From: Aquimarina sp. TRL1
GTDB taxonomy: Bacteria; Bacteroidota; Bacteroidia; Flavobacteriales; Flavobacteriaceae
Length of the DNA stretch: 64,000 nucleotides
Reading direction: 5' to 3'
Assembly: GCF_013365535.1 (NCBI RefSeq)
Contig: NZ_CP053590.1
Coordinates: forward strand, 4,764,501-4,828,500
Every line of letters starts with the position of its first letter. The stretch's first letter is position 1. Below are positions 1 through 64,000 of this stretch, piece by piece. The notes under the pieces are model-generated. The model saw nothing but the letters and a program-made list of their open reading frames with translations, did not search any database and was not told the origin of the DNA. Both the position numbers and the translations under genes were made by a program.

Positions 1-158
1 TTGAGTATTCTTGTATGTCTTCCTTCTTTTAGTGGTGCAATTGGCATTGTATATTCAGCATATTCAGCATAGTCTAATAACATAGTCGTATGTATTCGGT
101 CACAACCTAAAAAAAATACCCAGATTAATCCTATAAAAAATGTAGTGTAAACCTTCAT
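1..158 (-). CDS. Partial lipoprotein, N-terminal part
   Basis: The frame opens at an ATG read on the minus strand and runs off the left edge, so only about 52 residues are visible. It starts MKVYTTFFIGLIWVFFLGC, a hydrophobic signal segment ending in a lipobox-like FLGC, so the product is probably an outer-membrane or periplasmic lipoprotein. The tandem AEYAEY (residues 27-32) is encoded by a short direct repeat. No domain can be recognised in what is visible and no function is proposed. The ORF is shorter than the usual calling limits, but the signal peptide and the run into the edge support a real gene. Confidence 0.6.
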   Translation of the reverse strand, partial: MKVYTTFFIGLIWVFFLGCDRIHTTMLLDYAEYAEYTMPIAPLKEGRHTRIL

Positions 159-382
159 ACGGCCATTGATTGATTTGTGATTCGGGAATAAAACTACGAA
201 AGTGGTCTAAAAGAAATATTTCATCTTATTTCATATATAGATTTTCCCTTTAACTAATACTACAAAGACGTCATAAAAAAATAAATGTGTCACCTCCCTG
301 TGAAACCTATCCTGTAATATATATGTAGAAATATCAGATTCAATATTTACTGGTATTCTTTATATAAAAAAGCATGCTGAAG

Positions 383-1336
383 TTATACTTCTAAAAAATG
401 AGAGGATCGTATGGCACTTTTGTTCTTATAATCCCGGGGGGTGATTCCTTTAATTCTTTTAAATGCTTTATAAAAAGTAGATTTGGATTTAAATCCGGAC
501 TCCAAACCAATCCCCGTAATAGAATAATGTGCATATTCCTTTCTTCTAAGCATTTTACATGTTTCTTCTACTCTATAAGTATTAATACATCGGGTAAAAT
601 TCTCATGAGTAAGCTTATTAATCAGCTGAGATAAGTAATTAGCACTGATTCCCAGCATATTTGCTACCATGGATAAACTCACATCTTGATTTTTATATAT
701 TTTTTTTGTTTCCACAAGCGTTAAAAAAGCCTGGAAATAAGAATTATCATCTGTATAAACGTTTTTTTTACGTGCGAATAGGTGGGTCATTTTTTTTTCT
801 AATAACTGTGCTATCAGTTGAAACATCTGTAGATGGTGTTTGGTAAAAAAACCTATTTCAGAATGTTCTGAATCAATCACTCCTATCACTTGGTTATTAC
901 AAAAAATAGGAACCGTTAATTCTGAACTTCGGGGCTTATCATCAATAATATATCTTTCATCATCTTCTGTATCATCTACAATCTCTGGAACTCCACTCGT
1001 CGCAACATGTCCCACAATTCCCTGACGTAACGGGATTACAATTGGGCTTACTACCTTTCTTTCCTTTTTGTTTTTTTTGCCATAGGCTGCTTTCTGTACC
1101 AATGTATTCGACTTATGATCCAATATATAAATAACACAGTCTTCCAGATTGAGTTGGGAGATACAGTTTTCTGTAATGCTCCACAATACCTCATGTACCG
1201 AATGTTTATCAAATAAGGAAGTGGCAAAATAATTAAGTATGGATAATGCTTGTATATGCTCCTTCCCTATTGTCTTTACTATTTCTTCCTCAAAAAACTG
1301 AAGTAATCCTTGCTTGTTATCTGTGTCAAAATACAT
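383..1336 (-). CDS. GAF-domain AraC-family transcriptional regulator
   Basis: A 317-residue cytoplasmic regulator. Residues about 45-180 look like a GAF sensory domain: IPLRQGIVGHVATSG, then ELTVPIF and QVIGVIDSEH, which is the usual GAF core and strand order. Residues about 204-303 form an AraC-type double helix-turn-helix: SLSMVANMLGISANYLSQLI and the signature GFKSKSTFYKAFKRIKGITP. It sits just downstream of, and co-directional with, the large hybrid sensor gene, which also ends in an AraC domain. The 101 bp between them could carry a separate promoter. The ligand is unknown, since GAF domains bind cyclic nucleotides, haem or small metabolites. The family assignment is firm; the regulon is not visible. 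Confidence 0.88.
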   Translation of the reverse strand: MYFDTDNKQGLLQFFEEEIVKTIGKEHIQALSILNYFATSLFDKHSVHEVLWSITENCISQLNLEDCVIYILDHKSNTLVQKAAYGKKNKKERKVVSPIVIPLRQGIVGHVATSGVPEIVDDTEDDERYIIDDKPRSSELTVPIFCNNQVIGVIDSEHSEIGFFTKHHLQMFQLIAQLLEKKMTHLFARKKNVYTDDNSYFQAFLTLVETKKIYKNQDVSLSMVANMLGISANYLSQLINKLTHENFTRCINTYRVEETCKMLRRKEYAHYSITGIGLESGFKSKSTFYKAFKRIKGITPRDYKNKSAIRSSHFLEV

Positions 1337-1437
1337 ATAGCTTGCATAGTTTTGATTGTACCATACAAACCTATATTACTGCCTTTTTTTTTACTATAGC
1401 TATTGTTCCAATGAGTAGTACTATTGTTTCTGATGGG

Positions 1438-4400
1438 TTATTCTTTCGTTTTTCTATACTCCGATGGGGACCTTCCTTCTATCTTCTTAAATATTTTCGA
1501 AAAATACGCTGGGGTATCAAAACCCACCTCAAATGAGATTTCCGCAATATGCAAAGAAGTAGTCAGTAATAATTCTTTGGCTTTTTCTATGCGAATATGA
1601 TTGATATAATGTGTGGTTGACTTTCCTGTTAGCCCTTTAATTTTTCGATGCAATTGGGTACGGCTGGTATACAATTCTTTAGCCAACTGGTCAATACTTA
1701 GTTTTTGATCTTTTTGCAAGGCATATTCCTGTACCTTTTTAATAAAATCAAGTTCTTGTTTTTTTATGTCTTTCTCTTCAATAGCAGTTTCTTTCAGTTG
1801 TAATAATTTTCCAAAATAACGATTCCTTTCTTCTTGCTTTTTGATCAGGTTAGCAATAATCGCCATTAGTTCCTCCTCGTCAAAAGGCTTTGGCAAATAG
1901 GCATCAATACCATACTGATATGCCTTCACTTTGTCCGATGCTTCTGTTCTGGCGCTGAGAATAACAAAAGGAATATGAGAGGTTCCTACATCGCTTTTTA
2001 ATTGCTTACAGAACTCAAAACCATCCATAACCGGCATCATAATATCACTAATGATAAAATCTATTGCTCTTTTTTGAGCAATTATGAGTCCTTCCTTTCC
2101 ATTATTCGCTGTTAATATGGTATACTTTGCTCCCAATAGTTCTTTCATATACGACCTGATTTCATCACTGTCTTCTACTACCAGAATGCATACTTCTGAC
2201 CGGATAGTATTAGAAGGCTCTTCTTCCTTTGCTTTCATTTGCCGACTGATAAACGGCATTGTATGTACTGCTTCCTTCGCTGAGGGGTATGCATTTCGTA
2301 TCGGCAGATAAATCACAAAAGTAGTTCCTTGTCCCAGCTCACTTTGTACCTCAATTATTCCTTCTAATAAAACCACCAATTCTTTGGTCAATGCCATGCC
2401 GATTCCACTTCCCATGGTTTCTGTAAATTGATTTGCCCGATAATACCGATCAAAAACAAAAGGTAATTGTCCTTTTTTAATACCAATACCTGTGTCTGAT
2501 ACAATTAGTACTAATTGATTTTCTCTTACTTTTACCTCTATTTTAATAGTTCCTTTTTCCGGAGTGAATTTAATGGCATTAGACAATAGATTATTGATAA
2601 TTTTTTGAATTTTATCATCATCAAAATCCATACATACTTCTGGAAATTCTGCATGAAAATTCATTGCAATTCCTTTGGAAGTTGCCAAGGGAGTGTATAG
2701 TTTCACACATTTTTCTATAAATGCGATAATATTCGTATTTATATAATTCAGTGCTACTTTCTTTTCATCTAATGCGGCCAAATCCAACATCTGATTGACT
2801 AAATTTAATATCTGATCACTTGATTTTGTAATCCCCATTACTTTTTCTTCCAGCTCTTCTTTTTTTTCTTGTTTCAATATTGTATTAGCCAATCCTTTTA
2901 TAATAGTTACAGGGGTTCTGAACTCATGAGATATATTAGCAAACATCCTGGATTGCAATTCATTAACCTCCTTTGTTTTTTCTGCTCTAAGGGTAGCTAA
3001 TTTGCTTTTCAGAAAATAGTAAATAATTAGTGTTCCGATGAGGATAAACAAAAGTCCATACCCTACATAAGCTACTATAGTCTGATACCAGGGAGGATGT
3101 ATTCGTATGCTTAGAATACTTACAGGTACCGTCTCTGCTGGGTAAGAATTGTACACTGGTTTTACTTTAAGTTCATGTACTCCATAAGCAATATTAGAAA
3201 AATACGCCGTTTCTACATCAGTTTCTTTCCACTTTCCCCCATCCATGGAATATGCATATCGTATGTTAGGGATATGTTTGTAATCCAGGTTAGAAAAGCG
3301 GACTGAAAAATCATTTTGCAAGTACGATAACTGAATATCTTGATCAAAAGGAGTTTTAAAATCTGCCAAATAATCAGAAGGCTCTCCATGAACCCTGACA
3401 GCAGTAACTATTACAGGAGGAAAGTCAGGAACTTTTACTTCGGTATCAACTGTTATTGTTTGTATCCCGTTATTGGTTCCTGCTAGCAATCGTTCTTCTT
3501 TCTGGTCATAATACATTGATGTAAATAAAAACGCATCTGAAATCAACCCATCTTTTGTAGTATAATGCATCCATTCCTTCGATATCACGTTGTATACATA
3601 TACACCACTATTAATTGTCGTAATCCATAAATTATTCAATGTATCAGCTTCTAAAGCCATTATTTTTTTATCGAACAGCTTTGCGTCTTTTTTTAATCTC
3701 AAAAAAGCGTTATTTTTTTCCTGATAGGCAACTACTCCCATATCAGATCCTATCCAAATCGTTCCCTTCTGATCCTCTGCAACGGAAAACAAAACATTAG
3801 ATGTCAAGGAAGTCGTATCACTTCTGGTACTGGTATACTGCTGAAAAGGGACAGGAGTAGTAAGGTCTGCAGAAGAAGCATTGGCAAGCATATAAAGCCC
3901 ATAAGCCGCAGTTGTTATCCACAAGCGATCCTTATGATCCAGGTACATCTGCAATATTTTTGATTCTCCCTTATCCGAATTTGTATCCAGTTTGATTTCC
4001 TGCAAAAAATTACCTGACGCATCGAACACAAAAATTCCGGAAGCCCAGCTTCCTACCCAAATTCTATGTTGTGCATCTTGTGCGATTCCATAAGCACTAA
4101 ATCTTTTGAAATCACTACGCTGTATTTGTTGTTCTTTTTCTATTTGGTCATCCCTAATAGTAAAAAGTGTTCCCTTTCGGTTCGTTACGAACAACTGTTC
4201 TTCTGATGCGTGCAATGCCAGCATATCACCAGCTAACAATTTCTGCATCTCTTTATTTTTATCGATCTTGTATAATCCTGTTTCTCCTGCTATATAAATT
4301 GCTTCTTTATACTTGATGATACGTCGTGCATGTAATGATATGCTGGGATTTTTAAAAATAGCAACCTTATTTTTTTCTTTGTACAATCCTTTGGATGTCC

Positions 4401-5298
4401 CGACCCATAACAACTGTTGTTGATCTAAAAAAAGACTGGTTATATCTGCCTGATGCAGTGGAAGAGCAGTGTTTATCATCCTAATATTTTCCTGATCAGG
4501 ATCAAAAGTATATATCTTTTTTTCAGACGCCAGGAATACGATATCTCCATTTTTGGTCATGTACCGTATCGCATCTGTAACCGGTATTTTTTTCTCTTCT
4601 TTAGTTTTATCCAGCAATAATATGTGATCTGTAAAAGAGAGAAGTACCTTTTTCTGGAGTACGGAAATCATTCTTATATTCTGCTCAAAAACCTGTTTTG
4701 TTACTATGGTATTTTTACGCACGTCATAGCCGTATAAAACATTATTGGTACTTATCCATAGTACTCCATTACCTGTTCCTATTTTGCTAGTGGTACTTCC
4801 TTCTTCTATCTGATGGGTCTCTCCTGTACTCATCGTATACAGAAATACTCCTTCATCCGTTACCATTGCCAGTGTATCAGAAGCTACCTGAATAATTTTA
4901 TATACAAAAGAAAATATTCCTTTCGGGTGTTTTCTATGGTTTTCAAATCGTCTTTCTTTTGGATAAAAAACAGAAATCCCTCCTCCCTGTGTCCCTATCC
5001 AATATGCAGTATCTTTAATCATGGCTATTTCATGAATCGCATTAGCTGCTATCGAATTCTTATCTTCTATTACATGACGAATCAACTGCAATTTATAACC
5101 ATCATACCGGTTTATCCCATCTTCAGTACCAATCCAAATAAATCCTTTTTCATCCTGAGCGATATCCGTAATCCACTCATTAGATAATGTTTCTATCTGA
5201 TTAAAAAAAAGCATTTCCTGAGCTTTTGCTTTCCACAGCATACCCAAAAAAAGAATCCACAACAGAAATTTTTCAATCATTTTTGATCTATTTGACAC
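1438..5298 (-). CDS. Hybrid two-component system protein (HTCS: sensor kinase, receiver, AraC)
   Basis: A 1286-residue one-protein two-component system of the Bacteroidetes HTCS type. After a signal peptide (hydrophobic up to AKAQ) come many Reg_prop beta-propeller repeats, seen as repeated GFIWIGTEDGINRYDG, LLWVGTSKGLY and RIWVGSW motifs. These are followed by a Y_Y_Y domain and one membrane helix (YVGYGLLFILIGTLIIYYFL). The cytoplasmic part has a HisKA box with the phospho-His in NISHEFRTPVTII (about residue 790), an HATPase with NNLLSNAIKF and SDTGIGI, a receiver with the phospho-Asp in IISDIMMP (about residue 1086), and a C-terminal AraC HTH ending GRSPSEYRK. Such proteins normally sense breakdown products of polysaccharides and control a PUL, but no SusC/SusD pair lies nearby. 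A second ATG at 5280 would give a more standard signal peptide (MIEKFLLWILF) and may be the true start. Confidence 0.92.
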   Translation of the reverse strand: MSNRSKMIEKFLLWILFLGMLWKAKAQEMLFFNQIETLSNEWITDIAQDEKGFIWIGTEDGINRYDGYKLQLIRHVIEDKNSIAANAIHEIAMIKDTAYWIGTQGGGISVFYPKERRFENHRKHPKGIFSFVYKIIQVASDTLAMVTDEGVFLYTMSTGETHQIEEGSTTSKIGTGNGVLWISTNNVLYGYDVRKNTIVTKQVFEQNIRMISVLQKKVLLSFTDHILLLDKTKEEKKIPVTDAIRYMTKNGDIVFLASEKKIYTFDPDQENIRMINTALPLHQADITSLFLDQQQLLWVGTSKGLYKEKNKVAIFKNPSISLHARRIIKYKEAIYIAGETGLYKIDKNKEMQKLLAGDMLALHASEEQLFVTNRKGTLFTIRDDQIEKEQQIQRSDFKRFSAYGIAQDAQHRIWVGSWASGIFVFDASGNFLQEIKLDTNSDKGESKILQMYLDHKDRLWITTAAYGLYMLANASSADLTTPVPFQQYTSTRSDTTSLTSNVLFSVAEDQKGTIWIGSDMGVVAYQEKNNAFLRLKKDAKLFDKKIMALEADTLNNLWITTINSGVYVYNVISKEWMHYTTKDGLISDAFLFTSMYYDQKEERLLAGTNNGIQTITVDTEVKVPDFPPVIVTAVRVHGEPSDYLADFKTPFDQDIQLSYLQNDFSVRFSNLDYKHIPNIRYAYSMDGGKWKETDVETAYFSNIAYGVHELKVKPVYNSYPAETVPVSILSIRIHPPWYQTIVAYVGYGLLFILIGTLIIYYFLKSKLATLRAEKTKEVNELQSRMFANISHEFRTPVTIIKGLANTILKQEKKEELEEKVMGITKSSDQILNLVNQMLDLAALDEKKVALNYINTNIIAFIEKCVKLYTPLATSKGIAMNFHAEFPEVCMDFDDDKIQKIINNLLSNAIKFTPEKGTIKIEVKVRENQLVLIVSDTGIGIKKGQLPFVFDRYYRANQFTETMGSGIGMALTKELVVLLEGIIEVQSELGQGTTFVIYLPIRNAYPSAKEAVHTMPFISRQMKAKEEEPSNTIRSEVCILVVEDSDEIRSYMKELLGAKYTILTANNGKEGLIIAQKRAIDFIISDIMMPVMDGFEFCKQLKSDVGTSHIPFVILSARTEASDKVKAYQYGIDAYLPKPFDEEELMAIIANLIKKQEERNRYFGKLLQLKETAIEEKDIKKQELDFIKKVQEYALQKDQKLSIDQLAKELYTSRTQLHRKIKGLTGKSTTHYINHIRIEKAKELLLTTSLHIAEISFEVGFDTPAYFSKIFKKIEGRSPSEYRKTKE

Positions 5299-5667
5299 TC
5301 TAATCTACTAAATTTCTTTTCTCTATGTATCGTTCTAGTATATTTATCCAATATCCTTTCTTATAGATTACATCATACATGGGCATAGCACTGATTCTTC
5401 CCTTTATTTCATTATTTTTTCACAAATAGTAAACACACATTAAAACGCTCTTATTTTTTTAGCCCCAGGGAAATCCCCCTTACTAAAACAAGGAATATCC
5501 CCTTTATAAGATGATTATTACTTCTTATGCACAATGTTCACCCTTTTGGATCGTTTTCTTATTAAAACAATATATTTAAACAAACGTTTATTCGATCACT
5601 GAGATATGAATACTCCGAGATCTGTATCGAGAACACTTATAAAAAAACAGAAAACATCTTATCATTT
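5299..5667. other. Intergenic region between divergent genes
   Basis: About 370 AT-rich bases separate the divergently transcribed HTCS gene and the small secreted-protein gene, so both promoters must lie here. I see no strong palindrome, hairpin or RNA gene. Confidence 0.5.
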
Positions 5668-6231
5668 ATGAAACGTATTCTCTTTTTTATACTCAGCTAC
5701 TTCACTTTCCTATTGATTCATGGACAGCAATCAGATACACTAACAGTTGGATATACATATTGGTGGAGTGAATCAGGTCCCTTTATTGGTTTGTGTGGAG
5801 AGCCCTATGCTTTAGTATTCAAAGGGCATATAAAAAGCATCAAAGAAACTCCTATTCATACTGATATATATACCTCTCAGAAAGGTAGTATCTCAATAGA
5901 AGAGGTTCTTTACAGTACAACATTAGCAAAACAGAAGTACCAGGGTGAAAAAGTATTTGTATCAGATTGCTTTTATGGCAGTCATCTGAATGAAGCTGAT
6001 GCCGTGCTTGTTTTTTGTTATGCCTATGAGGATGCCTATTGTATTCCCGGTGCAGGGTCTATATTACCTATTAATAGGAATGATGATGCAATTATCACCT
6101 CTGTAAAAGAATATATCACATCTGGTCAGAATCCCTCCATACTCAAAAATGATAAGCTTATCTGGGAGCCATACGGCTTATCTCCTAAAATAACACAAAT
6201 GATTCATTGTTTTGAACTAACCCCTAAATAG
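5668..6231 (+). CDS. Secreted protein of unknown function
   Basis: A 187-residue protein with a clear signal peptide (MKRILFFILSYFTFLLIHGQ). The mature part has a Cys-rich pattern: GLCGEPYALVFKG, then VSDCFYG, VFCYAYEDAYCIPG and MIHCFEL. The CGEPYALVFKGHI segment, with later cysteines and a beta-rich composition, recalls netrin/TIMP-like (NTR) modules, in which an N-terminal Cys starts the first strand, but that is only a resemblance by eye. The gene converges with the hydrolase gene, with 13 bp between the two stop codons. A periplasmic or surface location is likely. I do not recognise the family with confidence. Confidence 0.6.
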   Translation: MKRILFFILSYFTFLLIHGQQSDTLTVGYTYWWSESGPFIGLCGEPYALVFKGHIKSIKETPIHTDIYTSQKGSISIEEVLYSTTLAKQKYQGEKVFVSDCFYGSHLNEADAVLVFCYAYEDAYCIPGAGSILPINRNDDAIITSVKEYITSGQNPSILKNDKLIWEPYGLSPKITQMIHCFELTPK

Positions 6232-6244
6232 AAAATACCACCCA

Positions 6245-7138
6245 CTACTCAAAACAAGAAGACAAAAACAATGTTAGCGGTTTTGTAATGACTTCCTCTC
6301 CAGCCGCTCCTATTGCTGTATTAATTCTTTCATGATCATATATACTTCCATCTACCTGATCAACTGTTATTCCATTGGATTGCAATCTATTTATAAATTT
6401 ATCCGCGATCTCTAACCTGCTGGAATTTCCTCTTTTCGCGATAAAGAATCTGGGATGTCTATTTTCTTTTTTTATCATATGCAATGGAGAAGCTTCTTTA
6501 TACAGTTGTTCATCCCCTCCAAACGCATTTAGATACATTTTCTTTAATACACCGTTTTTTACCTGTTCTCCCACATCATACCCTTCTGTATCAATAACTG
6601 CGACTCCTTTAATCATCGCTGGATTTCCTCCTGATTCTGTAATAAAATGTTGATTTATTGCCGTTAGTGCTACGAGATGAGCCCCAGCGCTATGTCCTAT
6701 CAACACTATATTATTTTTATCTCCTCCATAAACTCCAATTTTATGATATGTCCATACGATAGCATCTGCCAAGTCTCTATTGTGCGTAGGGTATTTAATT
6801 CGATCAGGGTTAGTAATATTAAAAGGAAAAGGACTTAATCGATAGTTAATACTCACAAAAACATACCCCAGTGATCGAAACAGTGCTATTTTGTTTTTTA
6901 ATTGATTTCTTTTATCCCCTAAACTCCATCCTCCACCATGCACATATATTACTACCGGTTTCTTCTCTGATACTGCTGTGGTATAATATATATCTAAACT
7001 CAATAGATTAGGGTCCTCCTCTGGGAGCTGCTTATACTGAATGGTTATTTCCTTGTTTTCTATAAAGGATTCGTTTTGACTTTCTCCTGAATCGCAACTG
7101 ATAAAAAAGTAGAAAATGATATGGAAGATATATCTCAT
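6245..7138 (-). CDS. Alpha/beta-hydrolase lipoprotein, HSL/BD-FAE-like
   Basis: A 297-residue alpha/beta hydrolase. The N-terminus (FYFFISC, Cys15) is a lipoprotein signal, so the enzyme is probably membrane-anchored in the periplasm or at the surface. The oxyanion-hole motif HGGGW is at residues 67-71 and the nucleophile elbow GHSAG at 148-152 (Ser150). The late histidine is probably the one in SIYDHERI. Together these features mark the hormone-sensitive-lipase/BD-FAE esterase group, whose members hydrolyse carboxyl esters such as acetylated or feruloylated sugars. Its substrate cannot be told from sequence. It is convergent with the small secreted protein and has no obvious operon partner. 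Confidence 0.85.
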   Translation of the reverse strand: MRYIFHIIFYFFISCDSGESQNESFIENKEITIQYKQLPEEDPNLLSLDIYYTTAVSEKKPVVIYVHGGGWSLGDKRNQLKNKIALFRSLGYVFVSINYRLSPFPFNITNPDRIKYPTHNRDLADAIVWTYHKIGVYGGDKNNIVLIGHSAGAHLVALTAINQHFITESGGNPAMIKGVAVIDTEGYDVGEQVKNGVLKKMYLNAFGGDEQLYKEASPLHMIKKENRHPRFFIAKRGNSSRLEIADKFINRLQSNGITVDQVDGSIYDHERINTAIGAAGEEVITKPLTLFLSSCFE

Positions 7139-7494
7139 ATGATACTGTTTTTACCTAATTAGACTGCTTACATTTCGAATCGTTTAATCAAAATATGATG
7201 TTATAGCTACTAAAGACATTCAGGAAAAGGAGATATTAATTTTTGTCAATCATTTTTTGATAATTCCTTAATATACATCTTACATCGTTAAACAGATTCG
7301 TAACTATCTTGTGCTTGTTTTATGGACAGGGAATTGATTTTAATTAAGTAAAGCCAACTCATCTCTCATTCTCTTTAATAAGTTAGTAAGCCTTTAAACG
7401 TTTTTGTTTAGAGGCTTTTTAATTATCAATCTTTGTAATGTTTATGATTATACCGATAATGCATTATCAATCTATGGTTATTTTGACAATACAT
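7139..7494. other. Intergenic region containing a plus-strand hairpin
   Basis: 356 bases between two minus-strand genes. The only strong element is the hairpin at 7388-7420, described separately. The rest is AT-rich and featureless to me. Confidence 0.5.
7388..7420 (+). terminator. Orphan rho-independent terminator, plus strand
   Basis: The stem AAGCCTTTAAAC (7388-7399) pairs with GTTTAGAGGCTT (7406-7417) through one U-G wobble and is followed by TTT and AATT. The T-tract lies on the plus strand, yet both neighbouring genes are on the minus strand and no plus-strand CDS precedes it within 1.1 kb. It may end an unannotated plus-strand transcript starting in 7140-7380. Confidence 0.6.
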
Positions 7495-8220
7495 TCAAAA
7501 TGCCTCACATTTATGTTGTTCCCACCGCTCTGTCAAAAATTTAAACAGTTTCTTATGCTGTTGTATTTTTTTATCTGCTTTAAACGTTCCTCCAAACTCT
7601 TGTGTTTCCTGTTTCTTTTTCGTCAAACAAATAGCTGTTTCTCCTCTGAGAGCATATTTATTCGTCCCTTCATATACAATAATTTTCATCACTCCTGGAT
7701 CAATCCCCCCTCGAACAATTAATCGATATGGGATACTTACTTCTACTGTTCCATCTTGATCAACATCTGTAATCGTTGTTGCTTTTTTTATAAATCCTAC
7801 ATACATATCTACTCCATAGTTTTTGGCATAATCATACACTCTCCATTGTCTTTTATAGGTATCATCTCCTTTTGTCTTCGTAAACATATAGACATATAAT
7901 GCTGCCTTATCCTGAAAAGTATATCTGGTTTTGGATATATCTTCATAAGCTTTGTAAGCGAACGTTCCCGTTTTTGAAAAAAGAAGAATATGCGCTCCTT
8001 CTTTATCTTCCCATGCTACTGCTTCCAACAAAGTTCCTCTAAATTCAATATGCAAAGGGATTTCATCATACCCTATCTTTTTTAATTTTAGAGAAGACTC
8101 TGAATGCACTTCATCCAGAATCGGTATGTGCAAATAGGGTTGTAGCATATCTTCCTGTATGACTGTTTGAGAAAAAACAGAGGTACAAAGTAAACAGATA
8201 AGAAAATAGATATGTTTCAT
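7495..8220 (-). CDS. Secreted protein, possibly M949_RS01915 family
   Basis: A 241-residue exported protein: the signal peptide is MKHIYFLICLLCTSVFSQ, then a beta-rich region with aromatic strands (YVYMFTK, RQWRVYDYAKNYGVDMYVGF) and a Ca-binding-like ITDVDQDGTVEVSIPYR segment, of the kind found in FG-GAP-like repeats. The overall layout resembles a flavobacterial family named after a Riemerella surface-polysaccharide gene (M949_RS01915). I give that name only as a memory-based suggestion. A polybasic stretch (KADKKIQQHKK) precedes the C-terminus. It is monocistronic by position. Function unknown. Confidence 0.6.
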   Translation of the reverse strand: MKHIYFLICLLCTSVFSQTVIQEDMLQPYLHIPILDEVHSESSLKLKKIGYDEIPLHIEFRGTLLEAVAWEDKEGAHILLFSKTGTFAYKAYEDISKTRYTFQDKAALYVYMFTKTKGDDTYKRQWRVYDYAKNYGVDMYVGFIKKATTITDVDQDGTVEVSIPYRLIVRGGIDPGVMKIIVYEGTNKYALRGETAICLTKKKQETQEFGGTFKADKKIQQHKKLFKFLTERWEQHKCEAF

Positions 8221-8560
8221 TTTTAACGGATTAGGTATTAGTTTATCTGGTGTAAAAGTATCTGAGAATAAAGTGTCTTCCTAATCTGATTTTGATAAAA
8301 TTTGTTAATATTTTGTACAAAAAATGTATCCTCTTCTTGAAACAGCAATTAACATATATCATATAGCATACTGTCTATAAGATACTTACTTCATTTATTA
8401 TACTCAGCTACTACAGTTTTTTTTATAGTTCACCTCACTATCTCCACAGCTGTAGATAAAAAATAAGAGGAACTTTGCCCTCTTGATATGGAATGCGGTC
8501 TACCAAATAGTATATTGTGTAAAAAACTGTCATTTTTTAGCAATTAAAAATATACAGGTA

Positions 8561-8594
8561 TAAAAAAATAAAGAGCTGTATAAAACAGCTCTTT
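8561..8594 (-). terminator. Rho-independent terminator, minus strand
   Basis: AAAGAGCTGT (8570-8579) pairs perfectly with ACAGCTCTTT (8585-8594) over a 5-base loop. On the minus strand the hairpin is followed by ATTTTTTTA. It would end a leftward transcript, either the Crp/Fnr gene with a long 3' UTR or a separate small RNA from 8600-9100. Confidence 0.6.
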
Positions 8595-8838
8595 ACAACT
8601 CCTATGTAAGTGTCTTTGGTAGTTTTTTTTACAATTTTACTATTTCGCAATAAACCTAATCAATCAAATAAAATCGTCTACCTTAACAGGGACAAAAGTA
8701 AATTGTTTTATCCTTATAGAATAAGGGTTTAACGATCATTAGTATTCTTTAACTATTCTTTTAGGTATTGCATTTGTTTATAGGATAACTTCTAACTTTT
8801 TGTTATGATTTTTGTAGATCATAAATAGCCTACAATAA

Positions 8839-8974
8839 AAAAGCAGAACGAAAAATGTATCCTAAAAGTCAATCTTACCCCATTTTTGATTCTTTAAAAA
8901 AACGAATGTTCCCGCAATCATTAGTTTTTCATAAAATTTTCTGGTTGTATTGCTTTTTTCTTCGTTCTGCTTTT
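8839..8974. repeat. Perfect 14-bp inverted repeat enclosing 108 bp
   Basis: AAAAGCAGAACGAA at 8839-8852 is exactly reverse-complemented at 8961-8974. The arms could pair as a long-range stem in RNA, or be the ends of a very small mobile remnant. No target-site duplication is evident to me. Confidence 0.55.
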
Positions 8975-9129
8975 AATGACCTTGTTAAATGATCAATCCC
9001 TCAATATTTCATTAACTTATTCTAAAGATATATACAATCGATGAAATATACAGTAACATTAGTTACACTTCTTATATTTTCAGTTGAAATGTACTTTTAT
9101 CCATTAATGAATGAGTTTTTAATACTACT

Positions 9130-9762
9130 TTAATTAAAGAGGAGTTGAATACTATTTCTATTTAAAAAAATTTTTCCCTGATTTTCCAATTTTTTAAGAA
9201 TTCTAGAAACAACCACTCTGGATGTATGAAGATCATATGCTATTTCTTGATGTGTATGATGTACTATAGTACTATCATGTACTTTAGAACTTTCTTTTAA
9301 ATATTTTAATAAACGTTCATCCATTTTATAAAAAGCAATATTGTCTATTGCTTCTAGCATTTCCATTAATCTATTGTGATAGCTTTGGAAAACAAAAGTA
9401 CGCCAGCTCTTAAACCGAGATGTCCATTCTTCCATTTTTTCAATAGGAATCATCAGCAGTTGTGTCTTTTTTTCTGTGATGGCTCTTATTTCACTTTTAG
9501 TTTCTCCAAGACAGCAATTCAATGTCATTGCACAGGTATCTCCTTTTTCTAAAAAATACAAAAGCAATTCATCTCCTTCTTTATCATTTCTCAAAATTTT
9601 AATCGCTCCCTGAAGTATCAAAGGCATTGCCTTCACATACTGTCCTATTTCCATCATAGTAACCCCTGCCGGGACTTCTTTATAAACACTTACCTGAATA
9701 ATTTCACGTATCAGTTCCTCTTCGAAAATATTCCCATACTCCCTTCTTAACTCTAATTCCAT
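9130..9762 (-). CDS. Crp/Fnr-family transcriptional regulator
   Basis: A 210-residue protein. The N-terminal part is a cyclic-nucleotide-binding-like beta-barrel: PAGVTMMEIGQ, MPLILQGAIKILRNDKEGDE, LLLYFLEKGDTCAMTL. It is followed by the long dimer helix and a winged helix with recognition segment HQEIAYDLHTSRVVVSRILK. The cysteine pair in LNCCLGE (about residue 85) is of interest because some members use cysteines for redox or Fe-S sensing, but the N-terminal Cys cluster of true Fnr is absent. Flavobacterial members often control oxidative or nitrosative responses. The target is unknown. It is transcribed alone. Confidence 0.88.
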   Translation of the reverse strand: MELELRREYGNIFEEELIREIIQVSVYKEVPAGVTMMEIGQYVKAMPLILQGAIKILRNDKEGDELLLYFLEKGDTCAMTLNCCLGETKSEIRAITEKKTQLLMIPIEKMEEWTSRFKSWRTFVFQSYHNRLMEMLEAIDNIAFYKMDERLLKYLKESSKVHDSTIVHHTHQEIAYDLHTSRVVVSRILKKLENQGKIFLNRNSIQLLFN

Positions 9763-9959
9763 AGGCTTATTTTTAATTTGTTAATATTGCTCATGCATTG
9801 AAATGGGGTTTCTCAATTTTCCGGGTAGAAAACTAACATTTTGTTTATTATAAATTTACGATAAGATTTTCATTTTCTCTTCAACAATTTACTTTTTACA
9901 AAAAATGAAATGATGATGATTTTTTCATCTATTTCCTTGGATAAAAAAGGACGCACAAA

Positions 9960-9993
9960 AAAATCCCTAAAACAAGTGTTTTAGGGATTTTTC
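9960..9993 (-). terminator. Rho-independent terminator after the S8 protease gene
   Basis: A perfect 15-bp stem, AAAAATCCCTAAAAC (9960-9974) with GTTTTAGGGATTTTT (9979-9993), over a 4-base loop, 18 bp past the stop codon of the minus-strand protease gene. Its A/T flanks would allow termination in both directions. Confidence 0.85.
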
Positions 9994-10010
9994 TTACTAC
10001 GCTAACTTCT

Positions 10011-12692
10011 TTATTGTTTTATAAAACGCTTTAGGTGTCCATCTATGTTAATAAGATACATCCCTGGATCCAGTTTACTGACATCTATTGTGTCTATAAA
10101 TTTACCCCATATCACCTTATACCCATGGCTATTATAAATAGCAAAGGTATCATGCTTCTTCTCATATTGCTGAACATGAAGCTTATTATTGATAACAGGG
10201 TTAGGAAATATCGTAAAAGCTTCTTCTTCATTATCTTCTTCATCTTCATCAGTTGTCGCTGGTGCTTCAATGGTAACTGTATAATCTTCGACTTCTCCAA
10301 AATCAAATACTCCACATGGACTTGATACGGTTCTAAAAGCCATTGCTACACGCATTCTGGTAGCTCCTAATCTGGCAGATTCAGGAATCGTAAAACTTCC
10401 TTTTACAGGAGTAACTTTTGTTGCTGCCTGAGTCCAAACCTGCTCTCCCGGATCTTCAAAATCTCCATCGTGATTATAATCTATCCAGATACTATATGCC
10501 TCGTTATACCTCCCCGATGTCCACACAGGAGTAAGCTGAACTTCCTGAGTACTTCCTCTGGTCACCGCTGTAGATATGGATGTAAAATCACTGTACCCTT
10601 TTCCCTGTGAGGTATTGTCTATTTTCCCAATAATTACATTTCCTATATACTCATAACTAGCATCATTACCTTGGGTCGCACAATAAACTACTTGTCCTCC
10701 ATTGGTGGTAAACGTTCGCATTTCACTATATGAAGACATACTTCCATCTGTACAAAGACTTCTCAATCGTAGCTCATATACTGAAGAAGATGCTAAGTTT
10801 TGCAAAGAATATGTTGTTTTGGCTGATGTTACTTCTGTCCACTGAGAAGCTCCTTTCTTTCTGTATTGCAACTCATATGTGGCATTAGGGACTTCATTCC
10901 AGGAAACCACTGCTGAAGTTTCTGTTACATCCGTAAAGTTTATATTCTCTGGGGTGCCTGCTGTACAAGTAGCTGCCGTTCCCTTAATACCAGAAATAAT
11001 AAGAGAATAATCCTGACTTCCTCCTACGAGAGTTCCTTTATGAGTTACTGTTATCGTATATACTCCCGAAGCGCTTGCTACATCGATTCTTTCATAAGGA
11101 TCTACCGTATTATCTCCTGTCCCATTTGCTGTTATACTAATCAATTTATACGGATTATAGGTAGTTGTTCCTTGTGTTATCCGAATATCTAAATCCTGAA
11201 CCAATTTTGCTGTTGGGGAATTTAATTCTGTAGTAGGTGTTCCTGGTCGATCGGTCCATGATATGGATGCCATCAACGGGGATACTCCATCAGATTCTAC
11301 AGTAATCGTATAAGTCTGATTGTTGGTTAAGGTATGTTCTTCTATTTTGGTCGTTTTTCCCTTTTCTGATACTACTGTAGCTGCTCGTTTCGCATTTAAC
11401 AACCCCCAGCCAAAAATAGCATCGGGTCCTTTATCCCCCGCATCGCTGGCTGTATGTAGTGCCAATCCTTTTAGCGTAGCCGCTTTCATAAAACTTCCAT
11501 ACACATTGTTATGATGTTGCTGTAATAACAATAATGTCCCTGCTACATTGGGCGAAGCCATAGAAGTTCCTCCAATGCTTCTGTAAGCAGTATCACTGTT
11601 TTCAAAGGTTGAATACACTCCTGTACCATTTCCAGCTATATCCGGCTTGATTCTCAGGTCATCTGTGGGACCTTCACTACTCCCTTCGTTTATAACTACA
11701 TTTGTTAATGTTCCATCAGGAGTAATTGCAGCATCTTGGGCATTAGCAACCACCAGATTATTTTTAGAAGTTCCATGACCATGAAGTTTATCATAAAATG
11801 TATTATTTCCTAAAGGCTTACTGTTTACGGTATTATCTCGTCCACTATTTCCAGCTGCTGAGACCATCAAATAATAAGGGGCATTATACATAATCTCGTC
11901 CCAGGCTCTCGATTCATCTACATATGCTCCAAAATAAAAATCAGGTAATAATGGAGTACCGTCTCGATCGCGCACTTTCCACCCATAAGAGTGATTGGAT
12001 ACTAACATTCCATTAGCTGCTGCTGCTGTTGCTTCTGACTTATCCTTATTCCATTTGTAGCCTTTTACTTTTGCCATAGGAGCCATTCCTTTTGCTTTAG
12101 CAACTACTCCAGAAGCTATAATAGTTCCTGTCACATGTGCTGCATGATAGTCTAACTTTACTCCTCCTTCTGAAGCTGCATCTTCTATACTTACTCTGTC
12201 ATTTCCTCCTGCTCCATCATATTCCTGGTGTGTTATTCTCGCATGTCCTCCATCCCAAACATATGCGGTCATGCCCTGTCCATCTAATTGAAGTCCTAAA
12301 GTTCCTCCTGTATTTAAGTGATCCGTTCTTGTTGATTTTGCTGCATCCGTGTTATAGGTTGTATAGTACAAAGGAGTACCGTTTTTTCCTATTTTTTGAA
12401 GCTCGGCGTAACTCCCATCTTCCAAATACATTTCTACTTCCCAATGATTTTTTCGGGCCAGACGTAAGGCTTCTTTTTTTTCTGTAGATTCCTGCTTATC
12501 AAGTCCCGTTTGCAATTGATGCAATACACTCATATTACTCTTTTGTGTAATGACTGATCGCTGAGCAGGTGTCTGAGCATACATTCCCATCGAAAAAATG
12601 AATAAGGATGAGCATGCTAACTTGTTGATGTTTTTTCTTTTTCTAAAAAGTTCTCTATACCTAGAGAAGCGATTTTTTTGAGTTTGTTTCAT
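10011..12692 (-). CDS. Secreted S8 (subtilisin-like) peptidase with FN3, GEVED and T9SS sorting domains
   Basis: An 893-residue exocellular protease. After an N-terminal signal (FIFSMGMYAQ) comes a subtilase domain with the catalytic Asp147 in VWDGGH, His186 in HAAHVTGTI, oxyanion Asn282 in SAAGNSG and Ser377 in GGTSMASPNVAG. All three catalytic residues are present. The rest is a proprotein-convertase-P-like/jelly-roll stretch (about 440-570), a fibronectin type III domain (about 580-660), a GEVED domain (about 690-790, ending FDFGEVEDYTV), an acidic linker (TTDEDEEDNEEE) and a C-terminal type IX sorting domain (FTIFPNPVINNKLHV to the end). The protein should be exported by Sec, cross the outer membrane by T9SS and degrade external protein. 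It is monocistronic, with a strong terminator behind it. Confidence 0.94.
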   Translation of the reverse strand: MKQTQKNRFSRYRELFRKRKNINKLACSSLFIFSMGMYAQTPAQRSVITQKSNMSVLHQLQTGLDKQESTEKKEALRLARKNHWEVEMYLEDGSYAELQKIGKNGTPLYYTTYNTDAAKSTRTDHLNTGGTLGLQLDGQGMTAYVWDGGHARITHQEYDGAGGNDRVSIEDAASEGGVKLDYHAAHVTGTIIASGVVAKAKGMAPMAKVKGYKWNKDKSEATAAAANGMLVSNHSYGWKVRDRDGTPLLPDFYFGAYVDESRAWDEIMYNAPYYLMVSAAGNSGRDNTVNSKPLGNNTFYDKLHGHGTSKNNLVVANAQDAAITPDGTLTNVVINEGSSEGPTDDLRIKPDIAGNGTGVYSTFENSDTAYRSIGGTSMASPNVAGTLLLLQQHHNNVYGSFMKAATLKGLALHTASDAGDKGPDAIFGWGLLNAKRAATVVSEKGKTTKIEEHTLTNNQTYTITVESDGVSPLMASISWTDRPGTPTTELNSPTAKLVQDLDIRITQGTTTYNPYKLISITANGTGDNTVDPYERIDVASASGVYTITVTHKGTLVGGSQDYSLIISGIKGTAATCTAGTPENINFTDVTETSAVVSWNEVPNATYELQYRKKGASQWTEVTSAKTTYSLQNLASSSVYELRLRSLCTDGSMSSYSEMRTFTTNGGQVVYCATQGNDASYEYIGNVIIGKIDNTSQGKGYSDFTSISTAVTRGSTQEVQLTPVWTSGRYNEAYSIWIDYNHDGDFEDPGEQVWTQAATKVTPVKGSFTIPESARLGATRMRVAMAFRTVSSPCGVFDFGEVEDYTVTIEAPATTDEDEEDNEEEAFTIFPNPVINNKLHVQQYEKKHDTFAIYNSHGYKVIWGKFIDTIDVSKLDPGMYLINIDGHLKRFIKQ

Positions 12693-13099
12693 CGTTATAT
12701 TTAAATTAGTTAATACCTCAAAATTAGTCGCTCAGATACTCTTTAGTCCTGTGAAAAATAAGATTAACGATTAATTGTTATTTCATTAAGAAGTATTAAT
12801 ACGATTATCAAAAAAGAACTACAAACTCCTACTGTTATTAAGTGCTTTTAACGTTAAAAATGTTAAACAATCCCTAATGCTTTTTTTAAAATATATTCCC
12901 CAATGCTTTGAATATTCTTTTCTCACAATTCAAAAAACCAGAGTGCTAGCATTTTTTATTTTTCTTTTCTTCGTATTCTAATTTTCGACATATCATTGAT
13001 ATGCACATGATCATATCATCGTTTTTTACGAAAAATTAACATCTCTATGCTATAGATTACATTATTTTAGAGGGTGCAAACCAATTATTATAGATACAC
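12693..13099. other. Divergent promoter region
   Basis: 407 AT-rich bases between the protease gene and the dcyD-like gene, which diverge. Both promoters must lie here. I see no convincing operator or hairpin. Confidence 0.5.
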
Positions 13100-14107
13100 A
13101 TGACTGAAATGGCTTCAAAATATAATCTCGGTTTTTTTCCGACACCTCTTCATGAATTAAAAACACTTTCTACGTTATACGACAATTATACTATCTATAT
13201 AAAACGTGATGATCAAACAGGTTTGGCTACTGGAGGAAATAAGACCAGAAAACTTGAATACTTATTACAAGAAGCTTTGCATCAAGGGTGTGATGCGATA
13301 ATTACTGCAGGAGCGCAACAATCTAATCACTGTCGTCAAACGGCTGCTGCCTGTGCTATAGCTAATCTAGAATGTCATTTAATGCTCGGAGGTACACGCC
13401 CGGATCAATTTGATGGGAATTTATTGCTATCCTCGATTCTTGGAGCTACCATTCATTTTACAGGAGACAATAGAAAAGGAGAAGATATTATTTCCTTAAA
13501 AAAACAATTAGAACAACAAGGGAAAAAACCCTATATAATTCCATATGGAGGATCTAATAGTATTGGGGCAATGGGATTTGTCCACGCTATAAAAGAACTA
13601 AAAGCACAGCTTTCCTCTCAACAGGTACAAATAGATTACATCTTTTTTGCCTCCAGTTCTGGAGGAATGCAGGCCGGGGTAACAATGGGGTGTGAAATAT
13701 ACGATCTAAATACAACCTTAATCCCTATTAATATCGATAAAGATGAAACTCATGGAACAGCTTTAGAGCAAGTGGTATTGGACATTATTCGAGAAGGCAG
13801 CAAGACATTGCCAATTAATCGCAGCTATACTATTGACGATATTCCACTAAATAAAGAATATGATGAGGCTGGTTATGGTGTATTTACGCACCAAGAAAAT
13901 AAGGCCATCACTACCCTGGCACAAAAAGAAGGGATTCTTTTGGATCCTGTATATACTGGACGAGCATTTTATGGAATGATCGATCACCTGGAAAAGAAAA
14001 AGATACCAGTAAATTCTAAGGTACTGTTTTGGCATACAGGAGGATTTCCTGCAATTTTTAAATTTACGGAAGCATTAAGCCCACAAACGAAAGCTGCTTA
14101 TGAATAA
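13100..14107 (+). CDS. D-cysteine desulfhydrase / ACC deaminase-family PLP enzyme
   Basis: A 335-residue fold-type II PLP enzyme. The motif GGNKTRKLE places the Schiff-base lysine at Lys48. AGAQQSNHCRQTAAACA is the conserved substrate/phosphate region and the C-terminal LFWHTGGFPAIF is the usual PLP-phosphate loop. Members either split D-cysteine to pyruvate, H2S and ammonia or open the ACC ring to 2-oxobutyrate. Sequence by eye does not decide, but in marine flavobacteria D-cysteine desulfhydrase is the more common call. It overlaps the next gene by 8 bp, which suggests translational coupling with the transglutaminase-like protein. Confidence 0.85.
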   Translation: MTEMASKYNLGFFPTPLHELKTLSTLYDNYTIYIKRDDQTGLATGGNKTRKLEYLLQEALHQGCDAIITAGAQQSNHCRQTAAACAIANLECHLMLGGTRPDQFDGNLLLSSILGATIHFTGDNRKGEDIISLKKQLEQQGKKPYIIPYGGSNSIGAMGFVHAIKELKAQLSSQQVQIDYIFFASSSGGMQAGVTMGCEIYDLNTTLIPINIDKDETHGTALEQVVLDIIREGSKTLPINRSYTIDDIPLNKEYDEAGYGVFTHQENKAITTLAQKEGILLDPVYTGRAFYGMIDHLEKKKIPVNSKVLFWHTGGFPAIFKFTEALSPQTKAAYE

Positions 14108-14747
14108 TATAGAAGTTTACTTACAGCCAACCCGATATATTGATTATCGCACTGATGAAATCCAACAAATCGTAGGTGCATTTCTCAATCAATCCTATTC
14201 TCAAAAAGAAATAGCTATACAGTTATATCTAACAGTCAGAGATCAATGGAGGTACAATCCCTATCATCTCAGTTTTACTGAGAATGCATATAAAGCAAGT
14301 ACAATAGCTGTCAAAAAGGAAGGACATTGTGTTGATAAATCTATACTACTTATTGCATGTCTTCGGGCTGTTGGCATTCCCGCCAGAATTCATCTTGCCA
14401 AAGTAAAAAATCATATCGCAGTGGAGCGTCTTACAGAGAAATTCGGTACCAATGAAATTACACCACATGGAATGGTGAATCTTTTTTTAGAGGGTTCATG
14501 GGTTAAAGTATCCCCTGCATTTAATAAAGAACTCTGTTATAAATGCAATGTCCCTCCACTAGATTTTGATGGAAAAAAGGATGCGATCTTTCAACAATAT
14601 GATAATACAGGGAATCTATTCATGGAATATTTAGATGATTACGGTCATTTTGAAGATATTCCAACAGAATTCATTTTTGAAAATTTCAAAGCAAATTATC
14701 CTCACATATATAAAATCTTCGAAGGCTCGAATGAAATACAACTATAG
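14100..14747 (+). CDS. Transglutaminase-like domain protein
   Basis: A 215-residue cytoplasmic protein with a transglutaminase/cysteine-protease-like core: the nucleophile region is KKEGHCVDKSILLIACLRAV (Cys77), followed by GIPARIHLAKV, and the His is in ITPHGMVNLFL (His123). The third-residue position, usually Asp in a WxxxDP context, reads WVKVSPAF here, so Ser138 replaces Asp and activity is uncertain. Bacterial members act as peptidases or amidases on small peptides or cell-wall fragments. The start overlaps the upstream PLP-enzyme gene (shared ATGAATAA), so the two are co-expressed. No signal peptide is present. The substrate is unknown. Confidence 0.8.
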   Translation: MNNIEVYLQPTRYIDYRTDEIQQIVGAFLNQSYSQKEIAIQLYLTVRDQWRYNPYHLSFTENAYKASTIAVKKEGHCVDKSILLIACLRAVGIPARIHLAKVKNHIAVERLTEKFGTNEITPHGMVNLFLEGSWVKVSPAFNKELCYKCNVPPLDFDGKKDAIFQQYDNTGNLFMEYLDDYGHFEDIPTEFIFENFKANYPHIYKIFEGSNEIQL

Positions 14748-14901
14748 ATATATGTCCTAAAGACGAATACATAAGGATTCTAATGAGGATACATTGCAAT
14801 TTCGAGACAATTCTCAAAACACCTAGGTCTAGGGTGCCAGCTAAAGTTACTTCCCTTTATCGAAATAACATAACTCTAATAACAGCTTTGTTAAGCGCTC
14901 A

Positions 14902-15363
14902 TTAATTATTAAACACTACATATCCATTTAGGGAACACGCCAATAACAACCATACAAAATAGGGTAATGCCAATAAAGAAAATTGTTTTACATCCCGTGC
15001 ATATCTGATTAGGAAAAATCCTAAGATAGCTGTCAGTACTAGTAATATAATAAAAGCTTCCATGACCCAGTGCTGATTAAAAAAGGCAAAATTCCAGAAA
15101 AAATTCAAAAAGAATTGTGCAAAAAACAGCACTATTATTTGTTTATTTATTCGAACAACAACGAGATTTGCCATATAAAAAGAAAAACATACCATTATAA
15201 AAGACCAGGCAACTCCGAATAACCAATTTGGTGGAGACCAAGGTGCTTTATTTAGTGATATGTACCATTCTGATACTGGTCCATTATTCATTAAATAGAC
15301 TCCTATTCCCAGCGCTGCAAAATTTATGATCAAAAAGATGATCAGAAAAAAAAGGTACTTCAT
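14902..15363 (-). CDS. tspO: TspO/MBR family membrane protein
   Basis: A 153-residue protein with five predicted membrane helices. Family marks are the Trp/Pro-rich loop NKAPWSPPNWLFGVAWSFIM, the later FFLNFFWNFAFF and the terminal YFVWLLLACSLNGYVVFNN. TspO (tryptophan-rich sensory protein) binds tetrapyrroles and is linked to porphyrin and oxidative-stress control in bacteria. Its start codon overlaps the stop of the upstream glutathione peroxidase gene by one base (TAATG), so the pair is an operon and an oxidative-stress role fits. Confidence 0.92.
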   Translation of the reverse strand: MKYLFFLIIFLIINFAALGIGVYLMNNGPVSEWYISLNKAPWSPPNWLFGVAWSFIMVCFSFYMANLVVVRINKQIIVLFFAQFFLNFFWNFAFFNQHWVMEAFIILLVLTAILGFFLIRYARDVKQFSLLALPYFVWLLLACSLNGYVVFNN

Positions 15364-15905
15364 TATAAGTATTTTGTTATTTGATCACTTAGTGGAGGAA
15401 TTTCTGAGGAAAAAACATCTAGTAATGTTCCTTGTTCACTTATCAGGTATTTTTGAAAATTCCATTTTACCTTAGAGTTTTTACTTTTATTATAGGTTTT
15501 ATCTGTTAACCACTGATACAAATGGTGTTGCTCCTCTCCTTGTACGTTTACTTTTTCTGTTAATGGAAATGTAACACCATAATTTAACTTACAAAAAGAT
15601 TGTATTTCAGTTTTGGTTCCTGGTTCCTGTTGTCCAAATTGATTACAGGGTACTCCTATAATAACAAGAGAATCCTGGTGTTTTTCGTATAGAGCCTGTA
15701 ATCCTTTGTACTGTTTAGTAAAACCACATTTTGATGCTACATTGACAATCAGTATTTTTTTTCCTTTATAATCGGAAAGCTTCATTGTTTCTCCTGTAAT
15801 AGATTGAATCTCTATATCATATATACTGGGATTTTTAGCTTCTTTTTTTTGATTACAGCTAATTGTTACCACAATACATAGTAATAGTTTATAAAAATAT
15901 TTCAT
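15363..15905 (-). CDS. Glutathione peroxidase-family thiol peroxidase, lipoprotein
   Basis: A 180-residue thioredoxin-fold peroxidase. The signal ends in a lipobox (VVTISC, Cys17), so the enzyme is probably anchored in the periplasm. Catalytic residues are visible: Cys60 in VASKCGFTKQY, Gln89 in VPCNQFGQQEPG, and Trp148/Asn149 in KVKWNFQKYL. A second Cys in SFCKLNYG is the resolving Cys of the thioredoxin-dependent type. It reduces H2O2 or lipid hydroperoxides, in bacteria usually with thioredoxin rather than glutathione. It is the first gene of a two-gene operon with tspO. Confidence 0.92.
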   Translation of the reverse strand: MKYFYKLLLCIVVTISCNQKKEAKNPSIYDIEIQSITGETMKLSDYKGKKILIVNVASKCGFTKQYKGLQALYEKHQDSLVIIGVPCNQFGQQEPGTKTEIQSFCKLNYGVTFPLTEKVNVQGEEQHHLYQWLTDKTYNKSKNSKVKWNFQKYLISEQGTLLDVFSSEIPPLSDQITKYL

Positions 15906-16238
15906 TAGTGGTGGTTGATTAAAGTTATCTTATTATTCAAATGTAGCCATTGAATTCGTATCTAAAGTTTAGAATGACTGCTTTAACAGCTACAATTATG
16001 ATTCAGTGATATTATAACTTTTCTGTTAAATAACCTCATTGTATATCCGTTAAATTTAGACGTTTTTTTTATCATTTTTAATTTTTATAAAAGCAGTTAA
16101 TATTCCCTAAAAAAAGCGTTATAAAAATCATTTTGTATAACTCGACAGAACTTCTAAGCAGCAAAAAAGGAGCTATTGCTCCTTTTGTATAAATATGTTT
16201 TATTTTTGATTGATTGTGTATATTTTGATACCTAAAAA
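15906..16238. other. Intergenic region with a terminator
   Basis: The promoter side of the gpx-tspO operon plus the 3' end of the antiterminator gene. The terminator at 16163-16186 is the only clear element. Confidence 0.5.
16163..16186 (-). terminator. Rho-independent terminator after the NusG-like gene
   Basis: AAAAGGAGC (16165-16173) pairs with GCTCCTTTT (16178-16186) over a TATT loop, with an A-tract to the left that gives a U-tract on the minus-strand transcript. It lies about 50 bp beyond the antiterminator stop codon. Confidence 0.8.
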
Positions 16239-16775
16239 CTAATTAACACATAATGAACTTGACAAATAGTATGAAGGTATTGTCGCAGTGATATTTTGCT
16301 GAATAGAATCTATCCTTACTACAATTTTATTTTCATTATTTGTTTTTACTATTTCACATTCCAAACCACACAGAGGTCCTTGTTCTATTGTTTTGATTTC
16401 CCCTACTTTGGGCATATCCAGTTTTTTTTCAATATTAGTAATCTCTTCAGTACTGGTTAATAGTTTTATTTTTTTTATCTCATTTTCTTTTACAATTGCA
16501 TAATCTGATCCAAATCGAATACAAGCCCCCGTACCTTCTATGGACAGTGTTTTATAAAAATCCATCGAAGAATTAATATATACAAATACATACGATGGGA
16601 ATAATGGCAATTCTACTGTTTTCGTCCGGTCACTCCATTTTCTAACCGTTTTAATCAGAGGTAAATACGCTTTTATTTGATTTTCTTTTAGGAGTTTTTC
16701 TACTTTTTTTTCATGTCTTGATCTTACATAGAGGACATACCAACCGCTCTTTATAGGTTTATTCATAAATGACAT
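16239..16775 (-). CDS. UpxY/RfaH-like NusG-family transcription antiterminator
   Basis: A 178-residue NusG-like protein. The NGN domain is clear (GWYVLYVRSRHEKKVEKLLK, then AYLPLIKTVRKWSDR and LPLFPSYVFVY), followed by a C-terminal KOW-like domain with VGEIKTIEQGPLCGLECEIV. Bacteroidetes UpxY proteins are normally the first gene of capsule or O-antigen operons and let polymerase read through a leader. Here the gene stands alone and is terminated right after its stop, so any action must be in trans on another locus or on its own leader. An alternative in-frame ATG (MNKPIKSG) three codons in is possible. Confidence 0.85.
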   Translation of the reverse strand: MSFMNKPIKSGWYVLYVRSRHEKKVEKLLKENQIKAYLPLIKTVRKWSDRTKTVELPLFPSYVFVYINSSMDFYKTLSIEGTGACIRFGSDYAIVKENEIKKIKLLTSTEEITNIEKKLDMPKVGEIKTIEQGPLCGLECEIVKTNNENKIVVRIDSIQQNITATIPSYYLSSSLCVN

Positions 16776-17858
16776 TGTGTTTTAAGGGTAATAATCAATG
16801 TGTGTAATTAAACTGACGTTATAAAATGATTGTTTTTTAATTTTTTTGTTTTTACATAAAACCATATTCTGTGACGGTAGGGGGGTATTCACTTAATACA
16901 GCTATACAGTTACTATTAAAGGTTATACATTTATAAAATATCGCTGATGCTTTGATAGAAAGTGGGGTTGGTATATTTCTCTTTTAAGAAAATGTCATTT
17001 CTCAAAACATCAACTAATCAAAGTAAATTTAAATTCTTATAGTGTAGGGGCACAAACAATTAATTCATACTACCAATCACTATACGTACTGCATAATATC
17101 TTTGAAAAAAGACAGAATGAGCAAACATTCAATGCAAACTTCAGAAAAAAAAGTAATTAGTATACAACTAAAATGTAAAATAAATATTAAGTTATTACCT
17201 TATTTAATACGGATGTAACATATATTTATTGTATTCTCTTTTTCTTAGAAATGAAAAGGAAAGATGAGTAAGAGAAGTATTCTTTTATTTAAAAGCAAAG
17301 CTCCGCTACTTTGAGTCCCATCATTTCTACATAATATTGAAATGAATGTTTGTCAATCAATTAATTCTTTACATAATCTTGAGGGGCTCGATATAAAAGA
17401 AATGAAAAATTACTTTTTCTATATTATACGTTTCAAATGTAATGTTTTGGGAAAAACTAAGTTTACGGTAAAAACACAAAAAAAATACGGTAACATTTAA
17501 TCCTAACAAAAAAACATATTTAAACAACTGTTTAACAACAATTTAAACACACGGATGTTTTTATATGATTCTAAATTTTAACATTTTTTAAGTAAAAAAA
17601 CAGCAAAGGTGTTAATCTACAAAAGTAAGATTTGATTACTGAATAAGGGCATTATTTACATTTCTCACCAAAACCAATAAACCATTAATAATCAGCACAT
17701 AAACTAAAAAAAACAGCTAATAACCAGAGAGTTTAGTGAGTTATAAACATAAATAATTAAAATAATTACCATAACAATACTGATGAAAAAGCGTAACTAT
17801 TTGATTAACAATCTACTTATATTTGAGTAGTTAGTGTTTAACAATAAATCATTTTATC
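16776..17858. other. 1.1-kb AT-rich non-coding region
   Basis: The region lies between the antiterminator gene (leftward) and the peptide-precursor gene (rightward). It is very AT-rich, with no long ORF on either strand and no clear hairpin. A 29-codon frame at 17117-17206 is the only small candidate and is not called. The 3' end holds the -7 element of the peptide gene. The length is unusual for this otherwise tightly packed genome. Confidence 0.5.
17818..17825 (+). promoter_or_regulatory. Bacteroidetes -7 promoter element of the peptide gene
   Basis: TATATTTG matches the Bacteroidetes TAnnTTTG consensus exactly, 33 bp before the start codon of the six-cysteine peptide. A TTTG at 17800-17803 is present but closer than the usual 19-21 bp spacing, so only the -7 element is called. 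Confidence 0.5.
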
Positions 17859-18047
17859 ATGCTAAAAAACATCTTAAATTTATCAGGAGCTCAAGAAATC
17901 AATAAAAATGAGCAAAAGAAAATCAGTGGTGGTTTCGGAAGAGGTGGATGTACCGGTTCTGGATCCAGATGCTGCGTTCAAACACAATGGGGTGAATTTT
18001 GTGATGCAGGAAGATGCATCAACGGTCGCTACTGCTTCTGGTATTAA
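17859..18047 (+). CDS. Double-glycine-leader peptide with six cysteines (bacteriocin/RiPP-like precursor)
   Basis: A 62-residue precursor. Residues 1-25 look like a Bacteroidetes GG leader (MLKNILNLSG, then NEQKKISGG). Cleavage after Gly25 by a C39 peptidase-transporter would release a 37-residue peptide that is Gly-, Arg- and Cys-rich and ends CFWY. Its six Cys follow the spacing C-x7-CC-x8-C-x4-C-x5-C, which suggests three disulfides. It could be a bacteriocin, a signalling peptide or a secreted knottin-like peptide. No C39 transporter, modification enzyme or immunity gene is adjacent, so export must come from elsewhere. A perfect terminator follows. A longer frame overlapping in another phase (17908-18105) is a shadow. 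Confidence 0.8.
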   Translation: MLKNILNLSGAQEINKNEQKKISGGFGRGGCTGSGSRCCVQTQWGEFCDAGRCINGRYCFWY

Positions 18048-18060
18048 TCCTGTTCAAAAC

Positions 18061-18090
18061 AAAGCCTCTGATATATATCACAGAGGCTTT
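18061..18090. terminator. Bidirectional terminator between convergent genes
   Basis: AAAGCCTCTG (18061-18070) pairs perfectly with CAGAGGCTTT (18081-18090), between the stop codons of the peptide gene (plus) and the 100-residue protein gene (minus). Confidence 0.75.
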
Positions 18091-18113
18091 CTCTACATGA
18101 GGTAGCACACACA

Positions 18114-18416
18114 CTACTTCGACTCCTCCAACACTTCTTTTAACTGTGTATAACAAGCATACGCTAAAGGTGTAAGTGAATCTCCCTTAGGTGTTATGGG
18201 GTAATTTACGGCATCCTTCATAAAATTAGCATACGTCATCCCCCATCGATTTCCGACTAAGCCTTCTGGCACTTCCATAAAACGGTGAATCATATCATAG
18301 ATCTCCAGATGGTGAAGCCTGGCTCCTTCCAATCCTATTCTCTCTAATCCGTATACCAATTGATTGTGTTTTAAATCCTGACGTATCAGCTCAATGATCA
18401 GTTCTTTGTCTCTCAT
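18114..18416 (-). CDS. Small hypothetical protein
   Basis: A 100-residue soluble, mostly helical protein (MRDKELIIELIRQDLKHNQL; later YDMIHRFMEVPEGLVGNRWG and PLAYACYTQLKEVLEESK). There is no signal peptide or membrane helix and I recognise no family. Codon usage and amino-acid composition look genuine. It converges with the peptide precursor, sharing the terminator between them. A link to the peptide (for example immunity) cannot be excluded, but convergent orientation argues against a shared operon. Confidence 0.65.
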   Translation of the reverse strand: MRDKELIIELIRQDLKHNQLVYGLERIGLEGARLHHLEIYDMIHRFMEVPEGLVGNRWGMTYANFMKDAVNYPITPKGDSLTPLAYACYTQLKEVLEESK

Positions 18417-18977
18417 GTGTTCTATTTTTTCTAAGATGGTTGTTATTTACTATACAAAACAATCTACATCTATTGCTTGTTTTATGCTTTTTACTTTTTT
18501 TAAATTAATCAATGTGCATACTTTATTTATATAACTAATATTTATAAAGGATACTTTTACCTTAAAAAAACAGTGTGAAACTCCTTACATTATATTTTTT
18601 ACAAATTTACATAAAAAAAGAATATTCAACCACAATATTACACACAATAGTATAATATTATATACTATTGTAATTAGAACGAAGTAACCGTATACTAATA
18701 AAATTAAGACAGAGACTTTTATATACTACCGCTACACTACTTTTCCTAAAAACCATCATTATTAGATATACAACAGGTATTTTCACCTATTGGAACATGA
18801 TACTTTTCAAATTAGATTTGTTTTACTTTTAAACCTATACCTGTTCGTACGTATTTTTAATCAATCATTTTATAAAAACACCTGCGTTTGAAAACATAAA
18901 ATATTTTATAAACTTGATAAGAAACCTACTCCCATTCTCAAGTTATATAGGTTCAATTATTATTAACAACCCCAAAA
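18417..18977. other. Intergenic region upstream of the first FHA gene
   Basis: 561 bases of divergent promoter space. The only clear element is the 11-bp dyad at 18644-18671, listed separately. Confidence 0.5.
18644..18671. repeat. 11-bp inverted repeat upstream of the FHA gene
   Basis: ACAATAGTATA (18644-18654) and TATACTATTGT (18661-18671) are perfect inverted copies with a 6-bp spacer. They lie 307 bp before the first FHA gene. The dyad may be an operator or a weak hairpin. There is no T-tract on either side. Confidence 0.5.
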
Positions 18978-19922
18978 ATGGCAACCCTAAAAGATAATCA
19001 ACTTGGTAAAGTTATTGTGCTAAGCACCCAGCATCTATTTGGTAGAAATAAAGCCGTAGTAAACACTTTTTTACCGGAAAATGATGTTTCAAAAAGTCAT
19101 GCTATTATATTTTGGAAAGGGGATTCCTGGTATTTACAAGATCAAAGCAAAAATGGAACACTTGTAGATAACAAATTTATTCACAATGATATTATTCAAT
19201 TAAAAGTTGGTCAAAAAATAAAATTCACCCAACGAAATGACTCTTTTTGGAAAATTACAAACCTCAACAAACCCTGTAGTTATATTCAAAATATTTTTGA
19301 TGCTTCTTATATAGAATTAGATCTCGGAGTATTATTAATTAATAATGATGTAAAAGATTGTATGTTATACATTAATGAGGACAAAAAATGGATTTTAGAA
19401 AATGATGAACGATCTATGATCATTAATGATGGGGATTTTATCCGTTTTCAAAATCAACATTGGATATTTCATAAAAATGAAGACCTTGAAGATACAGTAC
19501 GCTCTAAAAACATCCTAAAAAATATCACATTCTTATTCGAAGTATGCCCCTCTTATAATGAAGTTATTATTACGGTTTTAATCAATGATTATAAAATCGT
19601 ATTAGGCGCATCTTCATCTCACCTTATTTTACTTTTATTAGCTAAAAAAGTACAGGAAGATATGTCTCTGGAAATCCCTTCATCCCATATCGGATGGATA
19701 AAAACCGAAACGCTCATCGATGTTCTCAATGAATCTATCTCTGGACATATTGATAGTCATTTCATCAATGAACAGCTATATCAAGTAAGAAAAGAATTAT
19801 ACGAGATTGAGAACTATGGTCATCTATTAGGTAGTCTAATCGAAAAGAAAAATGCACGAATTCGCTTTAATCATTCTCGCATTGCTATTACAGAATCATC
19901 AACATCATTAAAAATAGATTAA
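18978..19922 (+). CDS. FHA-domain protein with C-terminal winged-helix-like region (copy 1)
   Basis: A 314-residue cytoplasmic protein. Residues about 1-95 form an FHA domain with the phospho-Thr-binding signature: FGRN (21-24), VSKSHA (37-42) and KNGT (58-61). The C-terminal part, about residues 180-300, contains IGWIKTETLIDVLNE and QLYQVRKELYEIENYG, which looks like a helix-turn-helix/winged-helix module; that is inference. It is clearly paralogous to the protein at 29618-30574 in the same order of domains. The two genes bracket the kinase/YcaO cluster, so it likely reads phosphorylation by the adjacent Ser/Thr kinase and may act as its transcriptional output. Confidence 0.85.
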   Translation: MATLKDNQLGKVIVLSTQHLFGRNKAVVNTFLPENDVSKSHAIIFWKGDSWYLQDQSKNGTLVDNKFIHNDIIQLKVGQKIKFTQRNDSFWKITNLNKPCSYIQNIFDASYIELDLGVLLINNDVKDCMLYINEDKKWILENDERSMIINDGDFIRFQNQHWIFHKNEDLEDTVRSKNILKNITFLFEVCPSYNEVIITVLINDYKIVLGASSSHLILLLLAKKVQEDMSLEIPSSHIGWIKTETLIDVLNESISGHIDSHFINEQLYQVRKELYEIENYGHLLGSLIEKKNARIRFNHSRIAITESSTSLKID

Positions 19923-20567
19923 ACAAGTAAAAAACAACAAACTCATATTATAAAAAAATAACAATGAACTATCACACCCTATATTTCTGTATATCTGACA
20001 ATTTATAATAAAAAAGTAAGAATTAACTTTCATAAAAATAAAAAATGTAGTAATTATATTACATAAAAAATCTTAAAATAAAATTTTGATAATCTAAAAA
20101 AATAGTAAATTGTATGCGGTTTTGTAGCCATTTTTATCCTTTTTAAAAATAAAATGTAATATAAAACCTATTAATAAACCTACCCTAAAAATGAGTACTT
20201 TACACAACAATTTACTTTCAGTAACTGGTATTATATCATTTCATTTTTTTGAAATGATGAACTATAAAAACAATGTTACTTATTATCAAAAAAGAAAAAG
20301 TACTTGCTTTTTATCTTTACTCAATACTATTCCCTGTAAAAAAACAGTGATTGTATTAGCAAAAAAAAGAATTTTCAGAAAGCAGGGCTTCAATCTTCGG
20401 GAGCATTTTTCAAGCATATTCATACCTCTATTTTCTATAAGAATCTCTTTTTTAAGGTTTTGGTTACAATCTATTGTCGCTATAAGGTAGTACTACTGCA
20501 TCCTAACGAATTGTTTTTGAGCAATTCTCACAACGATACTAAAAAATCTTGCTAATAATTTTTCACA
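19923..20567. other. Intergenic region upstream of the kinase gene
   Basis: 645 AT-rich bases between the FHA gene and the kinase gene. A 99-codon frame (20191-20490) lies here but has no family features and unusual composition, so it is not called. An AATTGTA element at 20108-20114 matches the repeated motif seen before the second FHA gene. Confidence 0.5.
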
Positions 20568-23500
20568 ATGAATACATCTAACAATCAAAAGGCTGATTCG
20601 GACCTAGAAATAAAGAACTATACCATTATTGAACTTATTGGGGAAGGTGGTTATGGAAAAGTATATAAAGCACTTCAGAAAAGTACAGAACAGACCGTAG
20701 CTATCAAACTACTTAAGTTTAGTCTAACACTAGACGAAAATAAAAAGAAACAGCAGATACATCGTTTCGAAAGAGAAACTAAACTCTGTGCTGAAATCAG
20801 CCATCCTAATATTGTAAAAATGTTAGATAAGGGCTATACAACTACTGGAGAGCCTTTTGCCGTATTTGAATATATTTCAGGAGTTACCCTAAAAGATTTA
20901 ATTATAAAAAACAATGGTCTTGCTCCTCAAAAAGCAGCACTTCTTATGGGGCAAGTTCTGGATGCATTGGTCAGTGCTCATAAGAAAGGAATTGTACACC
21001 GGGATCTAAAACCTCAAAATATCATGGTAACCAATACAGGAGCTGCCCCAGTGGCAAAAGTATTGGATTTTGGTATTGGAGCGATTACTCATGAGGTTCG
21101 ATCCAAAGATTATATGAGCCTTACTCTAACTAAAGAAATGGTAGGGACTCCTGCTTATAGTGCTCCTGAGCAATTACGGGGAGAAGCACCTACCGTAAAA
21201 TCCGATTTATATGCCTGGGGATTGGTATTAATAGAGTGCCTTACCGGGCAGCCGGTAATCCACGGAAACTCAGTTGCAGAAATTTTCCAACAACAATTAC
21301 ATCCCAGTAATATTGTATTGCCCGCATCGCTGGCAGGTCATGAAATAGCTGATATATTAAGAAAAGTACTTGACAAAAAATCCCGTACCCGAATTGGAGA
21401 TGCAACCCGATTGTACAATGATTTTATCAAAATAAATTTCCAATCACTGGTTGGTAACCTCAGTGAGAAAAAAGTAACACACGCTATTGATAGTGATACC
21501 GAGGTCAATGAAATGGTTTGGACCCCAACTGCCAATGAAAAACGACAAATCAACGTTCTGGCGATTAAGCTCGGGATGACAGTAACCAAACAATGTGCAC
21601 TTGACACAGAAACTATAGAGACAATTCACCAAGATCAACTTCGCAATTGTGAAGATATTGCTATTCGCTATGGAGGATATACTGCCGGAAAAATTACGAA
21701 TAACCTGCTTATTTATTTCGGATATCCTCAAGTAAGTGATAATGATGCGCGAAGAGCAGGAAGAACTGCTCTGGAAATCATATCTCAGATAAAGCGAAGA
21801 GGAGAAACCTTGCTACAGCAACAAGGCCTGGAATTTCATATTAGAATCGCTATTCACTCTGGAGATGTAATGATCAACCCCAATGCAACCCCTGACGGAA
21901 AAGTCCCTGGAACCGCATTTGATCTTTTATATCAAACACGTGATAATTCCGTTCAGGTTACTGAAACTTCCAAAAAATTATTAGATCCGTATCTTGTTTT
22001 TAAAAAACCTACCCATATACAATTAGCTTTTTCTCATGAAGCCATCCCTATTTATGAACTGGTTGGGGAACACCAAATGGAAGCTTCTTCATTCTTACGT
22101 CCATGGAGTGCTAATAGAGCAATGATCGGTCGTATTAAAGAAAAAAACACAATTCTATCTGCATGGAAAGATACAATCACAGGAAACGGTTCCTCTATAT
22201 TGATAAAAGGGAGAGCTGGTATCGGAAAATCCAAGTTGATTTATGAGATAAAAAAAGAAATCCATCAACAACAATACGCTATAAAAGAGTGCAGGTGTCT
22301 CCCGGAGCACCAAAATAATGCCTTATATCCTTTCTTTTATATGCTTCGTAATCATTGGGAAATTGACACCATACAAACAGTGGTAGAAACCATTGCTATA
22401 CTCGAAAAGGAATTAGAAAAAATAGGTTGTGAATTAACCGAGAGTATGCCTATCCTCTGCTCCTGGCTTTCCATTCCATTACCGGACTCTTATACGATTA
22501 CCCCCAGTCCGCCTGAACAACAAAAAAACATCCTGTTTTCGATATTAAAAAATTATATCCTCTCTTTAGGAAACGATCTTCCTTTTCTTCTTATTATAGA
22601 AGACCTTCATTGGACTGATCCCACCAGTAAGGAATTTATAGAATTCTTACTAAGTGATCTCTCCGATCATTCATTATTGATGATCATGACAGCCAGGCTG
22701 GAATTTACTCATGAATGGAAGCAAACATACCATCGAGATATTTCATTAAAAACACTCTCTAAAACATACACCCGTAATCTGATACTTGGTGTATTAGAAG
22801 GAGGAGAACTCGATCAGGAAACTTTAAACTATATCGCACAAAGAACAGATGGAATTCCTCTTTATATAGAAGAACTTACTAAAATGCTTCATGATCAAGG
22901 TTATTTGACTCAGGAAGATAACTTATACCAACTAATCAAAAAAGAAGCAATCAAGAATATTCCGGTAACCTTAAAAGATTTATTAAATGCTCGCTTAGAT
23001 ACTCTTGGGTTTGCCAAAGAAACTGCACAATTAGCTGCTGCAATCGGAAGAGAATTCTCCTATGACATTCTGATAAAATCTTCCTTACGGGATGAAGGAC
23101 TGGTACAAAATGATCTGGATATTCTGGTCAGTGCCGATTTAATTTATCGTCAACGAAAAGTAGAAGGAGAAAGTTATATTTTCAGACACGCATTAATTCG
23201 TGATGCCGCTTATGACGGGATGGTTTCTTCTTATAAAAAAGAAGTACACCTGAGAATTGCCGATGCCTTAAAAAATGAATTCGAAACACAAACGTTTATA
23301 GATGCTTTCTTAATTGCGACGCACCTTGCTGAAGCCGAAAAATATGAAGAAGCTTGTGAATACGGGATTAAAGCAGCCAAAAATTCTCTAGAACATTCTT
23401 CTAATTTAGAAATAAAATCAATAACTAATTCTTTACTTAATTGGGTTCCACAAATAAATGACGAAATAGTGAAAAACGCTATTGAATTCAAAGTCAATTT

Positions 23501-24650
23501 TTTAAGATACCCATCGATCACAGCAATACATGGAATAGGTCATGAAGAATTAACCAATCTTAGTACTAGGAATAATGAAATTGATAATTTTCTAACTTCG
23601 AAAAATTATTTTGAGCATAAGAAAGATCAATTTAATACGAGATTTCTTAATTCTTTTACTTTATTACAAAATGAATTATATACAGGTAATTATGACGCTG
23701 CTATAGAAATAGGAGAAGAAATTTTAGCTGAATCAGAAGTTTTGAAAAATAGACATTATAAAATATTAGTCCTACCTAGTCTTGCTCAGACATATCACAT
23801 TAAAGGAAACTTAACAAAGGCTGAACAACTTTTAAATACAGGATTAAAACTATACAATGATAATGAAGATAAAGAACTATGGAAAACTTTTGGTATAGAG
23901 GCTAAAGCTAATAGCTTATATATCTTAGGTTTTTTAAAATGTTGTTTAGGTGAAATTGATAATGCATACAAATTATGTAATGAAGGGTATGAATGGTCAG
24001 AAAAAATAGGATGCTCAATGTTCAGTGATTTTGGAAAAGTATTCTCATGTTGGATTGCTTATGTATGTAATGATAAAGAAAAAATTGATGAGACTATCTC
24101 TTCTTATTTTATAAAGACTAATAAGAGTGAGAAAGAATGGGCTGGTTCTTATGGAATTTTACTATATGAATGGGCAAAAAACTCTAATAAATATTCAGAA
24201 TCATTTATAGATAATATTATACTTCAAAAAAGAGTTGGAGGATTATCTATATGGGAGTCCTTACTAGGAGAGATTCATTCAAATATTGGGGCGCATCAAT
24301 ATGCCATTAAACGAATGAAAAGCACATTAGTCAGAGCAAAAGAATTAAATGAAAAATGGGGACTTCCATTTGTTCATAAATCTTTAAGTCAAGCTTTTTT
24401 TAAAGAAAAGGGGTACATTTCTGAAGAATGTAAAAAACATTTCTTACTTGGAATACAAGAAGCTAAAAATCAAGGAGCTAAATGGATTGAATTAAATATA
24501 GCTTATTCTTATTGTGATCTTTTAATTAAAGAAAATAAAAAAGAAGAAGCTTTAGAATTATTAACCCCTTTAGTCAATGAGTTTCCCCAAACAACGGAAG
24601 CTCCTTTATATAAACATTCATTAAAATTAATTATAAACAACAAAAATTAA
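20568..24650 (+). CDS. Ser/Thr kinase - cyclase-like - AAA ATPase - helical-repeat fusion (TOMM kinase/cyclase type)
   Basis: A 1360-residue mosaic. Residues about 18-290 are a Hanks-type kinase with all key residues: glycine loop GEGGYGKVY, Lys47, HRDLKPQN (144-151), DFG (167-169) and GTPAYSAPEQ. Residues about 325-480 are a class III nucleotidyl cyclase-like domain, but the metal-binding Asp sites read AIKLGMT (Lys334) and KITNNLLIYFGYP instead of the usual Asp and GDG, so it is probably inactive. Residues about 520-760 form an AAA/STAND-like ATPase with Walker A GRAGIGKSK (548-556) and Walker B LLIIEDLHWTD. The last 500 residues are helical and probably TPR-like. The architecture matches the TOMM system kinase/cyclase fusion family (TIGR03903, from memory), found beside YcaO peptide clusters. 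It ends 5 bp before the precursor gene. Confidence 0.92.
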   Translation: MNTSNNQKADSDLEIKNYTIIELIGEGGYGKVYKALQKSTEQTVAIKLLKFSLTLDENKKKQQIHRFERETKLCAEISHPNIVKMLDKGYTTTGEPFAVFEYISGVTLKDLIIKNNGLAPQKAALLMGQVLDALVSAHKKGIVHRDLKPQNIMVTNTGAAPVAKVLDFGIGAITHEVRSKDYMSLTLTKEMVGTPAYSAPEQLRGEAPTVKSDLYAWGLVLIECLTGQPVIHGNSVAEIFQQQLHPSNIVLPASLAGHEIADILRKVLDKKSRTRIGDATRLYNDFIKINFQSLVGNLSEKKVTHAIDSDTEVNEMVWTPTANEKRQINVLAIKLGMTVTKQCALDTETIETIHQDQLRNCEDIAIRYGGYTAGKITNNLLIYFGYPQVSDNDARRAGRTALEIISQIKRRGETLLQQQGLEFHIRIAIHSGDVMINPNATPDGKVPGTAFDLLYQTRDNSVQVTETSKKLLDPYLVFKKPTHIQLAFSHEAIPIYELVGEHQMEASSFLRPWSANRAMIGRIKEKNTILSAWKDTITGNGSSILIKGRAGIGKSKLIYEIKKEIHQQQYAIKECRCLPEHQNNALYPFFYMLRNHWEIDTIQTVVETIAILEKELEKIGCELTESMPILCSWLSIPLPDSYTITPSPPEQQKNILFSILKNYILSLGNDLPFLLIIEDLHWTDPTSKEFIEFLLSDLSDHSLLMIMTARLEFTHEWKQTYHRDISLKTLSKTYTRNLILGVLEGGELDQETLNYIAQRTDGIPLYIEELTKMLHDQGYLTQEDNLYQLIKKEAIKNIPVTLKDLLNARLDTLGFAKETAQLAAAIGREFSYDILIKSSLRDEGLVQNDLDILVSADLIYRQRKVEGESYIFRHALIRDAAYDGMVSSYKKEVHLRIADALKNEFETQTFIDAFLIATHLAEAEKYEEACEYGIKAAKNSLEHSSNLEIKSITNSLLNWVPQINDEIVKNAIEFKVNFLRYPSITAIHGIGHEELTNLSTRNNEIDNFLTSKNYFEHKKDQFNTRFLNSFTLLQNELYTGNYDAAIEIGEEILAESEVLKNRHYKILVLPSLAQTYHIKGNLTKAEQLLNTGLKLYNDNEDKELWKTFGIEAKANSLYILGFLKCCLGEIDNAYKLCNEGYEWSEKIGCSMFSDFGKVFSCWIAYVCNDKEKIDETISSYFIKTNKSEKEWAGSYGILLYEWAKNSNKYSESFIDNIILQKRVGGLSIWESLLGEIHSNIGAHQYAIKRMKSTLVRAKELNEKWGLPFVHKSLSQAFFKEKGYISEECKKHFLLGIQEAKNQGAKWIELNIAYSYCDLLIKENKKEEALELLTPLVNEFPQTTEAPLYKHSLKLIINNKN

Positions 24651-24655
24651 ACACT

Positions 24656-25093
24656 ATGATCAATAGCAAAGATGAGTACGAAGGTGATGAAAATATATTA
24701 ATTGGAATCAAAGACAATGATGAATGGAAAACTGCATTTCTTCGTTTAGTCTGTGATATTTGGAGTAATAAAAACATAAATGGAAAAGATGTCTATGAAA
24801 TGGATTTTAAAGAGATTCGGGAACTTTTTATTAATCGATATAACTACACTCCTCCATCTAATCTTCGTATTACACTTACAGAATACAAAGGACAAAAATC
24901 GTATAAAAGAAATTTAGAAGAAAAGAAGGTTAATGGATGGTATGAAGTATTGAAGGATAATAATTCAGAAAATGCTTATTTTTCAACTGTCCAAATGATG
25001 GTACCTCCCAAACCTGAAAACGATGAGGACCTTGCTGCTGCTGTAACTGATTATATGGCTGCTGGAAAAGCATATCCTTTCACAATTGCCTAA
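24656..25093 (+). CDS. Putative NHLP-like RiPP precursor peptide
   Basis: A 145-residue protein with the layout of a nitrile-hydratase-like leader peptide (NHLP) precursor: a helical leader (DEWKTAFLRLVCDIW, then FKEIRELFINRYNYTPP), a beta segment (NLRITLTEYKG), the hallmark-like VQMMVPPKPENDEDLAAAV (residues 112-130) and a short tail, TDYMAAGKAYPFTIA. The tail is the likely core. It has two Thr, one Lys, no Ser and no Cys. The only Cys (Cys33) is in the leader. It sits between the kinase (5 bp gap) and the dioxygenase (11 bp gap), as expected for a substrate gene. I recall similar tails in BMA_0021-type TOMM peptides, but that needs a search. Confidence 0.75.
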   Translation: MINSKDEYEGDENILIGIKDNDEWKTAFLRLVCDIWSNKNINGKDVYEMDFKEIRELFINRYNYTPPSNLRITLTEYKGQKSYKRNLEEKKVNGWYEVLKDNNSENAYFSTVQMMVPPKPENDEDLAAAVTDYMAAGKAYPFTIA

Positions 25094-25104
25094 ATTTTAT
25101 CGAA

Positions 25105-25911
25105 ATGACTCTTAAAAAACAATTCAATGAAGATGGGTTTATTATTTTTTCTGACCCTTTATTTGATAAAAAAAGTTTGGAGTTAATTCGTCATAAGTAT
25201 ACAAACATCTTTAAAGGAAAGGAAAATCATTCTTTTCCTTTAAAGAATTGTTGGAATATTGGAAATCTCGATTTAATTCAAAAAATAGATCAATCTCATC
25301 TCTATGATCCATTAATACTAAACTTGTTAAAAAGTAATGTTTTTGGTAAAAAAGCTGCGGAGATTACAAATGCAACTCGAATATCAATCTGTGCTACCCA
25401 TTTCTTTTTTAAGCCTTGTAATGGAAGTATGTTAGGTAATATAGGATGGCATACTGACTCTAAATATGTTGATTTCGAAAATGGAACATTACTAGGCGCA
25501 TGGATACCTATAAGTGATGTCTCTGATGACTCCGGGACTCTAACCTTTTTAAAAAAATCTCACTTTTGGAAACAGAATAATATATCTCCTGCTAACGATG
25601 GAATGGAAAGAAACCTTAAAAAGCAAGCTACTATAATACAAAAAGAAGCTCCTGTTAATTATAAATGGGAAGAAACTCCTATGATCTCTAAGTCTGGTGG
25701 ATTGAGTTTTCATCATAACAATGTCTGGCATTATAGTCAAGAAAATACTTCTTCCGAGGATAGAATGAGTATTTCGATAGCTCTTTTTATAGAAGAAGAC
25801 AATCAATTAGAGAAACTTACATCTATAACAAATAAATTATGGCCTATTTCAGAAAGTAATAACTCCCCTATAGTAATATATGACAGAACACAAACCCCAC
25901 TAAATGATTGA
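25105..25911 (+). CDS. PhyH-family Fe(II)/2-oxoglutarate dioxygenase
   Basis: A 268-residue double-stranded beta-helix oxygenase of the phytanoyl-CoA dioxygenase family. The iron triad is visible as His116-x-Asp118 (IGWHTDSKYVD) and His209 (HNNVWHYS), and Arg220 (SEDRMSISIALF) fits 2-oxoglutarate binding. The family motif GTLLGAWIPISDVSDDSGTL, followed by FLKKSHFW, is also present. In this setting it probably hydroxylates a side chain of the precursor or an intermediate. It overlaps the YcaO gene by 8 bp, so the two are translationally coupled. Substrate assignment rests on context only. Confidence 0.88.
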   Translation: MTLKKQFNEDGFIIFSDPLFDKKSLELIRHKYTNIFKGKENHSFPLKNCWNIGNLDLIQKIDQSHLYDPLILNLLKSNVFGKKAAEITNATRISICATHFFFKPCNGSMLGNIGWHTDSKYVDFENGTLLGAWIPISDVSDDSGTLTFLKKSHFWKQNNISPANDGMERNLKKQATIIQKEAPVNYKWEETPMISKSGGLSFHHNNVWHYSQENTSSEDRMSISIALFIEEDNQLEKLTSITNKLWPISESNNSPIVIYDRTQTPLND

Positions 25912-28036
25912 TTTTGATAAAAAAATTGGCTGGCACCCAAAATTTACCAAAAAAGTTATTTCTAGGAATGAAATTATTTTGATTGGCGAAAATAATGACC
26001 ACCTATTTACAAATGACAAACACAAAAGAATAATTAATCTTGCTAATGGAAGTAAAAAAGTTTCTCAATTTATTGATGAAATTCCAAGCTTTATAGAAAA
26101 AGCCTCCTTCCTCTACTCTATTAAAACCCTTATTGATAAAGAAATTTTAGCTCCTTTACAAAGCGAAAAAGAAACGCTCTACCATCTTCCAAAAAAAACA
26201 AAAGATATAGAAATACATGATGATGTAACTATCTATAACTTATCACATATAAGTAGTACACTTCTTCAAAATATTTCAATATCAAAAAAAAATATCTCAC
26301 TTATATTTATTGATAATTATTTAGACCCAAGATTACATCTGATTAATAAAAAGCATGTTCACTCTCAACGCCCATATGTGCTTATTAAATTGACAGGTTC
26401 AAAACCAATGATAGGTCCATTTCTATCTATGAAAAAAAAACAACCATGTTGGAAATGTTTATCTAATCAACTACTTCAAAATCGTCCGATCCTCAATTTT
26501 CTATTAAAAAAAAATGTAGAAAACTATATCTCTCACCCAATATATCTTCAGAATGTAGAAATAGATTTAAAATGGGTTACAACAGTAATAAATGATACAA
26601 TTAAAAATGAAAATACCTGCTTTGAAATCAACTTACAAAACAATATTATTCTAAAAAAACACATTGTTCATAATAAACCCCAATGCTCAATTTGCGGAGA
26701 TAGACTACTTCTAAAAAAACAACTTCAATCCCCAGTAAATCTGCATAGTTGTTTGAAGAAAGAAAAAATGGATGGAGGATCGCGTTCAATGAGTCCTGAT
26801 GAAACTTTAGAAAAACTAGATAAATACATAAGTCCAATAACCGGTGTTATTTCTGGTTTAAGTTTTATATCAGAGAAAAAACAAAATACAATTACTATCT
26901 ATAAAAGTGTGTATTTTAAAACCCCTAGTCCTCAAGAAATAATTAATAATTCATCGTTTAGACAAATTTCATTAGGTAAAGGAATTGTTAATGACCAATC
27001 AAAAGTCAGTGCTTTGTGTGAATCTATTGAGCGATATGCTGCACTCTATCAAGGTGATGAATTCTATATAAAATCAGCTCCTGACAACCTAAATAAAAGG
27101 TACTACTTACCTTCTCAATTAGCCAAATTCAGTAAAAACCAATATCAAGATTATATAGATAACAAGTTACCTTCTAATATCCTTAATCATTTAGTGAATA
27201 TATATGATACAACCATTCCTTTGCATTGGACCCTCACTTGGTCTTTGACAAAAGAAGAGTTTGTCTACCTACCATTTAATCATTGCTTTTCAAATACACC
27301 TTTTGATCATGATAAACAATATATACATTGGAGTTCCAATGGATGCGCTGCCGGAAACTCAATAGAAGAAGCGATCATTCAAGGATTCTATGAACTTATA
27401 GAAAGAGATGCTTCTGCTATATGGTGGTATAATAAAATAGAACGACCACTAATTGATTTATCGACTATACAAGAAGGTAAGGTGTTCAAAATTCATGAAA
27501 CACTTAAAGATGAATGGGATTACTGGGCACTTGATATTACAAATGATTTTGATATTCCTACAATTGCAGCTATTGCTCAACACAAGAAAACTGGAGTATT
27601 TTGTTTTGGCTTTGGGTGCCACTTAAATATAGAAACAGCATGTACACGAGCATTAACAGAATTATGCCAATTAATACCTGTTCGAGAACAGAAAAATGCA
27701 CCCTTTGACTTTAATGCTATCGAAGAAGAACAATTTCTTAAAGGAAATGGAAATAAAAAGAAACTTTCTAGCTATCAAAATAATGAAAGTAAAGATATCA
27801 AAAATGATATTATATGGGGAATAAACAAGGCTAAAACACTTGGTTTTGAACTACTAGTCACAAACTACAGCAGACCTGATTTACCTATCAAAACAGTCAA
27901 AGTTACTATTCCTGGATTATGTTTTATTTGGCCTCAATTGGGAAATGAAAGGCTTTACAATCTGCCTATAAAACTTGGTTGGTCAAAACAAAAGTTACAA
28001 GAATGTGAATTAAATGAAATGGGGTTATATGTGTAA
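25904..28036 (+). CDS. Fused leader-binding (ThiF-like) and YcaO cyclodehydratase-type protein
   Basis: A 710-residue fusion. Residues 1-90 look like a leader-recognition winged helix. Residues about 90-300 are a cyclodehydratase partner (Ocin-ThiF-like) domain with two Zn-type CxxC pairs, Cys182/Cys185 (QPCWKCL) and Cys261/Cys264 (QCSICGD). Residues about 310-700 are YcaO: the ATP-binding glutamates are in SKVSALCESIERYAA (Glu373, Glu376) and NSIEEAIIQGFYELIERDA (Glu488, Glu497, Glu500). The C-terminus ends LNEMGLYV rather than the proline-rich PxPxP tail of azoline-forming SagD-type enzymes, so the reaction may differ. It should activate backbone amides of the precursor with ATP and form azolines or a related modification. 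No SagB-type dehydrogenase is nearby. Confidence 0.9.
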   Translation: MIDFDKKIGWHPKFTKKVISRNEIILIGENNDHLFTNDKHKRIINLANGSKKVSQFIDEIPSFIEKASFLYSIKTLIDKEILAPLQSEKETLYHLPKKTKDIEIHDDVTIYNLSHISSTLLQNISISKKNISLIFIDNYLDPRLHLINKKHVHSQRPYVLIKLTGSKPMIGPFLSMKKKQPCWKCLSNQLLQNRPILNFLLKKNVENYISHPIYLQNVEIDLKWVTTVINDTIKNENTCFEINLQNNIILKKHIVHNKPQCSICGDRLLLKKQLQSPVNLHSCLKKEKMDGGSRSMSPDETLEKLDKYISPITGVISGLSFISEKKQNTITIYKSVYFKTPSPQEIINNSSFRQISLGKGIVNDQSKVSALCESIERYAALYQGDEFYIKSAPDNLNKRYYLPSQLAKFSKNQYQDYIDNKLPSNILNHLVNIYDTTIPLHWTLTWSLTKEEFVYLPFNHCFSNTPFDHDKQYIHWSSNGCAAGNSIEEAIIQGFYELIERDASAIWWYNKIERPLIDLSTIQEGKVFKIHETLKDEWDYWALDITNDFDIPTIAAIAQHKKTGVFCFGFGCHLNIETACTRALTELCQLIPVREQKNAPFDFNAIEEEQFLKGNGNKKKLSSYQNNESKDIKNDIIWGINKAKTLGFELLVTNYSRPDLPIKTVKVTIPGLCFIWPQLGNERLYNLPIKLGWSKQKLQECELNEMGLYV

Positions 28037-28083
28037 TCATACCCCACTTATTAAAATATAATAGATCAAGGAACAACGTCAAA

Positions 28084-29364
28084 ATGAAATTTAAATCCTA
28101 TACAAGTAAAACCTTTAAAAAAACTACTTATTACTCAAATTTACCTGTGGAAGAACGCAAAGTATTTGATGTATTAACTCGAGTTTTTCATTTCAAGATT
28201 AATAATTATGTTATTGATACATTAATCAATTGGCAAAAAGTACCAAATGATCCAATATATAAGCTTGTCTTTCCTAGAAAAGAAATGTTACATATAAATG
28301 ATTATTTGAAACTCATAGAAATACAGGAAAGTGGTTCTGAAACTGAGTTATTGATTTTTATAAATCATGTAAAAAATAAAATGTTTCCGAAAATCAATTA
28401 CAATGAGAATTGTGTTCCTATCCATAATGGAAGTTTACTAAAAGGAGCTTACCGGTCTTTTAAAACAACTTTAGCTCTTTACCCTAATCCAATGGTAAAA
28501 ACATGCCATAGTTATTGTTCTTATTGTTTTAGATGGGTAACTTTTAACGATTACGAAATGCAAAATGCTTCTTCATATGATTTCCCTTTAGCTCCCGTAT
28601 CTTATTTAAAAGAACATAAGGAAATTACAGATGTTGTATTCACCGGAGCTGATCCTTTAATTATAAAAGCTGATACTTTAAAAAAATATATAGATCCGAT
28701 TTTAGATATTGAATCTGTTAAAGTAATTAATATAACGTCCAAATCTTTGGCGTGGTGGCCCTATCGATTCATTACAGATGTTGATTCTTATGAGCTCCTT
28801 AATTTATTTGAATATATTATTTCTAAGGGAAAACATCTTAATATATTAGCTCATTTTACACACTCCCAGGAATTAGAAGGAGAAATAATCAAAGAAGCCA
28901 CTCAACGTATAAAAAGAACTGGGGCTATTATACGATGTCAAGGACCATTAGTTAGAGATATAAATGACTCAACAGAGGCTTGGGTCAACTTATGGACCAA
29001 ACAAATAGAGTTGGGATTAATTCCTTTTTATATGCTTATGGAAGCAGATCATAATAAAGAAAGTTGTTTTAAAATTCCTTTAGATAAAGCACTCCATATA
29101 TTTGAAGAGGCACAAAAACAAACTTCAAGTATGAGTCGTACAGCTAGAGGTCCTGTATTTGTTAATGACGTACACAAAATCTTAATTGATGGAACTATTG
29201 ATATAAATGATCAAAAATATTTTGTATTAAAATCTTTACAAGCTCCTCCTTATACAGATGGAGAAGGTAGTATCAAATTATTGCCATATGATAAAGACAC
29301 GAAGGGTCCTGAAAATCTTTTTGAATTGTTTGAGGAAAAACAAATAGATACAATTTCTTTATAA
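28084..29364 (+). CDS. KamA-like radical SAM protein
   Basis: A 426-residue radical SAM enzyme related to lysine 2,3-aminomutase. The cluster-binding motif CxxxCxxC is Cys141, Cys145 and Cys148 (KTCHSYCSYCFRW), followed by the barrel motifs DVVFTGADPLI and GAIIRCQGPLVRDIND. The canonical C-terminal PLP lysine context of LAM (a glycine-rich loop with Lys) is not seen. The region reads TARGPVFVNDVHKILIDG, where the Lys of HKIL may or may not play that role. It is the last biosynthetic gene of the peptide cluster. A link to the single Lys of the putative core is tempting but speculative. Confidence 0.85.
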   Translation: MKFKSYTSKTFKKTTYYSNLPVEERKVFDVLTRVFHFKINNYVIDTLINWQKVPNDPIYKLVFPRKEMLHINDYLKLIEIQESGSETELLIFINHVKNKMFPKINYNENCVPIHNGSLLKGAYRSFKTTLALYPNPMVKTCHSYCSYCFRWVTFNDYEMQNASSYDFPLAPVSYLKEHKEITDVVFTGADPLIIKADTLKKYIDPILDIESVKVINITSKSLAWWPYRFITDVDSYELLNLFEYIISKGKHLNILAHFTHSQELEGEIIKEATQRIKRTGAIIRCQGPLVRDINDSTEAWVNLWTKQIELGLIPFYMLMEADHNKESCFKIPLDKALHIFEEAQKQTSSMSRTARGPVFVNDVHKILIDGTIDINDQKYFVLKSLQAPPYTDGEGSIKLLPYDKDTKGPENLFELFEEKQIDTISL

Positions 29365-29452
29365 ACTACAAAATACGTATCTTATTAAAGAAGTGAAATT
29401 ATCAGGTATTTTTACTTATTTAAAGCTGAAAAAATTAATTTTAAATTTGTAG

Positions 29453-29604
29453 TACAATTATTACATTTTTAGTTTTTATTTGTATATCTTAAACATTAAT
29501 ACAAGTATTTTTGGTTTACAAGAACTAAAAAACAGTCTGTTCAGAATTGTATTACTTTAAGTTGTCAAACGAAAAAACCTGTAATACAATTAGTTATACA
29601 ATTA
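29453..29604. repeat. Repeated TACAATTA motifs and 11-bp dyad upstream of the second FHA gene
   Basis: AATTGTATTAC (29545-29555) is perfectly inverted as GTAATACAATT (29581-29591). ATACAATTA occurs twice, 12 bp apart (29584-29592 and 29596-29604), and TACAATTA also at 29453-29460. Such clustered sites just before a start codon look like an operator for a DNA-binding protein, possibly the FHA/winged-helix protein itself. Confidence 0.5.
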
Positions 29605-29617
29605 AAATCTCTTAACC

Positions 29618-30574
29618 ATGGCAGTTCTAAAAAATAATACCTTAGGAGACATTGTAGTATTAAATACACATCATGTATTTGGTAGAAATCAATTTACTGC
29701 TAATACACATATTCAGGAAAATGACGTTTCCAAGTCTCATGCAACTATTTTCTGGAAATGTGGGATTTGGTATATCAAAGATCATAGCAGAAACGGTACG
29801 TTAATTAATGGAAAATACATTACACATACTACTGTAAAATTGTCTAAAGGAGATACTGTACAATACGGTAGAAGCAATACCACTAAATGGGAAATGGTCG
29901 ATGACGATACACCTAGCTGTTATCTAAAATCATTGACTTATGAAAATAAAATTCTATCGTTGTCCTCTTGCCTGGAATTATGCAATGAAGAAGATCCAGA
30001 AATTACATTCTATTGTACACAGGACATGAAATGGAAAGCAGAAAAAGGGGGTAAAACTATTGAGCTTTTTCAGGGGATAACCTTAGAATTTAATAATGAA
30101 GAATGGATGTTTATAGAAAATAGTAGTCTCGACGAAACTATTGACTATAGGCAGATTATTGATCGTGCATATTTTGTATTCACACTGAGTGCCGATGAAG
30201 AAAATAGCCATATCAAAATAGTGATGAATGAGCTGGAGTTAGATCTTGGAACCCGAGTTCATAATTATTTACTACTTACCCTCGCCAGACAACGATTATC
30301 TGATGCTAACTTAGGTTATGTATTCGATGATCAAGGGTGGGTATCCTTAACAGATCTAACCATTGATTTAACGAAAGAATTCGGAAAAGAAATTGATATT
30401 TATTATGTAAATCTTCAAATTCATCGTCTGAGAAAGTTTTTAATAAAACTGGAACCTTATGGCTACCTTTTCTCTAATGTTATAGAACGAAAAAATGGAA
30501 AAATACGATTTGTACACCGCTATTTCAAAATCATCAAAGAAGGACAAGCTATAGGAGAAATCCTATCAGTATAA
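29618..30574 (+). CDS. FHA-domain protein with C-terminal winged-helix-like region (copy 2)
   Basis: A 318-residue paralogue of the protein at 18978-19922. The FHA signature is complete: FGRN (21-24), VSKSHA (37-42) and RNGT (58-61). The C-terminal region holds QGWVSLTDLTIDLTKEFG and NLQIHRLRKFLIKLEPYG, a helix-turn-helix-like module, then a basic end IERKNGKIRFVHRYFKI. It has its own upstream region with clustered TACAATTA repeats and is closed by a strong terminator, which marks the right end of the cluster. Likely role: phospho-threonine-dependent regulator acting with the adjacent kinase (inference). Confidence 0.85.
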   Translation: MAVLKNNTLGDIVVLNTHHVFGRNQFTANTHIQENDVSKSHATIFWKCGIWYIKDHSRNGTLINGKYITHTTVKLSKGDTVQYGRSNTTKWEMVDDDTPSCYLKSLTYENKILSLSSCLELCNEEDPEITFYCTQDMKWKAEKGGKTIELFQGITLEFNNEEWMFIENSSLDETIDYRQIIDRAYFVFTLSADEENSHIKIVMNELELDLGTRVHNYLLLTLARQRLSDANLGYVFDDQGWVSLTDLTIDLTKEFGKEIDIYYVNLQIHRLRKFLIKLEPYGYLFSNVIERKNGKIRFVHRYFKIIKEGQAIGEILSV

Positions 30575-30874
30575 CAAAAGCATAAAAAAACAAGTAGAAA
30601 AAGCCTGCAATAGCAGGCTTTTTTTATGGCTAATATCTTCCTGCAAGTGCTACGTCTATTTCTTTTTAATGATTCATTTGATAAAAAATAATACCGATCC
30701 CCTCAGCCTTAATCATTTGAACGAAACAACCCTTTTTAAACTATTAAAAACCAATACTTTATTTATGATTTCCCCTCAACCTCAATAATGATTTATTAAA
30801 TACCTTAGTAAGGTGTAGGCAGTACCCTCTGCCAATACAACAACACATAAATCTTAAAACCAAAACCAAAAAAA
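30575..30874. other. Intergenic region upstream of the PSD-like gene
   Basis: Three hundred bases with the terminator of the FHA gene at 30598-30626 and AT-rich promoter space before the decarboxylase-like gene. Nothing else was seen. Confidence 0.5.
30598..30626 (+). terminator. Rho-independent terminator closing the RiPP cluster
   Basis: AAGCCTGC (30601-30608) pairs with GCAGGCTT (30613-30620) over AATA, then T-tract. It lies 24 bp after the second FHA gene. Confidence 0.88.
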
Positions 30875-32125
30875 ATGGAAAGCACATTTATTGATGTACT
30901 ACAAAAAGGAGTTGCTAAAAAACCTAAAAAAGCAATCATCTACAGACACGAAGAAGTCGTTGTAGAATTACAGGAAATAGTTCATAACCATCCGATGCTT
31001 GGAGATGCGATCACTGCTTCTCTTATCGCAGCAAAAAAAATTGCTGTCGAAAAAAAATTAAAGAACATGGATAAGTTTGAATGGCCTCAGACCCTTAATG
31101 AATATTACAGCTATCTGGACCGGTTTGTAAGATGGATTCCTACTGAAGCCGATATCAGTTCTAAAGAAAATTACGATCAGGAAATTATGAATAAGCTATG
31201 TCATTTTTACTGGTTAATCAATCATGTACAAAATATTCCTGTTTTCTCCGAGTGGCTGGTCACCTTTGCCAATGACTGGGGAAGTTTTCTGAATACACCA
31301 GAATCCATTACCCCAGAAAGTTTACAGTCTTTTATGAACCAGCCGCTATTTAAGATGGAAGACTATATGATCCCTCCAGGAGCATATACTCCAGAAGGTA
31401 AAGGAGCGATTCCTAATAACGCTAGCGGATGGCTAACATTTAATCAATTTTTTGCCAGAGAAGCACTCCCTGGAAAGAGACCTGTTGATGAGATGAGGAA
31501 TGATCAGGTAGTAGTATCCCCAGCTGATGCCGAATTCAAAGAAGAATTCCCAATTAATGAAAATTCCGAAATTATCATCGATGGAAAAGCCTCCCTAAAA
31601 ACCAAACGTATTAAAGGGACACACGCCTATTCAATCAAAGAATTAATTGCCGGAAGTGGGTATGAAGATGCTTTTGCCAATGGAACTTATATGCATTCTT
31701 TTTTATCTCCATATGATTTGCATCGTTTTTGTGCCCCGGTGGCAGGAGAAGTAAAGTATTCCAAAGCGATTCAGGGAAAGGTGTTTCTGGAAGTAACAAT
31801 TACTGATGATGGAGAATTCGATGCACCTGATAATGCAAGTAATGGGTATGAGTTTAAGCAAACTCGTGGCGTATTAATTTTAGATACCGGAGAGAAAAAC
31901 GGACTAGTAGCTGTAATACCTGTTGGAATGGCACAGGTGTCTTCTGTAAATATGAATGCTACTGCCGGGGTACATCTATTCAAAGGACAAGAATTTGGAT
32001 ATTTCTTATTCGGAGGATCTGATATTATTCTTCTATACCAGGAAAAAAGTAATTTTAAATTAGAAATTGGTAATGAAAAGAAAAAACTTGCAGGAAACAA
32101 AATCGGAGTTTTCCAAACCAGCTAG
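30875..32125 (+). CDS. Phosphatidylserine decarboxylase-family protein
   Basis: A 416-residue protein. The C-terminal two-thirds match the PSD family: VSPADAEFKEEFPI (catalytic Asp/His region), GTHAYSIKELIAG, FLSPYDLHRFCAPVAGEV, and the self-cleavage/pyruvoyl site near the end, FGYFLFGGSDIILLY, where GGS stands in for the classical LGST. The extra N-terminal 150 residues resemble the PSD-related accessory domain seen in larger homologues. The enzyme would decarboxylate phosphatidylserine or a related serine or amino-acid derivative. In Bacteroidetes such long forms are often outside phospholipid operons. It is monocistronic, with no sign that it belongs to the peptide cluster. Confidence 0.85.
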   Translation: MESTFIDVLQKGVAKKPKKAIIYRHEEVVVELQEIVHNHPMLGDAITASLIAAKKIAVEKKLKNMDKFEWPQTLNEYYSYLDRFVRWIPTEADISSKENYDQEIMNKLCHFYWLINHVQNIPVFSEWLVTFANDWGSFLNTPESITPESLQSFMNQPLFKMEDYMIPPGAYTPEGKGAIPNNASGWLTFNQFFAREALPGKRPVDEMRNDQVVVSPADAEFKEEFPINENSEIIIDGKASLKTKRIKGTHAYSIKELIAGSGYEDAFANGTYMHSFLSPYDLHRFCAPVAGEVKYSKAIQGKVFLEVTITDDGEFDAPDNASNGYEFKQTRGVLILDTGEKNGLVAVIPVGMAQVSSVNMNATAGVHLFKGQEFGYFLFGGSDIILLYQEKSNFKLEIGNEKKKLAGNKIGVFQTS

Positions 32126-32178
32126 TTATTTACTATTTTCTCATTTCCTAACACATGTCAACTAACAACCTAAGAACG

Positions 32179-32206
32179 GAAAGAGGCTCTAAAAAGAGCC
32201 TCTTTC
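32179..32206. terminator. Bidirectional terminator
   Basis: A perfect 12-bp stem, GAAAGAGGCTCT (32179-32190) with AGAGCCTCTTTC (32195-32206), over AAAA, between convergent genes. Confidence 0.85.
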
Positions 32207-32208
32207 TA

Positions 32209-32880
32209 TTATAATAACTTCGCCAGAATTAATATTTCTTTTTGATTCGCATCTAATAAGTATAATTTGTTGTTTTCGATACGATACGACATCACTTCTT
32301 CTAAAGCTCTGAAAAACTGATGCTCCATATCCGCCTGTTCGCATAACATTTTTGTACTCATCATAGGTCCCAATTGCAATTGAGTTTTAGTAGCTTTTTG
32401 GATACTTCCCGAGAATCGGTTACATCCTCCCATACCAAACACCTTATTTTCTGCTATATTTATTTCCATATAAGGTTTGGCATTTTTAGGGATACTAGTT
32501 TCTTTTAGTTTTATCAACTTCCAGCTATCAGACAATCGTAATCCCTCATCTTTTTCTTTAGAAATCACCCGTATTAATGTATATTTTACAGAAGAAGCAT
32601 CTGCAGGAACCATTTCTACAGGAATATCTGTTACTCCTACTTTAATCTTATATAAATATCCCGGTTCATATGAAAACCCTTCTATCGTATCATAAAATAA
32701 CTCCCAGTCCTGAGATACTCCTGTTCCTTCTTTCTTAACAGAAAAACAGCTCATAGGTGCAACTCCCATACAAGGAACTTTAGCACTATGTATCCATAAT
32801 ATTTCTTCTTTTCCAACTTTTTTAGAAGATGCACATCCCAAAAATACAAACACAAACAGTATTGTTAATACCTTATTCAT
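32209..32880 (-). CDS. DUF4377/META-domain lipoprotein
   Basis: A 223-residue lipoprotein (MNKVLTILFVFVFLGC, Cys16). Residues about 25-105 match a DUF4377-like segment (WIHSAKVPCMGVAPMSCF, then FEGFSYEPGY-type text read here as EGFSYEPGYLYKIKV). Residues about 120-220 are a META domain with SWKLIKL, KVFGMGGCNRFSGSI and MSTKMLCEQADMEHQFFRAL. META domains occur in HslJ-like heat-shock and stress lipoproteins. The protein is probably anchored in the periplasm and possibly linked to envelope stress. It is monocistronic. Confidence 0.85.
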   Translation of the reverse strand: MNKVLTILFVFVFLGCASSKKVGKEEILWIHSAKVPCMGVAPMSCFSVKKEGTGVSQDWELFYDTIEGFSYEPGYLYKIKVGVTDIPVEMVPADASSVKYTLIRVISKEKDEGLRLSDSWKLIKLKETSIPKNAKPYMEINIAENKVFGMGGCNRFSGSIQKATKTQLQLGPMMSTKMLCEQADMEHQFFRALEEVMSYRIENNKLYLLDANQKEILILAKLL

Positions 32881-33206
32881 ATGATTATTCTTTAGTTAAT
32901 AGTTATTTATCAAACTCTAATTCAACAACTTGTAAAAGCTAAATCTGCCAACATAACAACTCCTTTCTGGAATAATAATCCATTCGTAGGGTATCCCCTG
33001 CTCATCATTCTACAAACATGCTGTATTATATTTTGCAAAGATATTTGTTTACTTTCAAAACTTACTGATTAATATCATTTTATAAGTCAACTATCTCAGC
33101 AATAAACACCCCAAAACTGTATTGAAATATCATGAAATATTTTATCACTTTACAAGCGATATATTTGAGTATTGAATACATTTTAAACAAAATAAACAAC
33201 AAGAAC

Positions 33207-33761
33207 ATGAAAGTATTAGATCAACCACAAGGAACCGCATGGGGGATGTGGTCTACTTGTACCCCGGCGGATAGTGATTCTAAAAATGTCATACACACCA
33301 TTACCAAAAATCTATCAGGAGTCTATTACAAACCCTTATACGTAACCAGGCAGGTTCTGGCAGGAATTAATTATAAATTCTTTTGTGAAGTAGAAACCGC
33401 TTCAAAAGATAGTCATACCTTCTATTCATTGCTTTCTATTCATGAACCATTACATGGTTATTCCTATATTACTGAGAAAAAAACATTCGACGGAACAAAC
33501 CTTTCTACAGGATGGTCATATTATGAACCGATAACTTCTATCACCGGGAAAATATTTGAAGAAGCAACTGAAGAACTTCCTGGGGTTCACTATAAACCTA
33601 TTGCTGTATCTATCCTGGTAAATCAGGGATTTTTCTATAAATTTTTATGCTATAGTAAAGGGTTATATGAAAATACCCATACCCATATTACACTTATTAC
33701 CATTCATGAATCTATTAGTGGTTCTCCTTTAATTCAAGGAATCGAAACAATAATAAAATAA
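33207..33761 (+). CDS. Tandem-repeat cystatin-like protein
   Basis: A 184-residue protein made of two copies of an about 75-residue module. The two copies align in NLSGVYYKPLYVTRQVLAGINYKF-type text: SGVYYKPLYVTRQVLAG followed by NYKFFCEVE in copy 1, and PGVHYKPIAVSILVNQG followed by FYKFLCYSK in copy 2, each ending in an IHE segment. The QVLAG of copy 1 matches the cystatin inhibitory QVVAG loop, which copy 2 has lost (ILVNQG). It may inhibit papain-like cysteine proteases, though many such bacterial modules have not been tested. I choose the ATG at 33207. The upstream ATG at 33132 would add an unlikely N-terminus. There is no signal peptide with this start. Confidence 0.65.
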   Translation: MKVLDQPQGTAWGMWSTCTPADSDSKNVIHTITKNLSGVYYKPLYVTRQVLAGINYKFFCEVETASKDSHTFYSLLSIHEPLHGYSYITEKKTFDGTNLSTGWSYYEPITSITGKIFEEATEELPGVHYKPIAVSILVNQGFFYKFLCYSKGLYENTHTHITLITIHESISGSPLIQGIETIIK

Positions 33762-33782
33762 CCTCATTTATAATAAAATACC

Positions 33783-33814
33783 GCCATATCATCGCAATTG
33801 GTATGGCTTTTTTT
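33783..33814 (+). terminator. Rho-independent terminator after the cystatin-like gene
   Basis: GCCATATC (33783-33790) pairs with GGTATGGC (33800-33807) through one U-G wobble, followed by a run of seven T. Confidence 0.75.
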
Positions 33815-34031
33815 ATTCTTTCTTTCCTCTAAACAACACCCTAAATATGATTTTTATCATATTTTGCCTCCCCTTCATCCCCTACCTTGCATCGTTTATA
33901 TCAGGTATACTACGAGTTTAGTACCATTTTATGGTTATATAGTTTCTCTAAAATGTATGGAGAGCTATTCAAAACACCTATCTCTCATCTGATATCAACC
34001 TTTAAAAATTAATTTAATTCAGATCATACGC

Positions 34032-35837
34032 ATGAAGACACACACCTTTCATATTCCTGTGATGGGTATTGGTTTTACCATTGACACTCCCCTCAAAGTT
34101 GCTCCACTAGGTATTGATTCTGCCATATCGCTGGTAGATGATATCCTCATAGAAAAGCTCAGAAAAATGTACTGTTCTAAATTCGAAATTCCATATAAAG
34201 AAATTACAGATAAAATTGATGATTTTAGAGCAAAACGAATTACTTCTTATCTGAATTTAATCCACAAACTGGCTGAAGAAAAATTCGAAAAAATCAAAAA
34301 TGCAACTTTCGAAACAACAAAAGAAATAAAAGAGTATATCCAGATGCTTCCTGATTCTTCTGAGATAAAAAAAGAATTCAATCAGCTGACTCATCAATAT
34401 TTCTCTCAGGCAGATATAAAAACATGGTTTAAGGAGCATCTTTCGTTAGGTAGTATTGATGTGAATATCATGACTAAAGTGGATAAGGATAATTATAACA
34501 AGAAAGAGAAACTACCTACTGCATACAATGATGCTCATGCAGCACTAAGGGGCTATGCTAACAGCACCCTTCACTCCTCTTTAATCTTATCAGCAGGAAT
34601 GAATCCCAGATTGTATAGTTATATTGAGAATTTTGAAGATTTTTATCCCGATAAAAACGGGGTATTAAAGAAAAAATTAGTCCTCAAGGTCAGTGATTAT
34701 CGTTCAGCTTTAATTCAAGGACGTTTTTTAGCCAAAAAGGGATTATGGGTATCTGAATATCGAATAGAATCAGGGCTTAATTGTGGGGGTCATGCCTTTG
34801 CCACAGATGGATATTTAATGGGACCTATTCTCGAGCAATTCAAAGAAAAACGTGAAGCATTGATTCAAACGGTGTATCAAACATTGGTTCCTGCACTGGA
34901 ACAAAAAGGATTTTCTCCTCCTCAAAAACCATTTGCTGTAAAAATTACTGCTCAAGGAGGAGTAGGTACCTCCGAGGAACATCACTTTATTCTGGATCAT
35001 TACCAGGTAGATTCTGTAGGCTGGGGTTCCCCTTTCTTATTGGTTCCTGAATCGACAACCGTAGATGAGAAAACAATGAACCAATTAGCAGCTGCCAGAG
35101 AAAAAGACTTATATCTCAGTGATATTTCTCCTCTTGGAGTTCCTTTTAATAATCTCAAAGGAAACACCAAAGACGAAGAAAAAGAAAACAACATAAAAAA
35201 AGGACGACCGGGAAGTTCATGTCCCAAAAAATTTGTTGCACTTAATAAAGAGCATAATGATAAAGGACTCTGTACTGCTTCCAGACAATATCAATATCTA
35301 AAGATAAAGGAACTACAAGGTGCTAGACTTTCTGAGCAGACCTATCAAAAAGAACTTGCTAAAATCACAGAAAAATCCTGTACCTGTGTCGGCTTGGGAA
35401 CCTCTGCCCTTTTAAAATATAACCTTGATACTAAAAAAGAAGGAACCGGAGTTTCTGTTTGTCCCGGTCCTAATATGGCCTACTTTTCAAAAGTTATGAA
35501 ATTACGGGAAATGACAGATCACATCTATGGTCGTGATAATATGATTTCCCGAACAGATCGTCCCAACCTGTTTATCAAAGAACTAGGAATTTATATCAAT
35601 TACCTCAAAAAAACATTTGACAACTCTAAACATCAAATGGATCAAAAACAACAAAAGTATCTGTGTACGTTTAGTAATAACCTAAAAGAAGGAATTTCCT
35701 ATTATCAAGCATTATTTACGAATATCGAATCGTATTTTACTTCCTCTAAAAAGGAAATTCTGAAAGCATTAGAAGAAAATCAAAAAAAATTACAGAAAAT
35801 CCTTATCGATATCACGAACACAAGCGCAACCTCTTAA
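34032..35837 (+). CDS. Hypothetical 601-residue protein, possibly TIM-barrel-like
   Basis: A 601-residue cytoplasmic protein that I cannot place firmly. Conserved-looking glycine-rich segments are LNCGGHAFATDGYLMGPIL (about residue 250), KITAQGGVGTSEEHHFIL (about 305) and SVGWGSPFLLVPE (about 330), then DISPLGVPFNNLKG. GG-rich strands followed by VGxGSPF recall FMN-dependent TIM-barrel enzymes of the nitronate-monooxygenase/enoate-reductase type, but this is only a hint. The C-terminus has a Cys cluster (KSCTCVGLG, SVCPGPNMAYF) and a coiled helix at the end. No neighbour gives a clue; it is preceded and followed by its own gaps. Confidence 0.6.
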   Translation: MKTHTFHIPVMGIGFTIDTPLKVAPLGIDSAISLVDDILIEKLRKMYCSKFEIPYKEITDKIDDFRAKRITSYLNLIHKLAEEKFEKIKNATFETTKEIKEYIQMLPDSSEIKKEFNQLTHQYFSQADIKTWFKEHLSLGSIDVNIMTKVDKDNYNKKEKLPTAYNDAHAALRGYANSTLHSSLILSAGMNPRLYSYIENFEDFYPDKNGVLKKKLVLKVSDYRSALIQGRFLAKKGLWVSEYRIESGLNCGGHAFATDGYLMGPILEQFKEKREALIQTVYQTLVPALEQKGFSPPQKPFAVKITAQGGVGTSEEHHFILDHYQVDSVGWGSPFLLVPESTTVDEKTMNQLAAAREKDLYLSDISPLGVPFNNLKGNTKDEEKENNIKKGRPGSSCPKKFVALNKEHNDKGLCTASRQYQYLKIKELQGARLSEQTYQKELAKITEKSCTCVGLGTSALLKYNLDTKKEGTGVSVCPGPNMAYFSKVMKLREMTDHIYGRDNMISRTDRPNLFIKELGIYINYLKKTFDNSKHQMDQKQQKYLCTFSNNLKEGISYYQALFTNIESYFTSSKKEILKALEENQKKLQKILIDITNTSATS

Positions 35838-35873
35838 AGTTTTTTGTTTTTTCAATACTTTTTAAAATATTTT

Positions 35874-35904
35874 AAGGATAATAACAGCTCCTATTATTAT
35901 CCTT
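35874..35904 (+). terminator. Possible terminator after the 601-residue protein gene
   Basis: AAGGATAATAA (35874-35884) pairs with TTATTATCCTT (35894-35904), loop 9. The following sequence is AT-rich but lacks a clear T-run, so the termination role is uncertain. Confidence 0.45.
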
Positions 35905-35958
35905 ATTATACTTTTGTAATTTTAACACAAAATAAACCCTTAGTAGAAAATCCCCTTA

Positions 35959-36660
35959 ATGATAGAAAAAGAAAAAATCATTTTAGAACTTATTAAAGAA
36001 TATCGATATACGCTTGATATTCTCAATACTTATAAAATTGATTACTCTTCTTCCAAACATATACCAATCGGAACTATTTGTGATCGTAATGGAATTGTTT
36101 TTGAGAAAATACAACAGGATTTCATCAATAGACATAAGAGCTTGGAATACGATCAATGGTCATTAGATGCATTGGTAGAACACATCATACATCATCATCA
36201 CCTTCATCTCACCCAACAAATTATCCGATTATTAAGACTATTCAATAAAAAAAACGTAGGTTTTGATTCAGACACTTTAATAGAAACCGAAAATATATGT
36301 TACGATCTCGCTAATCAATTAGCAACTCATATCGAAAAAAAAGAACTCATCCTCTATCCTTTTATAAAAGAAATGGTTAGTGTTCAGAAAACAGGAATGT
36401 TATTAACCTTTCCTAAATTTGCCACTGTTACAAACCCTATATTCAATATAGAAAAGGAATACACAGCCATAAAGAGTTCTCTAGAGAAAATCGATCTTTT
36501 ATTGCAATCGCTTTCCAATACTCCGGCATTTGCTAAACCGGCTTTGTATTTACTAACAAAAAGCCGCGAAATTGAGGCAGTTATACAGCACTATGCTTTT
36601 GTAGAACAAAATATATTACATCCAAAAACAATTGATTTGGAAAAAAAGCTTACCTGGTGA
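35959..36660 (+). CDS. Hemerythrin-domain protein of the RIC/YtfE (Fe-S repair) type
   Basis: A 233-residue protein with an N-terminal DUF542-like stretch and a hemerythrin domain. His-rich helices supply the diiron site: LVEHIIHHHHLHL (about 72-84), LATHIEKKELILYP (about 121-134) and IQHYAFVEQNILHP near the C-terminus. In the family, nitric-oxide- and peroxide-damaged Fe-S clusters are repaired. The DUF542 Cys-Cys pair normally seen near residue 30 is replaced by Ser-Ser (YKIDYSSSKH), so this copy may differ in iron or NO handling. It is convergent with nadB (11-bp overlap of 3' ends) next to Fe-S genes. Confidence 0.75.
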   Translation: MIEKEKIILELIKEYRYTLDILNTYKIDYSSSKHIPIGTICDRNGIVFEKIQQDFINRHKSLEYDQWSLDALVEHIIHHHHLHLTQQIIRLLRLFNKKNVGFDSDTLIETENICYDLANQLATHIEKKELILYPFIKEMVSVQKTGMLLTFPKFATVTNPIFNIEKEYTAIKSSLEKIDLLLQSLSNTPAFAKPALYLLTKSREIEAVIQHYAFVEQNILHPKTIDLEKKLTW

Positions 36661-38224
36661 TTTTCTCTGTGACGAGATCTTTATTATAATACCCTCCCCT
36701 GTTCTCTTTTCTGGCAATCGATTGCGTAATGATCATATGTGCTACATTAATCATATTTCGTAGTTCGCATAACTCAACATGGATGCTATTATGCTTGTAT
36801 AATTTTTCTACTTTTTTATAAATTTCAGCAAGGGAATACACTGCTATTTCTAACTCCTTATTACTGCGAACAATTCCTGCATATTGCCTCATCAATTTTT
36901 GCAAGTTCTTTCTATATACTTCTATAATTCTCATATCCAACAATGTAGGTATTTCTATCTCTACCCAATCAGGAATATCTATGTTCTCCATAGTTTCAGG
37001 AAGTAAAGTAGTATGGTGCTTATAAACCCTATCTGCAAATACCAATGCCTCTAATAGAGAATTTGATGCTAAACGATTTGCTCCATGCAGTCCTGTTCTC
37101 GAGCATTCTCCACAGGCATACAAATTATCTAAAGAAGTCTTCCCGTTTTCATCCACTACAATTCCTCCACAAACATAATGAGACGCTGGAATAACAGGAA
37201 TCCAATCATTCTTAATATCAATACCACACTCAATACATTTTTCATAAATCATAGGAAAATGCTTTTTAAAAGCAGAGACCTCCAAGTGAGTGCAGTCTAA
37301 AAACACGTATGTAGTTGCCGTTTTTTTAAGCTCTTTATCAATGCATTGAGATACGATATCCCTGGAAGCTAGCTCTCCTCTGGTATCATATTGCAGCATA
37401 AAACGTTCTCCTTTTACATTTCTTAAAAAAGCACCAAATCCTCTAACAGCTTCCGATATTAAAAAAGAGGCTCCTTTATTTTTAGAATACATCGCAGTTG
37501 GATGAAACTGAATAAATTCCATATCTTGTATATTCGCCTTTGCCCTATATGCCATTGCAATTCCATCCCCGGTAGCAATTGCAGGGTTAGTAGTATGCCC
37601 ATATACCTGACCAATCCCTCCTGATGCTAATAATGTATTCCCAGCTTTTATCGTTTTTACCGCGTTGGTTTTCTGGTCAAAAACATAGACTCCGAAGCAT
37701 TTCTGGATATTTTTGGCTGTTGAATACACCTGATGCTCTGTGATAAGATCAATTGCAAAGTGATGTGTTAGTAATGTTATATTAGGTAGCACATCTATTT
37801 GTTGCAACAATGTTTTTTCTATTTCATAACCAGTACTGTCTTTGTGATGTAGTACTCGATACTCAGAATGCCCTCCTTCTCTTCCCAAATCAAATTCTCC
37901 ATTTTCTCCCGTATCAAACGATGCTCCCCAATTGATCAGTTCCTGCAATAATTCGGGACCCTCTTTTACAACTAATTTTACAATTGACGCATCACACAAC
38001 CCATCCCCTGCTATCAAGGTATCAGAAATATGTTTTTCAAAAGAATCTGTTGTTCTATTAAGAACAACCGCGACGCCTCCTTGTGCATATTTAGTATTTG
38101 ATTCCTCCTCGCTCATTTTTGTTATAATTGTTACATTCCGCGTAGGGAATCTCGAGGCAATTTTAATCGCATAAGTAAGCCCCGCTATTCCAGAACCTAT
38201 GACCAAATAATCTGTATATATCAT
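36650..38224 (-). CDS. nadB: L-aspartate oxidase
   Basis: A 524-residue flavoenzyme of the succinate-dehydrogenase/fumarate-reductase family. The FAD-binding VIGSGIAGLTYAIKIA is at the N-terminus, the substrate/active region includes GGVAVVLNRTTDSFEKH, FIQFHPTAMYSKNKGASFLISEAVRGFG, and the C-terminal cap has GLHGANRLASNSLLEALVFADRV. It oxidises L-aspartate to iminoaspartate, the first step of de novo NAD synthesis. It lies 6 bp after nadA in a two-gene operon, and its 3' end overlaps the convergent RIC-type gene by 11 bp. Confidence 0.95.
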   Translation of the reverse strand: MIYTDYLVIGSGIAGLTYAIKIASRFPTRNVTIITKMSEEESNTKYAQGGVAVVLNRTTDSFEKHISDTLIAGDGLCDASIVKLVVKEGPELLQELINWGASFDTGENGEFDLGREGGHSEYRVLHHKDSTGYEIEKTLLQQIDVLPNITLLTHHFAIDLITEHQVYSTAKNIQKCFGVYVFDQKTNAVKTIKAGNTLLASGGIGQVYGHTTNPAIATGDGIAMAYRAKANIQDMEFIQFHPTAMYSKNKGASFLISEAVRGFGAFLRNVKGERFMLQYDTRGELASRDIVSQCIDKELKKTATTYVFLDCTHLEVSAFKKHFPMIYEKCIECGIDIKNDWIPVIPASHYVCGGIVVDENGKTSLDNLYACGECSRTGLHGANRLASNSLLEALVFADRVYKHHTTLLPETMENIDIPDWVEIEIPTLLDMRIIEVYRKNLQKLMRQYAGIVRSNKELEIAVYSLAEIYKKVEKLYKHNSIHVELCELRNMINVAHMIITQSIARKENRGGYYNKDLVTEKITR

Positions 38225-38230
38225 AAGGAA

Positions 38231-39157
38231 CTATTTAGATAGTGTTAACATTCTTTGAATCGGAAGTAATGCTCTTTCTCTAATAACCGGATCAACTTCT
38301 ATCGATGGGCTTTCTTTCTCCAGACAATTGTATAGCTTCTGTAGCGTATTGACTTTCATATAACCACACTCACTACATGCACAGGTATTATCTTCTTCTA
38401 CCGGAGCAGGAATAAGAACTGCTTCCGGAACTTCTTCTTTCATTTTATGCAAAATCCCAACTTCAGTCGCTACAATAAATGTACTATCAGGATGATCTTT
38501 TACATACTGAATCATTCCTGCGGTAGAACCAATATACCTTGCTGTTTTCAGTATATGTTCTTCAGACTCAGGATGCGCTATAATAACTGCACCCGGATGT
38601 TTTTTATACAGATCCAATAACTTATCGATACAAAAAGCTTCATGTACAATGCAGCTCCCATCCCATAATACCATGTCTCTTCCTGTTTCCTTTATAATGT
38701 ATTTTCCTAAGTTCTTATCGGGTGCAAAAAGAATCGGTTGATTTTCAGGAATCGAATTGACTATTTTCAGTGCATTGGATGAAGTACACACAATATCCGT
38801 CATTGCTTTAATTTCTGCACTGCAATTTACATAGGTAATTACAGTATGATCCGGATGTGCCTCTTTTAGTTTCCTAAAAGCATCAGGAGGACATGAGTCT
38901 GCCAGAGAACAACCCGCTGTCATATCTGGCAATACCACCTTTTTTTCTGGATTTAATATTTTTGCAGTCTCTGCCATAAAATGTACCCCGGCAAAAACAA
39001 TAATATCAGCTTTTGTTGCTGCCGCTTTTTGAGATAATCCTAGACTATCTCCTACATAATCTGCTATTTCCTGAATAGCTTCATCCTGATAATAATGCGC
39101 TAAAATAACTGCATTCTTTTGTTTTTTTAATCGCGCTATCTTTTCTTTAATCCCCAC
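38231..39157 (-). CDS. nadA: Quinolinate synthase A
   Basis: A 308-residue [4Fe-4S] enzyme that condenses iminoaspartate with dihydroxyacetone phosphate. It contains the motif [10 protein letters not shown], the cluster cysteines in [20 protein letters not shown] and [13 protein letters not shown], and [18 protein letters not shown] start it at the GTG at 39157 ([11 protein letters not shown] follows). The upstream ATG at 39205 would add a hydrophobic, unconserved 16-residue tail. It would also lie upstream of the expected transcription start if the Crp/Fnr-type palindrome at 39217-39232 acts at -41. First gene of the nadA-nadB operon, divergent from the acyl-CoA synthetase gene. Confidence 0.93.
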
Positions 39158-39216
39158 GTTATAAACCAATCTTTTGTTTTGTAAAAACAAAATTATAAGA
39201 AGCAATTTCCTTTACA

Positions 39217-39232
39217 TATGATTTAAATCATA
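39217..39232. promoter_or_regulatory. Crp/Fnr-type palindrome, nadA side
   Basis: TATGATTTAAATCATA is a perfect 16-bp palindrome containing TGAT-N4-ATCA, the Fnr/Crp core. It is centred about 67 bp before the GTG start of nadA, a good position for a regulator acting near -41. Confidence 0.6.
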
Positions 39233-39287
39233 GTATTCAAAAGAATTTATATCTGATCTTTACTACATTTTTCTTTTTCATACAAAC

Positions 39288-39301
39288 ATGACTTTTGTCA
39301 T
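39288..39301. promoter_or_regulatory. Crp/Fnr-type palindrome, acyl-CoA synthetase side
   Basis: ATGACTTTTGTCAT contains TGAC-N4-GTCA. Its centre is about 57 bp before the ATG at 39352, so a class II activator geometry is possible. A TTG codon at 39295 inside it is not a credible start. Confidence 0.55.
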
Positions 39302-39351
39302 TTATTACCTTTATTGTCAAACCTACTTTTACCGGCTGTATAAATCAACTT

Positions 39352-41442
39352 ATGGTAAACGAGCAACTCATCAATCCGGCAAGCATTGTTATTGTTGGTG
39401 GATCTAACGATATTAAAAAACCAGGAGGTAAAATTGTAAAAAACTGTATTGATGGTGGATATCAGGGGACACTATCTATTGTCAATCCTAAAGAAAACAA
39501 GGTACAGGGAATACCTTCATATCAAAATATAAAAGATATTCCTGACACAGAGTTAGCTATATTGGCAATCCCTGCAAAATACTGTCTGAGCAGTGTACAA
39601 ATGCTCCTCGAAGAAAAAAACACAAAAGCATTTATCATCATATCTGCTGGTTTTTCGGAAGCTGATGAAGAGGGGGCTGTCTTAGAACAGAAAATTAGTA
39701 CCTTAATTCACAAGCATAATGCCTGCCTTATAGGACCTAATTGTATTGGTGTTTCCAATAACCATTACAAAGGCGTGTTCACTACTCCCATTCCTCCTTT
39801 TGACGCGGGTGGCTGTGACCTTATTTCCAGTTCTGGAGCCACAGCGGTATTTATTATGGAAGCTGGAATTCCCCTTGGGGTAAAATTTGCTTCTATGTAT
39901 TCTATTGGCAATGGAGCGCAAATCGGAGCAGAAGAAATACTAGAATATATGGATATGCACTATGTACATACTGTATCTCCTCCTGTAAAGCTTCTCTACC
40001 TGGAAACGATTAAAAACCCTGGAAAATTTTTGAAACACGCTTCTTCTTTAATCAATAAAGGAGCCAAAATAGCGGCAATCAAGGCAGGAAGTACGTCTGA
40101 AGGAAGCAGAGCGGCAACATCTCATACAGGAGCAATTGCCAGTTCTGATATGACGATTAGAGCCTTGTTTAAAAAAGCAGGAATTGTATATTGTAGCAGT
40201 AGAGAAGAATTGATAAGTGTTGCCTCTATTTTTAATTATAAAGAGCTAAAAGGAAAAAATATAGCGATTATAACGCATGCAGGTGGCTCTGCAGTGATGC
40301 TCACCGATGTACTCTCCAAAGGAGGGTTACAAATTCCACCGATTACAGGAGAAGAGGCAACAGCATTGCAGCATTTTTTGCATCCAGGGTCTTCTGTTAA
40401 TAATCCCATTGATTTTTTAGCAACAGGTACGGCAGAACAGCTCGGAATTATTATTGATTATTGTGAGCATAAATTTGACCATATCGACGCTATGGTTGTC
40501 GTTTTTGGCAGTCCTGGCTTATTTGATGTGGAAAACGTATACAATGTATTAAGTGTAAAACTTGACATCTGTAAGAAGCCTATTTTCCCTGTGCTTCCTT
40601 CTATTGTCAATGCTCAAAAAGAAATCCAAACCTTTTTAGCCAAAGGAAATATCAATTTCCCGGATGAAGTCGTTCTCGGAAAAGCATTAGCACAAGTATA
40701 CAAAACTCCAGCCCCTACTCCTTCTGAAGTCACATTACCCGAAATAGACAAAGAAACGATTCGACATCTCATTGATGCTTCTGATGACGGTTACCTCTCT
40801 CCGGAAAGAACCATTTCCTTAATTGATGCAACAGGAATTCCACGAGTTCCTGAAATTATAGATGCATCCAAAAAAGAGTTTCTAAAAAAAAGTAAGGAAA
40901 TTGGATTTCCTATGGTAATGAAAGTAGTAGGACCAATCCATAAATCTGATCATCAAGGCGTGCTTCTTAATATCAATACCGCAACAGAAGCGGAGACTGC
41001 CTTCGATCAATTAATGTCAATTAAAGGAGCAATCGCTGTGATGGCACAACCTATGATCTCAGGAATAGAACTTTTTGTGGGGGTTAAAAAAGAAACAGGA
41101 TTTACTCATACAATCTTATGTGGTCTGGGAGGAATCTTTATCGAAATCCTAAACGATGTAGCCGCCGGACTTAGTCCAATCTCTAAGATAGAAGCTTCTC
41201 GTATGATTCAATCACTCAAAGGATATAAAATACTACAAGGAACCCGAGGAAAAAAAGGAATCAACGAAACCTACTTTATAGATATCATCCAACGTATTTC
41301 AGCATTAGTATCAATAGCTCCCGAGATTTCAGAAATGGATATCAATCCATTAATAGGGAATTCTAAAGGAATTACAGCTGTTGATGTTCGCATTAAAATT
41401 TGCAAAACAATAGATGAACCATCATCCCTTATTATAACATAA
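39352..41442 (+). CDS. ADP-forming acyl-CoA synthetase (acetate-CoA ligase family)
   Basis: A 696-residue fusion of the alpha and beta parts of NDP-forming acyl-CoA synthetase. The CoA-binding Rossmann domain opens NPASIVIVGGSNDIKKPGGK. The phosphorylated His lies in AATSHTGAIASSD. The ATP-grasp half contains KVVGPIHKSDHQGVLLNI and the ends PEISEMDINPLIG. It converts acetyl-CoA or other acyl-CoA plus ADP and Pi to acid, CoA and ATP (or the reverse). I use the ATG at 39352; the longer frame begins at TTG inside a regulatory palindrome. It is followed by the U32 peptidase gene with a 44-bp gap and probably shares its operon. Confidence 0.92.
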   Translation: MVNEQLINPASIVIVGGSNDIKKPGGKIVKNCIDGGYQGTLSIVNPKENKVQGIPSYQNIKDIPDTELAILAIPAKYCLSSVQMLLEEKNTKAFIIISAGFSEADEEGAVLEQKISTLIHKHNACLIGPNCIGVSNNHYKGVFTTPIPPFDAGGCDLISSSGATAVFIMEAGIPLGVKFASMYSIGNGAQIGAEEILEYMDMHYVHTVSPPVKLLYLETIKNPGKFLKHASSLINKGAKIAAIKAGSTSEGSRAATSHTGAIASSDMTIRALFKKAGIVYCSSREELISVASIFNYKELKGKNIAIITHAGGSAVMLTDVLSKGGLQIPPITGEEATALQHFLHPGSSVNNPIDFLATGTAEQLGIIIDYCEHKFDHIDAMVVVFGSPGLFDVENVYNVLSVKLDICKKPIFPVLPSIVNAQKEIQTFLAKGNINFPDEVVLGKALAQVYKTPAPTPSEVTLPEIDKETIRHLIDASDDGYLSPERTISLIDATGIPRVPEIIDASKKEFLKKSKEIGFPMVMKVVGPIHKSDHQGVLLNINTATEAETAFDQLMSIKGAIAVMAQPMISGIELFVGVKKETGFTHTILCGLGGIFIEILNDVAAGLSPISKIEASRMIQSLKGYKILQGTRGKKGINETYFIDIIQRISALVSIAPEISEMDINPLIGNSKGITAVDVRIKICKTIDEPSSLIIT

Positions 41443-41486
41443 ATTCCCTTTCTTCAAAAAACTAAAAGATTTTAAACAAACGTATC

Positions 41487-42731
41487 ATGACATCATCTGG
41501 TAAAATAGAACTAATGGCACCTGCCGGTAATTTTGAATCATTGCAAGCAGCTATTGATAACGGGGCTGATTCCATATACTTTGGAGTTGAACAATTAAAT
41601 ATGCGAGCTCGTGCCAGTATCAACTTTACAATAGACGACTTAGAAGAAATCACCCGAAGATGCTATAGTAAAAACATCCGAACATACCTTACCCTTAATA
41701 CGATTATATACGATCATGATTTGTCTATTATAAAAACAGTACTCAATGCTGCAAAAGTAGCTGGAGTGACAGCAGTAATTGCAATGGATCAAGCAGTTAT
41801 TTCCTATGCCAGACAGATTGACATGGAAGTCCATATTTCTACTCAAATTAATATAACCAATATTGAGACCGTCCGGTTTTATGCCATGTTTGCCGATACT
41901 ATGGTTTTAAGCCGGGAATTAAGCCTGCGACAAGTTCGAAAAATAGTTTCTCTGATAGAAAAAGAACAAATCACCGGACCTTCGGGCAACCTGATAGAAA
42001 TCGAAATATTTGGTCATGGTGCATTATGTATGGCCGTCTCCGGAAAATGTTATCTCAGTCTTCATTCACACAACGCTTCTGCCAACAGAGGTGCCTGTAA
42101 GCAAAACTGCAGAAAAAAATATACGGTGATTGATCAGGATAGCGGATTCGAAATAGAATTGGATAATGAATACATGATGTCTCCAAAAGACCTATGCACT
42201 ATCGATTTTCTGGATCAGGTTATTGATACCGGAATTAAAGTCTTAAAAATTGAAGGAAGAGGACGGGCTCCCGAATATGTTGCTCAGGTAATCGCTACCT
42301 ATAGAGAAGCTATTGATGCATATTATGAAGGGCATTTTACAAAAGCAAAAGTTTCCATATGGATGGATAGCTTACGTAAAGTGTACAACAGAGGATTCTG
42401 GAGCGGATATTACTTAGGTCAAAAACTAGGAGAATGGAGTAATATAGACGGTTCTAAAGCTATTCAAAAGAAAGTCTATATTGGAAAAGGTCAGCATTAT
42501 TTTCCTAAAAATAAAATTGGAGAATTCAAGATAGAAGCCTACGATCTTACCATAGGAGATACGCTCCTCATTACTGGTCCTACTACAGGAGTTAAAGAGT
42601 TTACACTTACAGAAATGCTCGTTAATGATGAACCTCATCAAACAGCAAAAAAAGGAGATTCTTGTACCATTCCTTTGGATTTTAGAATCCGACTTTCAGA
42701 TAAATTATACAAAATCGTTAAAAACAAATAA
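41487..42731 (+). CDS. U32-family peptidase / tRNA hydroxylation protein
   Basis: A 414-residue U32 protein: start motif LMAPAGNFESLQAAIDNGAD, then GVEQLNMRARASINF, the central HVHISTQINITN-type strand and the U32 Cys signature: FGHGALCMAVSGKCYLSLHS, followed by NRGACKQNCRKKY. The C-terminal domain follows. Bacterial U32 proteins of this layout (TrhP/YegQ, RlhA) carry an Fe-S cluster and hydroxylate tRNA or rRNA uridines rather than cleave peptides. The stop overlaps the start of the ferredoxin gene (TAATG), which suggests the ferredoxin supplies electrons. Confidence 0.92.
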   Translation: MTSSGKIELMAPAGNFESLQAAIDNGADSIYFGVEQLNMRARASINFTIDDLEEITRRCYSKNIRTYLTLNTIIYDHDLSIIKTVLNAAKVAGVTAVIAMDQAVISYARQIDMEVHISTQINITNIETVRFYAMFADTMVLSRELSLRQVRKIVSLIEKEQITGPSGNLIEIEIFGHGALCMAVSGKCYLSLHSHNASANRGACKQNCRKKYTVIDQDSGFEIELDNEYMMSPKDLCTIDFLDQVIDTGIKVLKIEGRGRAPEYVAQVIATYREAIDAYYEGHFTKAKVSIWMDSLRKVYNRGFWSGYYLGQKLGEWSNIDGSKAIQKKVYIGKGQHYFPKNKIGEFKIEAYDLTIGDTLLITGPTTGVKEFTLTEMLVNDEPHQTAKKGDSCTIPLDFRIRLSDKLYKIVKNK

Positions 42732-42961
42732 TGGTAGTAGTCACACTACAAAGAAAAAAATGTATCGGGTGTAATTATTGTGTAGAATTCGCCCCGGAAC
42801 AATTCCAAATGTCTAAGAAAGACGGGAAATCTGTATTGCTAAAATCAGTAGAAAAAAAAGGGTTCTACACAATAAAATCAGAAGATAATGAAATCTATGA
42901 GGGTTGTGATCTTGCAGCAAAAGCATGTCCTGTAAAGATTATATCAACAAAAATAGTGTAG
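42731..42961 (+). CDS. Small 4Fe-4S ferredoxin
   Basis: A 76-residue ferredoxin with the single-cluster pattern CIGCNYC (residues 11-17) and CDLAAKACPVKII near the C-terminus (Cys-Pro partner). One cluster, [4Fe-4S] or [3Fe-4S], is expected. It is translationally coupled to the U32 gene and is the likely electron donor to it or to the neighbouring redox enzymes. Confidence 0.9.
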   Translation: MVVVTLQRKKCIGCNYCVEFAPEQFQMSKKDGKSVLLKSVEKKGFYTIKSEDNEIYEGCDLAAKACPVKIISTKIV

Positions 42962-43042
42962 CCGATAGTAAAGCGCTCCCCCTTAGCGCTGCGCTGCTCT
43001 CAGGACGAAAAGATAAGTTTAGAAAAGTATCGCTATTTCTCA

Positions 43043-43273
43043 CTATTCTATATATGTTGAAATATCATCAGCTATGTTTTCTACCGCTGTGAATTCGTCT
43101 TCCTCTTCTATAAAATTAATGACTTTGGCTAATAAATGTAAATACCCTAATACATACGCCCTCTTTTGGGCATCATCACTAATATACTTTTTTCCGTCAA
43201 CAACTATAAAAGAAATCAATTTCCGTATAATTTCTTTTAAATCAGTAATTTCTAATTCATCATTTTTCATCAC
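43043..43273 (-). CDS. Small hypothetical protein
   Basis: A 76-residue acidic helical protein (NDELEITDLKEIIRKLISF, then YVLGYLHLLAKVINFIEEED). No signal or membrane segment and no known family. It is short but has good coding composition and lies alone on the minus strand between the ferredoxin and DUF3052-like genes. Confidence 0.5.
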   Translation of the reverse strand: MMKNDELEITDLKEIIRKLISFIVVDGKKYISDDAQKRAYVLGYLHLLAKVINFIEEEDEFTAVENIADDISTYIE

Positions 43274-43565
43274 ATCTTATTTTATACCTTTTGCTATGAA
43301 ATAATGAATGTACCAAATTAGGATTCTAACCGGCAAAATAACCGCTATACAAAACACATATTCCTCGATTAATGACACTTTTTGTCGATTTAAAACAAAA
43401 AGCGCCCATCTATTATTTATTTCTAACTAAAATTGTTAATTTTAATAAATTAAAATCTGCTTACTCCTTCCTTCTCTCCTTTAAAAACCACCTAATCTAG
43501 TATATACCGATAGGTATTTACACTTTTTTTTAGTATCTTTAAGAGACTTCTTTCCTTTAAAATAC

Positions 43566-43997
43566 TTGATTATGACAACTCCTCTTTTTCAAAAATTACA
43601 GCTACCAAAAAACTTTGATGAAATTTTAATTCTGAATGAACCTGAAGGGTTTAATCAGGAATTAGAGAAATTACAAAACATTACTATAAAAGAATCCTTA
43701 ATCCAGGTTTCTGAAGTAGATTTTGCGTTGGTTTTTGTTACTCATAAGCAACAAATAGAGAACCGAATAGAGACTATTTACCCGAAATTAGTAGGTGACG
43801 CCATTTTGTGGTTTGCTTATCCTAAAAAATATTCGACAAAAGGACCTTATCAAGTTTCCAAAGAAACCGGATGGGGCGTGCTAGGCGATTATAATTTGCG
43901 TCCGGTGGATCACCTATCCATCAATAATACCTGGATGGGAATGCGATTTAGAAAAGTCGGATTTATGAAGCAGAATAACATTGTAAGAACACACTAA
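43566..43997 (+). CDS. DUF3052-like hypothetical protein
   Basis: A 143-residue cytoplasmic protein. The C-terminal half, with DAILWFAYPKKYSTKG, TGWGVLGDYNLRPVDH and NNTWMGMRFRKV, has the layout I associate with DUF3052-like proteins (a WxAYPKK strand, then a variable loop and a WSxxRFR end). An upstream half (QLPKNFDEILILNEPEGF) is also typical of this group. The function of the family is unknown. No obvious operon partner. A start two codons downstream (second M) is equally possible. Confidence 0.7.
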   Translation: MIMTTPLFQKLQLPKNFDEILILNEPEGFNQELEKLQNITIKESLIQVSEVDFALVFVTHKQQIENRIETIYPKLVGDAILWFAYPKKYSTKGPYQVSKETGWGVLGDYNLRPVDHLSINNTWMGMRFRKVGFMKQNNIVRTH

Positions 43998-44332
43998 TTC
44001 CTGCACAAATAATCAGTTCTCTCAATCTTCTTTCTAATGCTATAGTAACTTAATCCGTATTGAGCAACGGATACACTTTTCTGTATATCTATACGAAATA
44101 GCAAATCAAACAATCAGATATTCTATACAATTCTCCTTAAGGCTTCTACCCTTCTATGATCGAGGAAATTATATCGTCTCAAAAACGAACTGATCCTATT
44201 TTATTGCGGGATTATATTTTCAAAATGTAAAATAACAATTCAAAATAATTAATTTTGAAATTCTTTAAACAGGAAATATTTTGTTTCCATCGTATAGAGA
44301 AATGATATGTATAACTGTACAGGAATAAATAC
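43998..44332. other. Intergenic region upstream of cobQ
   Basis: 335 bases with an AT-rich dyad TTCAAAAT (44239-44246) and ATTTTGAA (44252-44259), 74 bp before cobQ. I looked for a B12-box and found none, so cobQ is not under a visible cobalamin riboswitch. Confidence 0.5.
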
Positions 44333-45799
44333 ATGAAAAAATCACGACCTATTATGTTTGTGGGTACAGGCTCTGATGTGGGTAAAAGTATATTAGTTAC
44401 CGGAATATGCAGAGTTCTAAAAAACAGAGGATATACTCCTGCCCCTTTCAAAGCTCAAAACATGTCTTTGAATAGCTATGCTACTCCCGAAGGACTGGAA
44501 ATAGGACGTGCTCAGGCTGTACAGGCAGAAGCTTGTGGTATCCCTTGCTCTACTAATATGAATCCCGTATTACTAAAACCATCTGGTTCTAATACCTCAC
44601 AGGTAGTACTGCATGGAAAACCAATCGGAGATCAGACCATTAAAGAGTATTTTTTAGGCAATAACAAAGAACAATTATTCTCAGAAGCTACGACAGCTTT
44701 TCTATCCTTAGCAAAAATGTACTCTCCTATTGTATTAGAAGGGGCTGGAAGCATTAGTGAATTAAACCTAAAAAACAGGGATATTGTGAATATGAGGATG
44801 GCCAAAGCGGCTAATGCCAATGTATATCTGGTTGCTGATATTGACAAAGGAGGTGTTTTTGCCAGTGTATATGGTAGTATTGCTTTATTAGAACCCTGGG
44901 AAAAAGAATTGGTTAAAGGTATTGTAATCAATAAATTCAGAGGAGATATTTCACTCTTCGAAGAAGGGAAACAAATACTTCAAAAACTAACAGGAATCCC
45001 CGTTATCGGAATCGTTCCCTATGCCAGTGATATCTATATAGAAGAGGAGGACTCTGTAGGGTTACTTCAAAAAAATACCACGGCAAAAGACGGAACCATT
45101 AATATAGCGGTTGTGCTGCTTCCTTATCTTTCTAATTATACAGATTTTAATGTATTGGAGAAAGATCCCAGAACACATTTGTATTATACAGACTCCCCTG
45201 AAGGGATTAAAAATGCAGATATTATCATTATTCCTGGTAGTAAGAACACGATCAGAGATTTACAATTTATGCGAGACAAAACACTGGCTAAAGAAATTCT
45301 TTTCGCACATGAAAACGGGAAAAAAATTATTGGGATTTGTGGAGGATATCAGATGCTTGGAACAGTAATTACAGATCCGTACCATGTAGAGAGTAGCATC
45401 AAAACAATACCCGGTCTCGGAATACTTCCTATCCAAACAGTGCTGACCAGAGAAAAAGTAACGACCCAATGTGAGTTTACATTCAAACAATATAAAGAAG
45501 CCTGTAAAGGATATGAAATTCATATGGGAAATACGACTACAGATAAAGGTATTCCTTTTCTAAACCAACTCAACCAAACCCATGAAGGAGTGATTCTAGA
45601 TAATTGCTGGGGGACATACATTCATGGAATTTTGGACAACCAAATTGTGATCGATGATCTACTACAGGATTTTTCTCAAGAAAAAGTAGCATTTGATTAT
45701 GAAGAATACAAGCAGGAAAATTATGATAAATTAGCTGATTTACTAGAGAAAACAATGGATATTGATCATATTATAAAAGAAATGCAAGTAGAGATATGA
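44333..45799 (+). CDS. cobQ: Cobyric acid synthase
   Basis: A 488-residue glutamine-dependent amidotransferase that amidates four side chains of adenosylcobyrinate a,c-diamide. The N-terminal P-loop is MFVGTGSDVGKSILVTG, followed by FKAQNMSLNSYATPEGLEIG and NPVLLKPSG. The glutaminase Cys is in IGICGGYQMLG and the C-terminal His region is YIHGILDN. It is first of a four-gene run (cobQ, cobC, cbiB, AAA ATPase) with a 4-bp overlap to the next gene. Confidence 0.96.
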   Translation: MKKSRPIMFVGTGSDVGKSILVTGICRVLKNRGYTPAPFKAQNMSLNSYATPEGLEIGRAQAVQAEACGIPCSTNMNPVLLKPSGSNTSQVVLHGKPIGDQTIKEYFLGNNKEQLFSEATTAFLSLAKMYSPIVLEGAGSISELNLKNRDIVNMRMAKAANANVYLVADIDKGGVFASVYGSIALLEPWEKELVKGIVINKFRGDISLFEEGKQILQKLTGIPVIGIVPYASDIYIEEEDSVGLLQKNTTAKDGTINIAVVLLPYLSNYTDFNVLEKDPRTHLYYTDSPEGIKNADIIIIPGSKNTIRDLQFMRDKTLAKEILFAHENGKKIIGICGGYQMLGTVITDPYHVESSIKTIPGLGILPIQTVLTREKVTTQCEFTFKQYKEACKGYEIHMGNTTTDKGIPFLNQLNQTHEGVILDNCWGTYIHGILDNQIVIDDLLQDFSQEKVAFDYEEYKQENYDKLADLLEKTMDIDHIIKEMQVEI

Positions 45800-46821
45800 T
45801 TTATGGGCACGGGGACGACCGATATCGTTACAATATAAATTTTAAAGCAAACTTTAGTTCTAATGTATGGCATGCTGGAACCTCCAAAGCTTTATTAACT
45901 TATCTCTCGCTTCAACTTCCGTCTATAGGAAACTATCCTTCTCCAGGAGCAGATGAGTTAGCAACTATAATCGCAAAGCACCATGAGGTTGCTTCTGACC
46001 AGGTACTCATTACTAATGGAGCAACAGAAGCATTTTACCTGATAGCTAATGCTTTTTCCGGAATGCATGCTGCAATACTATTCCCTACTTTTTCTGAGTA
46101 TGAGGATGCATGCCAGGCAAATAAAGTAACCGTACGCCATTATCTAAGATCTGCTATTCTTCAGGAAAGTTTCAATGAAGAAATTGCTTTCATCTGCAAT
46201 CCTAATAATCCAGACGGATATAGCAATACTCCGGCAGAAATTGCAACCCTTCTCGAAAAATACCCTGCCACTACTTTCGTCATTGACGAAGCCTATATCG
46301 ATTTTTCACTATCTATACAATCATGTATATCGCTAATAGAAAAATATGATAATCTGATTATTGTACGCTCCTTGACCAAGGTATTCTCTATCCCAGGAAT
46401 CCGATTAGGGTATTTACTTAGTTCCTCTTCTTTAAAAAACAAGATAGAACAAGTTAAAATGCCATGGAGCGTCAATACTATTGCAATTGAAGCAGGAAAG
46501 TACATCTATGCAAATTACAATACTTTGTACCCTCCCATATCTGATGTACTAGATAACTGTCTTGATTTACAAAGGCAAATACAGCAACTCAATGGTTTCT
46601 CTGTACACCCTTCCTCAACTAATTATTTTTTAGTAAAGATGAATACCCCGCAGGTAAAAGCGCTAAAGGAATATTTAATTTTTAAGCATCAGATTCTTAT
46701 ACGAGATGCTTCTAATTTTAAAGGATTGGATGCTCACTATTTTAGAGTTGCCAGTCAGGATACCTCCAAAAATCAACTACTCATTAACGCATTACGACAG
46801 TGGATAAGTTATACCTCATAA
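45796..46821 (+). CDS. cobC: Threonine-phosphate decarboxylase-like aminotransferase
   Basis: A 341-residue fold-type I PLP enzyme. The nucleotide/phosphate-binding VLITNGATEAFYLIA, the Asp in FVIDEAYIDFS, the Schiff-base Lys195 in VRSLTKVFSIPGIRLGYL and the Arg in the C-terminal part are all present. Its place between cobQ and cbiB identifies it as the L-threonine-O-3-phosphate decarboxylase that makes aminopropanol phosphate (CobC in Pseudomonas naming, CobD in Salmonella). Histidinol-phosphate aminotransferase is the main alternative by sequence. Overlaps both neighbours. Confidence 0.85.
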   Translation: MIYGHGDDRYRYNINFKANFSSNVWHAGTSKALLTYLSLQLPSIGNYPSPGADELATIIAKHHEVASDQVLITNGATEAFYLIANAFSGMHAAILFPTFSEYEDACQANKVTVRHYLRSAILQESFNEEIAFICNPNNPDGYSNTPAEIATLLEKYPATTFVIDEAYIDFSLSIQSCISLIEKYDNLIIVRSLTKVFSIPGIRLGYLLSSSSLKNKIEQVKMPWSVNTIAIEAGKYIYANYNTLYPPISDVLDNCLDLQRQIQQLNGFSVHPSSTNYFLVKMNTPQVKALKEYLIFKHQILIRDASNFKGLDAHYFRVASQDTSKNQLLINALRQWISYTS

Positions 46822-47726
46822 TTCCCTTGATAGCCGGATACCTCTTAGATTTATTATTAGGAGATCCCAGGTGGCTTCCTCACCCCATTCGTACCTTTGG
46901 AACCTTGATCTATAAAGCAGAACGTAACCTGAATACCGCTCCGGCACGTTTTTTCAAAGGAATGTTCCTTACCATAACCTTATCAACCGGAGTATTTGCT
47001 TTCTTTTTCTTTACAGCATCTTTTTTGAGTACTTATCCGATATTACAGTATCCATTTATTGCGGTTTTTGTTTTCTACAGTATTGCCAATATGAGCTTGA
47101 TTCAGGAAGGAAAGGCTGTTTTCAGAGCACTGGCTTCTAGTCTGGAAGAAGGGCGAAAACGACTCTCATGGATTGTTGGTCGACAAACCGATAAACTTTC
47201 TCCACAAGAAATAAAAACTGCCGTTTTTGAGACTTTGTCCGAAAACCTAAGTGATGGAGTTATTGCCCCTTTATTTTACTATGCTATTTTGGGAATCCCC
47301 GGAGCCATGACTTATAAAATGATCAATACGCTGGACTCCATGATTGGTTATAAAAATGAACGTTATTTTTTGTTTGGAAAATTTGCAGCCTATACAGATG
47401 ATGTCGTTAATTATATCCCCGCTAGGATAACAGCTTTTTTAATTCTTCTGGTGTCGTTTAAACTACATAAACTTCCATTTGTAATTACCTATGGGAAACA
47501 ACATTCCAGTCCGAATGCAGGGTACCCTGAAGCAGCACTTGCAGCCGTATTAGATTGCCGTTTTGGAGGACCAAATTATTATCACGGACAATTAGTAGAT
47601 AAACCCTATATCGGCACTAATCCTAGAGATATTAAAGATTATGAAATAAAAAAGGTAGCGGCCATAAATCAAAAAGTAACCCTTATTTTTGTCGTTTTAA
47701 TTTGTAGTTTACATTATTTCCTATAA
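46800..47726 (+). CDS. cbiB: Adenosylcobinamide-phosphate synthase
   Basis: A 308-residue membrane protein with several helices. Family marks are GYLLDLLLGDPRWLPHPIR at the N-terminus, TLSENLSDGVIAPLFYYAIL, TLDSMIGYKNERYFLFGKFA with the following DDVVNYIPARITAF, and SPNAGYPEAALAA and RDIKDYEIKK near the end. It joins aminopropanol (phosphate) to cobyric acid. The gene overlaps the end of cobC by 22 bp and is followed 4 bp later by the AAA ATPase gene. Called CobD in Pseudomonas naming. Confidence 0.93.
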   Translation: MDKLYLIIPLIAGYLLDLLLGDPRWLPHPIRTFGTLIYKAERNLNTAPARFFKGMFLTITLSTGVFAFFFFTASFLSTYPILQYPFIAVFVFYSIANMSLIQEGKAVFRALASSLEEGRKRLSWIVGRQTDKLSPQEIKTAVFETLSENLSDGVIAPLFYYAILGIPGAMTYKMINTLDSMIGYKNERYFLFGKFAAYTDDVVNYIPARITAFLILLVSFKLHKLPFVITYGKQHSSPNAGYPEAALAAVLDCRFGGPNYYHGQLVDKPYIGTNPRDIKDYEIKKVAAINQKVTLIFVVLICSLHYFL

Positions 47727-47730
47727 CCTA

Positions 47731-48255
47731 GTGAGTAAAAGGTATATTATAACAGGAGCTCCCGGTACCGGTAAAAGCAGTTTACTTCTTCAATTACAGA
47801 AAGAAGGAATTCATTGCTTTTCTGAATTATCCCGGAAAGTGATACAGCATCAACAAAAACTAAAAGGAAATAAAACTCCCTGGGGAGATATTCTCGGTTT
47901 TGCAGAATTGATCTATCAAAAAACGATAGAAGAATTAAAATCCCCTGTTAATGAAATATCTTTTGTAGACAGAGGGCTCGCAGATATGACCGCCTATCTG
48001 ACATCGCAATCTTATTTCATTCCGGGATATCTACAACATTTTCCTTATAAGAAATATTATAAAAATACGGTATTTCTACTTCCTCCTTGGAAAGAAATTT
48101 ATGTAAATGATCCGCAACGTCCACAAACTTTCAAGGAAGCAATGCGAATACATGAGCATCTTATCAAAACTTATAAAAACCTGTCTTTCAATATAGAAAC
48201 ACTTCCTAAAACTACATTAACAAAAAGAAAAGAGATTATCCTCTCGCTCATATAA
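47731..48255 (+). CDS. P-loop NTPase (AAA_28-like) at the end of the cobQ operon
   Basis: A 174-residue kinase-like P-loop protein starting at GTG, four bases after the previous stop. The Walker A motif ITGAPGTGKSSLLLQLQKEG and SFVDRGLADMTAYL (Walker B-like) are clear, and the fold resembles AAA_28 proteins found near cobalamin genes and elsewhere. It is not CobU/CobP, which has a GGxxSGKS motif. A role in nucleotide loop assembly or as a chaperone for the pathway is only contextual. Confidence 0.75.
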   Translation: MSKRYIITGAPGTGKSSLLLQLQKEGIHCFSELSRKVIQHQQKLKGNKTPWGDILGFAELIYQKTIEELKSPVNEISFVDRGLADMTAYLTSQSYFIPGYLQHFPYKKYYKNTVFLLPPWKEIYVNDPQRPQTFKEAMRIHEHLIKTYKNLSFNIETLPKTTLTKRKEIILSLI

Positions 48256-48265
48256 ACAAAACGAG

Positions 48266-48273
48266 TATATTCG
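48266..48273 (+). promoter_or_regulatory. -7 promoter element before riboswitch 1
   Basis: TATATTCG is one change from TAnnTTTG and sits about 55 bases upstream of the cobalamin aptamer, before the TonB-receptor leader. Confidence 0.4.
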
Positions 48274-48326
48274 CAGCCGATTTATGGTTTTTTACACATA
48301 AAGTGAAAAATATTTCGCTTTAGTAA

Positions 48327-48468
48327 AAATTAAAAGGGAATTTGGTGCAAATCCAAAACTGTTCCCGCAACTGTAATACATGCTAAAAATTACTATCGAT
48401 ATAACCACTGTATTTAAATATGGGAAGGTGATAGCTAAAGTGTAAAGTCAGGAGACCTGCCATATCTC
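48327..48468 (+). ncRNA. Cobalamin riboswitch 1 (TonB receptor/PepSY leader)
   Basis: The conserved pieces are in order: AGGGAATTTGGTGCAAATCC, then ACTGTTCCCGCAACTGT, then GGGAAGGTGATAG, then the B12-box GTCAGGAGACCTGCC at 48447-48461. The expression platform (CTCGGGTAAAGGGTTAG at 48487-48503, TTTTCCCACCTAAC just before the start codon) could mask translation of the receptor at 48586 when B12 is bound. The aptamer is homologous to the second copy at 52510-52655. Confidence 0.93.
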
Positions 48469-48585
48469 ATCATAACAGTATTAACTCTCGGGTAAAGGGT
48501 TAGATATAACAAAGCTCCTATGAATAGAGAAATAGGTAGTCTTATTATTTCTACAACTTTTCCCACCTAACTTTAATTTTTAATA

Positions 48586-50913
48586 ATGAAAAAAATTATG
48601 TTATGTGGTGCATTGATCTTGTTACACCTCATTGGCTATGCCCAACAAAATGCAACACTAAAAGGAATGATTACCGATGTGGATTCGTCTAAAGGAATCC
48701 CTAATGTTTCTATCAGTATTTTAAATGCTCAAAAAGGTACTGCTACAAATCAACAAGGTTATTATTCGATCACCGTTCCTACGGGAGAAATCTCATTAGT
48801 AATTACAGCTATTGGCTATGAGGATAAAACACTACAAACAAATATTTCATCTGCTTCAAAAACACTTAATATCAGTTTACAAAAAAGTGTAACCTCTCTA
48901 TCTCAGGTAGTAATTGGTCATTCAACAAACCGACACAATCGCCCTAAAGTCGGAAAATTAAATATTGAAAACTTAGACAACCCTATCGTAATTAATACCC
49001 TCTCTCCTAAAGTAATGGAACAACGTAATGTTACCGATTTAGGAGATGCTGTCAAAAGTGTGACAGGAGTTAGACCAATCAACCGGTACGGAGGATTTCA
49101 AACTTTTAGAATAAGAGGGTTTAACAACTTTGTTTTATTAATTGACGGAGTACGGGATGAACGTCATAACCTATCTACCAGTGCCCCTTCTACCAATTTG
49201 GCAAATGTAGATTATATAGAAGTACTAAAAGGACCCGCAGGAGTCTTATACGGACACTCTGCTCTAGGAGGAATCATTAATCTGGTACGAAAAAGACCTA
49301 CGGATCAACAAACCGGAAATGTTACAGCTACATACGGAAGTTTTGATACCTATAACGCTTCTTTTGGTATTGGAGGTCCGATTAGTGAAACATTAAAGTA
49401 CAGAGCTGATTTTGGAATTACCCGAACAAATGGCTGGAGAGATTATGGAGTAGAAACCAATAACGGGGCTCTTATGCTAGAGTTCTCTCCTACTCAAAAA
49501 GATGCTTTTGAATTTTATATTCAGGCAAATAATGATGTTTATGACACCGATACGGGAATTCCTGTCGATGAAGACGGATCTCTTATAAAAGGAATGGATC
49601 CTGAAACCCGATACAATGATCCTCAGGATTATCTGAGACACAAGCGTTTTGATTATCAATTAAAATACACACACACTTTTTCAGATGATCTAAAGCTTTC
49701 GAATCACCTCTCTTATTCTGACGATGATATTGATTATCTTTCGACAGAATTTTTAGAAGTAAACGAGACCAAAGACTCTATCACCAGAGCATTTCCTTTC
49801 TATTTTAATCATACGACCAAAACACTACAAAATCAACTAGACCTTTCATATACATTCAAAACAGGAAAAATATCTCATACCTCAGTTGCTGGGTATAGCC
49901 TTAGTTATCTGGATCGAAAAACATTTAGAGGTGAGGTTATCGGAGAAGGAACTTTTAGCACGATTGCAGTTCAAAACCCTATATTAAACCAGGGACATAT
50001 TGAAGCTGTAGACAAAAGAGTAGATGTCAAAGAAGAATTTGTCAATTCTTTCTTTATTCAGGATTTAATCCACCTACTTCCCAAGGTAAAAGTAATGATC
50101 GGTATGAGGTATGACATTTTTAATGGTACCTACTACCGAGATGAAATCGATAATAACAGAAACGTTTTGGAATACGGTGAAAAAACAAAAATTCCTTCGA
50201 CTGCTTTTACACTTCGTTCCGGATTAGTTTATCAGCCAACCAAACATATTAGTATATTCTCTTCTTATTCTGATTATTTTAAGCCAACCCGAAGAATCGC
50301 TCCTAATGGACAAGTTTTTGATCCTGAAACCGGATATCAGACAGAAGCCGGAATTAAATATCAAAACAAAGTACTTGCTGCCACTTTCTCTGCCTTTTAC
50401 ATGCTAAAAAACAATATTGTAGAAAAAACAAGTGTTGAAGATTACAGACAGATTGGTGAAGCGGACTCTAAAGGGATAGAATTCGATATTCAAGCTCATC
50501 CTATTAATGGATTATTTATTAAAGCGGGATATGCATTTGCTGATGCGTCTATCAGTGATTATAATAGGGAATTGCAAACCACCCCAGAGGGAAATCAACT
50601 TCCTTTTGCTCCAAAACATCTCGCCAATGCCTGGGTAAGTTATAAATTACCTACTACAAAATTCAAAGGATTGGGAATTGGATTCGGGATGAACCATACT
50701 TCTGCTAATTACACCAATTCAGATAACACCTATGAATTACCCGCATATACTACATTAGACGGGACTCTTTTTTATGAAATAAAGAATGCACGAATCGCTT
50801 TTAATCTCAATAATATCACAGATGAATTATATTTTACAGATGCTATATATGCCAATCAATACTTTGTGGGGCAGGAACGCAACTATAAGATAAGTTTATC
50901 GTATTCTTTTTAG
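48586..50913 (+). CDS. TonB-dependent receptor, riboswitch-controlled
   Basis: A 775-residue outer-membrane receptor. It has a signal peptide (MKKIMLCGALILLHLIGYAQ), a carboxypeptidase-regulatory-like domain (about 25-110: TDVDSSKGIPNVSISI), a plug (VMEQRNVTDLGDAVKSVTGV, IRGFNNFVLLIDGVRDERHN, DYIEVLKGPAGVLYGHSALG) and a 22-strand barrel ending in KISLSYSF. The plug and barrel look like the siderophore-receptor subclass rather than classic BtuB. The cobalamin riboswitch directly upstream argues that it imports cobalamin, other corrinoids or cobalt complexes. A PepSY protein gene follows after a terminator-like hairpin. Confidence 0.93.
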   Translation: MKKIMLCGALILLHLIGYAQQNATLKGMITDVDSSKGIPNVSISILNAQKGTATNQQGYYSITVPTGEISLVITAIGYEDKTLQTNISSASKTLNISLQKSVTSLSQVVIGHSTNRHNRPKVGKLNIENLDNPIVINTLSPKVMEQRNVTDLGDAVKSVTGVRPINRYGGFQTFRIRGFNNFVLLIDGVRDERHNLSTSAPSTNLANVDYIEVLKGPAGVLYGHSALGGIINLVRKRPTDQQTGNVTATYGSFDTYNASFGIGGPISETLKYRADFGITRTNGWRDYGVETNNGALMLEFSPTQKDAFEFYIQANNDVYDTDTGIPVDEDGSLIKGMDPETRYNDPQDYLRHKRFDYQLKYTHTFSDDLKLSNHLSYSDDDIDYLSTEFLEVNETKDSITRAFPFYFNHTTKTLQNQLDLSYTFKTGKISHTSVAGYSLSYLDRKTFRGEVIGEGTFSTIAVQNPILNQGHIEAVDKRVDVKEEFVNSFFIQDLIHLLPKVKVMIGMRYDIFNGTYYRDEIDNNRNVLEYGEKTKIPSTAFTLRSGLVYQPTKHISIFSSYSDYFKPTRRIAPNGQVFDPETGYQTEAGIKYQNKVLAATFSAFYMLKNNIVEKTSVEDYRQIGEADSKGIEFDIQAHPINGLFIKAGYAFADASISDYNRELQTTPEGNQLPFAPKHLANAWVSYKLPTTKFKGLGIGFGMNHTSANYTNSDNTYELPAYTTLDGTLFYEIKNARIAFNLNNITDELYFTDAIYANQYFVGQERNYKISLSYSF

Positions 50914-50925
50914 AATAAATAACAT

Positions 50926-50960
50926 CAAAGACCAGTATATCGCAATAATACTGGTCTTTG
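50926..50960 (+). terminator. Intercistronic hairpin/terminator after the receptor gene
   Basis: CAAAGACCAGTAT (50926-50938) pairs perfectly with ATACTGGTCTTTG (50948-50960), followed by TATTTT. It may reduce read-through to the PepSY gene. Confidence 0.75.
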
Positions 50961-51009
50961 TATTTTAAGGAAGAGCATAACTTTCTCTTCATAAACAAAC
51001 TCCTATGTA

Positions 51010-52464
51010 ATGAAAAAACTGATCATCAATATACACCACTGGTTAGGTTCTTTTTTTTGTGTTTTATTTCTTTGCTGGTTTTTATCAGGCTTTGTTATGA
51101 TGTATCAAAGCTTTCCTAAACTATCAGGAAAAGAACGGATTTCCTTACAAGAGAAAGGAATTACAGGAACACTACTATCTCCGTTTCATATTTTTCAAAA
51201 AGACAGTGTACAGGAAATCACTTCACTGCGATTACAGCAACAATTACATCGTCCGGTTTTTCACCTAAAAACAACAACCGGAAAAACAATTTCCAGATAT
51301 GCGGACACTGGAGCCCTCCTAGACATCTCATCTAAAAGGGCGTTAGATATAGCAACAGCTGCCACACAAATAACTGCTGTATCTGAAATTACTTCCTTGA
51401 CAGAACTGGATCAATGGATTCCAAGGACTCATTTCCTGTCACATCTGCCTATTTATAAAATTACCTTTGAAGATCCTTCAAAAACGCATGTGTATGTATC
51501 TTCTCTAACGGGTGAATTACTACAAAAAACAACTCATAAAGAACGTTTCTGGACGTGGTTAGGAGCCATCCCTCATTGGATTTATTTCAGAGATCTAAGA
51601 GTGCACAATACCTTATGGTATCAATTGGTAACCTGGTTAGCTTTTTTTGGACTTATCATGACCATTTCCGGGATGTATACCGGAATTATCCGATACAAAA
51701 AAAAGCCTAAAAAACGATTCCAACGTTTCAAAAACAAATGGTATAACCTACATTATTATTTCGGGCTTATTTTTGGAGTGTTTGTTTGTACATGGACATT
51801 TAGCGGAATGATGAGCATGACTCCCTTAAATTGGACTCCCAGTACCTCTCTTTCTAAAACAGAGCAACAATTATGGAAAAAACACCCATTCGTACTAACA
51901 GACTTTGAAGATATCACTTGGCAACTTTTTGGTCAATCCTCCAAAGTAAATACCGCTAGAGAAATTGTATTTTCTAAATTTCAGGGGGACATACTAACTC
52001 ATTTTATTACAGCTTCCAATACACATACATCTTTCTTGAATACTACTGATTTCTCGTATACCAAAGAGAATTTTGCTGCTATTATTCAACTCTTTTCTCT
52101 AAAAAATAAAATTGAGGATATTTCTTTGTTAACCGAATATGATGCTTACTATTATAGCAGGCACAATACGAGGAAACTTCCTGTTTTGAGAATCAACACC
52201 GAGCAAGATATTACATATTATATAGATCCTGACACTGCCAGTTTCTTATTTAAATCATCTACTAAAAACAAAATAGAACGCTGGTTATACCATGGATTGC
52301 ACAGTCTGGATTTTTCTTTTTTAGCATGGAACCGCCCATTATGGGATATAACCCTAATCTTTTTATTACTAGGAGGAACAATAATCAGTGGTACAGGAGT
52401 TGTTCTGGGATGGAAGTTTTATAAAAGAAAGCTCAAAAAGCGCCGAAAAAAAAGGAAAAAATAA
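51010..52464 (+). CDS. PepSY-domain membrane protein (PiuB-like)
   Basis: A 484-residue membrane protein with the PepSY-associated layout. Helix 1 is near the start (INIHHWLGSFFCVLFLCWFL), then a soluble PepSY-like stretch (ITAVSEITSLTELDQWIPRT), HWIYFRDLRVHNTLWYQLVTWLAFFGLI with two more helices and HYYFGLIFGVFVCTWTFSGMM, and a final helix near LWDITLIFLLLGGTIISGTG followed by a basic tail. Such proteins accompany TonB receptors for siderophores and haem and may be inner-membrane reductases for the imported metal complex. Its place after the riboswitch-controlled receptor suggests a role in corrinoid or cobalt uptake. It lies directly upstream of riboswitch 2. Confidence 0.85.
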   Translation: MKKLIINIHHWLGSFFCVLFLCWFLSGFVMMYQSFPKLSGKERISLQEKGITGTLLSPFHIFQKDSVQEITSLRLQQQLHRPVFHLKTTTGKTISRYADTGALLDISSKRALDIATAATQITAVSEITSLTELDQWIPRTHFLSHLPIYKITFEDPSKTHVYVSSLTGELLQKTTHKERFWTWLGAIPHWIYFRDLRVHNTLWYQLVTWLAFFGLIMTISGMYTGIIRYKKKPKKRFQRFKNKWYNLHYYFGLIFGVFVCTWTFSGMMSMTPLNWTPSTSLSKTEQQLWKKHPFVLTDFEDITWQLFGQSSKVNTAREIVFSKFQGDILTHFITASNTHTSFLNTTDFSYTKENFAAIIQLFSLKNKIEDISLLTEYDAYYYSRHNTRKLPVLRINTEQDITYYIDPDTASFLFKSSTKNKIERWLYHGLHSLDFSFLAWNRPLWDITLIFLLLGGTIISGTGVVLGWKFYKRKLKKRRKKRKK

Positions 52465-52471
52465 AATCGCT

Positions 52472-52479
52472 TATATTTG
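52472..52479 (+). promoter_or_regulatory. -7 promoter element before riboswitch 2
   Basis: TATATTTG is an exact TAnnTTTG match just past the PepSY gene stop, about 40 bases before the second aptamer, so riboswitch 2 has its own transcript. Confidence 0.55.
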
Positions 52480-52509
52480 CGCTGATTTTGTGGTTCTTAT
52501 TCTACTAAG

Positions 52510-52655
52510 ATGAAAAGGGAATTTGGTGTGATTCCAAAACTGTTCCCGCAACTGTGAAGCTCAGATCAATGTATATATCTATAAACCACTGTATACAATT
52601 CTATGATATGGGAAGGTATTATATGCATAGCTAAGTCAGGAGACCTGCCACCAAA
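52510..52655 (+). ncRNA. Cobalamin riboswitch 2 (ferredoxin-SDR-cobA leader)
   Basis: Same order of elements as copy 1: AGGGAATTTGGTGTGATTCC, ACTGTTCCCGCAACTGT, GGGAAGGTATTAT and the B12-box GTCAGGAGACCTGCC at 52635-52649. The downstream platform (CTCGGGTAAAGGGTTAG, TTTTTCCCACCTAAC) also matches copy 1. It adds a small hairpin TACCAAA/TTTGGTA near 52673-52690. It governs the short leader ORF and the ferredoxin-like gene. Confidence 0.93.
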
Positions 52656-52786
52656 ATTATGATACCAAATGAATTTGGTACTATTTAATAACTCTCGGGT
52701 AAAGGGTTAGACATAGGAGACGTATGGTAGTATACATACTATCTTTTTATTTCTATAACTTTTTCCCACCTAACACTAATTTTTAT

Positions 52787-52939
52787 ATGAAAAAACTAAT
52801 GTTATGTGGTATGAAATTCTGCTATAACTTCAATCGGTCAATACATTTCATATCCTCTTCTGAAAGTCGTACTAGAGCATCTATAAAAGTATGCTTTTCT
52901 GCTTTTATTTTTATCCATTTTCTATTTATTAACTCTTAA
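52787..52939 (+). CDS. Short leader ORF, relic of a TonB-receptor start
   Basis: A 50-codon frame starting MKKLMLCG, nearly identical in protein and DNA to the first codons of the receptor at 48586 (MKKIMLCG). After codon 8 the similarity stops. The frame ends 5 bases before the ATG of the ferredoxin-like gene, so translation can be coupled from the riboswitch-controlled start. Most likely it is a by-product of duplication of the riboswitch together with the receptor's 5' end, now used as a regulatory leader. It could also encode a functional small peptide. Confidence 0.55.
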   Translation: MKKLMLCGMKFCYNFNRSIHFISSSESRTRASIKVCFSAFIFIHFLFINS

Positions 52940-52944
52940 TCATC

Positions 52945-53769
52945 ATGGGAAAAAACTTAACAAACGTAAAAACTACTTTTCAGTTTTGTGACGGAGGATC
53001 TTGCCAGCGTGCCAATAGCGAAATTGCAATACGAGAAGCAAGAGCATACTTGCGTAATGAAGGAGCATGGGATGATATACACACGATTAAAACCCGATGC
53101 AACGGACGATGTGAAAATGCTCCTACATGGATTGTACAACCTGGTAATTTCTGGTATAAAAACCTTAGTCCTGAAAAGGCAATCGATATCGTATCCTGCC
53201 ATTTGAATAATACTCCGGAAAAAGTTGAAGAACATCTATTATACAAAGAAGGATGGGATACTATTAAAACAGATAAAGAACGTAAAGTTACCCTGACTTC
53301 ATTTACGCATAAGACAGATCCTCATTTAGGAGATGCTCTCATTGCCAAAGCATTTGCCTCTGACCAGCATTTATATCCATTATTTCAATATTTGTTTCAA
53401 AAAGATAAAAAAATCGCAATAGAACTCAATGATGGCATGTTTTTTGATATAAAAACTCCTCATGTAATATCATATCATGAAAAATACGATCTCTCTATAA
53501 CAGGAGATCAAATCAATATAAAATTAGCAATTGCAGGTATCCCAAAAGATGCTGATGATAACCTTGTAGAAAGAAAAGTTACTTCGGCAGAAGTAATCTG
53601 GTTGAAAAAAACAGCTATCTTTACCAAAGCAATTAGGCTAAAAAATAAAAAAGGTAATCATCTGGTAACCTGCTGGATAAAAGAGGAAGATATTGCTTCA
53701 TGGCATCATATCCTATCTATTTATCTGGGAATGAACCCAGAACATATAAGAATAAAAAATGAACCTTAA
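52945..53769 (+). CDS. [2Fe-2S] thioredoxin-like ferredoxin-domain protein
   Basis: A 274-residue protein. Residues 1-85 form a thioredoxin-like [2Fe-2S] ferredoxin with the four ligands Cys15, Cys20 (QFCDGGSCQRA) and Cys52, Cys56 (KTRCNGRCENAP). The C-terminal 190 residues (TDPHLGDALIAKAF, then DIASWHHILSIYLG) have no family I recognise. Its gene is the first full cistron behind the second riboswitch and overlaps the next gene by 11 bp. A role as electron donor in corrinoid metabolism fits the context, but is not shown. Confidence 0.85.
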   Translation: MGKNLTNVKTTFQFCDGGSCQRANSEIAIREARAYLRNEGAWDDIHTIKTRCNGRCENAPTWIVQPGNFWYKNLSPEKAIDIVSCHLNNTPEKVEEHLLYKEGWDTIKTDKERKVTLTSFTHKTDPHLGDALIAKAFASDQHLYPLFQYLFQKDKKIAIELNDGMFFDIKTPHVISYHEKYDLSITGDQINIKLAIAGIPKDADDNLVERKVTSAEVIWLKKTAIFTKAIRLKNKKGNHLVTCWIKEEDIASWHHILSIYLGMNPEHIRIKNEP

Positions 53770-54571
53770 ACAAATAAGTATTTTAGGTTGCGGATGGTTA
53801 GGACTTCCACTAGCTAAAGATTTTATAAAAGAAGGGATCTCTGTTAAGGGGTCCACTACTTCTCCTGATAAAATCGACATATTAACACAAAGTGGAATAA
53901 CTCCTTACCTACTGACCTTAGGGGAAGCTTCCTCTGCAACTTATTTAGATTTTTTATCTGAAAGTGAACTACTTATTATCAATTTCCCACCCAGGAGAAT
54001 TCCAAACATCACAGAAGTATACCAACAACAAATTCGAAGTATTTTACCTTATATTGGCAACAACCAAAAGGTGATTTTCATTAGTTCAACCTCTGTGTAC
54101 GAAAACACAAATGACTGGGTTACGGAAATACGACATACACAACCGGAAAAAGAATCCGGAAAGGCAGTAGCTGCGGTAGAACAGATATTGCATACTCAAC
54201 TTCAACATCATCTTACAATTATTCGATTATCTGGTTTAATAGGCTATGATCGTCTTCCGGGAAGGTTTCTTGCTAATAAAAAAGAAGTTCCCAATGGAGA
54301 TGCTCCTATTAATGTGATACATCGAGATGATTGTTTAGGCATTATCAAATCTGTAATTAATACTAACAATTGGGGCGAAATATTTAACGGCTGTGCCGAT
54401 AAACATCCTCTGCGCAAAGAATATTATACCTTGGCAGCAGAAAAAATAGGCTTAACTCCACCTACTTTTTCTAATCATAAAGACACTGCATACAAGCTAA
54501 TATCCAATGCAAAAAGCAAGGAAGTACTCGCCTATGAATACCTTCACCCCGATCCTTTAAAACTACTATAA
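53759..54571 (+). CDS. NAD(P)-binding SDR-like protein
   Basis: A 270-residue Rossmann protein starting ISILGCGWLGLPLAKDFIKE, with a YeeZ/extended-SDR type layout: VIFISSTSVYENTNDWV, TIIRLSGLIGYDRLPGRFLA and NVIHRDDC. The SDR YxxxK is weak. It lies between the [2Fe-2S] protein and cobA in the riboswitch-controlled transcript and overlaps cobA by one base, so a role in tetrapyrrole or corrinoid chemistry is plausible (for example a precorrin-2-type redox step), but family data do not show this. Confidence 0.75.
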   Translation: MNLKQISILGCGWLGLPLAKDFIKEGISVKGSTTSPDKIDILTQSGITPYLLTLGEASSATYLDFLSESELLIINFPPRRIPNITEVYQQQIRSILPYIGNNQKVIFISSTSVYENTNDWVTEIRHTQPEKESGKAVAAVEQILHTQLQHHLTIIRLSGLIGYDRLPGRFLANKKEVPNGDAPINVIHRDDCLGIIKSVINTNNWGEIFNGCADKHPLRKEYYTLAAEKIGLTPPTFSNHKDTAYKLISNAKSKEVLAYEYLHPDPLKLL

Positions 54572-55299
54572 TGTACCCCATAGCAATCGTAGGAGCCGGA
54601 CCTGGAGATCCGGAGTTACTGACAGTAAAAGCACATCATCTAATTGAACAAGCAGATGTCATTCTTCATGACAACCTGATTTCCGATGCCATTATGACCA
54701 TCAACAATTATTGCAAAAAAATATATGTTGGTCGAAAGTTCGGAGATAATACAGATCAAATAGAACGACAACTGATGATTAATAAATTACTTTGCAAGTT
54801 TCAGCAAGATGGAAAAAAGGTAGTTCGATTAAAATCAGGTGATCCATATATATATGGTCGGGCTGCCGAGGAAGCCCGTTATCTGACAGAACACAATATC
54901 CCTTTTGAAGTGGTTCCCGGAATAACCGCTTCCTTAGCTGCAGCAAGTATTTTCAATATTCCGATAACAGAAAGAAACAAATCAAATGCTAATCTGATTT
55001 GTACCGCTCATACTGCTGATTATTCTTTTGAGCAATTAAATGGCATTGCCCATATGCTCAAAGCAGGAAACACTATTTCTATCTACATGGGACTTAAAAG
55101 CCTTCATCGGATAGTTCCTAAATTAATGGAAGCCTGTAATGATGATACCATCCCAGTAAATGCTGTTTCTAATGCATCGAGATCCAATCAGCAAATCATA
55201 ATAGGCACTCTTGGAACTATCGAGCAACTAATTGAAGAACAACAACCAGAGATGCCGGTAGTTCTTATCATAGGAGCAACATCTATTAATCATCTATAA
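54571..55299 (+). CDS. cobA: Uroporphyrinogen-III C-methyltransferase
   Basis: A 242-residue SAM-dependent methyltransferase making precorrin-2 from uroporphyrinogen III. The N-terminal IAIVGAGPGDPELLTVKAHH, the middle VVRLKSGDPYIYGRAAEEAR, then VPGITASLAAASIFNIPITER and C-terminal PVVLIIGAT are diagnostic. It starts at ATG overlapping the SDR-like gene and is the last gene before a strong terminator. Precorrin-2 feeds siroheme as well as cobalamin; here the B12 riboswitch upstream ties it to cobalamin. Confidence 0.95.
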   Translation: MYPIAIVGAGPGDPELLTVKAHHLIEQADVILHDNLISDAIMTINNYCKKIYVGRKFGDNTDQIERQLMINKLLCKFQQDGKKVVRLKSGDPYIYGRAAEEARYLTEHNIPFEVVPGITASLAAASIFNIPITERNKSNANLICTAHTADYSFEQLNGIAHMLKAGNTISIYMGLKSLHRIVPKLMEACNDDTIPVNAVSNASRSNQQIIIGTLGTIEQLIEEQQPEMPVVLIIGATSINHL

Positions 55300-55308
55300 G
55301 AATACCCT

Positions 55309-55343
55309 ATATACCTTACTTCAGTTTATGAAGTGAGGTATAT
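55309..55343 (+). terminator. Rho-independent terminator after cobA
   Basis: ATATACCTTACTTCA (55309-55323) pairs with TGAAGTGAGGTATAT (55329-55343), one U-G wobble, loop GTTTA, then ATTTT. Confidence 0.8.
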
Positions 55344-55403
55344 ATTTTACTACTTCCTTATTTCTTTTGTACAACTAGTGTGGCATAAAATACAGTTTTA
55401 ATG

Positions 55404-55411
55404 TATTTTTG
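55404..55411 (+). promoter_or_regulatory. -7 promoter element of the CbiX-like gene
   Basis: TATTTTTG matches TAnnTTTG, 54 bp before the TTG start of the chelatase gene. No well-placed TTTG at -33 is seen. Confidence 0.4.
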
Positions 55412-55464
55412 CGCTACGTTATAAATCATTTGTCAGAGATGGCAATATCAAAGTAAATTCGAAA

Positions 55465-56406
55465 TTGAAAGAAGGCATTTTACTATGTGGTCATGGAAGC
55501 AGAAGGGAAGCTGCTGTCACATCCTTCAAACGTTTGGTTACAATTTTAAAAGATCGTTATCAGGACAGTTATGAAGTGGATTATGGTTTTTTAGAGTTTA
55601 ACCATCCTACTTATGAAGCAGCTGTAGAGCGGATGTACCTCAATGGTATCCGAAAAATCTATGCACTCCCCGTTATCTTATTTGCCGGTTCTCATGCCAA
55701 GAATGATATCCCGTATGAGCTAAATACAATACAATCATATTATGAGGATCTTCATATTGCCATGGCAAAACACATTGGTGTTAATTCTTTTTTACTGGAC
55801 CTTGCTGCAAAACGAATTAAAGAAACTGAAGCTACCATCCCTGGTTTCAACAGAAAAGAAAGTTGCCTGGTAGTCGTAGGACGTGGAACAACTGACCCTG
55901 ATGCGAATAGTGATGTCTGCAAATTAACCAGTATGCTCTGGGAAGGTTTGGGGTACGGATTTGCTACTACTGCCTATAGTGGAACTGCCTACCCTTCTGT
56001 AAAAGAATCTCTCCTTCTTACAGAAAAATTAGGTTTTAAAAGAACTATTGTCATCCCATTCTTTTTCTTTACGGGGGTACTACTAGAACGAATATACAGT
56101 CAGGTAACAGCTATGGATGACAAGGTTGCGGATCAGGAATTTATCTATACAGATCCTTTTGGAACGGATGAGCTCCTCCTTAAAGCTTTTGATGAGCGAC
56201 TGGAAGAAGCCAAAACCGGAACTGCCAATATGAACTGCCAATTGTGCAAATACAGGAAACAAGTAATAGGTTTTGAATCTGATTATGGAAAAGAACAAAT
56301 CGGTCATCATCTCAATGTCAAAGGAATTTTATTTGAAGAAGATGAAAAGCCCGGAGAAAAGAAAAATACGCTAGGTCATAAAATAAAAAAGGTTCTGGGA
56401 ATATAG
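55465..56406 (+). CDS. Sirohydrochlorin/cobalt chelatase, CbiX-like
   Basis: A 313-residue two-module chelatase starting at TTG (LKEGILLCGHGSRREAA), so the N-terminal His of the HGSR motif is present. The second module has CLVVVGRGTTDPDANSDV, and KRTIVIPFFFFTGVLLERIY is the usual second-half signature. A C-terminal extension carries NCQLCKYRKQ, a CxxC of the type seen in CbiX-L with an Fe-S or metal site. It would insert cobalt (or iron) into sirohydrochlorin. It is convergent with cobN, 26 bp apart, so it is not part of the cobN operon. Confidence 0.9.
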   Translation: MKEGILLCGHGSRREAAVTSFKRLVTILKDRYQDSYEVDYGFLEFNHPTYEAAVERMYLNGIRKIYALPVILFAGSHAKNDIPYELNTIQSYYEDLHIAMAKHIGVNSFLLDLAAKRIKETEATIPGFNRKESCLVVVGRGTTDPDANSDVCKLTSMLWEGLGYGFATTAYSGTAYPSVKESLLLTEKLGFKRTIVIPFFFFTGVLLERIYSQVTAMDDKVADQEFIYTDPFGTDELLLKAFDERLEEAKTGTANMNCQLCKYRKQVIGFESDYGKEQIGHHLNVKGILFEEDEKPGEKKNTLGHKIKKVLGI

Positions 56407-56431
56407 TTTGTTCTGAGGGTCCGGTGTTCTT

Positions 56432-59400
56432 TTACTCTACCTGCCCCTCTCCTTCTATATACAATTCTTCTAACTGATTTTTAATTTCATCAGATGGATG
56501 TTCCCACATCCCACGCTGAATAGCTTCCAGCAGACGTTCACTCATATCCCGTAATGCCCATGGATTATTTTCTTTGATGAATTTTTTATTTTCAGGATCC
56601 AATAAATAAGAAGCAGTTATCCCTTCATACATAAAATCATCAACCAGATTAGTAGTTGCATCATATGCAAATAAATAATCCAGTGTAGCTGCCATTTCAA
56701 AGGCTCCTTTATACCCATGCCGCTGTACTCCCGAAATCCATTTCGGATTTACAACTCTTGATCGGTATACTTTATGCAATTCTTCTTTTAATGATTTTAT
56801 CTTTGGGGTTTCTGGTCGGGAATGATCCCCAAAATAGATCGTCGCCTCTTCTCCTTTTGTAGTTTTTACGGCATTTGCCAGCCCTCCTTGAAACTGGTAA
56901 TAATCATCACTATCCAGAATATCATGTTCCCTGTTATCCTGATTTTGCAAAACAATCTGCATAGCATTCAGACGATTGCGAAACGCTTCATGTGCCGATA
57001 CTCCTTTTCTGGCACTTCCATATGCATATCCACTCCAGTTTATATAGACCTTTGCAAGATCTTCTTGTGTTTTCCAGTTCTTTTCATCTATGACAGCCTG
57101 TAATCCTGCTCCATAAGCTCCCGGTTTAGAACCAAAGACCCTGTATAAAGCACGGTCATTTGCCACTTCTTCAGACAATCCCTGTTTTTTCCAATAAGCA
57201 CTTTCTTCTAAAACCCTTTTGCGAATAGGATTTTCCTCCAGAGGCTCTTCCAGTGAGGCTACTTTAGCTACCACCTTATTAAACAAATTAATCACATCGG
57301 GAAATGCATCTCTAAAAAAACCGGAAATACGCAAAGTAACATCTACTCTCGGTCTTCCTAACATAAACAAAGGAATGATCTCAAAATCACTGACTCTCCT
57401 ATTTGCATTTTTCCAGATGGGACGTACTCCCATCAAAGCAAATGCCTGTGCAATATCATCTCCTCCAGTTCTCATGGTAGACGTCCCCCATACAGAAATC
57501 CCTATCGTTTCCGGATAGTCCCCATTCTCCTGTAAATACCGTTCTATTAACAATAAAGCACTCTTTTCTCCCAATCGGTACGCCGTTTCTGTCGGAATGG
57601 TTCTAACATCTACCGAATAAAAGTTTCTACCGGTCGGCAACAGATCTACTCTCCCTCTTGTCGGAGCTCCTGAAGGACCAGATGGAATATATTTCCCGTT
57701 TAATCCATCGATTAAGAAATCTAATTCGTCTGTTGTTTTTGCTACAGCTTGTGCTGTCTCATTTTTAATATATTCTAATACGGATATTGTATTAGGAAGT
57801 GCTGTGGGTAAAACTCCTTCTTCCAGATAAGCAATGACATATGTTTTGACCTTTTCTTCTAATCTAGCAATGACAGCACCAGCAGATCTATAGCGTACCT
57901 CATCAATAACCACCTCTAATACTTCTTCATAAGGAATCTCCAGAATATTTTGTGTAATCCCTAAATCGGTTGCTAATGCCTGCGTAATTCCCATTTTTCC
58001 ATACACAGGAACTCTGTGAAGTGCTATTAATAAATCAATATATTGTTCTGCTATCGGAGCTTTCCCAAAAATATGTAACCCATCCCGAATTTGCGCTTCT
58101 TTTAATTCACATAGATACCCGTCAAGTTTTACCAGTAATTCATCTACATCATCTGTAGCGATCCCAAGATCAACATGAAGCTTTGTTTCTTTGACCAAAG
58201 CCGCTATTTCTCCTTCTAACACCCTACTTCTTTTAGGATCTACAGAAGAGGCTTCATAATATTCATCAACAAGATGTTCCAGTTTTATCAAACTCCCATA
58301 TGTTTCCGCTCTGGTCATAGGAGGAATGAGGTGATCCAGAATCACTGCCTGATTTCTTCTTTTAGCCTGTGTTCCTTCTCCTGGATCATTAATAATAAAT
58401 GGATAAAAGTGAGGCAACGGACCAAAAATTGCTGCCGGATAACAGCTTGTTTCGTCAAGAGACACACTCTTTCCCGGAAGCCATTCCAGGTTTCCATGTT
58501 TTCCTAAATGAATAACGGCATCTGCCCGATATACATCTTGTAACCAAAAATAGTATGCCAGATACTGATAGGTAGGAGGTAGATCCGGTGAATGATAAAT
58601 TGCCTGCGGGTCTTGATTATATCCTCTTGAAGGCTGAATACTCACAAAAATATTTTCCAGTAAAAATCCCGATACTACAAAACCATCTCCTACAAAATAC
58701 GGATCGTCTTCAGCTGGTCCCCATTGCTCCAAAATATCTTTTTTGAGCTGATCCGACAAAGAAGAAAATCTTTTGTCAAAATCTGGTTTTGCATACCTTA
58801 TTGCATGCGGTCTGGTTTCGAGCGTTGTAACATCATTAGTCGTCACCTGCGTTATCCAGTGCATTAATGCTGTTCCTGTTTCTGGTACAGCTGATCCAAC
58901 AGTATATCCTTCTCTTTTTAATTTATTTAATACTTCTACGCAACTTTGCGGAGTGTCCAACCCTACTCCATTAGCTAAACGACTATCTTTATTCGGATAA
59001 TTAGGAAGAATAATCGCTACTTTTTTATCTGCATTTGAAATTTGCTGTAAACGAATCCAATTTTTAGTCAACGCAGCTGTAAAATCACAGGCAGGTTGAT
59101 AGGCTTCATATTTTACAATTGCACTATCTGTCAACGGGTCTTTTTCGATTTCTTTTTTGAAAGAAATAGCTCTGCCGATAATTCGACCATCAATCTCCGG
59201 AAGTGCAATATTCATTGCTATATCGGTCGGAGGAAGTCCGAACAATCCTTCTTCCCAAACGGTTTTATTGGTAGTCGACAATATCGCCTGAAAAACAGGA
59301 ACTCCTAATTTTTCGAAAATAAAAGAGGTCCCATCCATTGGTTTAATCGTAAAACCTGTCGTATTAATAATAGCATGTATGCTTCGCCTTCCCTCATCTA

Positions 59401-60178
59401 TTATCATATCATAAAGTGTCTCTACTAACCTAGTATCTCTTAGATTATGAGCAAAGGCAATACAAACATTTATTCCTTGTTTCTTAAGTGAAGTACTAAG
59501 TACCTCCAAGGGTTCCATATTATTCGCTAAATAATGTGCTCTATAGGCCAATATAAATGCTATCGGGCGATCATCTGTACTATGCAAATCCAGTGTCTCC
59601 TGTGTAACAATTCCTTTTTCCGGAATATACAGAAACACATCTGAAACCGTTTTTGGTGCAATTATTTTCCCCGACTGTTCAAAACTAATCGCCTGTATAT
59701 ATTGTAATAAAGCTATTGAATTTTCTTTTCCTCCTTCTTGCAGATATTGACGACACTGATGTACTTTATCCAGAGAAACAGAAGATAATTTCATTAATTC
59801 TACATCTGGTTCATGAGAAGGAATCAAAATCAGTGTATTTCCTACATGTTTCTGAAGCGCCACTAGTGATTCCACCAGATATTTATAATAGCTCAATCCC
59901 CCCAACATACTACATATGACTACCTTTGCCTTTTCTACAACTTCCTCTAAATAGGTATCTATAGTTAATTCTTGTTTCAGATACACCAGATTGGTCATTC
60001 TCAAGCTTGGTAACTTTCCTCTCTCTCGGTTATGCAATACTTTATATGCTTCATTCATAGAATGAATCTCCGTATCCCCCGCACTGAGAAATACAATATC
60101 TCCGGGTTGTTGATCAATATAAAATATTCCATCATCATCCGGATTCCATCCTCCGGGTATCGTCGCTATTAAATGCAT
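56432..60178 (-). CDS. cobN: Cobaltochelatase large subunit, CobN-like
   Basis: A 1248-residue CobN/BchH-type protein of full family length. Visible are the central LPPTYQYLAYYFWLQDVYRA, IHLGKHGNLEWLPGKSVSL (conserved HGxLEWLPGK), PFIINDPGEGTQAKRRNQAV and the C-terminal RNFYSVDVRTIPTETAYRLG and GTSTMRTGGDDIAQAFALMG. With the AAA/VWA protein upstream it forms a three-component ATP-dependent cobalt chelatase for the aerobic route (hydrogenobyrinate a,c-diamide). The start overlaps the end of the cobB gene by 10 bp. Last gene of a three-gene minus-strand operon. Confidence 0.95.
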   Translation of the reverse strand: MHLIATIPGGWNPDDDGIFYIDQQPGDIVFLSAGDTEIHSMNEAYKVLHNRERGKLPSLRMTNLVYLKQELTIDTYLEEVVEKAKVVICSMLGGLSYYKYLVESLVALQKHVGNTLILIPSHEPDVELMKLSSVSLDKVHQCRQYLQEGGKENSIALLQYIQAISFEQSGKIIAPKTVSDVFLYIPEKGIVTQETLDLHSTDDRPIAFILAYRAHYLANNMEPLEVLSTSLKKQGINVCIAFAHNLRDTRLVETLYDMIIDEGRRSIHAIINTTGFTIKPMDGTSFIFEKLGVPVFQAILSTTNKTVWEEGLFGLPPTDIAMNIALPEIDGRIIGRAISFKKEIEKDPLTDSAIVKYEAYQPACDFTAALTKNWIRLQQISNADKKVAIILPNYPNKDSRLANGVGLDTPQSCVEVLNKLKREGYTVGSAVPETGTALMHWITQVTTNDVTTLETRPHAIRYAKPDFDKRFSSLSDQLKKDILEQWGPAEDDPYFVGDGFVVSGFLLENIFVSIQPSRGYNQDPQAIYHSPDLPPTYQYLAYYFWLQDVYRADAVIHLGKHGNLEWLPGKSVSLDETSCYPAAIFGPLPHFYPFIINDPGEGTQAKRRNQAVILDHLIPPMTRAETYGSLIKLEHLVDEYYEASSVDPKRSRVLEGEIAALVKETKLHVDLGIATDDVDELLVKLDGYLCELKEAQIRDGLHIFGKAPIAEQYIDLLIALHRVPVYGKMGITQALATDLGITQNILEIPYEEVLEVVIDEVRYRSAGAVIARLEEKVKTYVIAYLEEGVLPTALPNTISVLEYIKNETAQAVAKTTDELDFLIDGLNGKYIPSGPSGAPTRGRVDLLPTGRNFYSVDVRTIPTETAYRLGEKSALLLIERYLQENGDYPETIGISVWGTSTMRTGGDDIAQAFALMGVRPIWKNANRRVSDFEIIPLFMLGRPRVDVTLRISGFFRDAFPDVINLFNKVVAKVASLEEPLEENPIRKRVLEESAYWKKQGLSEEVANDRALYRVFGSKPGAYGAGLQAVIDEKNWKTQEDLAKVYINWSGYAYGSARKGVSAHEAFRNRLNAMQIVLQNQDNREHDILDSDDYYQFQGGLANAVKTTKGEEATIYFGDHSRPETPKIKSLKEELHKVYRSRVVNPKWISGVQRHGYKGAFEMAATLDYLFAYDATTNLVDDFMYEGITASYLLDPENKKFIKENNPWALRDMSERLLEAIQRGMWEHPSDEIKNQLEELYIEGEGQVE

Positions 60179-61467
60179 TGAAAAACTGATTCTGATAACG
60201 CTGCCCAGTATAAATGAATATAACTGGCATATACGTTTTTATGATTATATACTTTTGCCGGAACTTCTATTTCTCTGGCTGAAAAAACCTGGGCAATACT
60301 TTCTAATCCCTCATCTTTTTCTACCTTGGAATAATGAAATTCATGCCCCCATATCTCTATTCCCTCTATTAGTACTCTTCTATATCCTAAAGTTAGTTTT
60401 TTATGTTTCATAGAAGTTCTAAAAGGAAAAATCCCTACCATTGGATACGCAATACCATTTTCATCAATAATCTCATTTCCCAAATACATCATCCCCCCAC
60501 ATTCGGCAATAATCCGTATTCCTTTTTCTGAGGCTTCTCTTAATTGTTTTAACATTGCTGTATTTCCTGACAACTGCTCTAAATATAGTTCTGGATAGCC
60601 TCCTGCTAAATAAATAATATCTGCAACAGGTAATTCTGTATCCTGAAGAGGGCTAAAATAATGAATCGTTCCTAGCTGTTCCAGCCACTTAATATTCTCC
60701 AGATAGGTAAAAGAAAACACCTCATCTTTAGCCACTAAAATCTTATAGTTTTTCTTTTTGACATCGCTTGTATCTTCTATTTCCTGATGATCTACCTCTA
60801 CTTTCTTTGCACATTCCAAAATAGACACTAAAGGGAGGTGTGACATTACATGAACGGCAGCCTTTTCTATAACTTCTTCATAAGAGCCATTGATTTGCAA
60901 TCCCAAATGTCTTGAGGGAATTTTAATATCTTCATTGGAAGGAATATACCCTAGGCACGGAATTTCAACAGACTCACATGCTTCTTTTAACAATGCGTAA
61001 TGCGTTGGTTTATTTACAAAATTAAAAATCACTCCCGCTATTTTCACATCAGGATCAAAACTCTTTAACCCATACAAAATAGGAGCAATTGTATACGCCA
61101 TTGCTGATGCATTCACTATTAATATTACCGGAATATCAAGCGCTTTGGCAATGGCAGCAGAACTTCCTTTGTCTTTTACTGCACCGTCGAAAAGCCCCAT
61201 AACTCCTTCTACAATGGAAACATCTGCATCTTTGCTATATGATTCAAATACTTGCTTCAGGTGTGAAGGAGGCATCATCATCATATCCAGATTGACAGCG
61301 GGTCGTCTAGAAGCTGTTGTATGATGAATTGTATCAATATAATCAGGACCACATTTAAAAGCCTGTACTTTATACCCCTGATTACTAAACCAACGAGATA
61401 CTCCAAGTGTGACAGTAGTTTTTCCTGAGTTACTCCAGGGAGCTGCAATTAAAAAAGCTTTGGACAT
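60169..61467 (-). CDS. cobB: Cobyrinate a,c-diamide synthase
   Basis: A 432-residue amidotransferase (CobB/CbiA). N-terminal ATPase motifs are LIAAPWSNSGKTTVTLG and FKCGPDYIDTIHH, then VEGVMGLFDGAVKDKGSSA; the class I glutaminase Cys is in IAECGGMMYLG and the usual GYRRV and GHEFHYSKVE follow. It amidates the a and c side chains of (hydrogeno)cobyrinate. It lies between cobN (10-bp overlap) and the AAA/VWA protein (10-bp gap). Confidence 0.95.
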   Translation of the reverse strand: MSKAFLIAAPWSNSGKTTVTLGVSRWFSNQGYKVQAFKCGPDYIDTIHHTTASRRPAVNLDMMMMPPSHLKQVFESYSKDADVSIVEGVMGLFDGAVKDKGSSAAIAKALDIPVILIVNASAMAYTIAPILYGLKSFDPDVKIAGVIFNFVNKPTHYALLKEACESVEIPCLGYIPSNEDIKIPSRHLGLQINGSYEEVIEKAAVHVMSHLPLVSILECAKKVEVDHQEIEDTSDVKKKNYKILVAKDEVFSFTYLENIKWLEQLGTIHYFSPLQDTELPVADIIYLAGGYPELYLEQLSGNTAMLKQLREASEKGIRIIAECGGMMYLGNEIIDENGIAYPMVGIFPFRTSMKHKKLTLGYRRVLIEGIEIWGHEFHYSKVEKDEGLESIAQVFSAREIEVPAKVYNHKNVYASYIHLYWAALSESVFQCI

Positions 61468-61477
61468 ATGTAGCTAA

Positions 61478-63139
61478 TTATAAATCGTTTATTGAAAGAT
61501 ACTTCAGTTGCAGCTGAGCAGCTATTTCTTTTGAACGTCCTAATTTTACGAAACCATTTTCTGTATCGACTATGGTTGCCTGAGGTATTTTGGACAAATA
61601 TTTTTTGTAGGTTTCTATAGCATATGAAAAAGGACTCCCTGAACCTGTATTAATCTTTCCATCTGTAAAGACAAAAAGCTGGACTGTTTTAAAGGAAATC
61701 GATTTTAATAATTCATATACTTTAAAAAAAGCCGCTCCCAGATTTGTTTTTCCTCCTGTTCTCAGGGAATACACTTCTTTTAGTATTTGCTTGGAATCAG
61801 TTGTAAAACCTTGAATAATTCTGGCTGTATGCTGATATAACCCTACAATAGCATATTGTATTTTCTTTCCCGGATATTGCATCAGTGTTCGCTCAATGAT
61901 TCCTTTGATAAAAGCAATCTGGGTATTTTTTGTCATTGAGCTACTAGTATCTACCAAAAACACTACATTGGTTTGTGTTCTTTTTGTAATTCGCTTGCGT
62001 ATGGCTTCAAAGGTTCCTGTGGCCATATATTTTTTAACACTTGAGCTTACCGCAATCTCTTCTACAAAAGTTTCATAATTTCTCCCGTCAATATACTGAT
62101 CCAACATATCCAAAGAAACTTCTTTCTTTTTGGCTGTATGCCTGGTCATAAACTTCAGTCCGCTTTGTACCGATTGTGGCAATTGAAATGCGTCTTTATT
62201 AGCTGTCGTTTGTTGTTGCTCATTGCTTGTTTGCTCTGAAGAAGAATCATCAGGTGGCGTTTCTTCTTCTTTTTGGGGAGTATATTCTTTACTCCTATGC
62301 GCCAATACATACGGAGCTATTATATGTACCATCTCTTCTGTGATCTGGGATTCATTCATAAAAGCAGCATACGCTCTTACTGTTTTAAGCAAAAGAATAT
62401 CTGCTCTCATTCCTTCTACCTGATATTTTAGCGTTAATCTGGCACAAATTTCCTGTACTTCATCAGGAATCTTTATTGCATGTAAGCGCTTTTTAGCTCT
62501 CAGGACCTGATCTCTGATATCTTGCTCTTCTGCTTCGTATTGTTTATAAAAAAGAGTAGGATCACTATCGTATGTCAATCGAAGCATCGCTATTTTTTTG
62601 CGTATGGCTATTTGATCAGGCGTATTAACCGTTACACTTAGTCCGAAACGATCCAATAACTGTGGTCGTAAAGCCCCTTCTTCAGGGTTCATAGTACCGA
62701 CCAAACAAAACCTGCTCTCCTGCCATTGAGAAATTCCTTCCCGCTCCAGGTTATATCCTCCACTTGCTGATGCATCTAATAATACATCCATCAAATAATC
62801 ATTGAGCAAATTTACCTCATCAATATACAGAAAGCCACTATTTGCTTTTGCCAATAATCCTTTATCAATAACCGTCTGTTTTTGATTAATTAGTACTTCT
62901 AAATTAATACTTCCCAAAACTCGATCTTCTGTCGCTCCGATAGGAAGATTAACAAAGGGGAATTCCTCGCCCATTAATTGACTTAGTGCCCGTACAGTGG
63001 TTGTTTTTGCAGTCCCTTTATCTCCTGTAGCTAATACTCCGCCGATTGACGGATCAACTAAGTTAAGTAACAAACATAACTTCAAATCCTCCTGGGCCAA
63101 AATTGCCGTAAAAGGATACTTGTATATGGTGGATTTCAT
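61478..63139 (-). CDS. ChlI/ChlD-like AAA-VWA cobaltochelatase subunit
   Basis: A 553-residue fusion. Residues about 1-270 are a ChlI/BchI-type AAA ATPase: Walker A GDKGTAKTT, FLYIDEVNLLNDYLMDVLLD, and REGISQWQESRFCLVGTMNPE. An acidic linker (QKEEETPPDDSSSEQTS) joins it to a VWA domain with the MIDAS motif VDTSSSMTKN and TGGKTNLGAAF. This combines the roles of CobS/ChlI and CobT/ChlD and would power CobN. No B12-box is seen upstream. Confidence 0.9.
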   Translation of the reverse strand: MKSTIYKYPFTAILAQEDLKLCLLLNLVDPSIGGVLATGDKGTAKTTTVRALSQLMGEEFPFVNLPIGATEDRVLGSINLEVLINQKQTVIDKGLLAKANSGFLYIDEVNLLNDYLMDVLLDASASGGYNLEREGISQWQESRFCLVGTMNPEEGALRPQLLDRFGLSVTVNTPDQIAIRKKIAMLRLTYDSDPTLFYKQYEAEEQDIRDQVLRAKKRLHAIKIPDEVQEICARLTLKYQVEGMRADILLLKTVRAYAAFMNESQITEEMVHIIAPYVLAHRSKEYTPQKEEETPPDDSSSEQTSNEQQQTTANKDAFQLPQSVQSGLKFMTRHTAKKKEVSLDMLDQYIDGRNYETFVEEIAVSSSVKKYMATGTFEAIRKRITKRTQTNVVFLVDTSSSMTKNTQIAFIKGIIERTLMQYPGKKIQYAIVGLYQHTARIIQGFTTDSKQILKEVYSLRTGGKTNLGAAFFKVYELLKSISFKTVQLFVFTDGKINTGSGSPFSYAIETYKKYLSKIPQATIVDTENGFVKLGRSKEIAAQLQLKYLSINDL

Positions 63140-63750
63140 TACGATAATCTATATCTTCTAGTAATTGTAATAATATCGCTAAAATAAGGATTTATCACCG
63201 GACAAAATATTACCAAAAGAAAATATCGTAATGTTCTTTTTTACCCTGTACTTTCTTGTAGGTGTAATGCTCCTGTGCCAATTCTAAAATCGATATAAGC
63301 AGTCTGTGCCGATTCGACATCAAACTCCGGATAATAATATAATCCATACCCATTATAGAAATTTATAGTGATTTCTACGGTCTTCATATCATATCTATAC
63401 ATGGTGATGGTTCCCTTTTTCATTAGGGAGAGCTGCAATGCCCTAGCTACGAATAGATCGTCTCGGGTCTAGGAACGTGAATACTGCAAGGTTATACCAT
63501 TTACACTTTACATCTACCGGAATAATATGTTCTTTCCGTTTTTTCATAAGTACAGCGTTAACATTACACCTAAACTTGCCGTCTTAAAAATGGGAGAAGG
63601 TCACTCCAAAAATGAATACTTTAAAATGGTGGTATAAATGAGGGCAGCTTTGTTTAAATTCACTTTATGCAACAGTAACTAACGTTTTGTTTTTTTGTAG
63701 TATTATGATGTTTATTGGGTATTTGGGCGTTTAGGCTTACCCATCAAACT
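63140..63750. other. Intergenic region upstream of the chelatase operon
   Basis: The promoter of the minus-strand chelatase operon must lie here. It also contains a probable gene fragment (63241-63462). I find no cobalamin riboswitch on the minus strand, in contrast to the uptake and cobA transcripts. Confidence 0.5.
63241..63462 (-). pseudogene. Probable gene fragment
   Basis: An open minus-strand frame of about 74 codons, from just after a TAG, that reads like an internal or C-terminal part of a protein (VARALQLSLMKKGTITMYRY; later AQTAYIDFRIGTGALHLQ). The longest start-to-stop reading has only a TTG start. It has good coding texture but no usable N-terminus, so I read it as a decayed remnant. 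A short functional protein starting at an internal ATG remains possible. Confidence 0.35.
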
Positions 63751-64000
63751 TTATTCTTCTATAGGATAAGGTTCATCAAATTCTTTAATAATTTTACCTG
63801 TAATACCATCTATTATGATAACCCCTAACAGCATATTCTCTTCACTTTTATGATAGGTTATTGCCCAAAAAGGTCTTCCTGTTTTCTTTCCGATATTTTC
63901 AGTACCAAAACCAAAACTTCTATTTACCTGAAACTGTTCATGAGACATATCAATTTTCCTTTCTTTAATTAGTTTTAAAACATTTTCCCAAGTAAACTTA
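63751..64000 (-). CDS. Partial hypothetical protein, C-terminal part
   Basis: The frame enters from the right edge and stays open for 82 residues to its stop. The visible part includes WENVLKLIKERKI, then NRSFGFGTENIGKKTGRPFW and LGVIIIDGITGKIIKEFDEP at the end. The last segment, with a VIIIDGITGKII hairpin, recalls a PepSY-like C-terminal strand pair, but that is weak. An internal Met at 63948 is not needed as a start because the frame continues upstream. Function unknown. Confidence 0.6.
   Translation of the reverse strand, partial: KFTWENVLKLIKERKIDMSHEQFQVNRSFGFGTENIGKKTGRPFWAITYHKSEENMLLGVIIIDGITGKIIKEFDEPYPIEE

Follow-up and report, generated by a model that had tools for sequence, protein, structure and literature searches.

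A kinase-linked TOMM-type gene cluster in Aquimarina sp. TRL1 with a KamA-like radical SAM gene next to YcaO

The locus and the closest described systems

Haft, Basu and Mitchell (2010, PMC2887384) describe precursors of the TIGR03795 family as occurring in tandem pairs, sometimes fused, in which one chain ends in Cys or Cys-Cys, and as encoded near a large Ser/Thr kinase and the cyclodehydratase fusion. According to the same paper, the NHLP-Burk precursors are without a Gly-Gly motif and the NHLP-Burk species have none of three NHLP transport families close by. A 'two-chain TOMM family' protein of B. thailandensis is listed as raised in work on entry into stationary phase (PMC12322963). Among the loci compared here, one from Paraburkholderia (L038) carries FHA, TIGR03903, two BMA_0021 proteins and YcaO, and a plasmid locus from Variovorax sp. 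PDNC026 (L037) carries a kinase, a fused precursor with the tail PFTC (TIGR03795, 180.5 bits), an LCM methyltransferase, YcaO and FHA.

The window, which is the whole stretch of 64,000 nucleotides of Aquimarina sp. TRL1 that was analysed, contains seven genes on the forward strand between 18978 and 30574, with all seven frames open; coordinates and domain scans agree on the set and its direction as given in the preliminary description. An FHA domain protein (FHA1, 18978..19922; PF00498, 50.7 bits, cut-off 20.7) is followed 645 bp 3' by a kinase/degenerate cyclase/AAA/TPR fusion (20568..24650; TIGR03903, 920.6 bits, cut-off 705.75), which is 5 bp 5' of a 145 aa precursor assigned to the two-chain TOMM (NHLP-Burk) type (24656..25093). 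There are 11 bp between the precursor and a PhyH-type Fe(II)/2-oxoglutarate oxygenase (25105..25911; PF05721, 59.4 bits, cut-off 22), the gene for which overlaps by 8 bp that of a fused TOMM leader-binding/E1-like and YcaO cyclodehydratase protein (25904..28036; TIGR03882, 68.4 bits, cut-off 36.9; PF02624, 256 bits, cut-off 25.7). A KamA-like radical SAM protein is encoded 47 bp 3' of YcaO (28084..29364; TIGR00238, 105.2 bits, under the cut-off of 199.2), and a second FHA domain protein 253 bp 3' of KamA (FHA2, 29618..30574; PF00498, 51.1 bits, cut-off 20.7), with 300 bp to the next gene. The tight spacing from the kinase to YcaO is thus as first described. The terminator placed after the last gene is likely to be the hairpin at 30598..30623, which has 11 pairs, 5 of them G-C, and T-runs; its stem is the longest listed, although the number of terminator-like sites is by itself no evidence, because 4 were seen against 6.1 expected from shuffles.

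The cluster is like the NHLP-Burk systems of BMA_0021 and BMA_0022 in having FHA (present in L037, L038 and L040), TIGR03903, a precursor with a C-terminal core, a leader-binding YcaO fusion and no recognised exporter, whereas their precursors are paired or fused with Cys tails and that of the window is single and ends in FTIA. Since the Burkholderiales two-chain TOMM layout has all four, the combination of FHA, kinase, precursor and YcaO is not new (L038; also, for the kinase, precursor and YcaO, PMC2887384). The Variovorax locus has the nearest YcaO in the tree (32% identity), a precursor ending in AYPFTC to compare with AYPFTIA in the window, one gene between precursor and YcaO, and an FHA gene at the 3' end; it differs in its fused two-chain precursor, in having the LCM methyltransferase where the window has PhyH, and in having no KamA. 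No homologue of the window KamA or PhyH was found in L037, L038 or L040.

Classical TOMM systems with SagB, C and D share the YcaO cyclodehydratase and its leader-binding partner, but the window has no SagB and has a large protein precursor and a kinase/FHA layer. The only SagB match in the window's genome reaches 37.4 bits against a cut-off of 78.4, in a 2888-aa frame away from the locus, and there is no match to SagB (TIGR03605) at E 0.001 in any of the 10 congener genomes searched, one of the 11 (G741, 78% complete) being excluded. The domain content supports the earlier assignment to a putative RiPP system of the YcaO type that has a KamA-like radical SAM protein and a kinase/FHA layer but lacks SagB.

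KamA lies directly 3' of YcaO in all 14 loci that have sequence there (the window, L001-L003 and 10 congeners), so that the joint occurrence of these two genes, proposed from the window, holds elsewhere. Patterns derived from KamA, suited to detecting close relatives only, found four loci in GTDB genomes: Aquimarina pacifica (L001) with the end of a kinase, two precursors, YcaO and KamA; a Bacteroidales MAG (L003) with FHA, kinase, precursor, YcaO and KamA; another (L002) with this set except for the kinase; and a fragment from Cytophagales that starts at KamA (L004). In the genus, the YcaO fusion is found in 15 of 52 genomes, being the window's own, 11 strong matches (E 2e-92 to 2e-84, 32-35% identity) and three weak ones, the loci of which (L094-L096) are of a different TOMM type. 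The 11 congener loci (L083-L093) are arranged as FHA, kinase, one to four ORFs, YcaO and KamA, with FHA, kinase (as two ORFs in L084) and KamA each present in 10; the contig of L089 begins in the precursors and that of L087 ends after YcaO. PhyH lacks such conservation: among the 52 genomes searched in the genus, only the window's own has the window PhyH (E 1e-8).

Beyond the genus, a draw of 395 genomes from the class has the YcaO fusion (E 1e-15) in a single genome, and a draw of 395 from the phylum has a single genome with TIGR03903 over cut-off, in both cases the window's own; 278 genomes of the phylum draw match TIGR03903 at E 0.001, mostly over the kinase part. The KamA of A. pacifica is found in 1 of 397 genomes of the family, its own (E 1e-110), in a draw with few members of the genus.

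We take the cluster, with a probability of about 0.6, to represent a Bacteroidota branch of kinase-linked TOMM systems acting at the C-terminus, in which YcaO would cyclise the precursor end, KamA (with PhyH in the window) would tailor it, and the kinase and FHA proteins would regulate the process. Gene anatomy, joint occurrence, tails and lost residues are observations, whereas each chemical step and the regulation are proposals. What is new is this branch with KamA after YcaO, a KamA clade without the PLP signature, and a family of large-protein precursors in the relatives; the last two are likely to be the surprise for a specialist. FHA, kinase fusion, precursor, YcaO and KamA form a repeatedly conserved set with an obvious substrate end. 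The window is an odd member of its branch, in the grouping of its YcaO, in having FTIA instead of FTCC, and in having PhyH.

Precursors and their C-terminal ends

The 145-aa ORF of the window matches TIGR03795 (BMA_0021/BMA_0022 family TOMM bacteriocin) over nearly the whole model, under the cut-off (23.2 bits against 41, E 6.8e-5). As a single query it retrieved no relative except itself from approximately 5.8 billion proteins; an alignment of it with three Burkholderiales precursors gave 132 hits, 119 of which are listed excluding the window's own. The window precursor and all 119 carry the precomputed label PF27793.1. The tails of these 119 are FTCC in 101, FSCC in 9, and nine others, with T or S at position -3 in 112. 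In the window the proposed core is FTIA (25079..25090), in which the conserved Thr at -3 is retained and both Cys are gone, so there is no C-terminal Cys or Cys-Cys. The locus has one precursor, neither paired nor fused, and at E 10 TIGR03795 matches nothing else in the genome. The precursor, first described as NHLP-like, appears to be of the NHLP-Burk/two-chain type, which according to PMC2887384 is without Gly-Gly.

Between kinase and YcaO the 11 congener loci have 20 ORFs, 180-319 aa long, and in every one of the 20 the last three residues are each Cys, Ser or Thr; the 211-aa protein of L085, for example, has the tail MTCC. Such an end is seen in none of the 101 remaining ORFs of 100 aa or more in these loci. 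Cys, Ser and Thr together make up 14.6% of the composition of the 20 proteins; because the ORFs are mutually related, they do not represent 20 independent events. The 300-aa form was found as 20 clusters in the protein search, some identical to ORFs of the loci, with the tails IATCT (6), IATCS (6), VATTT (4), FTFCS (3) and VATTS (1). In all 20 clusters, partly the same proteins as in the loci, there is Cys, Ser or Thr at -2 and -1, and in 17 there is T or S at -3. The refuting condition of the preliminary description, a precursor ORF not conserved next to YcaO, holds in part: the genus does not conserve the window precursor itself, but it does conserve a precursor slot with the same kind of tail. 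A search of the window's genome, which had no positive control, found no protein of the congener family.

Profile comparison relates the small and large congener forms to each other (98.1%, E 1e-13) and detects no kinship of either to PF27793. There was no Pfam or NCBIfam match over cut-off on the congener ORFs scanned (5 with NCBIfam, 6 with Pfam) or on the precursors of L001-L003 (3 with NCBIfam, 4 with Pfam), and none of the 20 database clusters of the 300-aa form has a precomputed Pfam label. Mining by known precursor families would therefore miss the family of the relatives.

Such tails bear on whether these are precursors of ordinary two-chain TOMM bacteriocins, from which enzymes encoded outside the cluster would release and export the modified C-terminal peptide, KamA being an extra tailoring enzyme. 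The NCBIfam family name, 'TOMM bacteriocin', fits this, and the tandem copies in L086, which differ in 3 of 195 residues including the final one (Cys in one, Thr in the other), resemble diversified cores. The cores are only 2-4 residues long, however, and Gly-Gly is lacking. The cluster has no recognised gene for an exporter or protease, and PMC2887384 reports none of its three transport families close in the NHLP-Burk species, which makes a secreted bacteriocin the less probable product. Under our preferred reading, of a modification at the precursor end, the lack of a recognised exporter or protease would suggest that the protein may stay uncleaved after modification.

The single gene between precursor and YcaO in both Variovorax and the window points to a tailoring slot, and the protein that fills it in Variovorax (PF04072, 42.8 bits against 22.3) is of a leucine carboxyl methyltransferase (LCM) family, which directs attention to the C-terminal carboxylate. 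It could be supposed that PhyH hydroxylates the Ile or Ala after the conserved Thr of the window precursor, supplying a nucleophile in place of the lost Cys, Ser or Thr, given that the only locus examined without such a residue at -1 or -2 is also the only one in which an oxygenase gene separates precursor from YcaO. This is a single case, though, and the Thr alone could serve as substrate, so this role for PhyH is quite improbable. In the reading preferred here, the window core has shrunk to one Thr and PhyH occupies the tailoring slot.

The KamA-like radical SAM clade and the proposed chemistry

In a draw of 395 genomes from the phylum, 41 besides the window's own have a gene for a KamA homologue with 35-41% identity. 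Neighbourhoods were taken for 20 of the 41, two on very short contigs; they contain no homologues of the other cluster proteins at E 1e-5, and these 20 served as an unlinked reference set. The copies linked to YcaO share with the KamA family (lysine 2,3-aminomutase 2a5h, EpmB) the similarity of the radical SAM core, CxxxCxxC (Cys141, 145 and 148 in the window; 28504..28527) and the Arg that follows it (Arg150). This Arg aligns with Arg134 of lysine 2,3-aminomutase, which we take to bind the substrate carboxylate.

The differences are in the PLP signature, in new conserved Cys and in the YcaO linkage itself. All 20 unlinked proteins have QHKY, aligned with HRY 111-113 of lysine 2,3-aminomutase, which presumably lies at the PLP phosphate; HKY is lost in all 14 linked copies and is RSF in the window. 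All 20 also have the Lys of PGK (once NGK), aligned with that of SKTP in EpmB and taken to correspond to the PLP lysine, Lys337 in lysine 2,3-aminomutase. At this place 13 of the 14 linked copies have Arg and the window has Lys (Lys365, codon 29176..29178), a column that depends on the multiple alignment with EpmB, as hhalign against EpmB paired it otherwise or stopped short and one profile alignment ended before it. Cys285 and Cys328 are present in 14 of 14 linked copies against 0 of 20 unlinked, and Cys255 in 13 of 14, the window having Leu. As an exchange, Lys to Arg is a mild change.

The linked clade thus seems to have lost the ancestral PLP cofactor, the PLP signature of the aminomutases being absent, and its enzyme is probably no longer a PLP aminomutase; this is least sure for the window, because Lys stands at the PLP place there. 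Were KamA still an aminomutase, it would make a free beta-amino acid that is used elsewhere or joined to the precursor. The match to the KamA family, the window Lys, the CxxxCxxC and the carboxylate Arg are all compatible with this, but the loss of HKY in every linked copy, the Arg in 13 of 14 and the fact that no ligase was recognised in the cluster make it very doubtful. In a search of titles, abstract openings and term counts that covered a minority of the subscription literature, no published account of YcaO with KamA or an aminomutase in a RiPP system was found. The clade bears on what role the aminomutase fold may have without PLP.

The preferred reading of a modified precursor end would begin with a folded protein carrying a very short core at its extreme C-terminus, bound by the leader-binding/E1-YcaO fusion. 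YcaO would then cyclodehydrate the conserved Thr or Ser, and in most relatives the following Cys, Ser or Thr as well, to azolines. The KamA-clade enzyme may next generate a substrate radical at or near the C-terminal end, leading to oxidation, a crosslink, loss of carbon dioxide or another outcome, and its retained Arg could hold the C-terminal carboxylate of the precursor. As there is no SagB, the rings, if made, would remain azolines or be oxidised otherwise, perhaps by the radical enzyme. The locus bears on the products of two-chain TOMM systems and on YcaO action at the C-terminus of folded proteins.

A bolder version, which we hold only tentatively, is a class of systems that modify folded proteins of approximately 120-320 aa. 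The protein would stay intact, and YcaO, together with a radical SAM enzyme of aminomutase descent but free of PLP, would turn its last three residues into a heterocyclic, radical-tailored end group. That group would serve on the protein as a cofactor, metal ligand or signal, with no peptide cleaved off, and in the window the dioxygenase may supply the lost hydroxyl.

Ancestry of the window YcaO and the kinase/FHA layer

The window YcaO fusion scores 208.3 bits against TIGR03604, just below the cut-off of 219.25. In the YcaO tree it pairs with Variovorax (support 100/99) within a group that includes two Burkholderiales proteins (90/85), while the 14 other Bacteroidota proteins form a clade of their own (97/100). 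For KamA, the tree places the window inside the linked clade of 14 (100/100). This would be consistent with a Burkholderiales-type precursor-PhyH-YcaO block between a Bacteroidota-type kinase and KamA. Such mixed ancestry is suggestive only, because the branch of the window YcaO is long and the tree program warns that long branches can be joined falsely.

The same long branch, with the FTIA tail and the single precursor, could be taken as signs of decay in the window cluster, which would then be a recombinant locus whose core is lost and whose YcaO evolves fast. Against this, all seven frames are open, the operon spacing is tight, the conserved Thr of the precursor is retained, and the window protein keeps 61 of the 65 YcaO columns that are invariant in 18 relatives. 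Decay is therefore unlikely.

The fusion 5' of the precursor had been described as a kinase/cyclase/AAA protein. It is over the cut-off for TIGR03903, and the window kinase has HRDLKPQN and DFG, so the family assignment stands. DxxGFT, which we take to be the first metal-Asp motif of cyclases, is missing from the cyclase part of all 16 aligned fusions, and at the second metal-Asp place there is Asp in 14 of the 16 and Asn in the window and L003. The cyclase part probably has no cyclase activity.

The kinase and FHA proteins may set expression or activity through phosphorylation, by way of a putative phosphorylation-controlled regulator. The two FHA proteins of the preliminary description are both there, while the winged helix attributed to each, possibly C-terminal in FHA1, is plausible by eye only: no Pfam family passed for this half, the best being OST-HTH (E 0.012, in 5 of 11 members). 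FHA proteins are common to the Burkholderiales and Bacteroidota clusters. FHA1 and FHA2 are 32% identical to each other, and FHA2 is nearer than FHA1 to the FHA proteins of the congeners, being 46-55% identical to six of them.

Genes downstream of KamA and of the hairpin

Seven of the 11 Aquimarina congeners with the YcaO cluster (L083-L086, L089-L091) share an ORF, about 119-154 aa long, that is conserved and lies some distance downstream of KamA; no counterpart of it was found in the window. At another congener locus, L093, two genes are immediately behind KamA (13669-17760), one for a PLP decarboxylase and one for a Lys/Orn monooxygenase, and these look like the beginning of a siderophore cluster. 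In the window, the gene behind the hairpin (30875-32125) encodes a phosphatidylserine decarboxylase-like protein of 416 aa with a long N-terminal extension.

Kinase and precursor regions at other loci

On a Pseudoalteromonas plasmid (L039:7451-14262), a TIGR03903-like kinase/cyclase fusion is followed by ORFs of 82, 312, and 529 aa, none of which matches a Pfam family above the cut-off. The TOMM YcaO fusion is absent from this locus, and the kinase seems to serve an operon of another kind. In the Bacteroidales MAG locus L002 (5639-7670) the FHA gene adjoins the precursor gene and the kinase is missing, unlike in its close relative L003. In Variovorax, a leucine-carboxyl-methyltransferase-like gene (L037:13087-13848), which hints at C-terminal methylation, is present between the fused two-chain precursor and YcaO.

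A second TOMM type in a congener

Another TOMM type is present in congener locus L095 (4129-7792), where a 365-aa protein with ACSCSCG-like stretches is encoded near a YcaO that has HPFP as its C-terminal end.
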